Shown: positions 1-64,000 of the stretch, one piece after another
How the letters are laid out: each line of letters begins with the position of its first letter
How positions within the stretch are numbered: the stretch's first letter is position 1
DNA from: Agelas oroides
Taxonomy: Eukaryota > Porifera > Demospongiae > Agelasida > Agelasidae
Reading direction: 5' to 3'
Length of the DNA stretch: 64,000 nucleotides
NCBI GenBank assembly: GCA_949130485.1
Contig: OX422197.1
Location: 7,110,991-7,174,990 of the forward strand
The notes under the pieces: generated by a model
Told to the model about the DNA's origin: nothing
Seen by the model: only the letters and a program-made list of their open reading frames with translations
Database searches by the model: none
Translations under genes and position numbers: made by a program

Positions 1-111
1 CTAGGTGCATGTGGGTTAATATAGTAGTATAACAGGAGTATGTGGGGTTCATTTTGGCCAGATACCAGCTCTTCAACCACCACATTATAGCAACAATAAC
101 ACCATGCTCAC

Positions 112-705
112 TTCACTGGAAGGATCCTTCTTGTAAGTATGGAGAACAATGTAGGAGTCACCATTGTAGAACTTCCCGTAATCCTCCTTGGGCCAGTGAG
201 TCACCTGCAATGTACATAGGCCTATGTGTAGTACTTTTATGTTCAACACACAAGCCAACTAAATATCGTCCTCTAGAGGGGACGTTATAAGCTAGTGGTC
301 CGGCCTTCTCATTACAATAAACATCACATGCGTTCACATGCACAGGCAGTGGATGTGTTCAGCTACAAAATGCACTCTGCATGTACCTTAAACTGGACAA
401 TCCTCCAGACCTGGAGACCTTCCTTCGTCCCAGCTCCCTTCCATGCATCCTCTCCCTCTGCACTCGCCTTCTTGATCTGTCAAAAGAAATCCAACACAAC
501 ATGCAGATATGACGACAATGTTACGTACATTATATCATCAAGCGCCAATAATCGCCTCAGGCTATAAGAGATGCAAGTATAGATACACACGCAAATTTAG
601 CCGCTTGACATGCACATGCCTGACCTGTTTTTCTAGCTCCGAGCCAAACTGGGCAAGATTAGTCTCCTTCCAATTGTACTTCTTCTGTTTCTTTAACGCA
701 GCCAT
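112..705 (-). CDS. Gelsolin/severin-like actin-binding protein, first three exons (partial)
   Basis: Three phase-0 exons can be read on the minus strand: 705-625, 476-387 and 204-112. They have good splice sites (donors gtcagg, gtacat, gtgagc; acceptors gacag, ttgcag) and give 88 residues. The start ATG at 705 has A at -3 and G at +4. Residues 11-20 read NWKETNLAQF, followed by AWKGAGTKEGLQVWRI and then YGKFYNGDSYIVLHTY. These are the hallmark strings of the first gelsolin repeat in severin and earthworm-type gelsolin-like proteins, which sever and cap actin filaments in a calcium-dependent way. No signal peptide is seen, as expected for a cytoplasmic form. The gene runs off the left edge, so the number of gelsolin repeats is unknown. 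It lies tail-to-head with HACE1, about 340 bp downstream of the HACE1 stop. Confidence 0.85.
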
Positions 706-1048
706 CGTTCTCACGATCACAGAGCTCCTTTCAGGAAGTTACTCACGTGCAATTAGCCACACCCCCAGTCCCAGACCCACCCAACCTGCACTAAAAGCTC
801 GTTCATATGCCACTACCACAGTTCTTGCTTGCAGGACGAAAAGAGTTTGCGATATGAAAAGTGTTTTTATGCTACACAAACACACAAATCACCTCCTTCC
901 TCCCTAGCTCTTACTAGAGGCACGGGAACAAGGTACAGCTGCAAAATGCTGCGTACTCAATCCTCAGAAACTCAAAAATTAATAATAAAATAGACATGCT
1001 ATTAATGCAAAAATGACAATTGTATACGTTTATCGAGAATGACAAAGG
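706..1048. other. Short intergenic gap between HACE1 and the gelsolin-like gene
   Basis: This gap must hold the HACE1 3' UTR and the promoter and 5' UTR of the gelsolin-like gene, both on the minus strand. I see no canonical AATAAA on the minus strand here and no clear TATA box. A long 5' UTR, a promoter in the HACE1 end, or operon-like transcription cannot be excluded. Confidence 0.4.
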
Positions 1049-2959
1049 TCATGTCAGATCAATAATGCCACTGCCACAGGTAAGAGCAACTGTTAGTCTG
1101 TCTTGGAGGAGTTCCTTTGACGGGTACTCTGGCAGCTTCAGGAGGTTGAAACTGGAGAGGAAAGAGCACAAAACACAAAGTAGCTAAGAGATGGATGTCT
1201 TTATCTTTGCAGCCTGTGCTGGGTAAGCATTCGTGGCAACAAAGGTATTTTGTTTGTTTGGTCTGGTGGCCAGTATGAGACAATTTAACAGACATCTGTA
1301 GTGACCTCCAAATAATTCCAAATTTAAATCCACAGGATACCATTTAAGCATTTGTTGGAATGTTTGTCAGGACCTCATGCAAACCATAAAGTATTTCATA
1401 CTGCAAGTGACAGTAATGCTGGCCAGTGGTCTGCACAGAGAACAAGGTTATGATCAGCCTATAATAGTGAGTTGTGCTATACATGAGTGTGATTCTGGTA
1501 CAGGTGGCAAAACAGTCTGCCCTGAGTAAGGCATTTGTAGCAAAACAAAGTATTTTGGTGGTTTTGTCTAGTAGCATTACACAGACTTCTGCAGTATATA
1601 ACCTCCAAGTAACTGTGTTGAAGTGGTCCTCAATCCTATTTGAATTCTACAGGATGCCATTTTGTCTCAGCAGGATATTTGGATACCAAGTTAGCATGAC
1701 ATTCACAAGATATGAGGCAGTGCAAAGGTGTCAGTGGTTGTTGCAGCTGCTCCAGCTTTGGCCAGGCCATTTTCTCTGTTGATATGCCCAAATATGCACT
1801 ATTTGTATTCGACTTACATGTGGTCTTATTTCCAGACTGCAATTCGGAATTACACTTGAACAGTTGCCTTGTTCCCACGCAGGGTTTCTCCTCCCCCAGT
1901 TTTTTGAGGAGCCTCATCCCAGACCATGTGGTCTGGGTATGAGCCTAGGAGACAGCCCGCAAAAAAGTGGTAGCATAGCCTTGATCAGTTGTGGTCATGT
2001 GTGGAACTTTCTGGTTAAAAGTATATTAATGGTCAGGCTACACATGCACGGTACTTATTTTTTTTTAGGTTCTTGTTGCATTAATGGACCATCTCAGTTT
2101 ACTTCTGCTTATGACATTCTTTCATTACATGTTGCTAATGCACAGGCACACAAGTGTAGCACCTTCATCTTCCAGGAGTCTATACCTAGAAGGTTATATA
2201 TATCTCATAGGTGTCAGAAGTATTTTGAAAGTGGGAGTGTGCGTGTAAGCAATAGGGGGGTGCGGGGGCATGCCCCCCCCCCCCATGAAAATTAAGATGC
2301 TCTGAGGGTACTTTGAGGCCATAAATGTTGCTAAAATCTGTCATTCAATTTCACAAGGATATGATATCACCTTGATGCATGCATGACTCCTTGTCCAGTG
2401 ACGACTCACGGCACAGCGACTATAGAAACTACTGAAATTCACACTTGAGAAAACTGATGAGGCTTTTACAGCGCTACGTACCTGACTCCTGTGATAGCTA
2501 TGTGCTTACATCTGGAAAAGGCTAGTCTTGCAACTGTAAGTTCACTCTGACTGAATAGACTACAGCTGGCTTTCTATTGACAAAAGCACCCTCAACTTTT
2601 TTTTGCAAAAAAGTGGGGCCACCATGGCCACTGCTGCCGTTCCGATGCCCCTGTATATCTATGCTATCTGTTACTGGCAGATAAGTGTAAACTATACTTA
2701 CCATGTGCTGGCCATGGGTAGCCTGTTTGGTGTGTACTCCAGATGGGTGATGGTGAACTTGGTGAGCCCTGTGGCCCCCACCAGGTTGGCAAACCCTCCT
2801 AGAGGAACACGTGAGCTGAGAGGAAGGGAGAGGAAAGGAGGGGTGAGGGGATGAGTCAATAGCCTAATCCTGAGACAAATTGTACTCACCTTCCTGTGAC
2901 AAACTGTAGTAAAATGGCAAGATCTTTCTTAGTGTATGTGTGGACTATCTCCCAAAACC

Positions 2960-3010
<51 letters not shown>

Positions 3011-6000
3011 ATGTATAAAGCAGACCTCCAAGTTCAACAACAAACATTCAATCCACTGTCATTGTCCTAGCATCATAATTAAAGAGAGGATTGACAAGAC
3101 ATCATTTCTCTCCGTAATCCTACCCACCTTGATGACCTGTGTGTCTTCCTGGTACCCAGAGGAGTATTCTGTGTTCCTCTGCCAGTCCTCCACATCAATC
3201 TCTGGCAGCCCTGACAACAAAAGCTCCTGTGGAGGAGAGGGGATGTAGTCACCACCTTGTCACCATGGTAACTAAACACACATTCTCCACCTCCACTCAC
3301 ACTCACCAGCTCATACTCATCAAAGAGAAAAATGAGGGAGTGTGGGATGACCTCGTAGAAGCCATCCATGAAGCTTCTGATCTGGAGGCCAATTGCCTGT
3401 GTCATTCTCATCTCTGTCACCAGCTGCACGTACTCATGCTGTGTGAATGTGCGTGCATGTGTGTGTGTATGTGTGTGTGTATGTGTGTGAGTGTGAGTGT
3501 GTGTGTGTGTGTGTGCGCATATTTAATAGTGCTTAGCATACCGTATTTCTTCAAATAGACGCCGCCCTCGAATAGTGGCCGCCCTCGAATAGTAGCCGCA
3601 CAATCCGAAGCTCGATCTTGAACGAAATAAATGCCACCCTCGAATAGTAGCCGTAGCTGACAGCAGGACTGAGAGGTTGCGCGTACTACTGAGAGCGTCT
3701 AGCAACCGTCACCATCTCACTCGTACGTACCTTATCCAGCCGTCGTTGATGTCTCCAAAGAAATAAACGCCGCCCTCAAATAAGTAGCCATCCTCGAATA
3801 GTAGCCGCACAAAACAAGCAGCGAAATAAATAGTAGCCACGGCGTCTGATCGAAGAAATACGATAGTTGCAGATCACAGAAGGAAATTTCTGTGCACAAT
3901 TTTCTTCTGTGTACGTAGGCTTCTGCTTGCAAACAAAGACTACAAAACTGTACCTTGACATCTGCATACCGGTATATGAAACTAACTTTGTTACTGTCGG
4001 TGACAACGGTGCTGGATCCCTGTGGCTTCAGCTCAATCATCTCTGTGGTGCCAAACACGTCCGTCTCCACAGAGAAGGTGAGCTCGAGGTCCAGGGTGTC
4101 AATCTTGTTGTCCAGTAACCACAAAAGATTGTTGGCATACTCCGGGTCTATTGACTCTACATCTCGATAACTCACGGGGATACCTGCATGACCAAGCAAG
4201 AAATGTAATTACGTAACCTCTTGTGACAAGTCTTGGGACTCCGCCCACTTTTTATACTGCAGTGTAGGCCTAAGTACAAAGACTAATTCATTCCCACATG
4301 GTAGTGTAAAATCAGTGTTCATGGTAGGGCAAAATCAGTGTAAAATCAGTCAACAATAAGAGTGTTCTAATAATTATGGACAGGTTAAGTAGGTATAGGC
4401 TATAAATGTTCAATTTGCATGGGTTGATATAAGAGTTTGTAAAGAGACCAAAGAAACCATGGGGAATAGCTAGGATTTATTTTTTAAGATTTTGCAACCA
4501 CATTCAATAAAAGACAGCTTCATTCTCGGTCCACTGTTGGTGGAGGCCTAGTCTCATGTCCAGACCCCTACCTTCTTGTTGCTTGGTGGGAGGTGGACAT
4601 CACATTGGGTACAAGACCAGTGGAGGTCTGGGTACAAGGCCAGTGGAGGTCTGGGTACAAGACCAGTGGAGGTCTGGGTACAAGACTAGTGGAGGTCTGG
4701 GTACAAGAGTAGTGGAGGTCTGGGTACAAGAGTAGTGGAGGTCTGGGTACAAGACCAGTGGAGGTCTGGGTACAAGACCAGTGGAGGTCTGGGTACAAGG
4801 CCAGTGGAGGTCTGGGTACGAGACCAGTGGAGGTCTGGGTACGAGACCAGTGGAGGTCTGGGTACGAGACCAGTGGAGGTCTGGGTACGAGACCAGTGGA
4901 GGTCTGGGTACGAGACCAGTGGAGGTCTGGGTACGAGACCAGTGGAGGTCTGGGTACGAGACCAGTGGAGGTCTGGGTACGAGACCAGTGGAGGTCTGGG
5001 TACGAGACAAGTGGAGGTCTGGGTACAAGGCCAGTGGAGGTCTGGGTACAAGGCCAGTGGAGGTCTGGGTACAAGGCCAGTGGAGGTCTGGGTACGAGAC
5101 TAGTGGAGGTCTGGGTACAAGACCAGTGGAGGTCTGGGTACAAGGACTAATTCATTCCCACATGGTAGTGTAAAATCAGTATTCATGGTAGTGCAAAATC
5201 AGTGTAAAATCAGTCAACAATAAGAGTGTTCTAATAATTATGGACAGGTTAAGTAGGTATAGGCTATAAATGTTCAATTTGCATGGGTTGATATAAGAGT
5301 TTGTAAAGAGACCAAAGAAACCATGGGGAATAGCTAGGATTTATTTTTTTAGATTTTGCAACCACATTCAATAAAATACAGCTTCATTCTCGGTCCACTG
5401 TTGGTGGAGGCCTAGTCTCATGTCCAGACCCCTACCTTCTTGTTGCTTGGTGGGAGGTGCACATCACATTGGGTACAAGACCAGTGGAGGTCTGGGTACA
5501 AGGCCAGTGGAGGTCTGGGTACAAGGCCAGTGGAGGTCTGGGTACAAGACCAGTGGAGGTCTGGGTACAAGACCAGTGGAGGTCTGGGTACAAGAGTAGT
5601 GGAGGTCTGGGTACAAGACTAGTGGAGGTCTGGGTACAAGACCAGTGGAGGTCTGGGTACAAGGCCAGTGGAGGTCTGGGTACAAGACCAGTGGAAGTCT
5701 GGGTACGAGACCAGTGGAGGTCTGGGTACGAGACCAGTGGAGGTCTGGGTACGAGACTAGTGGAGGTCTGGGTACAAGGCCGGTGGAGGTCTGGGTACAA
5801 GGCCAGTGGAGGTCTGGGTACCAGGCCAGTGGAGGTCTGGGTACGAGACTAGTGGAGGTCTGGGTACAAGACCAGTGGAGGTCTGGGTACAAGGCCAGTG
5901 GAGGTCTGGGTACAAGACCAGTGGAGGTCTGGGTACGAGACAAGTGGAGGTCTGGGTACAAGAGTAGTGGAGGTCTGGGTACGAGACTAGTGGAGGTCTG

Positions 6001-8616
6001 GGTACAAGGCCAGTGGAGGTCTGGGTACAAGGCCAGTGGAGGTCTGGGTACAAGACCAGTGGAGGTCTGGGTACAAGACCAGTGGAGGTCTGGGTACAAG
6101 AGTAGTGGAGGTCTGGGTACAAGACTAGTGGAGGTCTGGGTACAAGACCAGTGGAGGTCTGGGTACAAGGCCAGTGGAGGTCTGGGTACAAGACCAGTGG
6201 AAGTCTGGGTACGAGACCAGTGGAGGTCTGGGTACTAGACCAGTGGAGGTCTGGGTACGAGACTAGTGGAGGTCTGGGTACAAGGCCGGTGGAGGTCTGG
6301 GTACAAGGCCAGTGGAGGTCTGGGTACCAGGCCAGTGGAGGTCTGGGTACGAGACTAGTGGAGGTCTGGGTACAAGACCAGTGGAGGTCTGGGTACAAGG
6401 CCAGTGGAGGTCTGGGTACAAGACCAGTGGAGGTCTGGGTACGAGACAAGTGGAGGTCTGGGTACAAGAGTAGTGGAGGTCTGGGTACAAGACCAGTGGA
6501 GGTCTGGGTACAAGGCCAGTGGAGGTCTGGGTACAAGGCCAGTGGAGGTCTGGGTACGAGACTAGTGGAGGTCTGGGTACAAGGCCAGTGGAGGTCTGGG
6601 TACAAGAGTAGTGGAGGTCTGGGTACGAGACTAGTGGAGGTCTGGGTACAAGGCCAGTGGAGGTCTGGGTACAAGACCAGTGGAGGTCTGGGTACAAGGC
6701 CAGTGGAGGTCTGGGTACGAGACTAGTGGAGGTCTGGGTACCAGGCCAGTGGAGGTCTGGGTACAAGGCCAGTGGAGGTCTGGGTACAAGAGTAGTGGAG
6801 GTCTGGGTACGAGACAAGTGGAGGTCTGGGTACAAGAGTAGTGGAGGTCTGGGTACAAGACCAGTGGAGGTCTGGGTACAAGGCCAGTGGAGGTCTGGGT
6901 ACAAGGCCAGTGGAGGTCTGGGTACGAGACTAGTGGAGGTCTGGGTACAAGGCCAGTGGAGGTCTGGGTACAAGAGTAGTGGAGGTCTGGGTACGAGACT
7001 AGTGGAGGTCTGGGTACAAGGCCAGTGGAGGTCTGGGTACGAGACCAGTGGAGATCTGGGTACAAGACCAGTGGAGGTCTGGGTACAAGGCCAGTGGAGG
7101 TCTGGGTACAAGGCCAGTGGAGGTCTGGGTACGAGACTAGTGGAGGTCTGGGTACAAGGCCAGTGGAGGTCTGGGTACAAGGTCAGTGGAGGTCTGGGTA
7201 CAAGAGTAGTGGAGGTCTGGGTACGAGACTAGTGGAGGTCTGGGTACAAGACCAGTGGAGGTCTGGGTACAAGGCCAGTGGAGGTCTGGGTACAAGGCCA
7301 GTGGAGGTCTGGGTACGAGACTAGTGGAGGTCTGGGTACAAGGCCAGTGGAGGTCTGGGTACAAGAGTAGTGGAGGTCTGGGTACGAGACTAGTGGAGGT
7401 CTGGGTACGAGACTAGTGGAGGTCTGGGTACGAGACTAGTGGAGGTCTGGGTACGAGGCTAGTGGAGGTCTGGGTACGAGGCTAGTGGAGGTCTGGGTAC
7501 GAGACTAGTGGAGGTCTGGGTACGAGACTAGTGGAGGTCTGGGTACGAGACTAGTGGAGGTCTGGGTATGAGGCTAGTGGAGGTCTGGGTACAAGACTAG
7601 TGGAGGTCTGGGTACGAGACTAGTGGAGGTCTGGGTACAAGGGTAATTTGCGCACTATACCGAGGATGTGTTTGTAGAAGGATCTGGTGAAGTACACGTT
7701 AAGCAGCTGCTGGTGGTAGATGGCAAGGGCCATCATCCTGCCAGCAAAACTGAAGTAGCTGAGGTGGTCAGGATTAACATCGGAGTGACTATTGGGTTGG
7801 AATGTGGCACCTGGGAGGGAGGGAGGGAGGGAGGGAGGGAGGGAGGGAGGGAGGGAGGGAGGGAGGGAGGGAGGGAGGGAGGGAGGGAGGGAGGGAGGGA
7901 GGAATGGGAGGGAGGGAGGGAGGGAGGGAGGGAGGGAGGGAGGGAGGGAGGGAGGGAGGGAGGGAGGGAGGGAGGGAGGGAGGGAGGGAGGGAGGGAGGG
8001 AGGGAAGGAGGGAAGTGTGATAACAGTCATTCTTCAATGTGGAGGCATGTAGGTACATCCATGTACCATCGGCAGACTGTGTAAAGAGGGCATAGTCTGG
8101 GTTGAGGATTTCACTGGAAAGGTAGTCGAACCACTCACGACGAACACCAGAACCCTATGGGAAAGAGGGGAGAAGAGTGGTTGCCATTACGCTCATGAGC
8201 ATCACCATATATGGTGTGCTCACCATTCCTGCTTCTCCTAGAAACTGAATGGTGAGGTGATCTTTGAGAACGGCCACAGAAACTGTGGATATCTTCTCAC
8301 AGGAGGTTGTGAAGATGTTGTCTTTGTGAGGGATGAGTGCGTGGGGGGGATCAGATAGGGGTAAAACATGCACATACATGTAGCACACACAGATACTGTA
8401 GAACTCCAATTGTATTTACCCCGGTCCACCATGATGGCATTGGTCTCTGCAGCCAGTGTGAGCTCATTATTGGGAGGTTTCCCCTGGTAGAGGTTCTCAT
8501 AGAACCACTTCTTGCGATCATCAAACGGCTGGGCATGAACAATGTGCATGAAGCGAGTGAGTAGCGCTGGGTCGTCCAGTAGAAAGTGGAAGTGAGCAAA
8601 TATTAGCTGTGGATTC
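1049..8616 (-). CDS. HACE1: HACE1 exons 15-24: HECT catalytic domain
   Basis: These ten exons encode the N-lobe (exons 15-20) and C-lobe (exons 21-24) of the HECT domain, which accepts ubiquitin from E2 on a cysteine and passes it to substrate. The catalytic Cys of the motif [14 protein letters not shown] is near residue 1066, 33 residues from the end. Its codon is split TG|T by the last intron (2701-1152). The protein ends CGSGIIDLT, whereas vertebrate HACE1 ends in an aromatic-rich tail, so the extreme C-terminus has changed. The intron between exons 18 and 19 (7660-4184) holds the large minisatellite. Exon 20 (3438-3307) and exon 22 (2960-2890) follow GT-rich tracts directly. Confidence 0.95.
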
Positions 8617-11600
8617 CTGGAATGGAGGGATGGAGGAGGAGTGGGAGGGATGAAGAGATGGAGGAGAAATGGAGGGTGAGGAGGAGGGAGAGGGATGAAG
8701 GGTGGGTAAGAGGAAGGGAGGATGGGAGAGGGGGTGAGGAGGAGGGAGGAAGAGAGGAGGAGGAGGGAGGAAGAGAGGAGGAGGAGGGAGGGAGGGAGAG
8801 AGGGAGAGAGGGAGAGAGGGAGGGAGGGAGGGAGGGAGGGAGGGAGAGAGGGAGGGAGGGAGGGAGGGAGGGAGGGAGGGAGGGAGGGAGGGAGGGAGGG
8901 AGGGAGGGAGGGAGGGAGGGAGGGAGGGAGGGAGGGAGGGAAGAAGGAAGGGAAGGGAGAGAATAGAGAGGGGGGGAGGGGAGGGAGTAGCAGGGGGAGG
9001 TAGAGAGAGCGCTCAAGCATCCCATGCCATACGACCGCAGGACAACAAAAATAATTTCATTTACTTACCTAGCCAGCAACACCTTCAACACTGCCTCATA
9101 CTTGTCAATGAAAACTGAGAACCTTGGAAGCAGAGCAGGGCTGTGGAATGGAATGGAGTACAATTATTGCTCCTACCAATCACTTGCTGGACACTATACT
9201 TGTCATCTCTCGTGACAGTATGTGCACACCTTCCACTGTTCTTCTGCAGTGTACTGCAACAGAGAGAAAAGGCCTGTGTGACAGCACACAAGCGGTCAGC
9301 ATAGGTTTCAACAATGTCGGGGTTCTGGGATTCATAGCTGTTGTGAGTGTCTCCCTCCTGACCCTCCCCCTCACCACTCTCTGGGACCTCAAGGAGGGGT
9401 GAGGTGGGGGTGACAGCTGGATGGGGAGAGGAAGGCTCAACATGATTACAACAATGTCGTGAGTTTTGTTGTAGAGCTCCTGGACTCACCACTTGCTCTC
9501 TCAGGGTCACTTGAAAGACTTCGGCCAAATGTGGGGAGGGACGTGAGTGACTCACCACATCCCAGTGTCAGTATGCGGGCCACCACCCTCTCCACATGCC
9601 AGCTCCTTCGTTTGAGCGCAGCATCATTGAGGTGTGGGAGAGGGAGAGTGGGCTCAGCAACGTCAAAGCTGCTGCTCGATTTTAGGTAAATTGCCCTCCG
9701 CTCCTGAGGGGCACTGTTCACAATGGCAGCGGCCAGCTGGCTGGACTGGAGTGAGGGGAGCTGTGGTTTTTGTGGTTTCCTACGAGGGGAGGAAGGTGGG
9801 GAAATGTCGGGATTGTGAGAATCATTTGTCGGAGAGTGAGGAAAGATTTCTGGCTTCGGAGCCGGTTCTGTCCCTAAGTCGGATCTTGGTTCCAGAGTTT
9901 GTTTTCCAGGTTCTGTGACAATGTTTTCATTCTGCTCCTCCAATTTCTGCACTTCAACGATGAGCAGATCAAACCATGACTCCAGCGACCCCCAAACCAT
10001 TTCCAGCTCTTCAAATGGATTGGAGATTGTGTCTGAGTGGGACTGGGAGGGAGGGCTGGAGGGTGAAGTGTTGGAACCATGTGAGCCTGAGTTGGTTCCA
10101 GATCGTGGGGGGTTGGTCTGTGAATGAGACCTCCTGTGACCTCTAAACGAGCGTAGTCTTGACCTGCCACTCCCACCACGACCCCTGGGGCTGTCTAAGA
10201 GTGACCCATAACTTCCAACCCTGCGCACATCTGAATTGGGCTCCTGCAAGTTGCTGTTTGGTACACTAGTGGAGAGGGGGCTGCTAGGGACAGAGTTGAT
10301 GATATGAGAGGAGGATTCAACCCCAACTGCGTCCAGGTAGTACTTGTATAGAACACAAAGGATGTGTACAGCCCTCAAGAACTGGGGCATCAGATCCTGG
10401 TAGTTACTGCTGACACTAGAGAGAAGGAAGAAAGAAACTTCATCACTGAACAGTGCTTCTAATTTCCTGCCTTTGAATAAAGCCTGCTTGTGCGTTCCCA
10501 CCTTCACTCATAGATGTGAAACAGAAGAAATCAATCACACGAGAGCACTTAATTTGCGGACTATTTCCCTGCAAGTGAATTTAGTCAGCCTACACATCCC
10601 CACCTTTGCTCATACACATGCAGTTCACAAAAGATTGCCCTCCATCCCCATCACATTCCTTCTGCCCACCCTCCATCCTTCCTCTCTCCCTCCCCTCATC
10701 CCTCACCTTAGTAGCTCCATTCCTGCAGTTGAAGCATTTCTGGCGAGCTTTCTCAAAAGCACTGTAAGGAGGTAGGTGGAGGCATTGCAGAGGTACTCCA
10801 TGAGGGAGAGTGCCTTCGCCTCTGGAATCTTTTCAGTGGAGACCAGGTGGACGAGCAGGTCTACCTCACCAGGGTAGGGTATCAGCATTGCCTCCACACA
10901 CTCATGGTAGCCACTCTGGAGGGACGAGAGGAGGAGAGGAGGAGAGTGAGGGAGAACAATAGGTGAGAGGGAGTATATAGAAACATTCTGGCTGATGAGG
11001 TTACAGGTGCAGCTACCTGGGCACACAGCTCCAGAGGTGACACTCCCTCATTGTCGGGCACTACCCTGGCCCCTCGCTCCAGCAACAGCCGGACACACTT
11101 CAGCTGTCCGTGCCTGGCAAAGGAAGAGTAAGAACAGTACCTTGACACATGCTATGACAGGGATGATTTCTCTACTTCCAGCTGAGATTAGATGCATTCA
11201 GAAAGTATATAATTTCTAGGGCATCTGTTGCAGCTTTGGTAAGCTCACCAAAATTTAACAAGTCACTTGGAAAAGAGAAATATCAAACAATACATACATC
11301 TTAGGCAGAGATACTCATACAATTCCTGCTATATATAGCACCCAGCAGATGTCTGCCAGAAGTGACCAATGGTGTGGTTTTAAATTATCTTGTGCACCTG
11401 CAAGCAAAGTAGAGAGCATTCCCCCCACTCTTGCTGGTCTTGTGCACGTCAGCCTTGTGTTCCAGCAGCTGTACCACACACTGTCAATGAGGAGAACTAC
11501 CTTATATGGTAACTGCTTTATATGGTCACTAACTTGTAAGACCTTACATGCTCATAATCTTACATGGTCATGTGGTCACTGCTTTATATGGTCACTACCT

Positions 11601-12339
11601 TATATGGTCACATTCACTAAATTATATTGTCACTACCTTATTTGTCAATACCTTATATGGTCACTATCTATTCCTACCCCAACACTTCCAGAGGAAGCAG
11701 GTTACCGTTTATCTGACCTTCTTTATTTCTTCCTTCAATAATCACTAACCACTTTCCTCTCCTCCCACTCTCCCTGATTTGCTCATTGGCACTACAAAAT
11801 GACTTGTGATGCTGTATATAACTCTCCTACCACCCCAACACTTTCACAGGGAAACCCCCAAAGGTTGCATTTTACTCTGTCCATCTTCCGTTCCTCTCCC
11901 AGTAACCACTAACCATTCTCTCCCCCCTCACACATGCCCAGCACACACCTGATAGTGGCCGTTCTGGCAGGCAACATGAAGTCCTGTGTGGCCATGTGCA
12001 TCCTGTGGACAGAAGCATACTTGTAATCTGAAGCCAAGTGGTGTGCTGCAACCACAGGAGCTTCTTCCTCTCACTCACCACTACATCCACATACTCTCCT
12101 CTCTGCAAGATGCTGACTAGGAGGGCAGTACGTCCATTGCAAGCTACCCAGTGAAGCTGGAGGAATGTTTGTGTAAGGAGGGATGAGAAGGGAGCAAATT
12201 TTGGAAGAGAAAGTAGAAACACATTAAACTGCAGGCACCATGGAGTCCATGACTGTGTGCTTACAGCAGTGAGTCCCTCATTGTCATGGATACTTATGTC
12301 CGCTCCTGCTTCAACCAGCTTCTGAACACATTTTGTGTG

Positions 12340-12406
<67 letters not shown>

Positions 12407-13352
12407 GTGTGTGCGTGCGTGTGCGCGTGTGTGTGTGCATGTGTGTGTGTGTGTGCGTGTGCGTGTGTGTGTGGTAGGGATGGAGTTTCTTTAAACTCAT
12501 CCACATGTGCAAGGTGGTAGCAGCTGCCTACCCATTTCTAGCGGCCAGGTGGAGTGCAGTGATGCCAACCTTGTCCTGAACATTCACACTGGCTCCCTTC
12601 TTGAGGAGATAGCCAACACAGTCAGCTGCACCAGTGCTGAGGGGGAACACCAAACAGCATGCAGTGAGAGGCTGCATGTTAGCAATCTTAACAGTGTTGC
12701 AGTCTTGGCAACACACTAGGAGGGAAAGTCCCTCTACACAGTCACCGTCTGCTCACTTGGCAGCTGAGTGCAGCAGTGTTCGTTTTGCCCTTCCAAACTG
12801 GTAGTTGACATTGAAGGTAGAGTTGGTGAGCAATTCACTCAACGGTCTGTATGGAAAGAAGAGGAAAGGGAGAGGGAGGAACCTCGACCAGAGCCAAGTT
12901 CATTGGCGAAAATTAGTCCACAAACTAACTTGACTTGGTTCTGCATGACGTAAGGGAGGAGGACAAAAGCAGCATCGTTACTGTCTGCAGGAGAGGGCAG
13001 GGAGGGACAGGACTAGTAGAGCTGAATAGATTACTTGTGAGAATACATAAACAACAGCAACGTCCATTCTTTCTCTTCCTCTTGTTTTTTACTAGTCATC
13101 TTTGTCTCTGTAACTGTCTCTGTACTCTAGTTGTACCACATCCTGTGTCTTGGACATCTTTGTCTCTGTAACTGTCTCTGTACTCTAGTTGTACCACATC
13201 CTGTGTCTTGGAAGGTTTAACACATTAGCCCATGGTAGGGCTCTCACTGGGCCCCTACCCATAAACTATCAAAGGTATCAAAGTATACCTGGTGGGAGGG
13301 TGGCGGATCTTCCACGCTGTAGAGCCCTTTTCATCCGCTGTACAAAGTCCAT
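1049..13352 (-). CDS. HACE1: HACE1 orthologue: ankyrin-repeat HECT E3 ubiquitin ligase, complete
   Basis: 24 exons read on the minus strand: 13352-13289, 12984-12930, 12837-12757, 12636-12532, 12340-12265, 12156-12079, 12002-11949, 11480-11398, 11113-11017, 10915-10707, 10415-9556, 9518-9490, 9435-9230, 9122-9069, 8616-8420, 8321-8224, 8154-8067, 7810-7661, 4183-3987, 3438-3307, 3226-3128, 2960-2890, 2815-2702, 1151-1049. Every junction is GT-AG with matching phase, and the total is 3,300 nt (1,099 residues). Order: N-cap, ankyrin repeats (about 40-240), helical/linker part, HECT (about 750-1099). Family landmarks include [54 protein letters not shown] and [14 protein letters not shown]1 is known to ubiquitylate active Rac1. 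The human protein is 909 residues; the extra length here lies mainly in exon 11. Confidence 0.95.
1152..2701 (-). other. HACE1 last intron, 1.55 kb
   Basis: Intron between exons 23 and 24, with donor gtaagt at 2701 and acceptor tctccag at 1152. I see no coding similarity in it. It contains a C-run near 2273-2284 and otherwise unremarkable AT-rich sequence. Confidence 0.7.
2963..3009. repeat. (GT)n microsatellite abutting the HACE1 exon 22 acceptor
   Basis: About 23 GT units. On the HACE1 sense strand this is (CA)n ending in CAG at the exon 22 acceptor, so the microsatellite takes the place of a polypyrimidine tract. Confidence 0.95.
3440..3518. repeat. GT-rich tract abutting the HACE1 exon 20 acceptor
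   Basis: Interrupted GT/GTAT/GTGA dinucleotide tract. On the sense strand it is CA-rich and ends in ttcacacag before exon 20. Confidence 0.9.
3539..3863. mobile_element. Foldback (MITE-like) element in HACE1 intron 19
   Basis: The ends are inverted copies: TACCGTATTTCTTC on the left, and GAAGAAATACGATA on the right. The inside has several degenerate copies of a short motif with GCCGCCCTCGAATAG. It lies wholly inside the intron between HACE1 exons 19 and 20. No coding capacity is seen. Confidence 0.75.
4277..4605. repeat. Unique spacer, first copy of an 864-bp offset duplication
   Basis: The sequence from gactaattcattcccacatg at 4281 through the array start near 4606 recurs at 5145-5469 with only a few changes. 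Each copy precedes a 23-bp array, so spacer plus array were duplicated together. Confidence 0.9.
4606..5144. repeat. 23-bp minisatellite, first array (about 23 units)
   Basis: Tandem units of ggtctgggtacaag with a variable block (accagt, gccagt, agtagt, actagt) then ggag; the period is 23 bp. The unit has no stop codon in several frames and 23 is not a multiple of 3. Long open frames therefore arise on both strands without being genes. It lies in HACE1 intron 18. Confidence 0.95.
5145..5469. repeat. Unique spacer, second copy
   Basis: Near-identical copy of 4281-4605 at an offset of 864 bp, separating the two minisatellite arrays. Confidence 0.9.
5470..7640. repeat. 23-bp minisatellite, second array with higher-order structure (about 94 units)
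   Basis: Same 23-bp unit as 4606-5144. Blocks of unit variants recur with a 506-bp step (22 units): the same variant order is seen from 5645, 6151 and 6657. The right end (about 7380-7630) is more uniform, made of gagactagt-type units. It is placed in HACE1 intron 18 and is transcribed with HACE1. Confidence 0.93.
7814..8015. repeat. (GGGA)n tract forming the HACE1 exon 18 polypyrimidine tract
   Basis: About 50 GGGA units with one interruption near 7902. On the HACE1 sense strand it is (TCCC)n running into CCCAG at the exon 18 acceptor (7811-7813). The plus strand is a strong G-quadruplex candidate. Confidence 0.95.
8624..8966. repeat. GGA/GGGA-rich tract before HACE1 exon 15
   Basis: Purine-rich on the plus strand, with perfect GGGA runs at about 8785-8940. 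On the sense strand it supplies the pyrimidine tract upstream of the exon 15 acceptor (ttccag at 8617-8622). Confidence 0.93.
9556..10415 (-). CDS. HACE1: HACE1 exon 11: long Ser/Pro/Arg-rich linker
   Basis: This 860-nt exon covers residues about 301-587. It begins with [20 protein letters not shown], the counterpart of the human post-ankyrin helical segment. It then carries a low-complexity stretch rich in Ser, Pro, Arg and His, followed by [19 protein letters not shown], matching the human helix around LELLWHSLDEW. A second disordered part with PHSPTNDS and [12 protein letters not shown] follows. This exon accounts for most of the roughly 190 extra residues over human HACE1. The many SP dipeptides suggest a phosphorylated, flexible linker between the substrate-binding and catalytic halves (inference). 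Confidence 0.88.
11017..13352 (-). CDS. HACE1: HACE1 exons 1-9: N-cap and ankyrin repeats
   Basis: Exon 1 starts at ATG 13352 (A at -3, G at +4) and encodes [20 protein letters not shown], matching the basic HACE1 N-terminus. Exons 2-3 give [10 protein letters not shown] and [20 protein letters not shown]. Exons 4-9 are one-repeat-sized ankyrin exons with the expected core strings [36 protein letters not shown] and [12 protein letters not shown]. The repeat exons are 54-105 nt, so repeat borders and exon borders do not coincide exactly. Ankyrin repeats in HACE1 are known to recognise substrate (Rac1). Exon 5 begins at 12340, directly after a CA microsatellite (sense strand), and uses CAG inside the repeat as acceptor. 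Confidence 0.93.
11500..11665. repeat. Degenerate tandem repeat in HACE1 intron 7
   Basis: Repeated ttatatggtcact motifs, roughly 17-24 bp apart. This accounts for much of the 468-bp intron between exons 7 and 8. Confidence 0.75.
12342..12474. repeat. (GT)n microsatellite abutting the HACE1 exon 5 acceptor
   Basis: About 130 bp of GT with GC interruptions. On the sense strand it is (CA)n; the terminal CAG is the acceptor of exon 5. The phase fits: the preceding exon ends in GG, and the first exon base T completes Gly, followed by HTKCVQKL. Confidence 0.93.
13097..13213. repeat. Two-copy tandem duplication in HACE1 intron 1
   Basis: A segment of about 57 bp beginning catctttgtctctgtaactg is present twice in direct tandem, nearly identical. 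Confidence 0.85.
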
Positions 13353-13531
13353 CTTCGTGCTATTGGTGGTAGCCAGTGGCCAGTTTTATGGAGGGACGGG
13401 ACGTATTTGCTACTATATTTAGTAACACAGCTGGGGTATTGCCCCTTACTGCGTTTTGAGTTGAGGGGGAGGGGCTAGCTTGCTGCAGTACCGGATGGGC
13501 GAGGTCTGCTGTAAACAAACGATGTTCAAAC
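13353..13531. promoter_or_regulatory. Putative bidirectional promoter, HACE1 / coiled-coil GTPase gene
   Basis: Only 179 bp separate the HACE1 ATG (13352, minus) from the ATG of the coiled-coil GTPase gene (13532, plus). The gap holds an inverted CCAAT box (attgg, 13362-13366) and a GC-box-like gggggaggggc (13465-13475), with no clear TATA box. Both transcripts must start here unless 5' UTR introns exist. Shared regulation is inferred. Confidence 0.6.
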
Positions 13532-16500
13532 ATGGCGTCCAGCAAGGCAGAGCCAGAGAAGGTGAAACTCGGAGTCACTGATCACGCCAGCCATGCTGAG
13601 ACTGGAGGAGGCGCCAAAGGGGAGAAGAAGAAGCCAACTAAGCTATCTGACTTCAGCCTTACTGTTTGGGTAAGTGTTCTGTGTTGCGGAGACTGTTCCT
13701 GCATGTGCCAGTAGCTATCATTTATGAACAAACGCAACACGAAAAACTATCCAACGTGGAACCGTTGTTTACGCTTAGCTGCCACACTTGCTGTGTACAT
13801 GGCAGCATCTGCCTCCCTACTGACAGTAGTGTAAAATGCCACCCCCTTGGGATATATGCAATCTAGGTGTAGAGTGCAAGGTATGCACGTAAGTCTCAAG
13901 ATTCTGGTATCCAACATAGTCCATAGTACTCACTTGAATAATTTGACTGGCAGCAGATTAGTTGCATAGCTCTCTGCTGCTGTGGGATGTGTAGGGTAAT
14001 CAAGCACAGGCATAGTCTTGCAAACCAGACCCAACCAACCCCAGCGTGAATCATTTTCGGTATCATGGGATACTGAAAGTGATCCACACTGGGGTTGGTT
14101 GGGTCAACCGTCTGGCTTGCAAGACTAGCACAGGCAGACTGCTTGTGAGTGTTCTGGTCTGGTTTTGCCAGACTAGATACAGAGCTTGTTTCTGCACTTA
14201 GTGTAAAAGTGTGTATGAAGGTAACAGGAAGAGAAAAACAGTTGGTGGATATGTTTCTCAGCGGGTGATAGCATAGTCTCATGGCCCACAGAAAACCACA
14301 GCGATGAAGTCCATCCATGGGCATACATCTTCAACTGCAAATGAAAACAGCTTCAGCGTGCATCGTATTCACACTGCTGGTTCATGCACCAGATAATACT
14401 CTGCTACTTACAGTAACAAACCCTTGTGTGAGTGGCCCAGTTAGATCAAAAGGCATCCTAGTACTTGTGTCTAGCCTCGCTCCCAGACTCCTCCTCAGAT
14501 CTTGTTGTACAAACATTATGCTGGTGGGGAGCCTGGGAACAAGGCTACTTTTGCCTGCTTTAATGTCCATCAAGCCAGCAGTCTACAGAAGTACAGTGAC
14601 AATGCAGTTCTTCTGACACACAGTATACAGGCCTTTCTCTTTTATCACGCACTTTAGAGCAAGGAAAAGGTCTGGGTACAAGGCTAACTTGAGGCTCTTA
14701 CCGAGTGACACGGCATGTGTAAACAGACGATAGGATCACCCTTTTGGAGTATGTGTGGCATGATGAATTCAGCTTGGCGTCTTGTAGGAGATAGACAAAC
14801 ACAACTCAATAGATGAGGAGGTCTTGGACTGTTCTGTAGTACTGTGTAACTGGTATGCAGGAATAGCAGGAGTACTGATGAGTGTTATCATTGTCACATG
14901 ACATAGATTACATTCCATTGTGTCATGCACAATGATATTCATGGAGCTAGCTGACCTGTAACTGCTGCATGTGTGTATGAGTCAGATTGCTGGTCCAGTG
15001 GACCTCCCTCCCAGTGACAAACACTCACACACCCACTGCCTGGGGAGGACAAACTGTAGCTCAGTCAGCCTTCCCTTCTGACAGACTCTACTAGTCTCTA
15101 GCAAATGTGTTGGATCATGTGATGCATGGCGTCCTCTGATATACTACATATGGATGTTGTGTAGAGTGGACACATGTTTATATTGCTCACTGCCTCTCTC
15201 CCCTCACTGATTACCCCAGTTTCTCTCTAATGTGGATGAGTGGAGCAAGCTAGTAAGTTTCTGACCACTCTGTGTTGTAATTATCCTGGTGTGGGAACAC
15301 TTTTGTCCCAATCATAAATGATCACCATCACAAATGGCCACACAGTGCCAGTGATGCTGGTGGCAGGAATGTTGGTACAAGTTAGCCTCATTCCCAGGCC
15401 ACTCCCACCCCAGCTTTTGATCACTTACAGTATGGGGGGAAGGCCTGGAAGAGTTTCACATGTGATATATACCAACACTGACATCACAGAATCTGTAGAA
15501 ACCTTTCTAACCTGCTAAAGAAACTGGACAAGGATGTCACAGAATTTACAAAAATAATAAGAAACTAAACAAACTCCAGACGAGAGGAAGGACCTACCTC
15601 TAAAACATACCCAGAAGATTTGAAACAAAACTGCTAAGAGACAGCTGTGATAAAAAGCTTACAAGTTAGTAAAGTGCTTGTATGCTCTGCCCAGTGAGCC
15701 CATCACACTTGGATGTTTCAGCACTTGTATCTCAGCACCCTTCAAAGGTAGGGCTTATACTTGTGATAGGTTTTATTCACTCAGTGCAGCTCCCAGCTGG
15801 CTGTTGTACCGTCTTTGTAGCTGCAACAGAATGTGAGATACAGCTCAATGGCCTCCGATATTTTGAACAGCTGACATTTTGTGATGAGGGTGGTATGCAT
15901 CTTCTTTGTATCCTCCTCACCAAGAGAATATCTCTGTTTGGACAGTTGAAGCTACGAGAGTGTGTCGTACCTCGTGTTATGAAATGACAGAACAAAACAC
16001 AACAGGAAGCCTCACCCTAACTTCTGGCTATTGTCAAGTTCTTTTCTTCTTCCCACTTGATGTTGCACTACAAGTGAAAACCCTTCCAACCCTCCTCCTC
16101 TCCCATACTGCAAACTATCAAAAGGATGGGCGTGGTCTGCATGATAACAAGGATAGGTTGTAGTCTCGTGCCCTGCCCGCGCGCGCCTCCCGGCGAGAAA
16201 CGGTCTGGTGAATGAAGTCGAATTTCTTGGGCTTATTACCCAAAACAGGTAATGACCAATGAGATCGCGAGATCGGTAATTATTACGTAGCACTTCCCTT
16301 ACAATAGTAAAATTTGTTAATCTCCATTCGAGTATCCGTACCTTTTTTGAGCGGGTTGGCCGCAAAATGTTTTGATCGTTGCTAGGTTACATTGTCGCGA
16401 AAGCGTGTGCTAGCCCAAGAAATTCGACTTGGTTCACCAGACCGTTTCTCCTCGTGAGAGGGTGGGGTCTGGGGACGAGACTAGATAGGTTGAAGTGTAG

Positions 16501-19500
16501 TCAGTAGAGAACAGTTTCACAATTATATCTGCACATGATCGTGTGGGTCCTGATTTGGTACCCACGTGAGCAGCAATTCAGGGTATAACATATCCATATG
16601 CAGTGAGTGTATGGGGTGTAAAGATTAGGGAGTGGCATTGTTTGTGATTGCTGTGATGTTTCATAATCTTTCACCGAGTCTTATCCCCAGACCAAATTTT
16701 TTTGCATGTGCCCTGTGGCCTTGTTGAAACATAGGGTCTGGGCACTTTCAGTGGGAAATCTGAGGCCTAATTATAAAGTGTATCGGCGTGTTGTCGCTCT
16801 AATCAGATCGCTTGGGGAATTAAATCATGTTTATATGTCATCACAGATAGCCAGCTTGCAGATTTTTGGGTGCCAAGGCTTATGCTACTAGTAACTGGCA
16901 ACTTAATGACCACCTACAATTACTGACTGCTGTATATCAACTGGCCGCAGTTTTCTTAGTGAAAGTGTCCTGCACCCTATTTTTTGATGAGGCTGCATGC
17001 GAAAAATTTGGTCTGAAGACAAGACTAGATTTTCAGCTATCAATTGTTTTGGTTTGCTCTTAAACTACTGTAACTGTAAGGCTAATAATGACTGGCAATT
17101 AATCTCACTTCATGCACCTGCTCAGTGTGGGGTATTGTACTAGCACACTGATGGACATTGAATATTGGTGGAGGTGGGGTGGGGGGGGGGCTATAGCCCT
17201 CTACGCTATGGTAGAGGTGAAAATATCATCGTGGAGTGGGTGTTATGAGGTGTTGTCTTCCCTCACTAGAGCCACTTTGACCTGCGGAAGAAGTTAGACG
17301 AGATGCAAGGGATGGTATGTCAGAGTACAGACATGGTTGTTGGTAGCCACCAGCTAAACTGCACACAGCCATTGTTATTGATGTAATCACATTCTTCACT
17401 GAAGTATGTCAGATGATAGTAGTTACTGGCGTGAGGTGGACATGTGTTGGGGGTGTGTCCTTCATGTTTCCACTCCCCTCTCCTCTACCGCCCCAGTATC
17501 CTTCAGAACGTGAAGCTGTAAAGGAGGACATTACAAAGGTATGTGTGTCCATGTCCGCCTGCAGTGAGGAGCATGTTACATACAGACCTTATGTGAATGA
17601 TGTCACATGCTATATCTCTGGATGTTATGTCATCAGCTGCGGCCATCTTGAGTGGCAAAGAGCAATGATGAACTGTACAGTGTGACCTGTCAGTTGCCTC
17701 TGTTTGTAGAAACACATGAACCTAGCTTTATTGTCACTCTGAATGCACAAGGTGTTAACATGGCCTGCTTCTGACTGAAGCCATTAAGCTTACATACCTG
17801 CATGTTTCCTGAAAGTTATGAACTCACAAACCACACTGCTATACCATTGAAATACTGCATTTTGCCACTCAAAATGGCCACTTAGTACCCACAGTTTCAG
17901 TTTACTGTTCACTGTCCATTCACTAGCAGTAACATAACTGCACGAGGTCTATCTCCCGTTCACTCATGTCTCCCCCCCCACACAGTGGAAGCAGCTCACA
18001 GAGCAGGAGAAGAAGAAGGTAGGTACAATCCTCACATTGTAAAGCTAGCTCCTGGAAACCCCTACCCTTGTACCCAGGCCTTCAACCCAGTGTTTGTCAC
18101 TTGCAGTACTAAAGGTCTGGTATTAATCATCTCATGCGCTGATGTACCTGCATGTTAGGTGGACGTCTGGAGGCATTGCAAAATCCCAGAAAATTCCAAA
18201 CTGGTCTTTTGCCTGGATGTTTACAGCACTGTTGCAATTGCTTAAGGTTTAACTAGCTTGGTACTCAGCTACTGGCCCTGACTGAAAAACAACATTTTAG
18301 GAATGTGCCACGCCTCCAAACATCCACCTGATGTCCAGGTGCGTCACTGCACGTGATGTGTTTTACCGAGCCTTCTCCTGGTTTAGTGCTGCAAGTGGCA
18401 GAAGCTAGGTTGAAGACCTGGGTACAAGGCTGCTGCTGGCAGTGTGTATTGTACAACTATTAGCTGTTGTTGATGTGGTTACAACATGTGCCAACACGTA
18501 GCAATGTAAACAAACATACTTGTTAACTTGTACACCACAAAGGTTTCTTCATATCAGCTTACAGCTTACATTTAAGCACTTCATGCTAACGATGCGACTG
18601 TGCTGTCGGGTGATAGTATGAATTTGTAGCCTCGTTCACAGGCCCTCGTTCACAGGCCTTCCCCGCCTCTACTATTTGATTGGTTCCACTATGCAAATAT
18701 GTACAGTACACAACAAACAATCTTGAGCCCTTGATTGTAATGTCTGTCCAAGGACTGGAAGGCCTGAATGTTCACAACGCAGTGCTAATACAACTCATTG
18801 TTCAGTACACTTGAGACAGATTAACACAAAGTTGGAATTATAACAGTCAGGCACTGCCCACCTTCTGTCTACTGACGTTACATGACATCACCACACATGA
18901 TGAGATCTCCCAGGTTTTCCCCCTCTGTATTAGCATACTAAAAGCAATCAAATACTGGAAGTGGGGAAGGCCTGGGAGCGAGACTAAGGAACTTGTTCAT
19001 ATTGCTAGTAGTTATGTATCTTACATGTGTGTGTCGTCCATTTGCTCGTGCAGTGTGGGAAATGATGAGTATGCATTATATAGTGATGTGTGCTGATAGA
19101 GCTTGAATTTTTGAGGGGCTTGTAAATAGACCTGACCTTCCCATCCATACACCATTTCACCTTGCATGTGTATGCCACAGCAGGGTAAAGCAATTGGTCG
19201 TGCCAGTCAGTCAGAATAGAATTTTCAGCAGTTTTTTTTATGTTGCCAGAAGTCCCTGCACAAACTGTCCTCATACCCAGACGGCAAAATCACCATCTGC
19301 AAGATTGTGTTTACGTACACTAGCTACTACTCGCTATATAGCTATTTTTTTTTGTTTGAAGAGGAAGGTGTGTAGGGTAAGTGCTCTCCTGGGCACTTCT
19401 AGTTGTGTTGTAAGAATAGAATTTTCAGCAGTTTATCGGAAGTCCCTGCATGGACTGTCCTCGTACACAGATGGCAAAATGTTTGTCTGGGTATGAAACT

Positions 19501-22500
19501 GTGAGTGAGTGAAGTGGTAAGACCCAGCCATTTCAGAATGTGTAGACTACTGCTTGCTACTAGCTACGTGTTTAGTAGTTTCAAGAGATGGCTAAATGCT
19601 CTTCTATAGGCAGTAATTATCACAGTGAAAGAACAGTATGTGATGCTTTGTTTGACTCCCACACTGAGATTACAAGCATGCAGGGTAGAATGTAACTCTA
19701 ATGCCCGGCCTCCATTCAAATCAGAGACATCAATGTCAAATCTTGTGTTGGTCCATGTTGCTGGCTGTGAGTGTGCACCTTTTCATAGTAGCTATCATGC
19801 ACCATGCCAGCTAGCCTCGTTAGTTAACGATCATACTGATGGTCCCATGTAGTATTAGGTACCGTTAGTTCACGATCATACTGATGGTCACATGTAGTAT
19901 TAGGTACCGCTAGTTCACGATCGTACTGATGGTCCCATGTAGTATCAGGTACCACTAGTTCTTGATCATACTGATGGTCACAGTATTAGTGTGTTTGTTT
20001 ACTGCTTGCTTACTGTGTGGTGCTGTGTACATGTTTATGGTGTGTACATGTTCCCATGTTCTCTCCATTTGTTAGCTGCTGAGACAAGAGGATAGAGAAG
20101 GAAGAGAACGTGACAGACAGGTATGTGTGTGTGTCAGTGGACGTAGGTTGTCCTTGTGTTCATCAGTGTGAGTGGTGTTGTTAGGCCTGCTGGTTGAGAT
20201 GAACTGTGACCATCCATTACTCTGCTTCACCTGCTGCTCTGTTTCTTGTTCCTCCTCCAGGATGACCAAAGCTATTATTCAGAGGTAAGTACAATCAACA
20301 GTAGTTGATATTAGCTCATATTACATAGTGAGCAAAACTCATACAGTATGTGACTACTATAGATGGCAGATGGTGAGTGTTATGTGAAATTAGGCAGAAG
20401 AGAGTAGAAGCATGCAATGATCACGTAAGCATTCAAACAGCTAAGCACCTGGTGCAGTGTACGTCTAGTCTAAAGATGAACGACCATGTCAGTGCTTCTT
20501 ATGGATGATGCTGATGTATTCAAGACCACTGGGTACTGTGTGTGTGGCAGACATTGGAACATGTGCAGACACATAGTTCTGTGTGTCCATCATAGATAAT
20601 AGAGCACTGAAACAGGATTGGAAACGGACAAAAAATTTACGGGCAAACTCAGGCAAAACGCCAATGACATCACGTTGAATCCTCGTTCCTGTGTTTCAGT
20701 TAGAAGGCGGTGCCCACTAACAGGTGTACGATCGTTTATCTCCCACGCGGGTCATCGAAGTAGAGGTTCTTGTGCATTTACTGATATACCACGGTATCTA
20801 CAACATTCTGGTAGAAAATTGTACTACGCACAGTTGTGAATTGATTTTTATGCAATGTAGAAATGCTAAAATAATAGTTTCGTAGTTTTTTCTGGAAAAT
20901 AAACAGGGCTACCCAATGATGCAAGCTGTCATAAAGTGTAACCATTAACAAAGAATGTAACTGAGTGGCTTATTTCTTTGTGATACAGTACATGGTTTGA
21001 TGGGAGGTCTTGAAAAGTGTAAATAATGTGAAAACTCTTGTAGTTTTCTAGAGAGATCTGTACCCTCGTTTAGGTAAAGTCTGCTGGTCAGTATAGCAGT
21101 ACATAGGTCAATGTAATGCTGACAAAACAATAGAGCTGCAGTAATTGTGTGCACTTTTCTCCAGCTTTCTGAACAGGTGCCTCCAGCTCATGCAGAGGAC
21201 ATATCAATCTGTCTTAGTCGTCTTCAGGCCTGCTGATAATTTTCAGGACTCGTGAATATCCCTCCATCGCAATAGCAGTCTGCCAGAAGCCATTTGACAT
21301 TAGGGGAAAGAAGAAACACACATAACCGCCGCTCTCGCACAGTCGTCTACTGCCAATGCAGTGTGCATCAGATCACGTGACCGAAATGATGATTCGACGT
21401 AAAATTATTGCCGTTTCCAATCCCTGTTCGTAACTCTATTATCTATGGTTCCATTACTTGCTTGTTATGTATGCAGTACCCGGCAGTTGACATCCAGAGT
21501 CCATTTTTATCTGTCTTGCTTCTGGAACTTGTCATGTTTTACTGTCAGACAATTGAACTGCTTCATTACTTCCACTTTGCTGAATGTTGGGACCATTTGA
21601 GCTTTGACCCCAATGTGTGGTTGTTGTGTGTTTCTACTCTCCCTCCACTTCTCTCATCATTGCATGCTCCTGACAGTACATACTGCACAAACTATTTTCA
21701 TTATTTCATAGTGTCAGTAAACATTCAGCATTCTGCCATTTATACTGGTACTTGAGAGGCTTGGTGTTGATTACCGTATAGCGGGTATTTTTCGTGGGGG
21801 TGTATTCTTCGTGTTTTTCTCAGTCGAGTGGGGTCCACGAAAAATTAACCCACGAAAATGTGTGACTCGTATCCCCGTGCGTGTAGTTCTACAGACAGTT
21901 GTGTCCATGAAACACGTCGCTGCTACAATAGCTATCCTGCCAATAATACTGCACAACTCTCCGTTGCGAGCATCTCTGGTATCAACTATAGCTAGCTTGC
22001 TTTGCGCTTGGTGGATGTCAATATCGAATATTTCCTTTCCGCGAAAATTTAACCCGCGAAAAATTTCCATAATACAATAGATCGTGGTTCCGCGAAAATT
22101 TTGCCCTGCGAAAAATACCCGCTATACGGTACTAGAAAGACAGTATAGACACTTATGAACAGTGATGCAAGTGCTGAGAAATAAGTCTAAGGGAAACATC
22201 TGGGATTCGGCTGAGATTTGAACTCAAGACGTTCTGAATACTAGTCTTACCACTAAGCCACTGGGACCCCTGGACAGGGGAGTGGAAGACAAGCTACCTG
22301 TAGCAGCAATGCCTGAGGAGCTCAGCTGAAGTTTGGTTGATTCACACTCTCCCTCAAGTATTTAGTATTCAGAAGGTCTTGGGTTGAAATCCCACCTGGA
22401 TCCCAGATATTTTCTGTGGGTTTCTTTCTCACTCTCTCAGCACTTCCATCACTATACTAGCACTCTTTGAAGTTGCCTAGTAGCTACCCCTCTCCCTACT

Positions 22501-25500
22501 TCATGTGTCAGTACAGCTCTCCCCACATCCTTGGTTTGAGACAGTCCTTCATGTGCCACGCCTCCTGCATGTACTGACACCACTGCATGTTATTGGTAGG
22601 GGGTGGGGCATGGTTGCAGGGTGGGGGGAGACAGCATACAGTGTACTACCACAGCTGGGTCAGTCTCCATTGTGAAGGCTAAGCATGTAGATTTACAGTA
22701 GGTGTGGTCTAGGTAGTTGCATGCTAGGTAGAAACACCACTAACAAGTAGCCTCGTTCCCAGGCCACTCCCCCCTCCAGTGTTTGATGGCTTGCAGTGTT
22801 TTGTTTACGTGTTAGGAGAGCCTGTGGAGGAGGCTAACTAACAAGAGTGCTTCCTTCTTCATGTGCACTGATCATCCATCAGTCAATATATAATGAATTG
22901 AAAAGTGCATAACCACACCCACCTTAGTGAGGTGGATGTTAACGACCCTGCACATTGGTGTAGTGTGAATTAAGATCATGAAGTGGGTATTGAGTATGGT
23001 GTACTACATTTAATGTAACAGCCATAAATTTTTAGCAGGAATCTGAAGTTAGTTTTCAGCAGCAATTTGATTTTCTGCAGGTGGCTAGTCGAACCTTTTA
23101 GTTTCAGTTTCGTACTTCATATAGTGTCCAATTGCTTTCATTATCACAAAAGGACGTACAGTCTTTCCACTGTCTAGTACCAGTGGTACTAGTGCTGGTA
23201 CTGACTGACTCGGACACAAATGTTCGTTGGCCTCTTCTGTAGCTCACTGTAGCCTCACTGCTGGTAAAGTAGAGGACTTCTTGAGGTATCTTGTGGCAGC
23301 TGTAGTTCTGTTTAACATTACCTCTTTAGAAAATGTTTTACAACTGGCAAAACTCAATGCATACAACCTGGCTGTGATTGATATGAATCATGAATTTGCT
23401 GACCTTTGAACCAGCAGTCATTCATGTAGACTCACATAACATTCTACACATAAATTTCTGGCTTTAGGGTACGACGTGCTTGGCAGCTTAAGTGCCTTTG
23501 TAGTTTATATCGACTAGAGGATGATACAACTTTTGTTCCAGTATTCATTCATGTAGACTCTTACATTCTACACATAAATTTGTGACTTTAGAGTGTGACT
23601 TATTAGACAGTTTGGTGGACCCTTGTCTGTAGTGTATGAATAGACAATTGACAATGGGATACAAGTACTGTTCCTTGTATATTCTATTTAATGCTGACCG
23701 TGCTGTTTGTTTGTGTACTTGAACTGTATCTAAGTTTAGTAATGAAGTTATCTCTCCTCATCTTCTGTGGCCCTCCCTGTACTTGAGCTACCCTCTCTCC
23801 TCCTCTAGCTGCCATGTTTATTTGAGTCAAGAGACACACGTCTGACCAGACAATTACAAACTGTGTTTTATAAATGTGGTAGCAAAGCACTTTGACCTTT
23901 CCCTCAGTCTCATACCCGGACTACCTAGTCTGGGTAGGAGACTAACCTTCCCATGGGCCATGTAGCTGTTAGATGCAAGTGTAGTGATACTAGGAACAGT
24001 AATCCTTGATAGAGTCTCCTCAGTATCTCACATTGTGGTAGGTATAGAGCAAGATGATCATGTAGTAAACAGTATATCGATCATCATGTTGCAAACAATG
24101 TGTGTCCCACTTGTGACCTAATCCTGCCTTCATCTCCCCTCCAGAAGATACAGTACTTGTCACAGGTATGTACTGTACGTGTGTGTTCCTCTTGTGTACT
24201 AATCAGTAGCAGTGTCCATGGTAACCAACCACAAGAGTGTGGCTAATGTCATGGTACAATATTGTGGCCCATTGTTCTAGTGAATGTATCATTATGAGCC
24301 TTAGCATGTGTAGCTAATTGACAGGGACTTCCCCATCATTGAATACCATAATGTATCATGACACATGCAATGATATGGGAAGGGGTCTAGCTGTGCATGA
24401 CTTACTGGATCAGTACCTCTCTAGCAATGGCACATAATAGACATTCAGTACACAGAAGTGAAGGAGTAGAGTGTTTGGATTGATATTTCCCACCGTACAC
24501 CTGTGGAATGTGATATTGGTAGTTTTGTATGGCTGTGTAGTTGTGGGACTAGAAATGGTGTGTGATATTCATTTCACTTTCATTGCCCACCTCCTCCTCT
24601 CCCTCTCCATTACCTTCCACTGTAGGCGAAGGAAGAGGCCAAGCAACAGCAAAGGGAGCTGGAGGAGGTAAGCCAAGATTGTGTGTCAACAATGGTGTGC
24701 TGGGCTGTACCCCACTTACACCTAGTTGGTAATTTTATGTGTTCCGAAAACAATCAAAGTTAGTGTTTGTGAGAGTTTTGTGGTTTAATTTTTATGGTCA
24801 TGGAATTATTCTACACAACTCGAAAAATCTGACTTTCCACACTTTGCCAGTCCTGGATAGAAACTGAATATTATTCTGTTGCATATTTCAAGCTCATCAC
24901 TGAGTTTGAACCACTGTATTGTTGAATTTCCATTGAGGGTGGGGCTCATCGTAGGTGTATGAATATCTGATGTGTCTGTGAGGTTCATATGAGCCCCGCC
25001 CCTAGTGGAAGTCCTGCAATACAGCTCATTGAAGGTGGTGATGTACTCAAAATACACAATGTACTAATATTTGAGAGGACTGCCACATTTATGGTAGCTC
25101 AGTGCATAGTCTTGTGAAGCCACGTGTGTGAGCTATAGTCTTGTGAAGCCAGGCTAGGCACATGTGTGAGAGTCTGGCTTTGTGAGACTTCTCAATGTCA
25201 GTACAGTAGCTTTCACTGTATGAGAGGGTGGAGACAGAGGTACACCTGTGGTGGTGGACTGTATGAGAGGGTAGAGACAGAAGTACACCTGTGGTGGTGG
25301 ACTGTATGAGAGGGTAGAGACAGAGGTACACCTGTGGTGGTGGACTGTGTGAGAGGGTAGAGACAGAGGTACACCTGTGGTGGTGGATACCTGTTGTAGG
25401 AGAGGTGCTCGTGTGTACCAGAGAGCCTGGAAACCATGGCAATCCCTTATGGTGTTGTTGTATCAAGGTATACTGCTGTGATTGTCAGGGCCTTACCAAG

Positions 25501-28500
25501 GTGCTTCTTACTTTTTGTGCAAAGAGATAGACCGTGTCCCCTCTGATTAAAGTTGGCAGCTGACTTCATTAACATTTGAACTGCAGCAAAGTAAAGTCCT
25601 ACCTGACTAAGATAGATGGAAGATACAAATGAGCCAAATCGAGGTAGCTTATATAGCTACTACAGAGGTCAGACAGGTGCAAATTTGATTATTGCAGATT
25701 CTGCTTTGTTTCGTTTCGCCATTACATTTTGTTTCTTGATTTACTAACACCCCATCAGTGAACAGTAAAATGATTGAGTGGTCCACAACGATTGGTATTA
25801 ACCCTCCCCCTCCTCCCTCATTGTGTTTAAGAAGTTTCTTTTAGCCTCGTCTGCAGGCCCCACCTAAAAATCAGGAATAGGGCCTGGTCACACTTGTAAA
25901 CAATTATTGAGTCAGCAATCTTTTTTGGGATAAACGAATCACATTCGTCCATTACCAATCACTGAGTTCTTGACCACTGAATACATGTGTGTGTCCTGAA
26001 TAGAAGCAGATCTGTTTCATATTTTGAGTGCCTCACCACATTTGAAGCGCTGTATCACTGAACTTTCATTATGGGCGGGGCTCATACACACTTCATGGAA
26101 ATATTAGTTATTCATGCGTCTACACGAAGCACATATGAGCCCCGCCCTTAAGGGAAGTTTAGTGATACAGCACTTTGAACACGGTAATGTGCTTGAAACA
26201 CACAATGGAATGATATTTGATTTCTATCCAGGACTGCCACACACTGTGTTACCCTCCTCCTCCCCCCTCATTGCGTTCACTGTTTAGAGGTGTGTCATAA
26301 TTAGGAAGTAGTTTGCACATTGTCATCAGTGCAGTACAAGTAGGTGTGGCAGTGAAATAAGCATTCCTATCTGATGGGAAGAGGCTAAGTTCACCATGAT
26401 CCATGTTGCAGTTACGTCATCTTATTATTATTTATTTTTAACCATCACGCTGCCGATGGTTAAATACATTGGACCATTCAGTGTGCCTGGTCATGTGAAG
26501 TGGCTTATTGGCCAAATGGTTGAGGGAAAGGGTCATGGTTAGGGTTAGGGTTAGGTTTATGGCTGGGGACAGGGGATGCACAACATTTTTTCTCTCTGTT
26601 TTTATGAAATGTGACTAACGTCTTTGTCTTTGTTGGTTCGGTAGTCTCTTATGGGTATTCAATAAGATGACGTAACCACAACATGGATTGTGGTGAACGT
26701 AGCCTCTCCCATATGTGATGGTAGCACTAAGGTTGGTGGACAAAGCATTTCACTAGCGTCTTTCCCAGCCTCCTCCCAAATCTAGTTTGATTGTCGTACA
26801 GAGAGGTCCTGAAATAATTAATCACATGGGTGATGTAGAGGATAGAGAGAAGGTAGAGAGGGCTTAGTGGAATGTAGGCAGATCGTCAACTGTGCCCAAA
26901 CATGCAGTTATGTAATTGACAGTCATGTAGCTGTGTTCTGATGGGGTCCGTTCTGACAGTTTTTTTTTTGAGCAGTGTAGTAGTGAAAGTTTGAGGAAAG
27001 CCCGGGAAGGTGCATTCTTAGGGTTTGCTATCACTTTGAAAGCAATTCTCTAAGGTGTACGTATGGCATTCAATTTGCCGGGTGAGCGAGGAAGTTAGCA
27101 TAGTTTGTGTACACTTACCCATGACTTGCCGTACTACCAGACAATGCAGTGTGGTCCTGTTCAGTCCCCGGCCATAACACTTTCACAACTAACCAAGTGT
27201 AATTTAGACGAAACTTAGCCTCATTCCCAGGTGAGTGTCTTGGTCAACAAAACAATCAACAAAGTGTGGGGAATTTGAGTGGTTTGCCCACATGCAGTTA
27301 AGTTCTCTCCACCTGTGACGTTTCTTGATCACGTGTTAAATTTTACCATGCTCTGCCCTTTCCTCTTTAGAATTTTTCATTCACACATGGGAAGGCCTGG
27401 GAATGAGGCTATAGTATTCAAATACTGAATTGGGGTAAACTACATTCACCTCCCCTCACTCTTCCCCCCCCCCCCCCCCCCCCCACCAACTCTGAGTGGC
27501 TAGTCCCATTCTGTGATGTGCTACAACACATATACTATTGCCCTCCCACCTCATTTGTAGAGAGATGTGTTCTAATTAGAGAGTAGTTTACAGTACAGTT
27601 GGTGTGGTGTTGAAATCTCTTGGTATTGCACACACATGGTCAGGATTTTAGAAGCTAGGGAGGCACCAGAAACCTGGGGAAGGGTGCAGCAGCTCTGCTG
27701 ATTTTCAAAGCCTTAGAAGGGCTCTGATGACTATGTCTAATCAAGTGGTAGTACTAACCTTGTTTCAGACTGAGAGTATGACACCATATAAGTGCATGTA
27801 CATGACATTATCGTGTGTCCCAGCTCCATCATGCGTTGTTTAACACACTGTCACAAACGTAGCCTCGGCTCTCCCCGCTACCCCTCCAGGAGAGCCTGGG
27901 AACAAGGCTATCATGAACTAGTACCGACCATGCTCTGCACCAGCTAATCAAACACAACAGTGACACTTACTGATGGTAGAGTTTATGTGATGCTAGGCAT
28001 ATCATATAGAGTTTTTGGCCCTCCAAAGTGGGGTTCGTACGAAACCCCTCACTCCCCTCCCCTTTCCTCTCTATGGGCTCAATTCTACTGATGTCACTCC
28101 CACAACATAGAAATGACAGAATGTACATTCATATGCTTAGAACTCTTGCCTCATGTTGGAATAAAGAGAATTTAGATGTTATGAGGCGAAAATAGAGGAT
28201 TGTGGGGGCTGGTGGTTGTCCGGTTGTCGTAGCTCAGTGGCAGCTATGGGCTCAAATCTACTAATGTCACTCCCACAACATAGAAACAACAGAATGTGCA
28301 TTCATATATCTTCCAGTACCAGTGAAGTTAGTGGGATGGGATGGATAGAACATTTTATTAACTACCCCAGATTTGAGGATTGTATTCATGTGCCCCCCCA
28401 CCCCCACCTCAAAATGTTAACTCTAGATTATGAATACACAATCTGAGAAGGTGCATAGTGAGGAAGGTTTCCAGGAAATTCCCTTTAGAGAAGGCACAAA

Positions 28501-31500
28501 CAAATTTAGATCAAGATTGGTGTTACTGGTTTCAGATGCTGAATTTTATGGACTTGTCACACACACAAATCACGGTTCAGTGTAGCCGTTGTGCTGTGAC
28601 GATGAGTGTATAAGCCTATATAGTAGGGTATGCCAGTGGATAGTGAGCCAGATGCAGGCTGAGCATATGAATCAATACACACAAGTTTTACACTAGTAGC
28701 TAAGGACATGTCTTCACTTGGAGTGAGCTTGAGTACAGAAGCAACAAGAGCTTTCTAAATGCAGCTGAAGTACAAAAGTTTGCCAATGTCTTCCCTCCCT
28801 CCCTCCATCCCTCCCTCCCCTCCCTCCATCACTCTCTCCCCTCCCTCCTTCCCTCCCTCTCCCTCCCTCCCTCCCTCCCTCCCTCTCCCTCCCTCCCTCC
28901 CTCTCCCTCCCTCCCTCCCTCTCCCTCCCTTCCTCCCCCTCCCTCCCTCCCTCCCTCTCCCTCCCTCCCTCTCCCTCCCTCCCTCCCCCTCCCTCCCTCC
29001 CTCCCCCTCCCTCCCTCCCTCCCCCTCCCTCCCTCCCTCCCCCTCCCTCCCTCCCTCCCCCTCCCTCCCTCCCTCCCCCTCCCTCCCTCCCTCCCTCCCC
29101 CTCCCTCCCCTCCCTCCCCCTCCCTCCCTCCCTCCCTCCCTCCCTCCCTCCCCCTCCCTCCCTCCCTCCCTCCCCCTCCCTCCCTCCCTCCCTCCCTCCC
29201 CCTCCCTCCCTCCCTCCCTCCCTCCCTCCCTCCCTCCCTCCCTCCCCCTCCCCCTCCCTCCCTCCCTCCCTCCCCCTCCCTCCCTCCCTCCCTCCCTCCC
29301 TCCCTCCCCCTCCCTCCCTCCCTCCCTCCCTCCCTCCCTCCCCCTCCCTCCCTCCCTCCCTCCCCTCCCTCCCTCCCTCCCTCCCCCTCCCTCCCTCCCT
29401 CCCTCCCTCCCTCCCTCCCTTCCCCTCCCTCCCTCCCTCCCTCCCTCCCTCCATTCTTCCCTCCCCCCACCTCCCCACAAGTGAAACAAAGGAAACATTG
29501 TAACTTCATATTAACCAATAATCTTACATGTGTCCCCCTCCATGCATGCACACAACTCACACACACACACACATGCAGGCACACACACATGCACTAAACA
29601 CACACACACACATACAAACACGCACACAAATGCCGCACACGCAAGCACACGGACACACACATATACAAAGACACACACAGACATGCACACACACACAGAC
29701 ACACACGCACGCACACACACTCACAAACCAAAAGAACATTGCACTAAGTACCCAATACCCAATATGCTACATGTGTATGGCCCCTTCCCGCCCCCTCCTT
29801 CCTCCCCTCTCCCTGCCCCTCCTCTCCTCCCTTCCCCCTCCTTCCCCCCCCCCCCCCACTCCTTCCTACCCCCTCTCCCCACTCCCTCCCCCCTATTTCT
29901 TCCCCCCTTTCCCGCACTCCTTCCCCCTCCTCTCCCTCCCTCCCCCTCCTCTCCTCCCTCTCCCCTCCTCTCCTCCCTCCCCCTCCCCCCTCCCCCCACT
30001 CCTTTCCCCCTCCTTTCTACCCCCTCCTCCCACTCCTCTCCTTCCTCTCAGAGTAGCTCAGGATTTTAAGGTTATTGAGTGCATTCCTGAGACAATTTAG
30101 CACATTTACACTGCTGCTTCCTTCTTGATTTACACTTGGGGATTGGGCTCTGATATTTGATATTATTGACCAACTTTTGGATATGATATTGTCCCACTGG
30201 AACTGCTGCTTCTTGATTTACACTTGGGGGTTAGGCTCTCCCCACTCCTTTCTCACCTTTCCACCCACTCCTTCCTCCCCCCTGCCCCCACTCCTTCCTC
30301 TCCCCTCCCCCCACTCCTTCCTCTCCCCTTCCCCCACTCCTTCCCTCCCTCTCCCCACTCCTTCCTCTCCCCACTCCTTCCTCTCCCCTCCCCCAACTCC
30401 TTCCTCTCCCCTCCCCACACTCCTTCCTCTCCCCTCCCCCCACTCCTTCCTCCCCCCTGCCCCCACTCCTTAGTCTCGTGCCCAGGCCCCACCTGAGAGG
30501 GTCTGGTGACATTCGACCAATCCCTCGGGCTTTATTAACATTGATTGCTTTCTGCGGAGAATTTTCCAACTACCAATCACATTGCAGAAAACACAATCTG
30601 TAGTGCAACACCGGAAATCCTTGGCTACTTCAGCATGATGACACAGCACTTTTTGGGCATGTAAATTAGTTATCAGTTTGCAACTATGCATACACTAAGC
30701 TTTGAATTTTTAACAAAGCCTAAGGAGTCAGCCAAATGTAACCAGACCCTCTCCTCGCAGTTGGGGTCTGGGCATGAGATTACCCACTCCTATCCTCTCT
30801 CCCCCCTCTGTGCCCACTCCTTCCTCCCCCTCCTCCTACTCCTCTCGTTCCTCTCAGAGTAGCTCAGAATATCATTTAAGGCCATTGATAGCATTCCTGA
30901 GCCAATTTAGCACTCCCTCCTCCCCCCTCTGTGCCCACTTCCACTTCCATACATGCCCCCTCCTTCTTCCCCCCACTTCCATCAGTGCCCCCTCCTTCTT
31001 CCCCCCACTTCTTCCTCCCCCCTCCCCCACTCCTTCCCCCCTCCCCCCACTCCTTTCCCACTCCCCAATCCTTCCCCTCTCCCCACTCCTCTCCTCCCCC
31101 TTCTGTACCCCCTCCCCCCCTCCCCCCTCCCTCTAATCTCCTCCCTCTCAGAGGAGCTCAGAATATTCTTTTAAGGTCATTGATTGCATTTTTGAGCCAG
31201 ATTTACACTTTGAGATTGATTATCATGATATTTTTGACCAACCTTTTGGATGTGATATTGTCCCACCGTCCTGTCCCGGGCTTCCCCTTTTCTCCTCCCC
31301 CCTTTTCCCTGTTTCCTCCCTTTTTCTCTCTCCTCTCCACCTTATGCTCTCCCTCCCTCTCTTCCTCTCTTTCCCTCCCCCTTCCTCCTCCTCCTTTCTC
31401 CTCTCCTTTCCTCTTCCTCCTCCTCCTCCCCTCTTTCTCCCTTTTTCTCCCCTTTCTCCCTTTCCTCCTTCCCCTTCCCCTTTCCTCTCCCCCTTCTCCC

Positions 31501-32522
31501 ACCCACACCACCCCCCCACCCTTCTTTTTCTCTTCCCCATGTTTCTTTCCCGTTCTCTCCTCCCTTTCTTTTCCCATCCGGCCACCCCCCTCCCCTTTCC
31601 CTTCCCTCTCCCTTTACCCGTTTCCTCTCCACTCCATCCTCTTCCCCCTTTCCCTTCACATCCTCATTCACCCCTTCCTCACCCCCCCCCACACACACAC
31701 ACACACACTTCTCCCCTTCCACCCTTCCCTTTCAAACAGTAACACTTAAATTTGCTGCAATACCATTACTTTTTTGACAACCACCATGATATAATGATTA
31801 GCCGCAGCATTTTTTCCTCAGGCAACCTTCAGTAATTTCAATGATGGTTTTCCAATCAGTTTCGGTAGCAAATCCCCTCTTTCCACAGCATGCTGACCAT
31901 TCAGACAATGGGTTAAAATGGTCTAGAGGATAATTATAGTCCCTGCCTTCTAAATGGAATGCTGTTCAGAGCCAATTATTGCTGAATGCTTACATTGAAA
32001 AGCAGTGACACACGGGGCTAGTGTGTACAAGTGTGACCCACTGTCAACTTTAGTGTTTGGTGACATTGTGAGGGGGTGGGATGTGTGTGGACGTACATGT
32101 ATTACATGATTCAATGTATGTGTTTATGGAAGTGTGCCACCTAAAGAAAATGAGAAGTGACCAAATTTGACATTGAGCTTTAGGTTAATGGGAGGTTTCA
32201 CACAGTTGAGTGTCCTCGCACTGGAGTATGGTGTAACTTCGTAGCAGAAGTGTCCCAGTGTGAGTATAGACCCTGCATTCCTGTATTGGTATCAAGCTTG
32301 TGTGGAGGGATACATGTCAGAGGTGCTCTTTGTTCTCTCTACAGGAGAAGGCATCACTTCAGCAGGAGGTAACAGGCCATCTCAGTCACACGGAATTGGA
32401 GGCAAAGTTGAGTGAGACGGAGAGGGCGATTATGAGGGCTAAAAAGCAGCAAGAAGAGTACCAGGAGATTATAGACAAGTACAAGCAAAGACTCCAGAAT
32501 ACATCTCAAGAGCAAGATAAAG
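13532..32522 (+). CDS. Gene A exons 1-10: basic N-terminus and micro-exon coiled coil
   Basis: Exon 1 starts at an ATG with A at -3 and ends [14 protein letters not shown]. Exons 2-9 are 33, 45, 42, 33, 45, 24, 21 and 42 nt, all phase 0, so any can be skipped or repeated without a frame change. They encode [81 protein letters not shown] and [14 protein letters not shown]. Exon 10 (178 nt) continues with charged helix ([16 protein letters not shown], then [16 protein letters not shown]) and ends in phase 1. The 21-nt exon is exactly one heptad. Introns 5, 7, 9 and 10 are large (2.1, 3.9, 7.7 and 7.9 kb). Confidence 0.85.
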
Positions 32523-35500
32523 GTAGGACACGTGTATTGGCACCAGTCATGTTCTAAGAACATGTGTAAAATTGTACTGCTGATTATAGTAACTAGTTTA
32601 GTTTCCTACCGTAGGCACTCTAATGATGTGTTACTCTAATCATGCGTCACTCTAATCTCAAACCGAAGATTTCCAATAATGGGTTACTCTAATCTGAAAC
32701 CGAGAATTTCCAATAATGAGTTACTCTACTGAGACTAATTTGCTACAAGAGCACATAAGAACGGGTGGCTTGTGTAAAAGCATGTAACTCCAATAGAAGC
32801 CCATAGTCTGCTCAAAATTATTGAACCGTACTAAAAATAGAACACCTGGTCACATGCTTAGCAACAATGCCTTATGATCCACGCACCATGCCCAGTACGT
32901 GTTACTATTTTTAGTACTGGCGGTAAATTCCAACTGGTTTCAAATTTTAGAGTTACACTGGCCGCCCGTTCTTATGCACTCTTGTTGCTATTATTGCATT
33001 ACACAAGAACTGCCTTAGAACTACACGTATCCTCGTTGCCATGCCCATCTGAAAATCAGGAAAGGGCATGGTCACAGTCCCATATGTGCTGAGTCAGCAT
33101 TATGTAGCAAAGACCAGTCATTACATACCTTACATCAGACCATTTGGTAGCCAGCTACTGTTGATAGTGGTGGTACAGAGTGTGTGAAAAGACCTTGCCA
33201 AGGGGTGACTAGAGGCTACTCCTGGAAGGTGAGAGTAGCAGTCCAAGCACACAAAGTTTGGAAATTTGAGGCCTACAGGAAGTCTTCTAGCCTAGTTTCC
33301 AGTCTTGAAACAAGGGTACCATAGAATTTCTAATAATTCGTACACCCTATTAATTCGTACACCCCCCTTTTCAGGGAAAAACGGTAATTTACGTACTCTA
33401 ATTTATTCATACACGTAAAAATGAAATTATTATTCTGTACAGCAGAAGAGCGTTTGAGCACAAGCAGAGCATTTCCAACGTCCACAAATACGAATGAACA
33501 CATTCTTTTGGCTCTTGGTTCTGATCGTAAGGGCAGGGACAATGTCAAAATAAGCCGGGGTAGGGGTCAGTCCGCGTGTTCCCGCAGGTTTATTCGTGTG
33601 AAGCCTCGCGAGACTAACATTCAGCGAATGCTGTAAGTTCATTCTTCGATGTCGGCTAAGAGTCTTAGTGCGACTGACATGTTTATGTGAAGTGTAAGTT
33701 GTGGAGCCCTGTAAACTTCAAGTTGCTAGCCCAGCGTAGGAATATATATATATGTATGCATGTAGATTGAAGCCGAAGTTACTTGTTACTAGTTGTTATA
33801 CATAATGGCAGCTAACTGAAGCTAGAAAAGTACCTGAGGGTGGGGGTCTGGTCACACTTGCAAACTTGTGAAAGGCTGTTTTGGTCACACTTGTAAACCT
33901 TCTCGTAAGCACTGACCTAGCACAGAGTTAGTATAGTGAGTTAGATCCTCTCTTTGTGTGGGCTAATGACTACAGAGGTGGGCAATGTATGGAGACCAAG
34001 AGTTTAACACAGGTATTTGCAATTTGTCACATGACTACACACGAGTAGCTTGTGAACTTCTTAAAAGGCTGTTTCAGAGGAACAAAAGAGTTTCTTCAAA
34101 AAGAAAAGAGATTTGTCATCACTGTGACCTTTCGAACATTGCGCACCTACATTATTATTTCGTACTGCAAGCGACGAACGCGCGAAGGCCTGGGAACGAG
34201 GCTACACCTACAGTGCGTAACACAACTCTTATATACGCACACATACATGAATATTCCAGAACGTTATCTTGCCTGTCACAGAAGTGACCAAACAAAATAT
34301 GTTCAACACATGCTGGAAGATTACAAGTGTGACCTGTAGCCCCAACCTTCCCTGTTTTGTTTAAGATACAGGCCTGGGAACTATGTAAAGGTTTCTTTTA
34401 CCTCCATTTGTAATTTTTTTTGCAGTGTACTTACACATGTGCACCTTGCTCTGTGTGTGTCCCATCAGCAATGAAAAACCACAACTACCCATGTGATTAG
34501 ATGTGTACAAATACACATGCGAATTAGAAGATGTACCATACACACTCACTAATATGCCTATTGCAGTGAATGCACAGTCACCCTCCCCCTCTTTTACCCC
34601 TAAGTTCTTACAAAGGTCATTTTTCACTTGTTTCATTACCCTGTGGTGAGCACCTTGTAGAATGGTATCTTGTGCATGCTGATCATGTGGTGTGGTATCA
34701 CACATGGTTAGTGTGCTGATAGCGTGGTGTCACATGGTTAGTGTGCTATTCACGTGGTGTGGTGTCACATGGTTAGTGTGCTATTCACATGGCGTGGTGT
34801 CACGTGGTTAGTGTGCTATTCACGTGGTGTGGTGTCACATGGTTAGTGTGCTGTTGATATGGTGGGTGTCACATGGTTAGTGTGCTGTTGATATGGTGTG
34901 GTGTCACATGGTTAGTCTGGTGTTGATATGGTGGGTGTCACATGGTTAATGTGTGCTATTCATGTGGTGTGGTGTCACATGGTTAGTGTGCTGTTGATAT
35001 GGTGTGGTGTCACATGGTTAGTCTGCTGTTCACGTCGTGTGGTGTCACATGGTTATTCTGCTCATAGTAAGGTGTTGGTAGTACCATAAGCTGGGGGGAA
35101 CCTTTTTTTGCCTAATAAATTATTCCGGGTTTCTTTGTCCATAATTTAAGGCTACATAATGAACAAGACCTCCAAGGATACCATGCATGTTCCATTCATG
35201 GCTCTGGCTACCACCATTATTGGTCAACAAGTTCTTACCTGTGAAGGACAGCAAACCAATAACTGACTATGCCACTGTGGCTGTCACAAAGGTTAAAATT
35301 TTGTGGTTGGCATGGGTATTATTTAATAAAACGGAAAATTCTTCTAGGATGTTCTTGAGCATTCAGCGTAGGAGGGTGCCTTAGACACTACGTTCTTTGA
35401 AGCACTTAAAGTGCTGTATTGCTGAAATTATATGTAGATTTTTTAATATTCATTCTGCAAATATTCATCACTTCTTTCATAATACCCACATGTTCATGAG

Positions 35501-38500
35501 AATGTCTGATAATCATGTTCATGGTTATTTACAAGCCACATCCTTGCTACAGTATCACTGAATGGGGTGATGAAGAATCAGTGATCAATTTTAGTACCAT
35601 ACATGGTCATGCATGGGCACACACACACATAATCCAGAGGATCTCATGGAAAGTCGCAGGATCTTCCATAGACTTTCTTTCACAGAGGTTCTACACAGTC
35701 TAGAGGAATATCTCAGGACCTCCCATAGGCCCCCCTCGTCAAAGAGACCTTCACACAGTCGCTGAAATTTCCTGGCCTCCACATTGTCCAGAGTATCTCA
35801 TGGGAAGTCATAAATTCTCCCATTGATTTCCTCTTCACATGGGTATCCACATAGTCCAGAAGACTTCCTTTAAGGTTCCGCTTTATGGAGACCTCCACAC
35901 AACCCAGAGGGTACCACTATCAGACCCAGGATTTTCCATGGACTTCTCTTCACAGGGTTCTCCACACAATCCAAAGGATGTCATGGAAAGTTCCAGACCT
36001 CTCATGGGCTTCCTCTTCACAAAGATCTCTACACAATCCAGAGTTCATTGGAAGTCCAAATAGGATGGGATGTTATGTGATGTTCACAATACATCATACA
36101 GCAAATTTTCTGCTACTTTAACTCACAAAGGGACCGAAGATTGTGTCCCCTCAATCTTATCTCCTTATGAAAACAATTATTACATCACCAGGATATGCTG
36201 ACTACAAGCTATAGTAATAAGTATACCTAGACACTAAACCAAGAAACATGAGGCTTAAGAAACACTGACATGTTGTCAAGTATACCCCAACACACGTGTA
36301 CTTCAATATATGCTGCCACTTCTGATTGCAATCAAACTTTTGTCATTTCTGGACAAATCCATTCAATTCTCTCAGCCCAGCGTAAGTGCAGCAGCTACGA
36401 CATCGGCAGTTTCCTTCTAAATGCTCACAGTACATATAGAGGATTGTGAGGGTTGGTGGTTGTCTGGTTGCCGTAGCTGAGTGGCAGAGCACTGGCGGCT
36501 CAAGCCAGAGGTGTCCTGGGTTCAACTCCCGGCAGCTGCCGGTCTTTTCACTTTCCTCTGTTTTCGTCTCATAACATTCTAGGTGGTAGTGACACATATT
36601 GCATTTATCAACACTTCAACAGCACTATGATGCAGGACTGGTATTAAAACATCAGAGTAGGATGGATGGTATTATTTCTCCTTTAGTATTAAACGAGCAA
36701 AGTAACCGCACCCCAAGATGCTCATAGGAGGTTAGTGCTGCAGGTTTACCTTGGCTCGAACACTCTAGAGTTCAGTGTTCTACATAGGTGAAATCTTTGT
36801 TAGTAGGCTTTAGGAAAACAAAGTGCACTGCTACTTAGCTACAAGACCTGAAGTAGAAAGCCTTAGAGTTTAGAGTTTTGTGGTTTCTTAAAAAAGCTTT
36901 ACCCTCAAGAGAGGAGCCGGACATCAGTTTATCAATCGTGAATAGAAAGGCACGCCTTCACCTGCTTTGTACTCGCGCATTGCGTGCATAATAACAGCCC
37001 AAAGCGCTGTAGCGCGCTCAATACACGCAATGATTTTATACGTAGTATATTGAACGTGTGACGTCACGTATGCGGAAAAATCGCTTCGGGAGTCACTGTG
37101 AGGGGTGAGGGTGTAGCTGGTGAAGGGAGAGTTGTTGGTGTGCCAAAGTTTTATTCATGGGGTAAGTGCACCATGCCATTAACGAATATCAACTCAGATT
37201 GGATGTCCAATGCTTCCTCTGGCCTGTGTATTATATTGGGTTATATTAATTAGTTATATTATTTACGTGGGTCCTTTAAGTTGCATCTTGGGGTTATTCT
37301 TGGGGTTATTCTTGGGGTTATTCTTGGGGTTATTTGCGGGTCCTAGTTGCATCTTGGGGTGTAACCAGGTGTATGTACCGGTTTTTTTTTTTAACCAAAC
37401 CAAGCTTTGGTGAAGGTGTATCAACAGGATTGTCCATATCAGGATAACTTCCAGACTTCACCAGACTTCAGAACTACCTGGTTAGTAATGACATGGTGAG
37501 CAGGAGAAGGGTGGCCAGAAATTACATGAATATCAACTACGCCACTCAATCAGCACGGGTGATGGGAACTTCACTACTAGCACCACTAGATTTAGACTCC
37601 AAGGACACAAGTGGACTGCAGAACATAGTCCTTCTTTGGATGAACTTAGTAATTAGTAATGAGCAAATGTGATACATCTACCCCAAACAAAAACCTGACT
37701 CAGCACATATTAAATTGGAAATTTTGCAAGTGTGATCAGGCCCTTGTTCCGGCTGTAAGGCAGGTCCTGGGAAGGATGAGATTACTTTAGTATAGTGTCA
37801 GTGCCTGTTCCTTTTGAGTACAAAGGTGCATTTACATCGTGGATGAGACATTGGTGATACTGAGAAATGGCAACCCCAACAACAACTGCTCATTCTTTTC
37901 CTGTACCCAGTTTTATCCGAGGTCAAGGATTCCACAAGTATCAACGAATACAGACACCCAGAAATGAACACGACCACTATTGAGTAGCTTTTTCGAAGAG
38001 GAAAAGTGGGCACTTAGCTACCATGGAAACGTCAAAAGAATATTGCTTGTTTGTCTTGGTCATCTAGTATTTCGCTTTTTGATGGTTGTGTGCTAGAATT
38101 TCAAGAACTTGGAAGCAGAGCATTCTTCAGCAGCTTGGTGAAGTATTTCATCCTTGCTGTCACTGCTATCTCTTAAACTTCAACTTGCTGATGCAAAGGG
38201 TTAGTGCCAATGGCTTATTAAGTTGCCAAATGCAAGTCACAGTGCACCATTGAAAGACGTTTTCTAATGATGACCTTACATTACAGTTGGGATGATTAAT
38301 TTTTATTGTTGCATTGCATTATTATTATTACTTGAGTGACTCATATTAAATGCACCAGAATAAAGCCAGTCAGAAGTGCACCTGCATACCAGGTATAGTA
38401 TACACTTTCACTTTTAGGACCGTATATGGTCATGCATGGTACCCCAATCCCAGGTTCTATACTAATGCATGGTAAGGAAATTTCAGCTCAGTTGTTTGGG

Positions 38501-41500
38501 TTCCTCCAACAGCAGCATTGCGTCGTGTCACTTTTCATGATCAGACCACCAGCACTTTGAATCAGGCCACTACTACACTACTACCTTACTGAATGATTTG
38601 ATGAATCAAACTTGCCATTGCACAGAACCAAAGTGTCTGAAGAATCCAGAATCTCACTAGCTCAAACTCTGATTGACAGCAGAGGCCAGCCTCAGTTGTA
38701 CGACCTCCATCCCATCTTCGTCTGCTGCACAACTAGCATTGTCCTTGTCTAGCAAATTTGTGACCACCTCAAGAATGCCCCACAGTGAATATTATGAGAA
38801 GGGCAAACTCTGTGGCATAACCCCTTACAAACCTGGTGAGCTTGACTCACACGATGCAGTCACATCCAAGAGAAGGCAATCGCACACACAGGTCATACAC
38901 ATACATCACCTTTTCACTCCAGAAAGTATTCTAGCCTAGCTGTCACAACAAGCTTGCTACAACTGTAAACTGCTCTAGCTTTTCATCAAGCTGAGCAAGA
39001 GAAAGGTGGCCAGAATATCAACTATACCACTGAATCAGCTGAGAACTTCACTACTGGTACCGGACTTCTCTGAGTGCACAAGCGGACTACAGAGCATGTT
39101 CTTCTTGCTATGAATGTTTAACTCAGATTATCAGTCTGCGAGTCATAGGGAGCTTCCTTTCACATAATTAGTTCCTATCCCAATTGAGATGCTTACATAA
39201 CAACAGTAAGAACATTTCCCTTCAAATGGAAATTAATGTGTACCATGAGATGAAAATCTTATAAGTGTGTACTTTAGATTGCCATATTTGTACAGGGGTT
39301 AATGAAGTATAGAGCTTGCCTAGCCGAGTGGTGTTTCTATTTCCTTGCGTGACATGTTAGCGAGCTATGATTTCTTACCCTGAGAATCTAGAGGCATCAG
39401 TTGGGGTGCCAAGTGTGTACATTTATAGCTTGGGAAACAACTGTGAGAAGCATGCCCATAATTTTTGTGCTCTCTCTTGTACACTCCTTCAGCTATGACA
39501 TCAATTTACTACTAACATCTAGCTGGCTTTTATATGTCTCCTTGTTTGTACTCATGCAGCACTTTTCTTCTTGCAATTCAACCCTGACTTTTAAGTTGAG
39601 CTCCTGTTGTGACACAGCTGCTTCTCTTGATCCCAACCAGTTTACCTAATATGATCTAGTAACAGTGTAGTACCAGATGATCTTGGCACACAAGTACTAT
39701 ACTTCCTCACTGTTGTACTGCAGGGACAGTTTAGTGGGAGGCAGTCTGTCATCAAACATAAGATCAGAAGTAGTATATGAGGCACTTGACTTCAACTCAT
39801 CTTTCAACTAATACACAATACTCAACTCTTTAGCTCCATTCACCACTGCTTCCCTTATTGTGTCTCTCTCCTTTACCCTGTGCATTGTGCATTGCCTTTG
39901 CTTTATTGAGTTCTCCTGGTCTGGGTGTGCCATGACTGGAACATTCACATTATGTTTATGATTGGAGCAGGAGCTTATGAACCATTTGTGGTGCTCATAA
40001 GGTCCTGGTTGGAGTGATACACAAATGTGTACAGATAATTGGGCAGATATCCACAACTGGAACCTCTCGCTTGATCCTGTAGCTGGTTCTGCTCATGTAT
40101 ATAAAACCATTTCATACAAGGGTACTGAAGAGTGTACCACCTGCACTCTCATCCTAGTGTAGGCTGACAGTGTATGGTAGGGGCTCCCCATAAGTTGAAC
40201 TTCTTTTCAGTGTGCCAGTCATCCAAATGTGACTTTCTGTTACATACTTATTCATGGTCTCTCCTCTGACTGTAAGGAAACAATTGTTGGTGTTCATTAA
40301 TTATTATACAACCCACTGTGTGGATGTTAAGTGTGGTACCCTGTCATTATAGAAACTGGATACTTGTTCTCCCACAGAATCCAAACGGTTTTTGGAAGAA
40401 GCCCTACGAAAGGGAACCATTCTCGCCCGAATAAACAAGTGCATCCTTACCGGCTCAGCGGGAACCGGCAAAACACACGTCATGCACCTACTGCTGGGAC
40501 TGAAGCCACCAATCGTTCGCTGCAGCACACCGTGTGCTAAGGCTCCCATCCGTGTTGTAAGCACGATAAGAATCAAGTGCGAAGATGAAGGGTGGGTGGT
40601 GGTAGACATAAAAGAGCTAGAAAACATACTAGCTAGTGTTATCCCAGTTCTTTGGGACGCTCTTCCTGAAGATGAGAAAGTTCAAGCTCAATCGTTCGAG
40701 TCTCTATTCCAACAGCAGCAATCAAGTGGTGTTACCCACGATAAGGCTACACCCACTTCCCAAGATCAGGCTACACCCACTTCCCAGGATTCACCATCAT
40801 CCACCTCCCAGGATCAGACAACCAGCTCAATTTCAGATGCTCCAAAGCAGGCCACTACAAGCTTACTGGATGATCTGGTGAAGCGAATTACTCAACTTGC
40901 CATGCACAGCACCAAAGAGTCAGACGAATCCAAAGATTTTAGCAATGCAAACTGGATTCACCTGATTGACAGCGGTGGCCAGCCACAATTCTATGACCTC
41001 TTTCCCATCTTCATCCGCCATGCCACTAGCATTCTTCTTGTCCAGCGACTTTGTGACCGTCTTAACGACCGTCCCACAGTGGAATACTATGATGGGGATG
41101 GTGCACTGGTTGGCATACCCTATCTCTCCCTCTTCACGAACCTGGAGACAGTGATGTGCTTGGCTCGCACAATGCACTCACATCCAACAGAAGGCAAGCA
41201 TCCAAAGATCATGGTAGCTTGCACACACCGGGATATGGAGGGAAAATGTTCTGAAACACGAGCCGAGAAGAACAAGACACTCTTCAATCTCCTCCATCCT
41301 CTCTTTCCCGATGACCTAGTACTCTATGGAGATGCACTGGAGCCCATTTTCCCTCTGAATGCAAAAGAACCAGATGAAGAAGACAAGAGAGTTGCCAAGC
41401 TTCTCAGGCAAGCAATCGAGAGCTCTGCCCCTGATCCAGTGGAAATCCCACTTTGGTGGTACTTCCTGGAGATAGGACTTGCAAGACTAGCGGCTATGCT

Positions 41501-43343
41501 AGGCAGAAGGGTTCTGAGTCGAAAGGAATGTCTCAGTGTAGCCCACAACTTGAGGTTCCCTGAGGAGGAGTTCCGTGCTGCGTTGCAGTATTTCGATAAA
41601 CTCAACCTCTGCCTTTACTATCCCACTGTGCTTCCAGACGTGGTGTTCAGTGACCCGCAAGTGCCACTGGACAAGGCTTCCGAACTAGTGCAGCAAAGCT
41701 ACAAGCTTAGGGAAGGTAAACAAGGTAAGAAGTCTCAGGGTCCACAAGAAGCTTTAGAAGCCAAGTGGCTCAAGTTTCGCGATCAAGGTATTGTTCGCTC
41801 TGAGTTTCTTGAGAAGTTTCCCAAGCACTATAGAGATAGGCTGTTTACTCCAAATGATCTTCTCCTTCTTTTTGAACACCTTCTGATTCTTGCTCCCCTC
41901 ACAAAGGGTGACTATTTCATGCCATCACTTTTGCAGATTATTCCCACTGAGGAACTTAACAAACACGACATTTCTTCTCCAGCAGCAGCTCCACTTCTCA
42001 TCCACTTCTCTCACGGTTGGCCTCGCAATGGAATTTTCTGTTGTCTAGTGGTGTACCTGATCAACCACTGCCAGTGGCAGGTCGTACTTCCTGGCAAAGG
42101 ATCTCCCATTCTCACTGCCAGGAACTGTGTCAAGTTCAGGCTACCAAACCATCCTTGTACAGTTACATTAATAGACTCTTTCACTCACTTCGAAGTTTAT
42201 GTCAAAAGCTCATTCTTTTGTGAGATCTGCACCAAGGTTTGTCCCAGCATTCGGAACTCCATATTTAATGGGATTGATGCAGCTTCTATTACACTTCAAT
42301 ACAATAATGCAAAGCCATCCCCAGCTCTTCTTTGCCACCACTCTGACAGTGACAATGGTCAGACCAGCAGCAATACCACCACCCTTCCACCACATGCAGC
42401 CACTATCACAAATGACCATGAGTACTGGCTATGTACCGTGGACGCCGATGTTAGTGGAAAGCTGACTGAGATGGAGAAAGTTTGGCTCCAACCAGAGGTA
42501 GCCTTAGCAGGTAATGACCATAGCACAGTTTGTTAGTTCCCTTGCGAGAGGTTCAGATTTGTTTTTTGGCCTATGTTCCATTCTCATTAAATCCTCACAT
42601 TTCCTAGGTGATGAAATGATTGCCTTTGAGCCTGAACAACATCATTCCTCCACACAAGTCTCCCAACACGAAGGTAAGGCAGCTATAATGTGTATAGCTA
42701 TTTGAATGTTAATTTTTACTAAGGCAGCAGGGTCAATTTCGGAATACAGTATATTTTGTGCATGGCTAATCCTTCCCACATTGCTATAAGGGATGGGAGA
42801 AGGTCTAGCCTTGGGTATGAGGCTAGTCCCACTATTAACTGGTTCCCATCTGTAGGTGCAGTATCAACTCCACAGAGAAGACTCTGTTCCCCACTTCCCC
42901 CCACCTCTCCAACCTCCAAAGTTGATACACTTGGTAAGTGTTCAGTGTATGCAAACTTGATTATGTACAAACAACTAAGTAAATTGTCATATTTCATTTT
43001 TCCATCAAAGTGATAGTGATTAATAACTCCACATTTCCACTCTTTACCTCTAGCTGAGAAGGACTTGGTTGACATAACAGACTACCTACTAGACATGGAG
43101 AAGGAGCACATCTATAATCTTGGACTGGTCCTGGGGCTTCGACACAGCAAACTTAAAACAATGATGGACTCAGCTACTTTCTATGGTGATGTTATTGCTG
43201 CATGGCTACGAAAAGAGGACCAAGTTTCAGAGAAGGGGGAGCCAAGCTGGACAGTTCTCGTTGATGCACTGAAACATCGTAGAGTTGGACAAACAGGAAT
43301 TGCCAACAGCATAGCAAAAGACCATTTAGGAGAACTTGACTAG
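13532..43343 (+). CDS. Coiled-coil / Roc-COR-like GTPase / Death-domain protein (gene A), complete
   Basis: 14 exons: 13532-13669, 15220-15252, 17270-17314, 17497-17538, 17986-18018, 20076-20120, 20261-20284, 24145-24165, 24626-24667, 32345-32522, 40378-42510, 42608-42673, 42856-42933, 43054-43343. All are GT-AG with matching phase and total 3,168 nt (1,055 residues). The order is: basic N-terminus (1-46), charged coiled coil (47-200), P-loop GTPase (about 201-550), COR-like winged-helix and following region (about 555-900), Ser/Pro-rich hinge, and a Death domain (about 960-1055). No signal peptide or membrane segment is seen. The layout resembles Roco-like and NLR-like signalling proteins of sponges and cnidarians, in which a Death domain recruits adaptors. 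Function in innate immunity or cell death is inferred. It is head to head with HACE1. Confidence 0.88.
14013..14127. mobile_element. 115-bp MITE with 9-bp target duplication (intron 1 of gene A)
   Basis: Starts TAGTCTTGCAAACCAGAC and ends GTCTGGCTTGCAAGACTA, with long inverted ends. It is flanked by identical gcacaggca at 14004-14012 and 14128-14136. Confidence 0.92.
14472..14547. mobile_element. Short foldback element with TAGCCTCG ends
   Basis: Starts tagcctcgctcccag and ends gcctgggaacaaggcta. No target duplication is recognisable. Confidence 0.65.
16161..16483. mobile_element. 323-bp MITE, present in copy A and absent from copy B
   Basis: Starts TAGTCTCGTGCC and ends GGGGACGAGACTA. Subterminal inverted segments include ACGGTCTGGTGAA and GTCGAATTTCTTGGGC. 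Flanked by gataggttg at 16152-16160 and 16484-16492. The paralogous site near 60472-60485 has a single copy of this sequence (gctaggttg) and no insert. Confidence 0.93.
16675..17027. mobile_element. Foldback element with about 80-bp inverted ends
   Basis: The left end (cttatccccagaccaaat) and right end (atttggtctgaagacaag) are inverted copies. The paired inner parts agttttcttagtgaaagtgt and gcactttcagtgggaaat follow. A related copy lies at 48443-48680. Confidence 0.75.
18627..18986. mobile_element. 360-bp MITE shared by both paralogue copies
   Basis: Starts tagcctcgttcacaggcc and ends ggcctgggagcgagacta. The flanks atgaatttg and aggaacttg agree at 7 of 9 bases. It is also present at 63467-63821, so it predates the duplication. 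Confidence 0.8.
19816..19990. repeat. About 58-bp tandem repeat, 3 copies
   Basis: Repeats of gatcatactgatggtcacatg, tagtattaggtaccg and tagttcacgatc in gene A intron 5. Confidence 0.85.
20608..21431. mobile_element. About 820-bp foldback element in gene A intron 7
   Basis: Left end aacaggattggaaacgg; right end ccgtttccaatccctgtt, with inverted homology of about 33 bp reaching cgtaaaatt. No transposase frame is seen. Confidence 0.75.
21772..22131. mobile_element. 360-bp foldback element with TACCGTATAGCGGG ends
   Basis: Starts taccgtatagcgggtatttt; ends in the inverted copy aaaatacccgctatacggta. Inside are several further copies of the motif cgcgaaaatttaacc in both directions. Non-coding. 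Confidence 0.85.
22195..22445. mobile_element. tRNA-derived SINE fragments in inverted arrangement
   Basis: On the minus strand, 22270-22200 carries an A-box-like TGGCTTAGTGG and a B-box-like GAGTTCAAATC about 35 nt apart, as in pol III tRNA promoters. On the plus strand, 22370-22415 repeats the B-box part (gggttgaaatcc). It lacks a good acceptor stem, so it is a SINE rather than a functional tRNA. Confidence 0.65.
22748..22836. mobile_element. 89-bp MITE with 9-bp target duplication
   Basis: Starts tagcctcgttcccaggcc and ends gcctgtggaggaggcta. Flanked by identical actaacaag at 22739-22747 and 22837-22845. Confidence 0.88.
22846..24144 (+). other. Rest of gene A intron 7
   Basis: No coding similarity or clear repeat family seen. 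Two related passages near 23420-23460 and 23545-23585 (attcatgtagactc, acattctacacataaattt) form a loose duplication. Confidence 0.4.
24826..25085. mobile_element. Foldback element, copy 1 (gene A intron 9)
   Basis: Its centre has gtggggctcat facing atgagccccgcc. Outer inverted parts include agtcctggatagaaa on the left and the related aggactgcc on the right. It is homologous to 25985-26240. Confidence 0.65.
25213..25392. repeat. 43-bp tandem repeat, 4 copies
   Basis: Units of actgtatgagagggtagaga, cagaggtacacctg and tggtggtgg. The open frame on the minus strand comes from the repeat and is not a gene. Confidence 0.88.
25985..26240. mobile_element. Foldback element, copy 2 (gene A intron 9)
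   Basis: Same organisation as 24826-25085: gggcggggctcat faces atgagccccgcc, with ttctatccaggactgcc on the right side. Confidence 0.65.
26395..26692. mobile_element. Foldback element with a short TTAGGG run inside
   Basis: Left catgttgcagttacgtcatc and right gatgacgtaaccacaacatg are inverted copies. Inside, near 26535-26560, are three ggttag-type units. Confidence 0.7.
28790..29470. repeat. (CCCT)n tract of about 680 bp in gene A intron 9
   Basis: Almost pure CCCT with CCCC interruptions on the plus (sense) strand. Long open frames on both strands are caused by the repeat. Confidence 0.95.
29540..29727. repeat. CA-rich microsatellite in gene A intron 9
   Basis: Interrupted (CA)n on the sense strand, directly after the CCCT tract and about 70 bp of unique sequence. 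Confidence 0.93.
29780..31735. repeat. C/T-rich compound repeat, about 2 kb
   Basis: CCCCCACTCCTTCCT-type pyrimidine units alternate with a conserved spacer (gagtagctcaga, then aaggycattga and attcctgag). The spacer is seen at about 30048, 30856 and 31147, so this is a large degenerate tandem array. A MITE at 30471-30782 interrupts it. Within gene A intron 9. Confidence 0.85.
30471..30782. mobile_element. 312-bp MITE with 9-bp target duplication, inserted in the C/T array
   Basis: Starts TAGTCTCGTGCCCAGGCC and ends GGGGTCTGGGCATGAGATTA. Flanked by identical cccactcct at 30462-30470 and 30783-30791. A related degraded copy lies at about 45980-46285. Confidence 0.9.
32600..32735. repeat. Short degenerate tandem repeat
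   Basis: Repeats of gttactctaatc, aaaccgaga and atttccaataatg in gene A intron 10. Confidence 0.75.
32744..32986. mobile_element. Foldback element in gene A intron 10
   Basis: Left caagagcacataagaacggg faces right cccgttcttatgcactcttg. About 240 bp, no coding capacity. Confidence 0.75.
34680..35060. repeat. About 34-bp tandem repeat, roughly 11 copies
   Basis: Units of tcacatggttagtgtgctgt, tgatatggtgtggtg with tgatatgg/attcacg variants, in gene A intron 10. Confidence 0.88.
35630..36060. repeat. Degenerate tandem repeat of about 60 bp
   Basis: Recurring cacaatccagagg, tctcatggaaagt, ccatagactt and cttcacaga blocks across the segment in gene A intron 10. Confidence 0.75.
36426..36590 (+). 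mobile_element. tRNA-like element inside inverted flanks
   Basis: A-box TAGCTGAGTGG (from about 36475) and B-box GGTTCAACTCC (about 36519) have tRNA spacing, but the acceptor stem pairs poorly. The left flank ends agaggattgtgagggttggt. The right flank cctctgttttcgtctcataa is the inverted form of a flank (ttatgaggcgaaaatagagg) seen upstream of a related, decayed copy at 28158-28245. Confidence 0.65.
37287..37335. repeat. 12-bp tandem repeat
   Basis: Four units of cttggggttatt. Confidence 0.9.
38535..38940 (+). pseudogene. Decayed partial copy of gene A exon 11
   Basis: Colinear with about 40810-41200. Shared stretches include gatcagac-accagc, gccactac, ttactg-atgatttg-tgaa, the G3 region (ctgattgacagc and ggccagcc), cccatcttcgtc against cccatcttcatc, and tgtgaccacctcaagaatgccccacagtg against the region after the GTPase helix. 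It has frameshifts and substitutions and no splice sites. It lies in intron 10, about 2 kb upstream of the intact exon, on the same strand. A separate related pair of segments flanks it at 37500-37660 and 38998-39115. Confidence 0.8.
39116..40377 (+). other. End of gene A intron 10
   Basis: No recognised gene. A minus-strand open frame at 39808-40056 (82 codons) looks less repetitive than most in this window, but I cannot assign it to a family. The acceptor cccacag precedes exon 11. Confidence 0.35.
40378..42510 (+). CDS. Gene A exon 11: GTPase and COR-like domains in one exon
   Basis: This 2,133-nt exon encodes the catalytic core. Walker A/G1 is GSAGTGKT at residues 226-233. G3 is DSGGQPQF at about 398, with the Roc/G-alpha-like GGQ. 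G4 is THRD at 483-486, as in Roco proteins, in place of NKxD. A low-complexity insert of repeated TPTSQDQ-type units sits between G1 and G3. From about 555, [28 protein letters not shown] and [14 protein letters not shown] match the COR winged-helix pattern, and the segment ends near [20 protein letters not shown]. Reading through the donor at 42511 would add only NDHSTVC and a stop at 42536, giving a form without the Death domain. Confidence 0.88.
42608..43343 (+). CDS. Gene A exons 12-14: Ser/Pro hinge and Death domain
   Basis: Exons 12 (66 nt) and 13 (78 nt) both start and end in phase 1 and encode a Ser/Thr/Pro/Gln-rich hinge. Exon 14 (43054-43343) encodes a Death-fold domain: [20 protein letters not shown], then [20 protein letters not shown] and [20 protein letters not shown], with the WxxLxxAL core typical of Death domains. 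It ends at TAG 43341-43343. Matching phases mean the hinge exons could be skipped without a frame change. Confidence 0.87.
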
Positions 43344-44500
43344 CTCCATCTGGCATTCGCCACTGTTTCGTTTTCTCATGATGCCTCTTAACTTTTTGTA
43401 CAACACCCTTATCATGTGTAATAATTGTGATCACTTTTTAGTAAATTTTTTTTTGCCTTACACTGCACTTCATATTGGTTCAAACACATGGGAGTAACCT
43501 GAAAGTAGCATGAGAGCCACAAGAGTGAAATACAATGTTAATGTTACGAATTGGAGATGCGTATGATATTGCTGGTTATAACATCACCAAAATTGATGCC
43601 AATTCTACAGATACAGCCACAATTTCAGAGTAACCACAGTTCTCTGATGAAACATCAGATTCTTCAATTTTGGAAGCATAGTCACTGGTATGTTGCATGT
43701 GAGTCATGAATTAGCTCAGATGGTATGACAGTGCGGATGAAATGCCATGCAGATGTTATCGCAGTGCACTCCAGCATCTCAATGAAGACAACACATTTAT
43801 AGAGTTCCCTGGGTAGAAACAGACTGCCCCCTACACACTCCCACAGACACTAAACCCTTTCTGCTGTAATGATCAATGCTGGGGAGGTGACAGTGCACTA
43901 GAAGGTGGTGTCTGACTTTAGGGACTACCTGTACTTATCCATTGGCTCTATATTAAAGTCTACTGGATAACTAATTTGCTGACAACAGGACAGTTTGTGG
44001 TTATATCATGTGATCGGTTTGAGCGAGTATGAGTTTATATTGCATTAGCCCAAACCTTACAGCACTAGTACATAGACCCCCACCCACACACAACACACAC
44101 ACAGGTTCCATTCTTGCCACTGTAGAAATTACCGGTAGATCAATGCCAGAATGTGAAAGCAGTCGATTCAGTAATGCTTGGGTGGATCCCAATAGATCGG
44201 TCAGATTCATACAGATGTGTTCCAAACACTTGATTTGTGTGAGCAGTATCTAGTTAGATAACTGTACAGCAGTCACCAGTGAATTCACGACTACAGGATA
44301 TGCAGCCAACTTGGACACAGCAAGCACAAGTTAGTGAGAGATTGGACATGCCAGGGGCAGCTCATTAAGCATTACAGCTCACCACACTAAGAACAGAAAC
44401 TCTGAGAATCTAACAGTTGCGTTTGTGTGGCCTGGTTTCCAAAAACACCACCGTTTATAACAATAATAATTTGCTTTGACATGCATGTTTGGGCTATCAT
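43344..44500. other. 3' flank of gene A
   Basis: Presumed 3' UTR and unique sequence. I see no canonical AATAAA close to the stop and no further coding exons. Confidence 0.4.
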
Positions 44501-44504
44501 GAAG

Positions 44505-45060
44505 TAACTTGCCCCCCGAAGTGAAATGTCCCCTGGGGGCAACTTACCTCAAAGTAAACCGTCCCCTGGGGACAACTTACTTCGAAGTAAACTTGAAGTG
44601 ATATATGCCTCCCCACACTCGTGCAAAGGATAGTCAATGTCAACCTTGTGCTAACGTAGTCAGATCACTAGCCATCATGAAGTGCCATAAAAGAAGCATG
44701 CATACTGTGCTAATGCATTGTAGTCATGGATCTCGAATAATCAGAAACAATTCTGGCACCAGCAGACAGAGGAGAGATGGTTGCTCTGAATAGTGCATGT
44801 ATTATGTACTACATAGGCTAACTAGTACTAAAATTTTATTGAAATAATTATCATTGCCTTGTTGACCGTTTTCTTTGAGGTAGCTAGAATACTCTTTACT
44901 TACTATGAAGTACATCGCTGGACATTACCGTTTGAAATAAGTTGTGACCTGGACAGTTTACTATGAAACAAGCTGTCCCCTCACAAGGGGGGGCAAGCTA
45001 CTTCAAGGGAGACACTTTAATCTGAAGTATCCAGGGAACAACTTACTTCAAAGTTTTCCC
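44505..45060. mobile_element. Foldback-like element with repeated CCCC(T)GGGG/GAAGTA motifs
   Basis: The left part has repeated aacttac, cgaagtaaac and gtcccctgggg. The right part has the same motif set reversed (tcccctcacaagggg, caacttacttcaaag). About 550 bp, non-coding. Confidence 0.55.
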
Positions 45061-45070
45061 CCGACCCCAC

Positions 45071-45475
45071 AATGCAGACGCAGCCCATTCTAACTTGGGG
45101 TCACTCCTGGGGGAGGGTGGCTGGGGCTGAGAAGAGGACCGCACCTCACGGCAAGTTTGCCAACTACGCCTCTGAACTGCAAGAGATCGATCGTGGAGCC
45201 ATTCAGGTGGACATCTGCTCGCATTTCTTGTGATGACGTTTGTGGGTGGGGCTGCATGGGCGTGAAATGGAACTGCAAAGCAGCTGCACAGAGAATAGCA
45301 CGTTCAGAAAAGCTGCGGCTGATCAAAAAGGAGATCCACAGGAGATGATGGCTGCATGTAAGTATCTTTCTGTATCAGTCATTCAGTGTTTGATGGGTTG
45401 GATCCTAAGTGAAGAGAAAATATGTCGTCGGAAAGATTGCAAAACCTGGAGCAGTTCCCACTAGTGCTGCGGCCT
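45071..45475. other. Unassigned open-frame segment
   Basis: The plus strand can be read as GKFANYASELQEIDRGAIQ near 45150-45205 without stops, and the minus strand has a 78-codon frame at 45090-45326. Neither matches a family I recognise. It may be a decayed exon. Confidence 0.25.
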
Positions 45476-45979
45476 CTACTTTTGCTACAGCCAAGAGCAA
45501 CAACAGTAGTAACTAGATCCCACTGGGGATCCAGAAATTTCTACCTGTAGGGAAAATACAAGAGTTTGTGTCTCACTGATTCAATCATTTTTCGATGACA
45601 AATCACGTCATAGCTCTTTCAAATCTTCATCCTTCGTGTTCCCCAGGGAGATTCTATAAGAACATACGACGGTGAAACCAACCAATGCAGTAAACTTGGA
45701 TTTTTCGGTGTGGAACTGTTCCGGGTAAGCGTCACTTTCACGAAGGGCAGCACCGAAGTTAACGCTTTATAGTGCTGGCTCCGCGATTCAATTGTAGGCG
45801 AAGACTGTTTATTTCTACACTGAAATACCCTCCATCGTAGGTGCCAACTAGCGACTTACACACTGGATGGTCGATACTTTGATGGCAGAAACAGGCACTG
45901 AACTTAGCTACATCGATCGCTAGTTTCTGCAGATCAATAATACACTTCCATAATCTTCTCCGCATTACATAAAACCATT

Positions 45980-46285
45980 TAGTCACGCCTTAATGCACCT
46001 AAGAAGAGGAGAGGGTCTCGTGACATTTGGCCGATCCTTCACGCTTCATTAACCTTGATTGCTTTGTGGAGAGCTTTTCCATTCGCCAATTAAAACACAA
46101 TCTGTAAGTGTAACACCAGAAATTCTTGGCTACTTTAGCACGATGACACAATACCTTTTTGGCTGTTAATTTGTTATCAGTTCTCAACTATGATACAGCA
46201 AACTATGAAGTTTTAATGAAGCCCAAGGAATCAGTCCAATGTCACCAGATCCTCTCCTCGCTGGTAGGGTGTGGGCACGAGACTG
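45980..46285. mobile_element. Degraded copy of the 30471-30782 MITE
   Basis: Shares gagggtctcgtgacatt, cattaaccttgattgcttt, atttgttatcagtt and cctctcctcg with that element, and ends gggcacgagact. No clear target duplication. Confidence 0.75.
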
Positions 46286-46721
46286 GGTATAACCCAGTAC
46301 AAGTTGTTTGCAACAGTACACAAGGAGTGGTCACTCTCACAAGTCGATAAGCGCCGTACTTAACGTTTGCAACTGGACTTGTTGTGACCCGTATACTAAG
46401 GAAATAGGAGTAGCTTACCTATTGCTCCATAATTTTACTACCATGAAAAAGCAACAAATCTCATTGTAAATATTTACCAATTCATGAAGTCACAAACTGC
46501 TTTTGCCAAAGTCACAAAGTCATGGTAAATTTTGTATAAGTCACGAAGTCAAATCACAAGAACATTTTTTTCCAAAGTCACGGAGTCATCAGCAGGTCTA
46601 GCAGTGCAGTCAATGTGGTCATGGGGGCACAGTAAAATTTGAGTGGTCACTCAAAATTTGCTAACTTAAGTACTGTGCCAATGTAAGTGACCACCTCTTG
46701 GTACATTAGCCGCCATGTGCT

Positions 46722-47060
46722 ATTATATAAGTATCACCATAGTACAAAGCTACACCGGAAATATCATGGTTTTGTTTCTGTCATTATTGTTACAAGGGTG
46801 CAGCATGATTAACAGTACAGATGGCAACAAACGAGTGATATTTTTTCCGGTATAGCTTTGGTACTATTGTGGTAATGATTTTATGATATGAACCTTTTCA
46901 TTGCCCGCTCAGATGTAGCACACATGACTTGAAGTACCTGATATGGATTCTCATGTGACTTGAAGTAAAAAAAAATATAGCTCTGCACACAGCTGCAAGT
47001 CTTCTCCATTGACCCCTCTACATTCACGTGTTAGACGTATGATAAATGGTATTTATACTA
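46722..47060. repeat. Dispersed duplicate containing a foldback element, copy 1
   Basis: Foldback 46729-46880: agtatcaccatagtacaaag faces the inverted tttggtactattgtggtaat. The downstream sequence to about 47060 (cattgaccc, gacgtatgataaa) is also shared with 49201-49520. Confidence 0.75.
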
Positions 47061-47798
47061 GCCCTAACCTACACTTCAACCTATACTAGACGAATGCAGA
47101 GCATTGTGGGGCGAGCCTGAGCAAGCAGTATGTCAAGGACTACAATTGCGCATGCGCAGTTCGTACACACGCGCGTACCCTTTCGCACTTGTCGAGGTGT
47201 CGAAGTTGGCGTGGCGTTTAGTAAGAAGTAAAGTTGCTGTTTGCTTACTGTGCCTCATCCAAGTGTAGAAATGACAAAGGCAGCGTTGTACATTATTCAC
47301 ACAGGAATGACCTCGTAATTGAAAGTCTTCAATTCTTGGCCAACCCACATCTAGTTTTCTGCTTAGGGGTGAGAAACAATGAATTGGTTTGGAAGAGGCT
47401 AACATGCAATTTTTTTGTGTACACAATCACCGTTATGGTTTATCAATTTTTGTTGTAAACAACATGACATTACACTAATAACGATATAAAAGTGATGACA
47501 TAATATTTCCTGTTTGCATGGGAGCTTCAAATGGTAGTTTTTTACACATTGCCAGTGAGTTAGTGGATGTTGGTTGGTTCAGTTTTTCCATTAGGGCTGT
47601 GTCATTGCTATCTCAACACCATTGTCGGTAGCCACAAAAGTTTTCCATTTTTTCTATGACATCATTTTCTCTGAGAGTTTCTACTCCAGGTTGCTGAACG
47701 TCGTGCTAGAAAAGTCTATATTTGCATCATCATTGTCTCTGGCAGATTGTGTAGTGGAGACAATTGTGGCAAATGCTTCCCATTCTTGCTTACCTGGG

Positions 47799-47874
47799 TA
47801 GCCTCGTTCCCAGGCTCTCCCCGCTAAGAAGGGCCCTCCCCCCTCTTAGTGGGGAGAGCCTGGGAACGAGGCTA
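47799..47874. mobile_element. 76-bp near-perfect palindromic MITE
   Basis: TAGCCTCGTTCCCAGGCTCT on the left and its exact inverse on the right, with a short centre. Flanks tacctggg and cacctggg are nearly identical. Confidence 0.88.
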
Positions 47875-47981
47875 CACCTGGGTACAGTTCACTGAAATCA
47901 CACAGCTATTGCTTGAATTCTTTGTTGTTAAAGATCACCTGACGGATGGTGTCCTTTTCCTCCTTGACGTCGGCTTCTTCG

Positions 47982-48150
47982 CTTGCGGTCACGGAAGCCA
48001 TGTACGCTAATACCCTATTGGAAGCCCTACATACTTCATGCGACCAAGCGCGGCGCGCGGGTGATTCTCTTGCGGTCACGGAAGCCATGTACGCGAATGC
48101 GAAGCCCTACATACTTCGTGCGACCAAGCGCGGCGCGCGGGTGACGGTCG
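47982..48150. repeat. 87-bp tandem duplication
   Basis: Two copies of cttgcggtcacggaagccat through gcggcgcgcgggtga. More GC-rich than the surroundings. Confidence 0.88.
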
Positions 48151-48235
48151 TACGATAATAATAATAATACATATATGAAATCTCCCAGCTGTACCGTCTA
48201 TGTGGGGCTCGCTCAGGCTCGCCCCAATAAAGCAC

Positions 48236-48440
48236 TATATAACCCGTTACCCAGGCAACATATAAGAATGTTGCCCATATCTCTCTTGTACAGTGATGTT
48301 GCCTAGGTAACAGGTTATATAATAGTTATATCCCTCCCTGGGGTGTGGTCTTGCGCATTGGTGTCGGGCGTAGCCCGACATCAATGTGTAAAACGACCAC
48401 CCCCCAGGGAGGGATATAACTATTACGTATAGCATTAAGG
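48236..48440. mobile_element. Nested palindromes
   Basis: Outer arms: tataacccgttacccaggca faces tgcctaggtaacaggttata. A second palindrome follows: tagttatatccctccctggg faces cccagggagggatataacta, with a central hairpin tgtcgggcgtagcccgaca. Confidence 0.8.
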
Positions 48441-48442
48441 TC

Positions 48443-48680
48443 TGGACACTTTCACTAGGAAAACTGGGGCCTAATTATTAAGTGTATTGGCATGTTACAA
48501 CTTGGCAGCTAGTTTGTGTGTGCCATGGCTTGCACTGATAATGTGGTATGTTTGTAATTAACACCTACAATTACTGACGATATATCAACTGGCCCCATTT
48601 TCCTAATGAATGTGTCTAGATCCTATTTTTCAACAGTGCCGCAGGACGTGTGTAAAACATTTGGTCTGGGGACGGGACTG
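48443..48680. mobile_element. Related copy of the 16675-17027 foldback element
   Basis: Shares aggtctggrcactttcac, gcctaattat and aagtgtattggcatgtt with it, and ends catttggtctgggga. Confidence 0.7.
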
Positions 48681-48689
48681 CTCAGTACC

Positions 48690-48769
48690 TAGCCTCGTTC
48701 CTGGGCCACTCCCAGATTGTATCTCACAGCCGTGGAGACCAATCTGGGAGTGGCCTGGGAACGAAGCTA
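48690..48769. mobile_element. 80-bp MITE with diverged 9-bp target duplication
   Basis: Starts tagcctcgttcctgggccac and ends gtggcctgggaacgaagcta. Flanks ctcagtacc and cttggtacc agree at 7 of 9 bases. Confidence 0.82.
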
Positions 48770-49200
48770 CTTGGTACCTTCTGTACCTTTGAGGTCATCG
48801 TCAAATGGAAGCAAGTTTATCGGACACAATTCTCTAATTTAATGTGGTGTCACTGGTGTGCAATATTTCAACTCAGTGAGACCAGTTACGCTGGTCACAT
48901 GGTCTTGTACCATATTGATTGAGGGGCGTGTCACCCCCAGTGTGTGTAGTGATTGCAGTTGTGTGTTGAGACTTCACACAGCAAGAACAAACCTTCATTG
49001 CAATGTTTCAGCAGGAGAGCGTAATATTATTAACTCTTCCTTCTGCTTTGTATGTCCTTACAGCACTCCTGGTTTCAGTCAGACCGCTGATAACAGTGTC
49101 GTTTCAAGTACAAACAACAGCAGTTGCTACACAGAAACACTCATTTCATCTGGTGTGCATTATTTCAGCTCTGGTGAGACCAGTTATAATGTACCTGAAA

Positions 49201-49520
49201 TGGGACTATATAAGTATCACCATAGTACAAAGCTATACTGGAAAATATCACCATTTTATTGCTGTTGGCTGTATTGTTGCAAGTGCACAGTGTGAGTGGC
49301 AATGCCAAAGAATAAACAAGTGATACCTTTTATGGTACAACTTTGTAGTATGGTGATAATGATTTTAGCATACAAACCTCCAATTCATTGTGTGTTGAGA
49401 CGTACATGTAGCTCACATGAAAAATACAGGCTCTATCAACTGTACATACCTACACGGCTTCCCCATTGACTCCTGTACACTCATGTGAGACGTATGATAA
49501 AACTGGCATTGTACCTCTTC
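49201..49520. repeat. Dispersed duplicate containing a foldback element, copy 2
   Basis: Homologous to 46722-47060, same orientation, clearly diverged. Confidence 0.7.
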
Positions 49521-49653
49521 CTCCATGAGAAAGAGCCTGGGTAGAAGGTTATGATAAAACAAAGTGGTCTTGTTGATGGGCAGCTGCCCATTACCTTATA
49601 TGAAAGTCTTCTGTCCCCACGCAGGAAAAGCAGAAGTCATCTGAGCCACTATT

Positions 49654-49655
<2 letters not shown>

Positions 49656-49737
<82 letters not shown>

Positions 49738-49741
49738 GTGT
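49656..49741. repeat. (GT)n microsatellite, intergenic
   Basis: About 43 GT units with one GC interruption. Confidence 0.95.
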
Positions 49742-50010
49742 TTGAAAACTACTTGTCTTGACTAATAAGAAGAGCCTTGCTTTCAAGCATAATGTGTGCA
49801 ATTTGAATATGCTCCACCTCCCCCCTCCCCCCCCCCCCCCAATTTGTTGCCTCTGCACCAAATGGACTGCTTGTACAATAATGGGAACGAATACAAGACC
49901 TGGTGAAATCATCTCCGTCTGGAATACCTCCTTATGAAGTTCTGTTCTTTTTTAAGCAGCACTTCTGGACAGAAATGCTTACACCAGTGTACCAAATCGA
50001 TACATGTGTA

Positions 50011-50447
50011 TAGCCTCATTCCCAGGCTGTTCTCACCTCCAGTTCTTGAATCACTTACAGTATGCAGAAATGGAGGGGAAGGCCTGAGAGATTTTATCCT
50101 GTGCACTGTGATGTGACATAGTAATAGATAGACACACATGAGGGGTGGTGCCCAACGAAGAGTCCTGAGGCCGTTCTTGTAATATCTTGTCCAAGAACTT
50201 GAGACTGTAACGTTTGAAAGACAGTGTCAATACAGCTGATTGTTCCATTGTTCAGTAGACTCTCGACTGATCAATGCAAAGTTTGTGAGTTACAATGATT
50301 GGGCACCGCCCCCATCTTTCTACCCTCTGTCTACCTGACATCATCACACGTGATGAAATCTCCCAGGCCTTCCCTCTCAGTTTTTGCATACTGCAAGCGA
50401 TCATTACTGGAGCCAGAATATGCAGAAACGGCCTGGGAATGAGGCTA
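50011..50447. mobile_element. 437-bp MITE with perfect 9-bp target duplication
   Basis: Starts TAGCCTCATTCCCAGGC and ends GCCTGGGAATGAGGCTA. Flanked by identical acatgtgta at 50002-50010 and 50448-50456. Confidence 0.92.
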
Positions 50448-50586
50448 ACATGTGTACAAGATTTTGGTACAATTAAGGTTCTGTCCCCAAATTGTGTTGA
50501 TAGCAGTACCAGCTCTGTTTTAGGTATTGCACTTCTCATCACACTCAATTTAGCCGTTGGTATTTCTGTTGCCACGTGTTTGTAAT

Positions 50587-51350
50587 GCAGGAATCACTTT
50601 CATCAATGGAAGTCCTCTTCCACAATGGTGCCGGGGAGAGAACTGATCACTTTGAAGTAGTTGGTAGAACAAACATATTCCCTGTTCAACTAGCTACCCC
50701 CTTTCAGGAGGAGCAGGAATTTGGTGGGAATTCCTTGGCTGTTTCAATATCAGACCCACCGTCTGGAGGAGAGAGCCACCCTCATGTACTCATATGGGTA
50801 CCAGAAAAACACACAGGTCATCAAGGTGGGTGGAGCCACAGAGGGAAATTGTGGACTTCTTTTACGTGTAGTAGTTGGTGTTGAATGTCGAATTGTCAAG
50901 AAACATGTTTTGTTTTATGCCTCTTATATGTGTTATCGCTCCCTCTCCCCTTTTCTCCCCCTTCCCACTCCATCCCTCATCTACTCTTCCCTCCTCTCCT
51001 CTCTCCCCTCCTCTCCTCTCTCCCCTCCTTACCTCTTTCCCTCCCCCTCCCCTTTCCCCCTTCCCCTCTCCCATTCCTCTTCTTCCCCTCTCTCCTCCCC
51101 CCTCCCCCTTCCCTAGCTACCCAGTCGGCAAGCCCTTCACTCCGATTTTTCTGCTGAGCTGAAGTTGGAGGGAAGGTATGTACACGGTTGACATGCATGC
51201 ATGGTGGTCTCTAGCTAGTTCCCTGTTCACGTGTTATGTTGTGTGTTTCATTCTTACAACAGGGTAACTGCTATGTTCCACCGACAAGGAGACACGGACG
51301 GTGAAACTAGCCAAGATCCATGCAGACCAGCTCCTGGGCTCTGTTAAAGG
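50587..51350 (+). pseudogene. Exon-like fragments, one matching the end of HACE1 exon 21
   Basis: At 50787-50831 the plus strand reads YSYGYQKNTQVIK followed by gtgggt. HACE1 exon 21 (minus strand, 3166-3128) reads [13 protein letters not shown] with the same gtgggt donor, and about 40 of 45 bases match. Upstream similarity fades quickly. Two later open segments with splice-like borders (51117-51177 and from 51262) can be joined in frame but do not match HACE1. This is most likely a decayed duplicate; an unrecognised small gene is possible. Confidence 0.45.
50940..51115. repeat. C/T-rich tract
   Basis: Irregular CTCC/CCCT pyrimidine run on the plus strand. Confidence 0.85.
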
Positions 51351-51829
51351 ATGTTCACATGATTGCTGTGTACAGTTGGCTGGCTGACTTGCTGCTGGTA
51401 TGTTTCAGCTGTATTACACTGGTATTATGCAAGTAGCCTTGAGCCCAGGCACATTGGAGCAGGGCCGTAGCAAGGTATTTCAAGGTGGTGTGGCCAAAGT
51501 GTGCATACCACATGTAGAATCTAGGGGGGTCTGGGGGCCATGCTCCCCCAGAAAAATGTTAAACTAGACGCTAGGAGATCGCTTCTGAGGCCATTGTTAG
51601 ACCACAAATGTCATTACGTTCTGCAATGCTTATCAAACAGAATTTCAATAGTTGCTACACGTACTCTCTGTGAGGTAGTGATCACAGATTGGGCGTAACT
51701 TAGTGCACATAGTAGCTGCATATATGAGAGGCATACCCCGCAGCCAAAAAATTGCTTGGAGATCGCTGCTTAGCTGTGATCATCGGCAAGCAGGATTCTG
51801 ATTCACATTGCATGAGTGTACTGAATGAG

Positions 51830-51928
51830 TAGTCTTGTTCCCAGGCTCCTGCCCAGCTTTCCATCGCTGGCAGTACGTCACGTCCTGCAAACGATGGAAA
51901 GCTGGGCGGGAGCCTGGGAGCGAGGATA
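51830..51928. mobile_element. 99-bp foldback MITE
   Basis: Left tagtcttgttcccaggctcc and right ggagcctgggagcgaggata, with inner arms cccagctttccatcg / cgatggaaagctggg. Confidence 0.8.
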
Positions 51929-52284
51929 GTGTTTTGGATTCTGCGTATGAACTTAGCTGCGCGCACGTGCTGCAGGCAGCACGGGCTTTGTCGCAGTAAG
52001 GAATGGCCATTGAGTGAACCGAAATGACTGAAAATCCTAACGCAACGTTACCATTTTTTCAGTGAAATTTACACGATCCGTTTTCCCAGACGAGGCGCCT
52101 CAGCTTACTAGTTCTTATACGTGTGACTTCATGTGTATTCAAAGTGCGCATGTGCACGTTCACGAAAAAGTGGTCGGGCCAAAACCCAACCAGCCCGACC
52201 GCTTGCTACGGCCATGTGGAGGTCCTGGAAACATGATTAGGAAGCAAATTTATAGATATTTATATACAAGGTTGTGATATAGGG

Positions 52285-52557
52285 GAGAGCCTAGTCTTGC
52301 TCCCAGGCTCTCTCCACTGATCATGAGGAAGGTTAGGTGAGAACCTAGCCTCGCTCCCAGGCTCCCTCCACTAGGGAGGGTTAGGTGAGAGCCTAGTTTC
52401 GCTCCCAGGCTCTCTCCACTAGGGAGGGTTAGGTGAGAACCTAGGCTCGCTCCCAGGCTCTCTCCACTGACCATGAGGAAGGTTAGGTGAGAACCTAGCC
52501 TCGCTCCCAGGCTCTCTTCACTAAGGAGGGTTAGGGGGAACCTGGAACAAGGCTAGT
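52285..52557. repeat. Tandem array of MITE-end sequences
   Basis: About five units of gcctagcctcgctcccaggc, tctctccact and agggagggttaggtgagaac, of 60-75 bp. Confidence 0.85.
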
Positions 52558-52980
52558 TCTGAGATTTGGTTAAACCCAGACTTTTTCATTCCAGATTTTG
52601 TGAAGCTGTGAGACAAAATCTGAAATGGAAACCTACGTGTGAAGCTACCATTGCCCTCGATCCCTTGTGTACCCTTTCCTGCTTCTCACCTTCTCAGCTA
52701 CTCTCTTTCTCTTTCCTTTTTCTCTCTTCCCATAGACAATAAAACAACAGAGAGGAAGAAGACTTATGAGATGAGGGGGGGAGGAAAGAGCCCCATGATA
52801 TTTTTGTTCTCTGCAGGAATGAAGTTTGAAATTTTAGTACCAGGAACTGTCATGTCAACCCCCTGTCATTATGAAATGAATTGATGTAACCTGAGTTTTA
52901 ATGACCACATTTAGCTGTTGGAGGTACTCAATGTGAACTTACATTGGCATTACAAGTCCTCAAGGAACTATTCCAAATAC

Positions 52981-55900
52981 CATTCTGAAGAATTTCTGTT
53001 TGTTAGTCAGCATGCGGAAGTAAAGCCTAGTACGAAGAGAACAAGCCAAAACATAAATGTGGACAAACACCAAATTCTATATTCTCTGCTTCTAACATTC
53101 TGAAGAGTTTCTCTTTGGTAGTCAGCATGCAGAAGTAAAGTGTACAAAAAGATCCAGCCTGAGAGTTGAATATGGACAAACACTAAATTCTATATTCTCT
53201 GCTTCTAACATTGTGAAGAGTTTATCTTTGGTAGTCAGCATGCAGAAGTAAAGTGTACAAAAAGATCCAGCCTGAGAGTTGAATATGGACAAACACCAAA
53301 TTCTATATTCTCTGCTTCTAACATTCTGAAGAGTTTCTCTTTGGTAGTCAGCATGCAGAAGTAAAGTGTACAAAAAGATCCAGCCTGAGAGTTGAATATG
53401 GACAAACACCAAATTCTATATTCTCTGCTTCTAACATTGTGAAGAGTTTCTCTTTGGTAGTCAGCATGCAGAAGTAAAGTGTACAAAAAGATCCAGCCTG
53501 AGAGTTGAATATGGACAAACACCAGATTCTATATTCTCTGCTTCTAACATTCTGAAGAGTTTCTCTTTGGTAGTCAGCATGCAGAAGTAAAGTGTACAAA
53601 AAGATCCAGCCTGAGAGTTGAATATGGACAAACACTAAATTCTATATTCTCTGCTTCTAACATTGTGAAGACTTTATCTTTGGTAGTCAGCATGCAGAAG
53701 TAAAGTGTACAAAAAGATCCAGCCTGAGAGTTGAATATGGACAAACACCAGATTCTATATTCTCTGCTTCTAACATTCTGAAGAGTTTCTCTTTGGTAGT
53801 CAGCATGCAGAAGTAAAGTGTACAAAAAGATCCAGCCTGAGAGTTGAATATGGACAAACACCAAATTCTATATTCTCTGCTTCTAACATTCTGAAGAGTT
53901 TCTCTTTGGTAGTCAGCATGCAGAAGTAAAGTGTACAAAAAGATCCAGCCTGAGAGTTGAATATGGACAAACACCAAATTCTATATTCTCTGCTTCTAAC
54001 ATTCTGAAGAGTTTCTCTTTGGTAGTCAGCATGCAGAAGTAGAGTGTACAAAAAGATCCAGCCTGAGAGTTGAATGTGGACAAACACTAAATTCTATATT
54101 CTCTGCTTCTAACATTCTGAAGAGTTTCTCTTTGGTAGTCAGCATGCAGAAGTAAAGTGTACAAAAAGATCCAGCCTGAGAGTTGAATATGGACAAACAC
54201 CAAATTCTATATTCTCTGCTTCTAACATTGTGAAGAGTTTATCTTTGGTAGTCAACATGCAGAAGTAAAGTGTACAAAAAGATCCAGCCTGAGAGTTGAA
54301 TGTGGACAAACACTAAATTCTATATTCTCTGCTTCTAACATTGTGAAGAGTTTCTCTTTGGTAGTCAGCATGCAGAAGTAAAGTGTACAAAAAGATCCAG
54401 CCTGAGAGTTGAATATGGACAAACACCAGATTCTATATTCTCTGCTTCTAACATTGTGAACAGTTTCTCTTTGGTGGTCAGCATGCAGAAGTAAAGTGTA
54501 CAAAAAGATCCAGCCTGAGAGTTGAATGTGGACAAACACTAAACTCTCTGCTTCTAACATCCTGAAGAGTTTCTCTTTGGTAGTCAGCATGCAGAAGTAA
54601 AGTGTACAAAAAGATCCAGCCTGAGAGTTGAATATGGACAAACACCAAATTCTATATTCTCTGCTTCTAACATTGTGAAGAGTTTCTGTTTGGTAGTCAG
54701 CATGCAGAAGTAAAGTGTACAAAAAGATCCAGCCTGAGAGTTGAATGTGGACAAACACTAAATTCTATATTCTCTGCTTCTAACATTGTGAAGAGTTTCT
54801 CTTTGGTAGTCAGCATGCAGAAGTAAAGTGTACAAAAAGATCCAGCCTGAGAGTTGAATGTGGACAAACACCAAATTCTATATTCTCTGCTTCTAACATT
54901 CTGAAGAGCTTCTCTTTGATAGTCAGCATGCAGAAGTAGAGTGTACAAAAAGATCCAGCCTGAGAGTTGAATGTGGACAAACACCAAATTCTATATTCTC
55001 TGCTTCTAACATTCTGAAGAGCTTCTCTTTGATAGTCAGCATGCAGAAGTAGAGTGTACAAAAAGATCCAGCCTGAGAGTTGAATGTGGACAAACACCAA
55101 ATTCTATATTCTCTGCTTCTAACATTCTGAAGAGTTTCTCTTTGGTAGACAGCATGCAGAAGTAAAGTGTACAAAAAGATCCAGCCTGAGAGTTGAATGT
55201 GGACAAACACCAGATTCTATATTCTCTGCTTCTAACATTCTGAAGAGTTTCTCTTTGGTGGTCAGCATGCAGAAGTAAAGTGTACAAAAAGATCCAGCCT
55301 GAGAGTTGAATGTGGACAAACACCAAATTCTATATTCTCTACTTCTAACATTCTGAAGAGTTTCTCTTTGGTAGTCAGCATGCAGAAGTAAAGTGTACAA
55401 AAAGATCCAGCCTGAGAGTTGAATGTGGACAAACACCAAATTCTATATTCTCTGCTTCTAACATTGTGAAGAGTTTCTCTTTGGTAGTCAGCATGCAGAA
55501 GTAAAGTGTACAAAAAGATCCAGCCTGAGAGTTGAATGTGGACAAACACCAAATTCTATATTCTCTGCTTCTAACATTCTGAAGAGCTTCTCTTTGATAG
55601 TCAGCATGCAGAAGTAGAGTGTACAAAAAGATCCAGCCTGAGAGTTGAATGTGGACAAACACCAAATTCTATATTCTCTGCTTCTAACATTCTGAAGAGC
55701 TTCTCTTTGATAGTCAGCATGCAGAAGTAGAGTGTACAAAAAGATCCAGCCTGAGAGTTGAATGTGGACAAACACCAAATTCTATATTCTCTGCTTCTAA
55801 CATTCTGAAGAGTTTCTCTTTGGTAGACAGCATGCAGAAGTAAAGTGTACAAAAAGATCCAGCCTGAGAGTTGAATGTGGACAAACACCAGATTCTATAT

Positions 55901-57478
55901 TCTCTGCTTCTAACATTCTGAAGAGTTTCTCTTTGGTGGTCAGCATGCAGAAGTAAAGTGTACAAAAAGATCCAGCCTGAGAGTTGAATGTGGACAAACA
56001 CCAAATTCTATATTCTCTGCTTCTAACATTCTGAAGAGTTTCTCTTTGGTAGTCAGCATGCAGAAGTAAAGTGTACAAAAAGATCCAGCCTGAGAGTTGA
56101 ATGTGGACAAACACCAAATTCTATATTCTCTGCTTCTAACATTGTGAAGAGTTTCTCTTTGGTAGTCAGCATGCAGAAGTAAAGTGTACAAAAAGATCCA
56201 GCCTGAGAGTTGAATGTGGACAAACACCAAATTCTATATTCTCTGCTTCTAACATTCTGAAGAGCTTCTCTTTGATAGTCAGCATGCAGAAGTAGAGTGT
56301 ACAAAAAGATCCAGCCTGAGAGTTGAATGTGGACAAACACCAAATTCTATATTCTCTGCTTCTAACATTCTGAAGAGCTTCTCTTTGATAGTCAGCATGC
56401 AGAAGTAGAGTGTACAAAAAGATCCAGCCTGAGAGTTGAATGTGGACAAACACCAAATTCTATATTCTCTGCTTCTAACATTCTGAAGAGTTTCTCTTTG
56501 GTAGACAGCATGCAGAAGTAAAGTGTACAAAAAGATCCAGCCTGAGAGTTGAATGTGGACAAACACCAGATTCTATATTCTCTGCTTCTAACATTCTGAA
56601 GAGTTTCTCTTTGGTGGTCAGCATGCAGAAGTAAAGTGTACAAAAAGATCCAGCCTGAGAGTTGAATGTGGACAAACACCAAATTCTATATTCTCTGCTT
56701 CTAACATTCTGAAGAGTTTCTCTTTGGTAGTCAGCATGCAGAAGTAAAGTGTACAAAAAGATCCAGCCTGAGAGTTGAATGTGGACAAACACCAAATTCT
56801 ATATTCTCTGCTTCTAACATTGTGAAGAGTTTCTCTTTGGTATAGTCAGCATGCAGAAGTAAAGTGTACAAAAAGATCCAGCCTGAGAGTTGAATGTGGA
56901 CAAACACCAAATTCTATATTCTCAGCTTCTAACATTCTGAAGAGTTTCTCTTTGGTAGTCAGCATGCAGAAGTAAAGTGTACAAAAAGATCCAGCCTGAG
57001 AGTTGAATATGGACAAACACCAAATTCTATATTCTCTGCTTCTAACATTGTGAAGAGTTTCTCTTTGGTAGTCAGCATGCAGAAGTAAAGTGCACAAAAA
57101 GATCCAGCCTGAGAGTTGAATATGGACAAACACCAAATTCTATATTCTCTGCTTCTAACATTGTGAAGAGTTTCTCTTTGGTAGTCAGCATGCAGAAGTA
57201 AAGTGTACAAAAAGATCCAGCCTGAGAGTTGAATATGGACAAACACCAAATTCTATATTCTCTGCTTCTAACATTGTGAAGGGTTTCTCTTTGGTAGTCA
57301 GCATGCAGAAGTAAAGTGTACAAAAAGATCCAGCCTGAGAGTTGAATGTGGACAAACACCAAATTCTATATTCTCTGCTTCTAACATTCTGAAGAGTTTC
57401 TCTTTGGTAGTCAACATGCAGAAGTAAAGTGTACAAAAAGATCCAGCCTGAGAGTTGAATGTGGACAAACACCAAATT
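52981..57478. repeat. 113-bp satellite array, about 39 copies, with 678-bp higher-order units
   Basis: Each unit contains gtcagcatgcagaagtaaag, tgtacaaaaagatccagcct, gagagttgaa and tctctgcttctaacatt. Between about 54810 and 56800 the variant order repeats every 678 bp (six units). The first unit is diverged in its centre. The 95-106-codon minus-strand frames recur every 113 bp and are by-products. The right end joins a MITE end at 57479. Confidence 0.95.
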
Positions 57479-57513
57479 CTGGGGTTGGTTGGGTCTGGCT
57501 TGCGAGACTACCC
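57479..57513. mobile_element. Orphan MITE right end adjoining the satellite
   Basis: ggggttggttgggt and ctggcttgcgagacta match the right end of the element at 14013-14127. No left end is seen beside the array. Confidence 0.75.
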
Positions 57514-57745
57514 CAGCAGCATGGATATCTTAGTTTCTACTGACTCTGCAAAGAAAAGCCTTCAATCACATCCACCATTCTGGTGTCCCACAGATAATAA
57601 TTCCAATGCAGCACGTATATCTACACAATCCAGTTTGGAAAGATTGTTCCACTGCATGGATACGCATGCATGCAAGTCTGTCTGCCTCGATTGTGTGGGT
57701 GGGGCTGCATGATTAAAATTCCAACGTTGATTTGTTTACCCAAAG

Positions 57746-60700
57746 ATGGCGTCGGGAGGTGGAACTGGAGACAAAAGTGCACCTCCTCTCCCCGACCATG
57801 CTGAAGCTGATCCGAAAGGAGCTGACCCTAAGAAGCCCGTGAAACTTTCTGATTTTAAGTCAGTATTGGTAAGTGTCCGTAGCAGTATAATACTAAGCTG
57901 CCCCAAGGATTGTCATCAAGCAGACTGTTTAGTCCCGCAAGCCATACCCATGCACTTCTTCTCTAGGTAGTAGGTAGGATGGCAGTGATGCATGCACGTA
58001 CATATACTAGCCTCACAAGCCACACCCTCACACAAATGCTGGGGAAGGGGGGTGGAGGGTGTTAGTCTCGCAAGCCAGACCCACTTCCACAAAAAGAGGG
58101 AAGGGTCTGGTGAACTGCGTATACAAGCCATGTCCCACTGGAATGCTATTAGCTGGATGATGTATCAGAGATTTTCAAATAATGCACTCTTGAATTAATA
58201 CCTGTTGCGGAGTAAGCACGCTCCCTGAGAAGTATAGTCAAAGTGTTTTTACAGCTTCTGCAGTAGCGGAAAAGATGTCCTAGCTCTCTTTCGCCGTTTT
58301 CAAGACTGCTATTGCTACTCAAACAGTGATGTAATTCGTCATGTGACAAAATACTGCAACATGATTGGACCACACTGTACAGTGTGGCGAGACACGGCTT
58401 GTTTGCGCAGTTCACCAGACCCTTCCCTCTTTTTGTGGAAGTGGGTCTGGGTTGCAAGGCTAGGAAGGTGTGTGGGTGTGACCTGCAAGACCATGCATGT
58501 GGACACACTGTTGAACTGCACCTCCAGCAAGGGATAGTCACATCTTACCTGCAGAGGTAGGATCAAAATGAAATCAGACAATCAACATACACTTTAAGAG
58601 CTTCCAAGGAATAATGACTGCCACTGACTCATGCCCAGTGCGTGAGACTTACACCCAATGTGTAGGTCTGTAGTCTCATGGGCCAGACTCTCCCCATGTG
58701 AGAGTCTGGCCCATGAGAGCAGATCATGACAGATCAACAAGACCGTGACAGATCAACCAAATCAACAACATTATTTTTCTTAGATACTGCAGGAGTGTGG
58801 CTACTATTTTGTCATTTTAACCACTGAAAGAGTGACTATTGCCAATCAAGATGCTTGATTCTGGTTTCAAACACTTCTATAGGCAAGATGAAAGTCACTA
58901 CCTGTCCTGCAGTGTGGCTGTCCTAAAACTAGACTGGTCATCAGGTCTCCTTGTCCTAGTGGAGTTGATCCCTCATCATACTAGTGTCCTACAGTGTGGC
59001 TGTCCTGTAACCGTCAAGTCTTCCCTAGTGGAGCATGACTCTTTGCACTTGTTGTATGATGAGGCATTGACGGACTCTTGTAGCCCACACCCGGGATAAA
59101 TCAGGAGTGCCATTTATGGTGGCTAGGACAGAATCTGTTTTACCCTCAGGAAACCACAGTATTACTTAACAAAAGAAGGAAGGGCGTGTTGAAGGAGAGG
59201 GTTATTTAGAGAGTAACATAAGGATGGAGAGTAGACAAGGAAGTACTTGTTATCATTGTCACATGACATAGATGACATTCCATTGTGTCATGCACAATGA
59301 TATTCATGGAGCTAGCTGACCTATAACTGCTGCATGTATGTGTGAGTCAGATTGCTGGTCCAGTGGACCACCCTCCCAGTGACACACACACCCACTGCCT
59401 GGGGAGGACAAACTGTAGCTCAGTCAGCCTTCTCTTCTGACAGACTCTACTAGTCTCTAGCGAATATGTTGGATCATGTGGTTCATGGCGTCCTCTGATA
59501 TACTACATATGGTTGAATAACATGTTGTGTAGAGTGGACTCATGTTTATATTGCTCACTGCCTCTCTCCCCTCACTGATTACCCCAGAGTCTCTCTACAG
59601 TGGACAGGTGGAGCAAGCTGGTAAGTTTCTGACCACTCAGTGTTGTAATTATCCTGGTGTAGGAACACTTTTGTCCCCATCATAAATGATCACCATCACA
59701 AATGGCCACACAGTGCCAGTGATGCTGGTGGCAGGAATGTGGGTACAAGTTAGCCTCATTCCCAGGCCACTCCCACCCCAGCTTTTGATCACTTACAGTA
59801 TGGGGGAAAGGCCTGGAAGAGTTTCACATGTGATATATACTGATGTCACAGAATCTGTAGAAACCTTTCCAACCTGCTACAATGAAGCTAAAGAAACTAG
59901 ACAAGCTCCAGACAAGAGGGAGGACCTACCTCTAAAACATACCAAAACAAAACTGCTAAGGCACAGATATGATAAAAGGCTTACAAGTTAGTAAAGTGCT
60001 TGTATGTTCTGCCCAGTGAGCCCATCACACTTGGATGTTTCAGCACTTGTATCTCAGCACCCTTCAAAGGTAGGGCTTATACTTGTGATAGGTTTTATTC
60101 ACTCAGTGCAGCTCCCAGCTGGCTGTTGTACCATCTTTGTAGCTGCAACAGAAAGTGAGATACAGCTCAATGGCCTCCGATATTTTGAACAGCTGACATT
60201 TTGTGATGAGGGTGGTATGCATCTTCTTTGTATCCTCCTCACCAAGAGAATATCTCTGTTTGGACAGTTGAAGCTACGAGAGTGTGTCGTACCTCGTGTT
60301 ATGAAATGACAGAACAAAACACAACAGGAAGCCTCACCCTAACTTCTGGCTATTGTCAAGTTCTTTTCTTCTTCCCACTTGATGTTGCACTACAAGTGAA
60401 AACCCTTCCAACCCTCCTCCTCTCCCATACTGCAAACCATCAAAAGAGATGGGCGTGGCCTGCATGATAACGAGGCTAGGTTGAAGTGTAGTCAGTAGAG
60501 AACAGTTTCACAATTATATCTGCACATGATCATGTGGGTCCTGATTTGGTACCCTCGTGATCAGCAATTCAGGGTATAACATATCCATATGCAGTGAGTG
60601 TATTGGGTGTAAAGGTTAGGGATTGGCATTGTTTGTGATTGCTGTGATGTTTCATAATCTTTCACCATGGTTATCATTAGCCTTGTTCCCAGGCCTCCCC

Positions 60701-62899
60701 CATTTTGCTGTGATGTTTCATAATCTTTCACCTGGTTATTGTAGTACTAGGATTAACGTAAACTGGAAAAATTTTGGTATTAAATGTTTTGTAGGCCTGT
60801 GCAGCAACAAAAGTTAAACTCATGAAGACTTTCATGAAAAAAATTCAGCCTGAATATGAGCCTCATAGCCAGCCCTTCAGATTCACTTATAGCACTAACA
60901 TGTGGTAGCTATAAGTGCTGGTAGCAATAAACACTGGGGTAGAATACCTTAGTAACGAACTAGGCTACAGTGAGAGTGTAGTGCGTTCATTTCACAATGT
61001 TGATTCACAGCGGTGTCCAAAGGGTCATTGACTATCTACTCTTTTCCGTGCATGCCTGTGGTAAAGCCGTAAGCTTGAATGACACTCAATCTAATAATTT
61101 CATCTGTAAAATATGTCCTTAACATTCATTTGACATGCTTTTAACATAAATTTTCAACTTAAATATTCTTTGATTTACAAATACTGAGATATCGTTGAAT
61201 AAAGACCTGGTTATCATTAGTTTGTTCCCAGGCCTCCCCCGTTTTTGTACCTTCTGTTTGAGTTTACAAAAATACACGGAAATGGAAAAGTGGAGAAGGC
61301 CTGGGATCATTCATCACGTTAGTGAATGCAAGGTGTACGTAGGGTGAAGAAGCTGATATTCAGATGTATACGTACTAAGCTGTTCCTTATCAGTCGAGAC
61401 AAGTTGGTTTGACCGCATGAATGTCTGGAGTCCTGATCAGGAGTGGAGTGCTGCGAATGAACAATTTAGTGCATTGTTTGAGATTGCCCCCCACTCCCCT
61501 ACGTCCATCTTGCATCCACCTGACATCACTCACTGACGTTTTCCTTTTTTCACCACTCTTCTGCTTACATGGATCTGTGTATTACTGTGAACACAAACGG
61601 AAGAGTAAATAACAGGGCTGTCCTAGGAATGAGGCTAGGTGATTGTAGCACTGAGGTTATTGTTGGACAATGATCTGAGGTGCGGGCAAATTTACTTGGG
61701 GAGGGGCTGACATTATGGAGGGTGTGAAGGTGTTGATCATCAGTGTGAAGTACAGGAAACATTTCAGCATGATTTGAGCTATCATATCATGAAGCACTCT
61801 TGGTGTGTTATAGTGTTTTTGGTCTGCTCTTAGCTACTGTCACTGTAAGACCAAGATAATAGCCAACCTCATCTTACACACCAGCTGAGTGTGGGATATT
61901 TATACTAGCACATTGATGGACATTGTAAATATTGGAGGGAGCTACTGTCACTGTAAGACCAAGATAATAGCCAACCTCATCTTACACACCAGCTGAGTGT
62001 GGGATATTTATACTAGCACATTGATGGTCATTGTAAATATTGGAGGGAGCTATGGCCCTCTATGCTGTGATACAGGTGAAAATATTATCTACTGTACATG
62101 TGAGGAGTGGGTGTTATGAGGGTGTTATCATTGTCTGTCTCCCCTCACTGATTCTCACAGAATGCCTCCGACGTTGAGAAGGAGTTCCAGGACTGGGTAT
62201 GTCAGAGTACAGACATGGTTGTTGGTAGCCACCAGCTAAACTGCACACAGCCATTGTTATTGTTGTAATCACATTCCTCACTGAAGTATGTCAGATGATT
62301 GTAGTCACTGGCATGAGGTGGACATGTGTTGGGGGTGTGTCCTTCATGTTTCCACTCCCCTCTCCTCTACTGCCCCAGGATCCTTCAAAACGTGAAGCTG
62401 CAAAGCAGGACATTACAAAGGTATGTGAGTCCATGTCAGCCTGCAGTGAGGAGCATGTTACATACAGACCTTATGTGAATGATGTCACGTGCTATATCTC
62501 TGGATGTTATGTCATCAGCTGCGGCCATCTTGAGTGGCAAAGAGCAACGGTGAACTGTACAGTGTGACCTGTCGGTTGCCTCTGTTTGCAGGAACACATG
62601 AACCTAGCTTTATTGTCACTATGAATGTACAAGGTGTCAACATGGCCTGCTTCTGACTGAAGCCATTAAGTTTACGTACCTACAAGTTTCCTGAAAGTTG
62701 AGAACTCACAAGCCACACTGTTATACCATTGAAATACTGCACATGCCACTCAAAATTGCCACTTAGTATCCACAGCTTCAGTTTACTGTTCACTGTCCAT
62801 TCACTAGCAGTAACATAACTGCATGAGGTCTATCTCCTGTTCACTCCTGTCTCCCCCCACACACAGTGGAAGCAGCTCACAGAGCAGGAGAAGAAGAAG
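57746..62899 (+). CDS. Paralogue of the coiled-coil GTPase gene (gene B), first five exons (partial)
   Basis: Exons 57746-57868, 59588-59620, 62161-62196, 62379-62420 and 62867-62899, all phase 0, give 89 residues before the window ends. Exon 1 (ATG with A at -3) ends KKPVKLSDFKSVL, matching KKPTKLSDF of gene A. Exons 2-5 encode SLSTVDRWSKL, NASDVEKEFQDW, DPSKREAAKQDITK and [11 protein letters not shown]. Exon 5 is identical to gene A; exon 3 is three codons shorter and barely alignable. Splice sites and introns closely match gene A. The GTPase and Death parts would lie beyond the right edge, so it is unknown whether this copy is intact. Confidence 0.85.
58063..58462. mobile_element. 400-bp MITE with near-perfect 9-bp target duplication (intron 1 of gene B)
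   Basis: Starts tagtctcgcaagccagaccc and ends gggtctgggttgcaaggcta, with inverted arms over 50 bp including cacaaaaagagggaagg. Flanks ggagggtgt and ggaaggtgt agree at 8 of 9 bases. Confidence 0.88.
58671..58719. mobile_element. Small hairpin element
   Basis: tagtctcatgggccagactc faces gagtctggcccatgaga. Confidence 0.7.
61832..62047. repeat. About 107-bp tandem duplication in gene B intron 2
   Basis: Two near-identical copies from agctactgtcactgtaagac to ggagggagct. Copy A of the segmental duplication has one. Confidence 0.9.
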
Positions 62900-63466
62900 G
62901 TAGGTACAATCCTCACATTGTAAAGCTAGCTCCTGGAAACCCCTACCCTCGTACCCAGACCTTCAACCCAGTGTTTGTCACTAGCAGTACTAAAGGCCTG
63001 GTATTAATCATCTCACGCACTGATGTACCTGGATGTTAGGTGGACGTCTAGAGGCATTTTAAAATCCCAGAAAATCCCTAACTGGTCTTTTGCCTGGATG
63101 TTTACAGCACTGTTGCAATTTAACTAGCTTGGTACTCAGCTACTGGCCTTGACTGAATAATAGCATTTTAGGAATGTACCACGCCTCCAGACATCCACCT
63201 GATGTCCAGGTGTGTCACTGCATGTGATGTGTTTTACCGAGCCTTCTCCTGGTTTAGTGCTGCAAGTGGCAGAAGCTAGGCTGAAGGCCTGGGTACAAGG
63301 CTACTGCTGGCCATGTGTATTGTACAACTATTAGCTGTTGTTGACATGGTTACAACATGTGCCAACACTTAGCAATGTAAACAAACATCCTTATGGTAGC
63401 AAAACTAATTCCAATCACAGAATTCATATTGGAATTTTAAGTAACTGTACAGGTGAAGTTATGAAT

Positions 63467-63821
63467 TTGTAGCCTCATTCACAGACCTTCCCCGCCCCTA
63501 CTATTTGATTGCTTCCACTATGCAAATATTTACAGTACACAACAAACAATCTTGAACCCTTGATTGTAATGTCTGTCCAAGGACTGGAAGGCCTAAGCCT
63601 TCACAACGCAGTGCTAATACAACTCATTGTTCAGTACACTTGGGACTGATTAACACAAAGTTGGAATTATAACAGTCAGGCACTGCCCACCTTCTGTCTA
63701 CTTGACGTTACATGACATCACCACACATGATGAGATCTCCCAGGTTTTCCCCCTCTGTATTAACATACTAAAAGCAATCAAATACTGGAAGTGGGGGAGG
63801 CCTGGGAACGAGACTAAGGAA
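63467..63821. mobile_element. MITE shared with copy A (18627-18986)
   Basis: tagcctcattcacagacc at the left and ggcctgggaacgagacta at the right, at the site equivalent to copy A. Confidence 0.82.
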
Positions 63822-64000
63822 CTTGTTCATATTGCTAGTAGTTATGTATCGTACATGTGTGTGTCGTCCATTTGCTCGTGGAGTGTGGGAAATGATGAGT
63901 ATGCATTATATAGTGACGTGTGCTGATAGAGCTTGAATGTTTGAGGGGCTTGTAAATAGACCTGGCCTTCCCATCCATACACCATTTCACCTTGCATGTG

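What the first reader, a model, noticed from the sequence alone, without database searches (positions are those of the whole stretch)
59588..62420. Coiled-coil exons diverge far faster than the introns around them
Between genes A and B, introns flanking exons 2-4 differ by about 2-4% (5 in about 215 bp after exon 2; 6 in 182 bp of intron 3; 7 in about 170 bp of intron 4). Exon 2 differs at 8 of 33 bases and exon 4 at 4 of 42. Together they have seven amino-acid replacements and two silent changes, including E to R, E to K and E to Q. Exon 3 is 15 against 12 codons and barely aligns. Exon 5 is identical. Charge reversals in a coiled coil change pairing partners. This pattern fits diversifying selection, or exon replacement, on an oligomerisation code that keeps paralogues of a Death-domain GTPase apart. 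Conserved introns also argue against simple relaxed decay.
Basis: partly seen in the sequence, partly recalled or inferred. Interest (0 to 1): 0.88.

Follow-up and report, generated by a model that had tools for sequence, protein, structure and literature searches.

The report
Hypervariable micro-exons in ROCO-Death gene array
In a probable sponge genome, neighbouring copies of a ROCO-type GTPase gene have very similar introns, but several of their tiny exons differ sharply at the same few codons in each copy, as expected if each copy is under pressure to recognise something different.

Summary
A and B belong to a tandem family on contig C15: six copies with Roc-COR exons plus a truncated seventh.

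Over the six copies, exons 2, 4 and 8 (96 nt) carry at least 48 changes; neutral simulation on the intron tree gives mean 14 and maximum 31 in 20,000 runs. Forty-four lie in codons whose amino acid varies (7.7 replacement changes expected), four are silent (2.0 expected). Exon 2 codons 1 and 4 show six residues in six copies; exon 3 has four lengths; exon 5 is identical. A second clade (Q1-Q3) varies at exactly the same exon 2 codons, 1, 4 and 7. In A, P2 and P3 the Roc-COR exon is constrained (dN/dS 0.25-0.36), which argues against relaxed decay.

Best reading: diversifying selection on a micro-exon-encoded module upstream of Roc-COR, probably for recognition. A coiled-coil pairing code is possible but weakly supported. 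Closest precedent: brown-algal LRR-ROCO genes with one-exon repeats under diversifying selection (PMC11378527). Expression, exon 1, splicing, ligands and allelic variation are untested.

The parts
15220..15252 (+). gene A exon 2 ([11 protein letters not shown]), hypervariable at codons 1, 4, 7
17270..17314 (+). gene A exon 3 ([15 protein letters not shown]), differs in length and sequence among copies
17497..17538 (+). gene A exon 4 ([14 protein letters not shown]), most variable at codons 1 and 4
17986..18018 (+). gene A exon 5 ([11 protein letters not shown]), identical in six copies
20076..20120 (+). gene A exon 6 ([31 protein letters not shown])
20261..20284 (+). gene A exon 7 ([17 protein letters not shown]), flanks 0/100 differences
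24145..24165 (+). gene A exon 8 (KIQYLSQ), hypervariable at codons 1, 4, 5 in six copies
24626..24667 (+). gene A exon 9 ([29 protein letters not shown]), flanks 0/100 differences
32345..32522 (+). gene A long helical, probably coiled-coil exon (59 codons plus 1 nt)
   Evidence: coiled coil by inspection
40378..42510 (+). gene A Roc-COR exon (splice sites by inspection; open frame 40353-42536)
43054..43343 (+). gene A C-terminal Death-like exon
   Evidence: no Pfam Death match for A itself
59588..59620 (+). gene B exon 2 (SLSTVDRWSKL)
62161..62196 (+). gene B exon 3 (NASDVEKEFQDW)
62379..62420 (+). gene B exon 4 (DPSKREAAKQDITK)
62867..62899 (+). gene B exon 5 ([11 protein letters not shown])

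Best explanation
A and B are members of a tandem family of ROCO-type GTPase genes with Death-like C-terminal exons. The region upstream of the Roc-COR exon is a chain of phase-0 micro-exons (21-54 nt), at least two of them duplicates of one unit. Shown: in six copies and again in a separate clade, particular codons of these exons (1, 4, 7 of exon 2; 1 and 4 of exon 4; 1, 4, 5 of exon 8, the last read in the six copies only) have changed at several times the rate of introns, while scaffold residues and exon 5 stay fixed; in A, P2 and P3 the Roc-COR exon is constrained and its silent divergence matches the introns. Inferred: these codons encode contact residues of a recognition module, each paralogue is selected to bind something different (microbial, non-self, or a diversifying partner), and binding is passed through Roc-COR to the Death-like domain. 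Also inferred: 3n exons can be skipped without frame loss, so splicing may add variants.
For: Six-copy excess over intron windows and over neutral simulation; 44 changes in residue-varying codons against 7.7 expected, 4 silent against 2.0; same codons 1, 4, 7 vary in Q1-Q3 exon 2 (chance 1/165); Q1/Q2 exons 2+3+4 18/105 against introns 88/1385, P 2e-4; A, P2, P3: exons 12.5-18.8% against introns 2.9-4.2% and Roc-COR dS 2.7-6.5%, dN/dS 0.25-0.36; exons 6-9 27/132 against flanks 5/400; Roc-COR fold. Precedent: brown-algal ROCO exon repeats under diversifying selection (PMC11378527).
Against: No transcript, exon 1, ligand or allelic data. Conventional dN/dS inside so few codons is weak: dN exceeds dS in 2 of 15 pairs for exon 2, 8 of 15 for exons 2+4, 14 of 15 for exons 2+4+8; codon models gain 2.2 and 3.5 lnL units over the runs written with omega 1.0. 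With the neutral tree stretched 4-fold the total change is matched (P 0.64). Only 4 of 19 A/B divergence spikes are micro-exons. Death assignment is sub-threshold, and no Death-like exon was found in the 1.5 kb held after P3's Roc-COR exon. The array statistics rest on six related copies with mosaic homogenisation, and exons 6-9 were found by a scan that required 3n length.
Confidence: 0.6

Rival explanations
1. Self-association code: the module forms helices whose variable residues decide which paralogues may pair, so that copies stay apart.
For: Charged, helix-like micro-exons and a long helical exon precede a Roc-COR domain, a dimerising type (recalled and in PMC11378527 passages); E/K/R swaps at exon 2 codon 7; helical-face clustering P 0.037 for exon 7 and 0.013 for Q exon 4.
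Against: Clustering not significant in the other 5 of 7 sets; exon 3 length steps of three residues would shift the register; codon 1 and 4 residues are not core-like.
Confidence: 0.18
2. Evasion arms race: the module is a target that a pathogen or parasite binds, and variation escapes binding rather than recognises.
For: Would give the same codon-specific replacement excess.
Against: Gives no special reason for retaining six divergent tandem copies with intact Roc-COR frames, though it does not exclude it.
Confidence: 0.1
3. Exon-targeted mutation or replacement from donor copies, without selection on residues.
For: Abrupt contrast at splice sites, 0/100 flank differences at exons 7, 8 and 9; A's exon 3 lies beside a divergent tract and exon 3 changes length; all four silent changes lie in exon 2.
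Against: 44 of 48 changes fall in residue-varying codons; no stop codon in the frame; exon 5 unchanged; no donor copies listed in searches with flanks. Flank identity may reflect splicing signals.
Confidence: 0.07
4. Relaxed decay of redundant or dead copies.
For: P5 is truncated and a decayed relic exists at C15:6069 kb.
Against: Exons exceed introns; Roc-COR frames of the six copies are open over 718-819 aa and constrained in the A/P2/P3 trio.
Confidence: 0.02

Closest known systems
Brown-algal LRR-ROCO genes (Teng et al. 2024, PMC11378527; abstract, outline and 12 of 20 passages seen; Zambounis et al. 2012 not held, known through that paper)
   Same: ROCO scaffold; N-terminal units encoded one per exon in constant phase; a few positions per unit under positive selection; proposed immune receptors with alternative splicing.
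   Different: Their units are 72-bp phase-2 LRR exons, with no other domain combination reported; here the exons are 21-54 nt, phase 0, not recognisably LRR, and a Death-like domain follows Roc-COR.
DAPK1, MFHAS1, LRRK1/2 (animal ROCO proteins; full architectures recalled)
   Same: Roc-COR fold (LRRK1, LRRK2 and bacterial or archaeal Roco structures are the 12 PDB matches with E<=0.001); DAPK1 has a C-terminal Death domain (recalled).
   Different: No kinase, ankyrin or LRR part was recognised in the exons read here; a micro-exon chain takes that place.
Schistosome micro-exon genes (PMC4350168 abstract and section list; PMC10526429 start of abstract in a listing)
   Same: Many very short exons, rapid paralogue evolution.
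   Different: MEGs encode secreted proteins; here a Roc-COR signalling protein, secretion signal not examined because exon 1 is unknown.
Aphid bicycle genes (PMC9168663, 12 of 20 passages)
   Same: Many micro-exons in one phase, strong positive selection.
   Different: Phase 2, gall effectors; no ROCO domain.
Fungal NLR/HET repeats (PMC4986451, 12 of 17 passages)
   Same: Few positions per repeat under positive selection on one surface, with concerted evolution.
   Different: WD/ANK/TPR repeats on NOD-like receptors, not micro-exons on ROCO.

Membership tests
ROCO (Roc-COR) proteins | Roc-COR tandem fold | tested here: met
   AF2 model (pLDDT 78.8, 30 sequences); all 12 PDB matches with E<=0.001 are Roc-COR proteins
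ROCO (Roc-COR) proteins | Pfam Roc/COR score above cut-off | tested here: not met
   Roc 13.0 bits, cut-off 27; 7 of 120 listed homologues carry PF16095. The fold match is taken as stronger.
ROCO (Roc-COR) proteins | P-loop GxxxxGK[ST] | tested here: met
   GSAGTGKT in the 40353-42536 frame, by inspection; the pattern is recalled
ROCO (Roc-COR) proteins | GTPase activity and dimerisation | not testable with these tools
   none
Death-domain proteins | C-terminal Death domain | tested here: inconclusive
   A: no Pfam Death match, 30% identity over 74 columns to P0105's Death region, E 8e-5; P2 exon 96% identical to A; P4 fragment Death 20.3 bits, cut-off 22.6; B and P1 weak partial matches, P3 none convincing
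Brown-algal-type exon-repeat ROCO | Repeat units one per exon in constant phase under codon-specific selection | tested here: met
   Phase-0 micro-exons; exon 3 of the array and exon 2 of the Q clade are homologous with flanks; exons 6-9 were sought as 3n
Brown-algal-type exon-repeat ROCO | Units are 72-bp LRR exons | tested here: not met
   Exons of 21-54 nt without an LRR pattern by inspection
Schistosome-type micro-exon genes | Chain of short 3n exons | tested here: met
   Exons 2-9
Schistosome-type micro-exon genes | Secreted product and alternative splicing | not testable with these tools
   exon 1 not found; no transcripts

The most novel reading that the evidence does not exclude
An animal ROCO-Death family has built, independently of brown algae, a germline-diversified intracellular recognition repertoire in which phase-0 micro-exons are the recognition units, a few codons per exon are the specificity code, and splicing of different micro-exon sets multiplies the variants, so that ROCO proteins would stand beside NLRs as a receptor scaffold in early animals.
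Probability: 0.28. Interest if true: 0.92.

Novelty: new variant of a known kind. Interest (0 to 1): 0.8.

Why it matters
If right, an animal without antibodies diversifies a signalling GTPase at fixed codons of micro-exons, a close parallel of the brown-algal ROCO system in another kingdom. It makes the question of how such animals obtain recognition diversity testable, because the variable codons, the conserved scaffold and the paralogue set are now listed. It is also a clean case in which introns and silent sites of the same genes give the neutral clock and single codons show the selection.

Tried and rejected
Relaxed decay: rejected.

Other reading frames: rejected by inspection. Frame 1 has stops in exon 4 (A, P2, P3, P4), exon 6 and exon 8 (P1, P3); frame 2 has a stop in A's exon 6; frame 0 is open in every copy read (sequences).

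Continuous coiled coil through exons 2-4: disfavoured by exon 3 length steps and weak face clustering. Whole-exon replacement for exons 2, 4 and 8: disfavoured.

Named full-length homologue: not found. Protein searches listed 120 of 215 and 62 proteins; the named ones are two Halichondria panicea proteins (37% and 30% identity). The first, P0113, is at most 47% identical to any listed stretch of this genome, so the genome is probably not that species. A search of solved structures by sequence gave nothing.

Exon 1 and promoter: not found. B and truncated P5 share sequence up to window 58163, A's homology stops at 14883. A Death-family search of the genome listed 150 matches, none in the array; only 150 of 870 candidates were scored. 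A weak extra micro-exon candidate at 27236-27265 (6/30, flanks 4/100) is not counted.

Literature: searches, of which I saw only the listed titles and abstract starts (2-10 per search), showed no report of hypervariable micro-exons in animal ROCO genes. The library holds only CC0, CC BY and CC BY-SA papers. PMC12909245 (five passages) is about sponge NLRs and has no hit for 'Roco'.
Full report
SETTING. The window is C15:7110991-7174990 of a 259-Mb genome in 141 contigs. One hundred and fifty Death-domain matches over the family cut-off (the number scored) and named protein relatives only in Halichondria panicea make a sponge likely; that is an inference. Searches of the genome place genes A (window 14884) and B (window 59249) in a C15 family with P1 (6.779 Mb), P2 (6.827), P3 (6.876), P4 (6.921) and P5 (6.962; its match ends in intron 2). 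Roc-COR exons are listed for P1-P4, A and B. Three older relatives, Q1 (C15:7.480 Mb), Q2 (C15:7.689 Mb, minus) and Q3 (C10:6.195 Mb, minus), share the exon layout where read.

OBSERVATION. Six copies remove the confounding. Exon 2 reads GLSDVDEWSKL (P1), DLSAVDKWSKL (P2), NLSLVDKWSKL (P3), RLSSVDKWSKL (P4), [11 protein letters not shown] (A), SLSTVDRWSKL (B), and SLSLVDEWSKL in truncated P5, which is left out of the statistics. Exon 3 has 18, 18, 9, 15, 15 and 12 codons in P1, P2, P3, P4, A, B. Exon 4 varies most at codons 1 and 4; P1 and P2 have one extra first codon, left out of counts. Exon 5 is identical in the six.

SIGNIFICANCE. Exon 2 has at least 18 changes in 33 columns; 1398 intron windows of that width have mean 3.3 and maximum 12. 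Exon 4 has 15 in 42; 1362 windows have mean 4.2 and maximum 13. For exons 2+4+8, neutral evolution on the intron tree gives mean 14.2 and maximum 31 in 20,000 runs against 48 observed. Stretching the tree 3-fold nearly matches the total (P 0.06) and 4-fold matches it (P 0.64), so the overall rate is about four times neutral; five codons with five or more residues were not reached in 4,000 runs even at 5-fold (maximum 4). Forty-four changes fall in codons whose residue varies (7.7 replacement changes expected from the intron rate), four are silent (2.0 expected, P 0.15). Changes by codon position are 21, 18 and 9. Against this, conventional dN/dS is weak on so few codons: dN exceeds dS in 2 of 15 pairs for exon 2, 8 of 15 for exons 2+4 and 14 of 15 for exons 2+4+8. 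Codon models with free omega gain 2.2 (MG) and 3.5 (GY) lnL units over runs written with omega 1.0, a notation I took to fix omega.

TWO NEUTRAL CLOCKS. For A, P2 and P3, introns differ by 2.9-4.2% and Roc-COR silent sites by 2.7-6.5%, while exons 2+4+8 differ by 12.5-18.8% (Fisher P 5e-5, 5e-7 and 1e-7). Roc-COR dN/dS in this trio is 0.25-0.36. In the other pairs Roc-COR dS runs from 0.24 (P1/P4) to 0.86 although pooled introns 1-4 are 3-7% apart, so the array is a mosaic.

REPLICATION. Exon 2 of Q1, Q2 and Q3 reads YASTLEQWSKP, RASALERWSKP and WASALEEWSKP: differences only at codons 1, 4 and 7, the array's three (chance 1/165). Exon 4 reads DPSERAQAEEEIRR, FPSNRARAEENIRR and DPSQRARVEENIRR, varying at 1, 4, 7, 8 and 11; four of these five vary in the array too (P 0.13, not significant). 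Q1/Q2 differ at 5/33, 6/30, 7/42 and 2/33 in exons 2-5 against 88/1385 in introns (exons 2-4 P 2e-4).

MORE MICRO-EXONS. A scan of A against B for open 3n segments between shared splice signals found exons 6-9: 7/45, 6/24, 8/21 and 6/42 differences with flanks 5/100, 0/100, 0/100 and 0/100. Exon 8, read afterwards in P1-P4, gives codon 1 V W L R K W, codon 4 D A R D Y E and codon 5 L Y Y W L D over P1, P2, P3, P4, A, B. Exons 6 and 7 of P2 differ from both A and B. Controls: contrast at 6 AG..GT 3n loci (exons 2 and 6-9 and the weak candidate at 27236), 3 non-3n loci all overlapping these, 0 minus-strand-like loci, 2 decoy loci, one overlapping exon 2 and one the weak candidate. An unbiased scan gave 19 spikes, 4 of them micro-exons; the other 15 were not studied. 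The long helical exon differs at 28/178, about as much as its flanks (21/129 and 11/137), so it is not an outlier. Exon 3 of the array and exon 2 of the Q clade share exon and flanks.

PROTEIN. The model read from A is micro-exons, a 59-codon helical exon, Roc-COR and a Death-like exon; joins are by inspection and exon 1 is unknown. All 12 PDB matches of the Roc-COR model with E<=0.001 are ROCO proteins, though Pfam scores stay below cut-off. The Death assignment is sub-threshold: no Pfam match for A, 20.3 bits against 22.6 for a P4 fragment, 30% identity of A to a homologue's Death region, a 96%-identical exon in P2, weak matches in B and P1, none convincing in P3.

INTERPRETATION. Recurrent replacement at fixed codons in a conserved scaffold, in a tandem family with a switch domain and a probable death-fold output, is the pattern of a receptor family. 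The nearest precedent is the brown-algal LRR-ROCO genes: one repeat per exon, constant phase, four repeat positions under positive selection on the concave face, proposed immune receptors (PMC11378527, abstract and 12 of 20 passages). Fungal NLR repeats (PMC4986451, passages), schistosome MEGs (PMC4350168, abstract) and aphid bicycle genes (PMC9168663, passages) share parts of it. The pairing code remains possible but is not favoured. I hold the selection claim at about 0.9 and the whole explanation, recognition included, at 0.6.

Noticed in passing
16161-16483: Insert of about 323 bp in A's intron 2, absent from the other copies, with 28 other places listed at 95-99% identity: a young dispersed repeat.
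   Followed up: no
about 16690-17269: A-specific divergent tract in intron 2 up to exon 3 (22-26% different from the other five copies in the last 197 aligned bases), suggesting replacement or conversion from an unknown source.
   Followed up: partly
40378-42510 and the other Roc-COR exons: Mosaic family: A/P2/P3 Roc-COR dS 0.03-0.07, P1/P4 0.24, other pairs 0.71-0.86, although the 5' introns of all six are 3-7% apart.
   Followed up: partly
L047 (C15:6068970-6069230): Decayed relic of exon 2 with the reading frame lost.
   Followed up: yes
L042, C15:6962386-6963704 (P5): Truncated copy keeping exon 2 and part of intron 2, with upstream homology to B back to window 58163.
   Followed up: partly
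C15:6924322-6924574 (P4 intron 5): Insert of about 254 bp whose start looks tRNA-like, possibly a SINE, absent from the other five copies (by eye).
   Followed up: no
about 52978-57480: Satellite-like tandem array with a step of about 113 bp upstream of gene B.
   Followed up: no
L038, about 741-1811 (just right of the window): 45-bp tandem repeat expanded in B's intron 5 relative to A 19818-19989.
   Followed up: no
4568-7232: Minisatellite giving the same repetitive peptide in several frames.
   Followed up: no
8238-10507, minus strand: Open frames of 353 and 272 aa, apparently part of another gene upstream of A; not identified.
   Followed up: no
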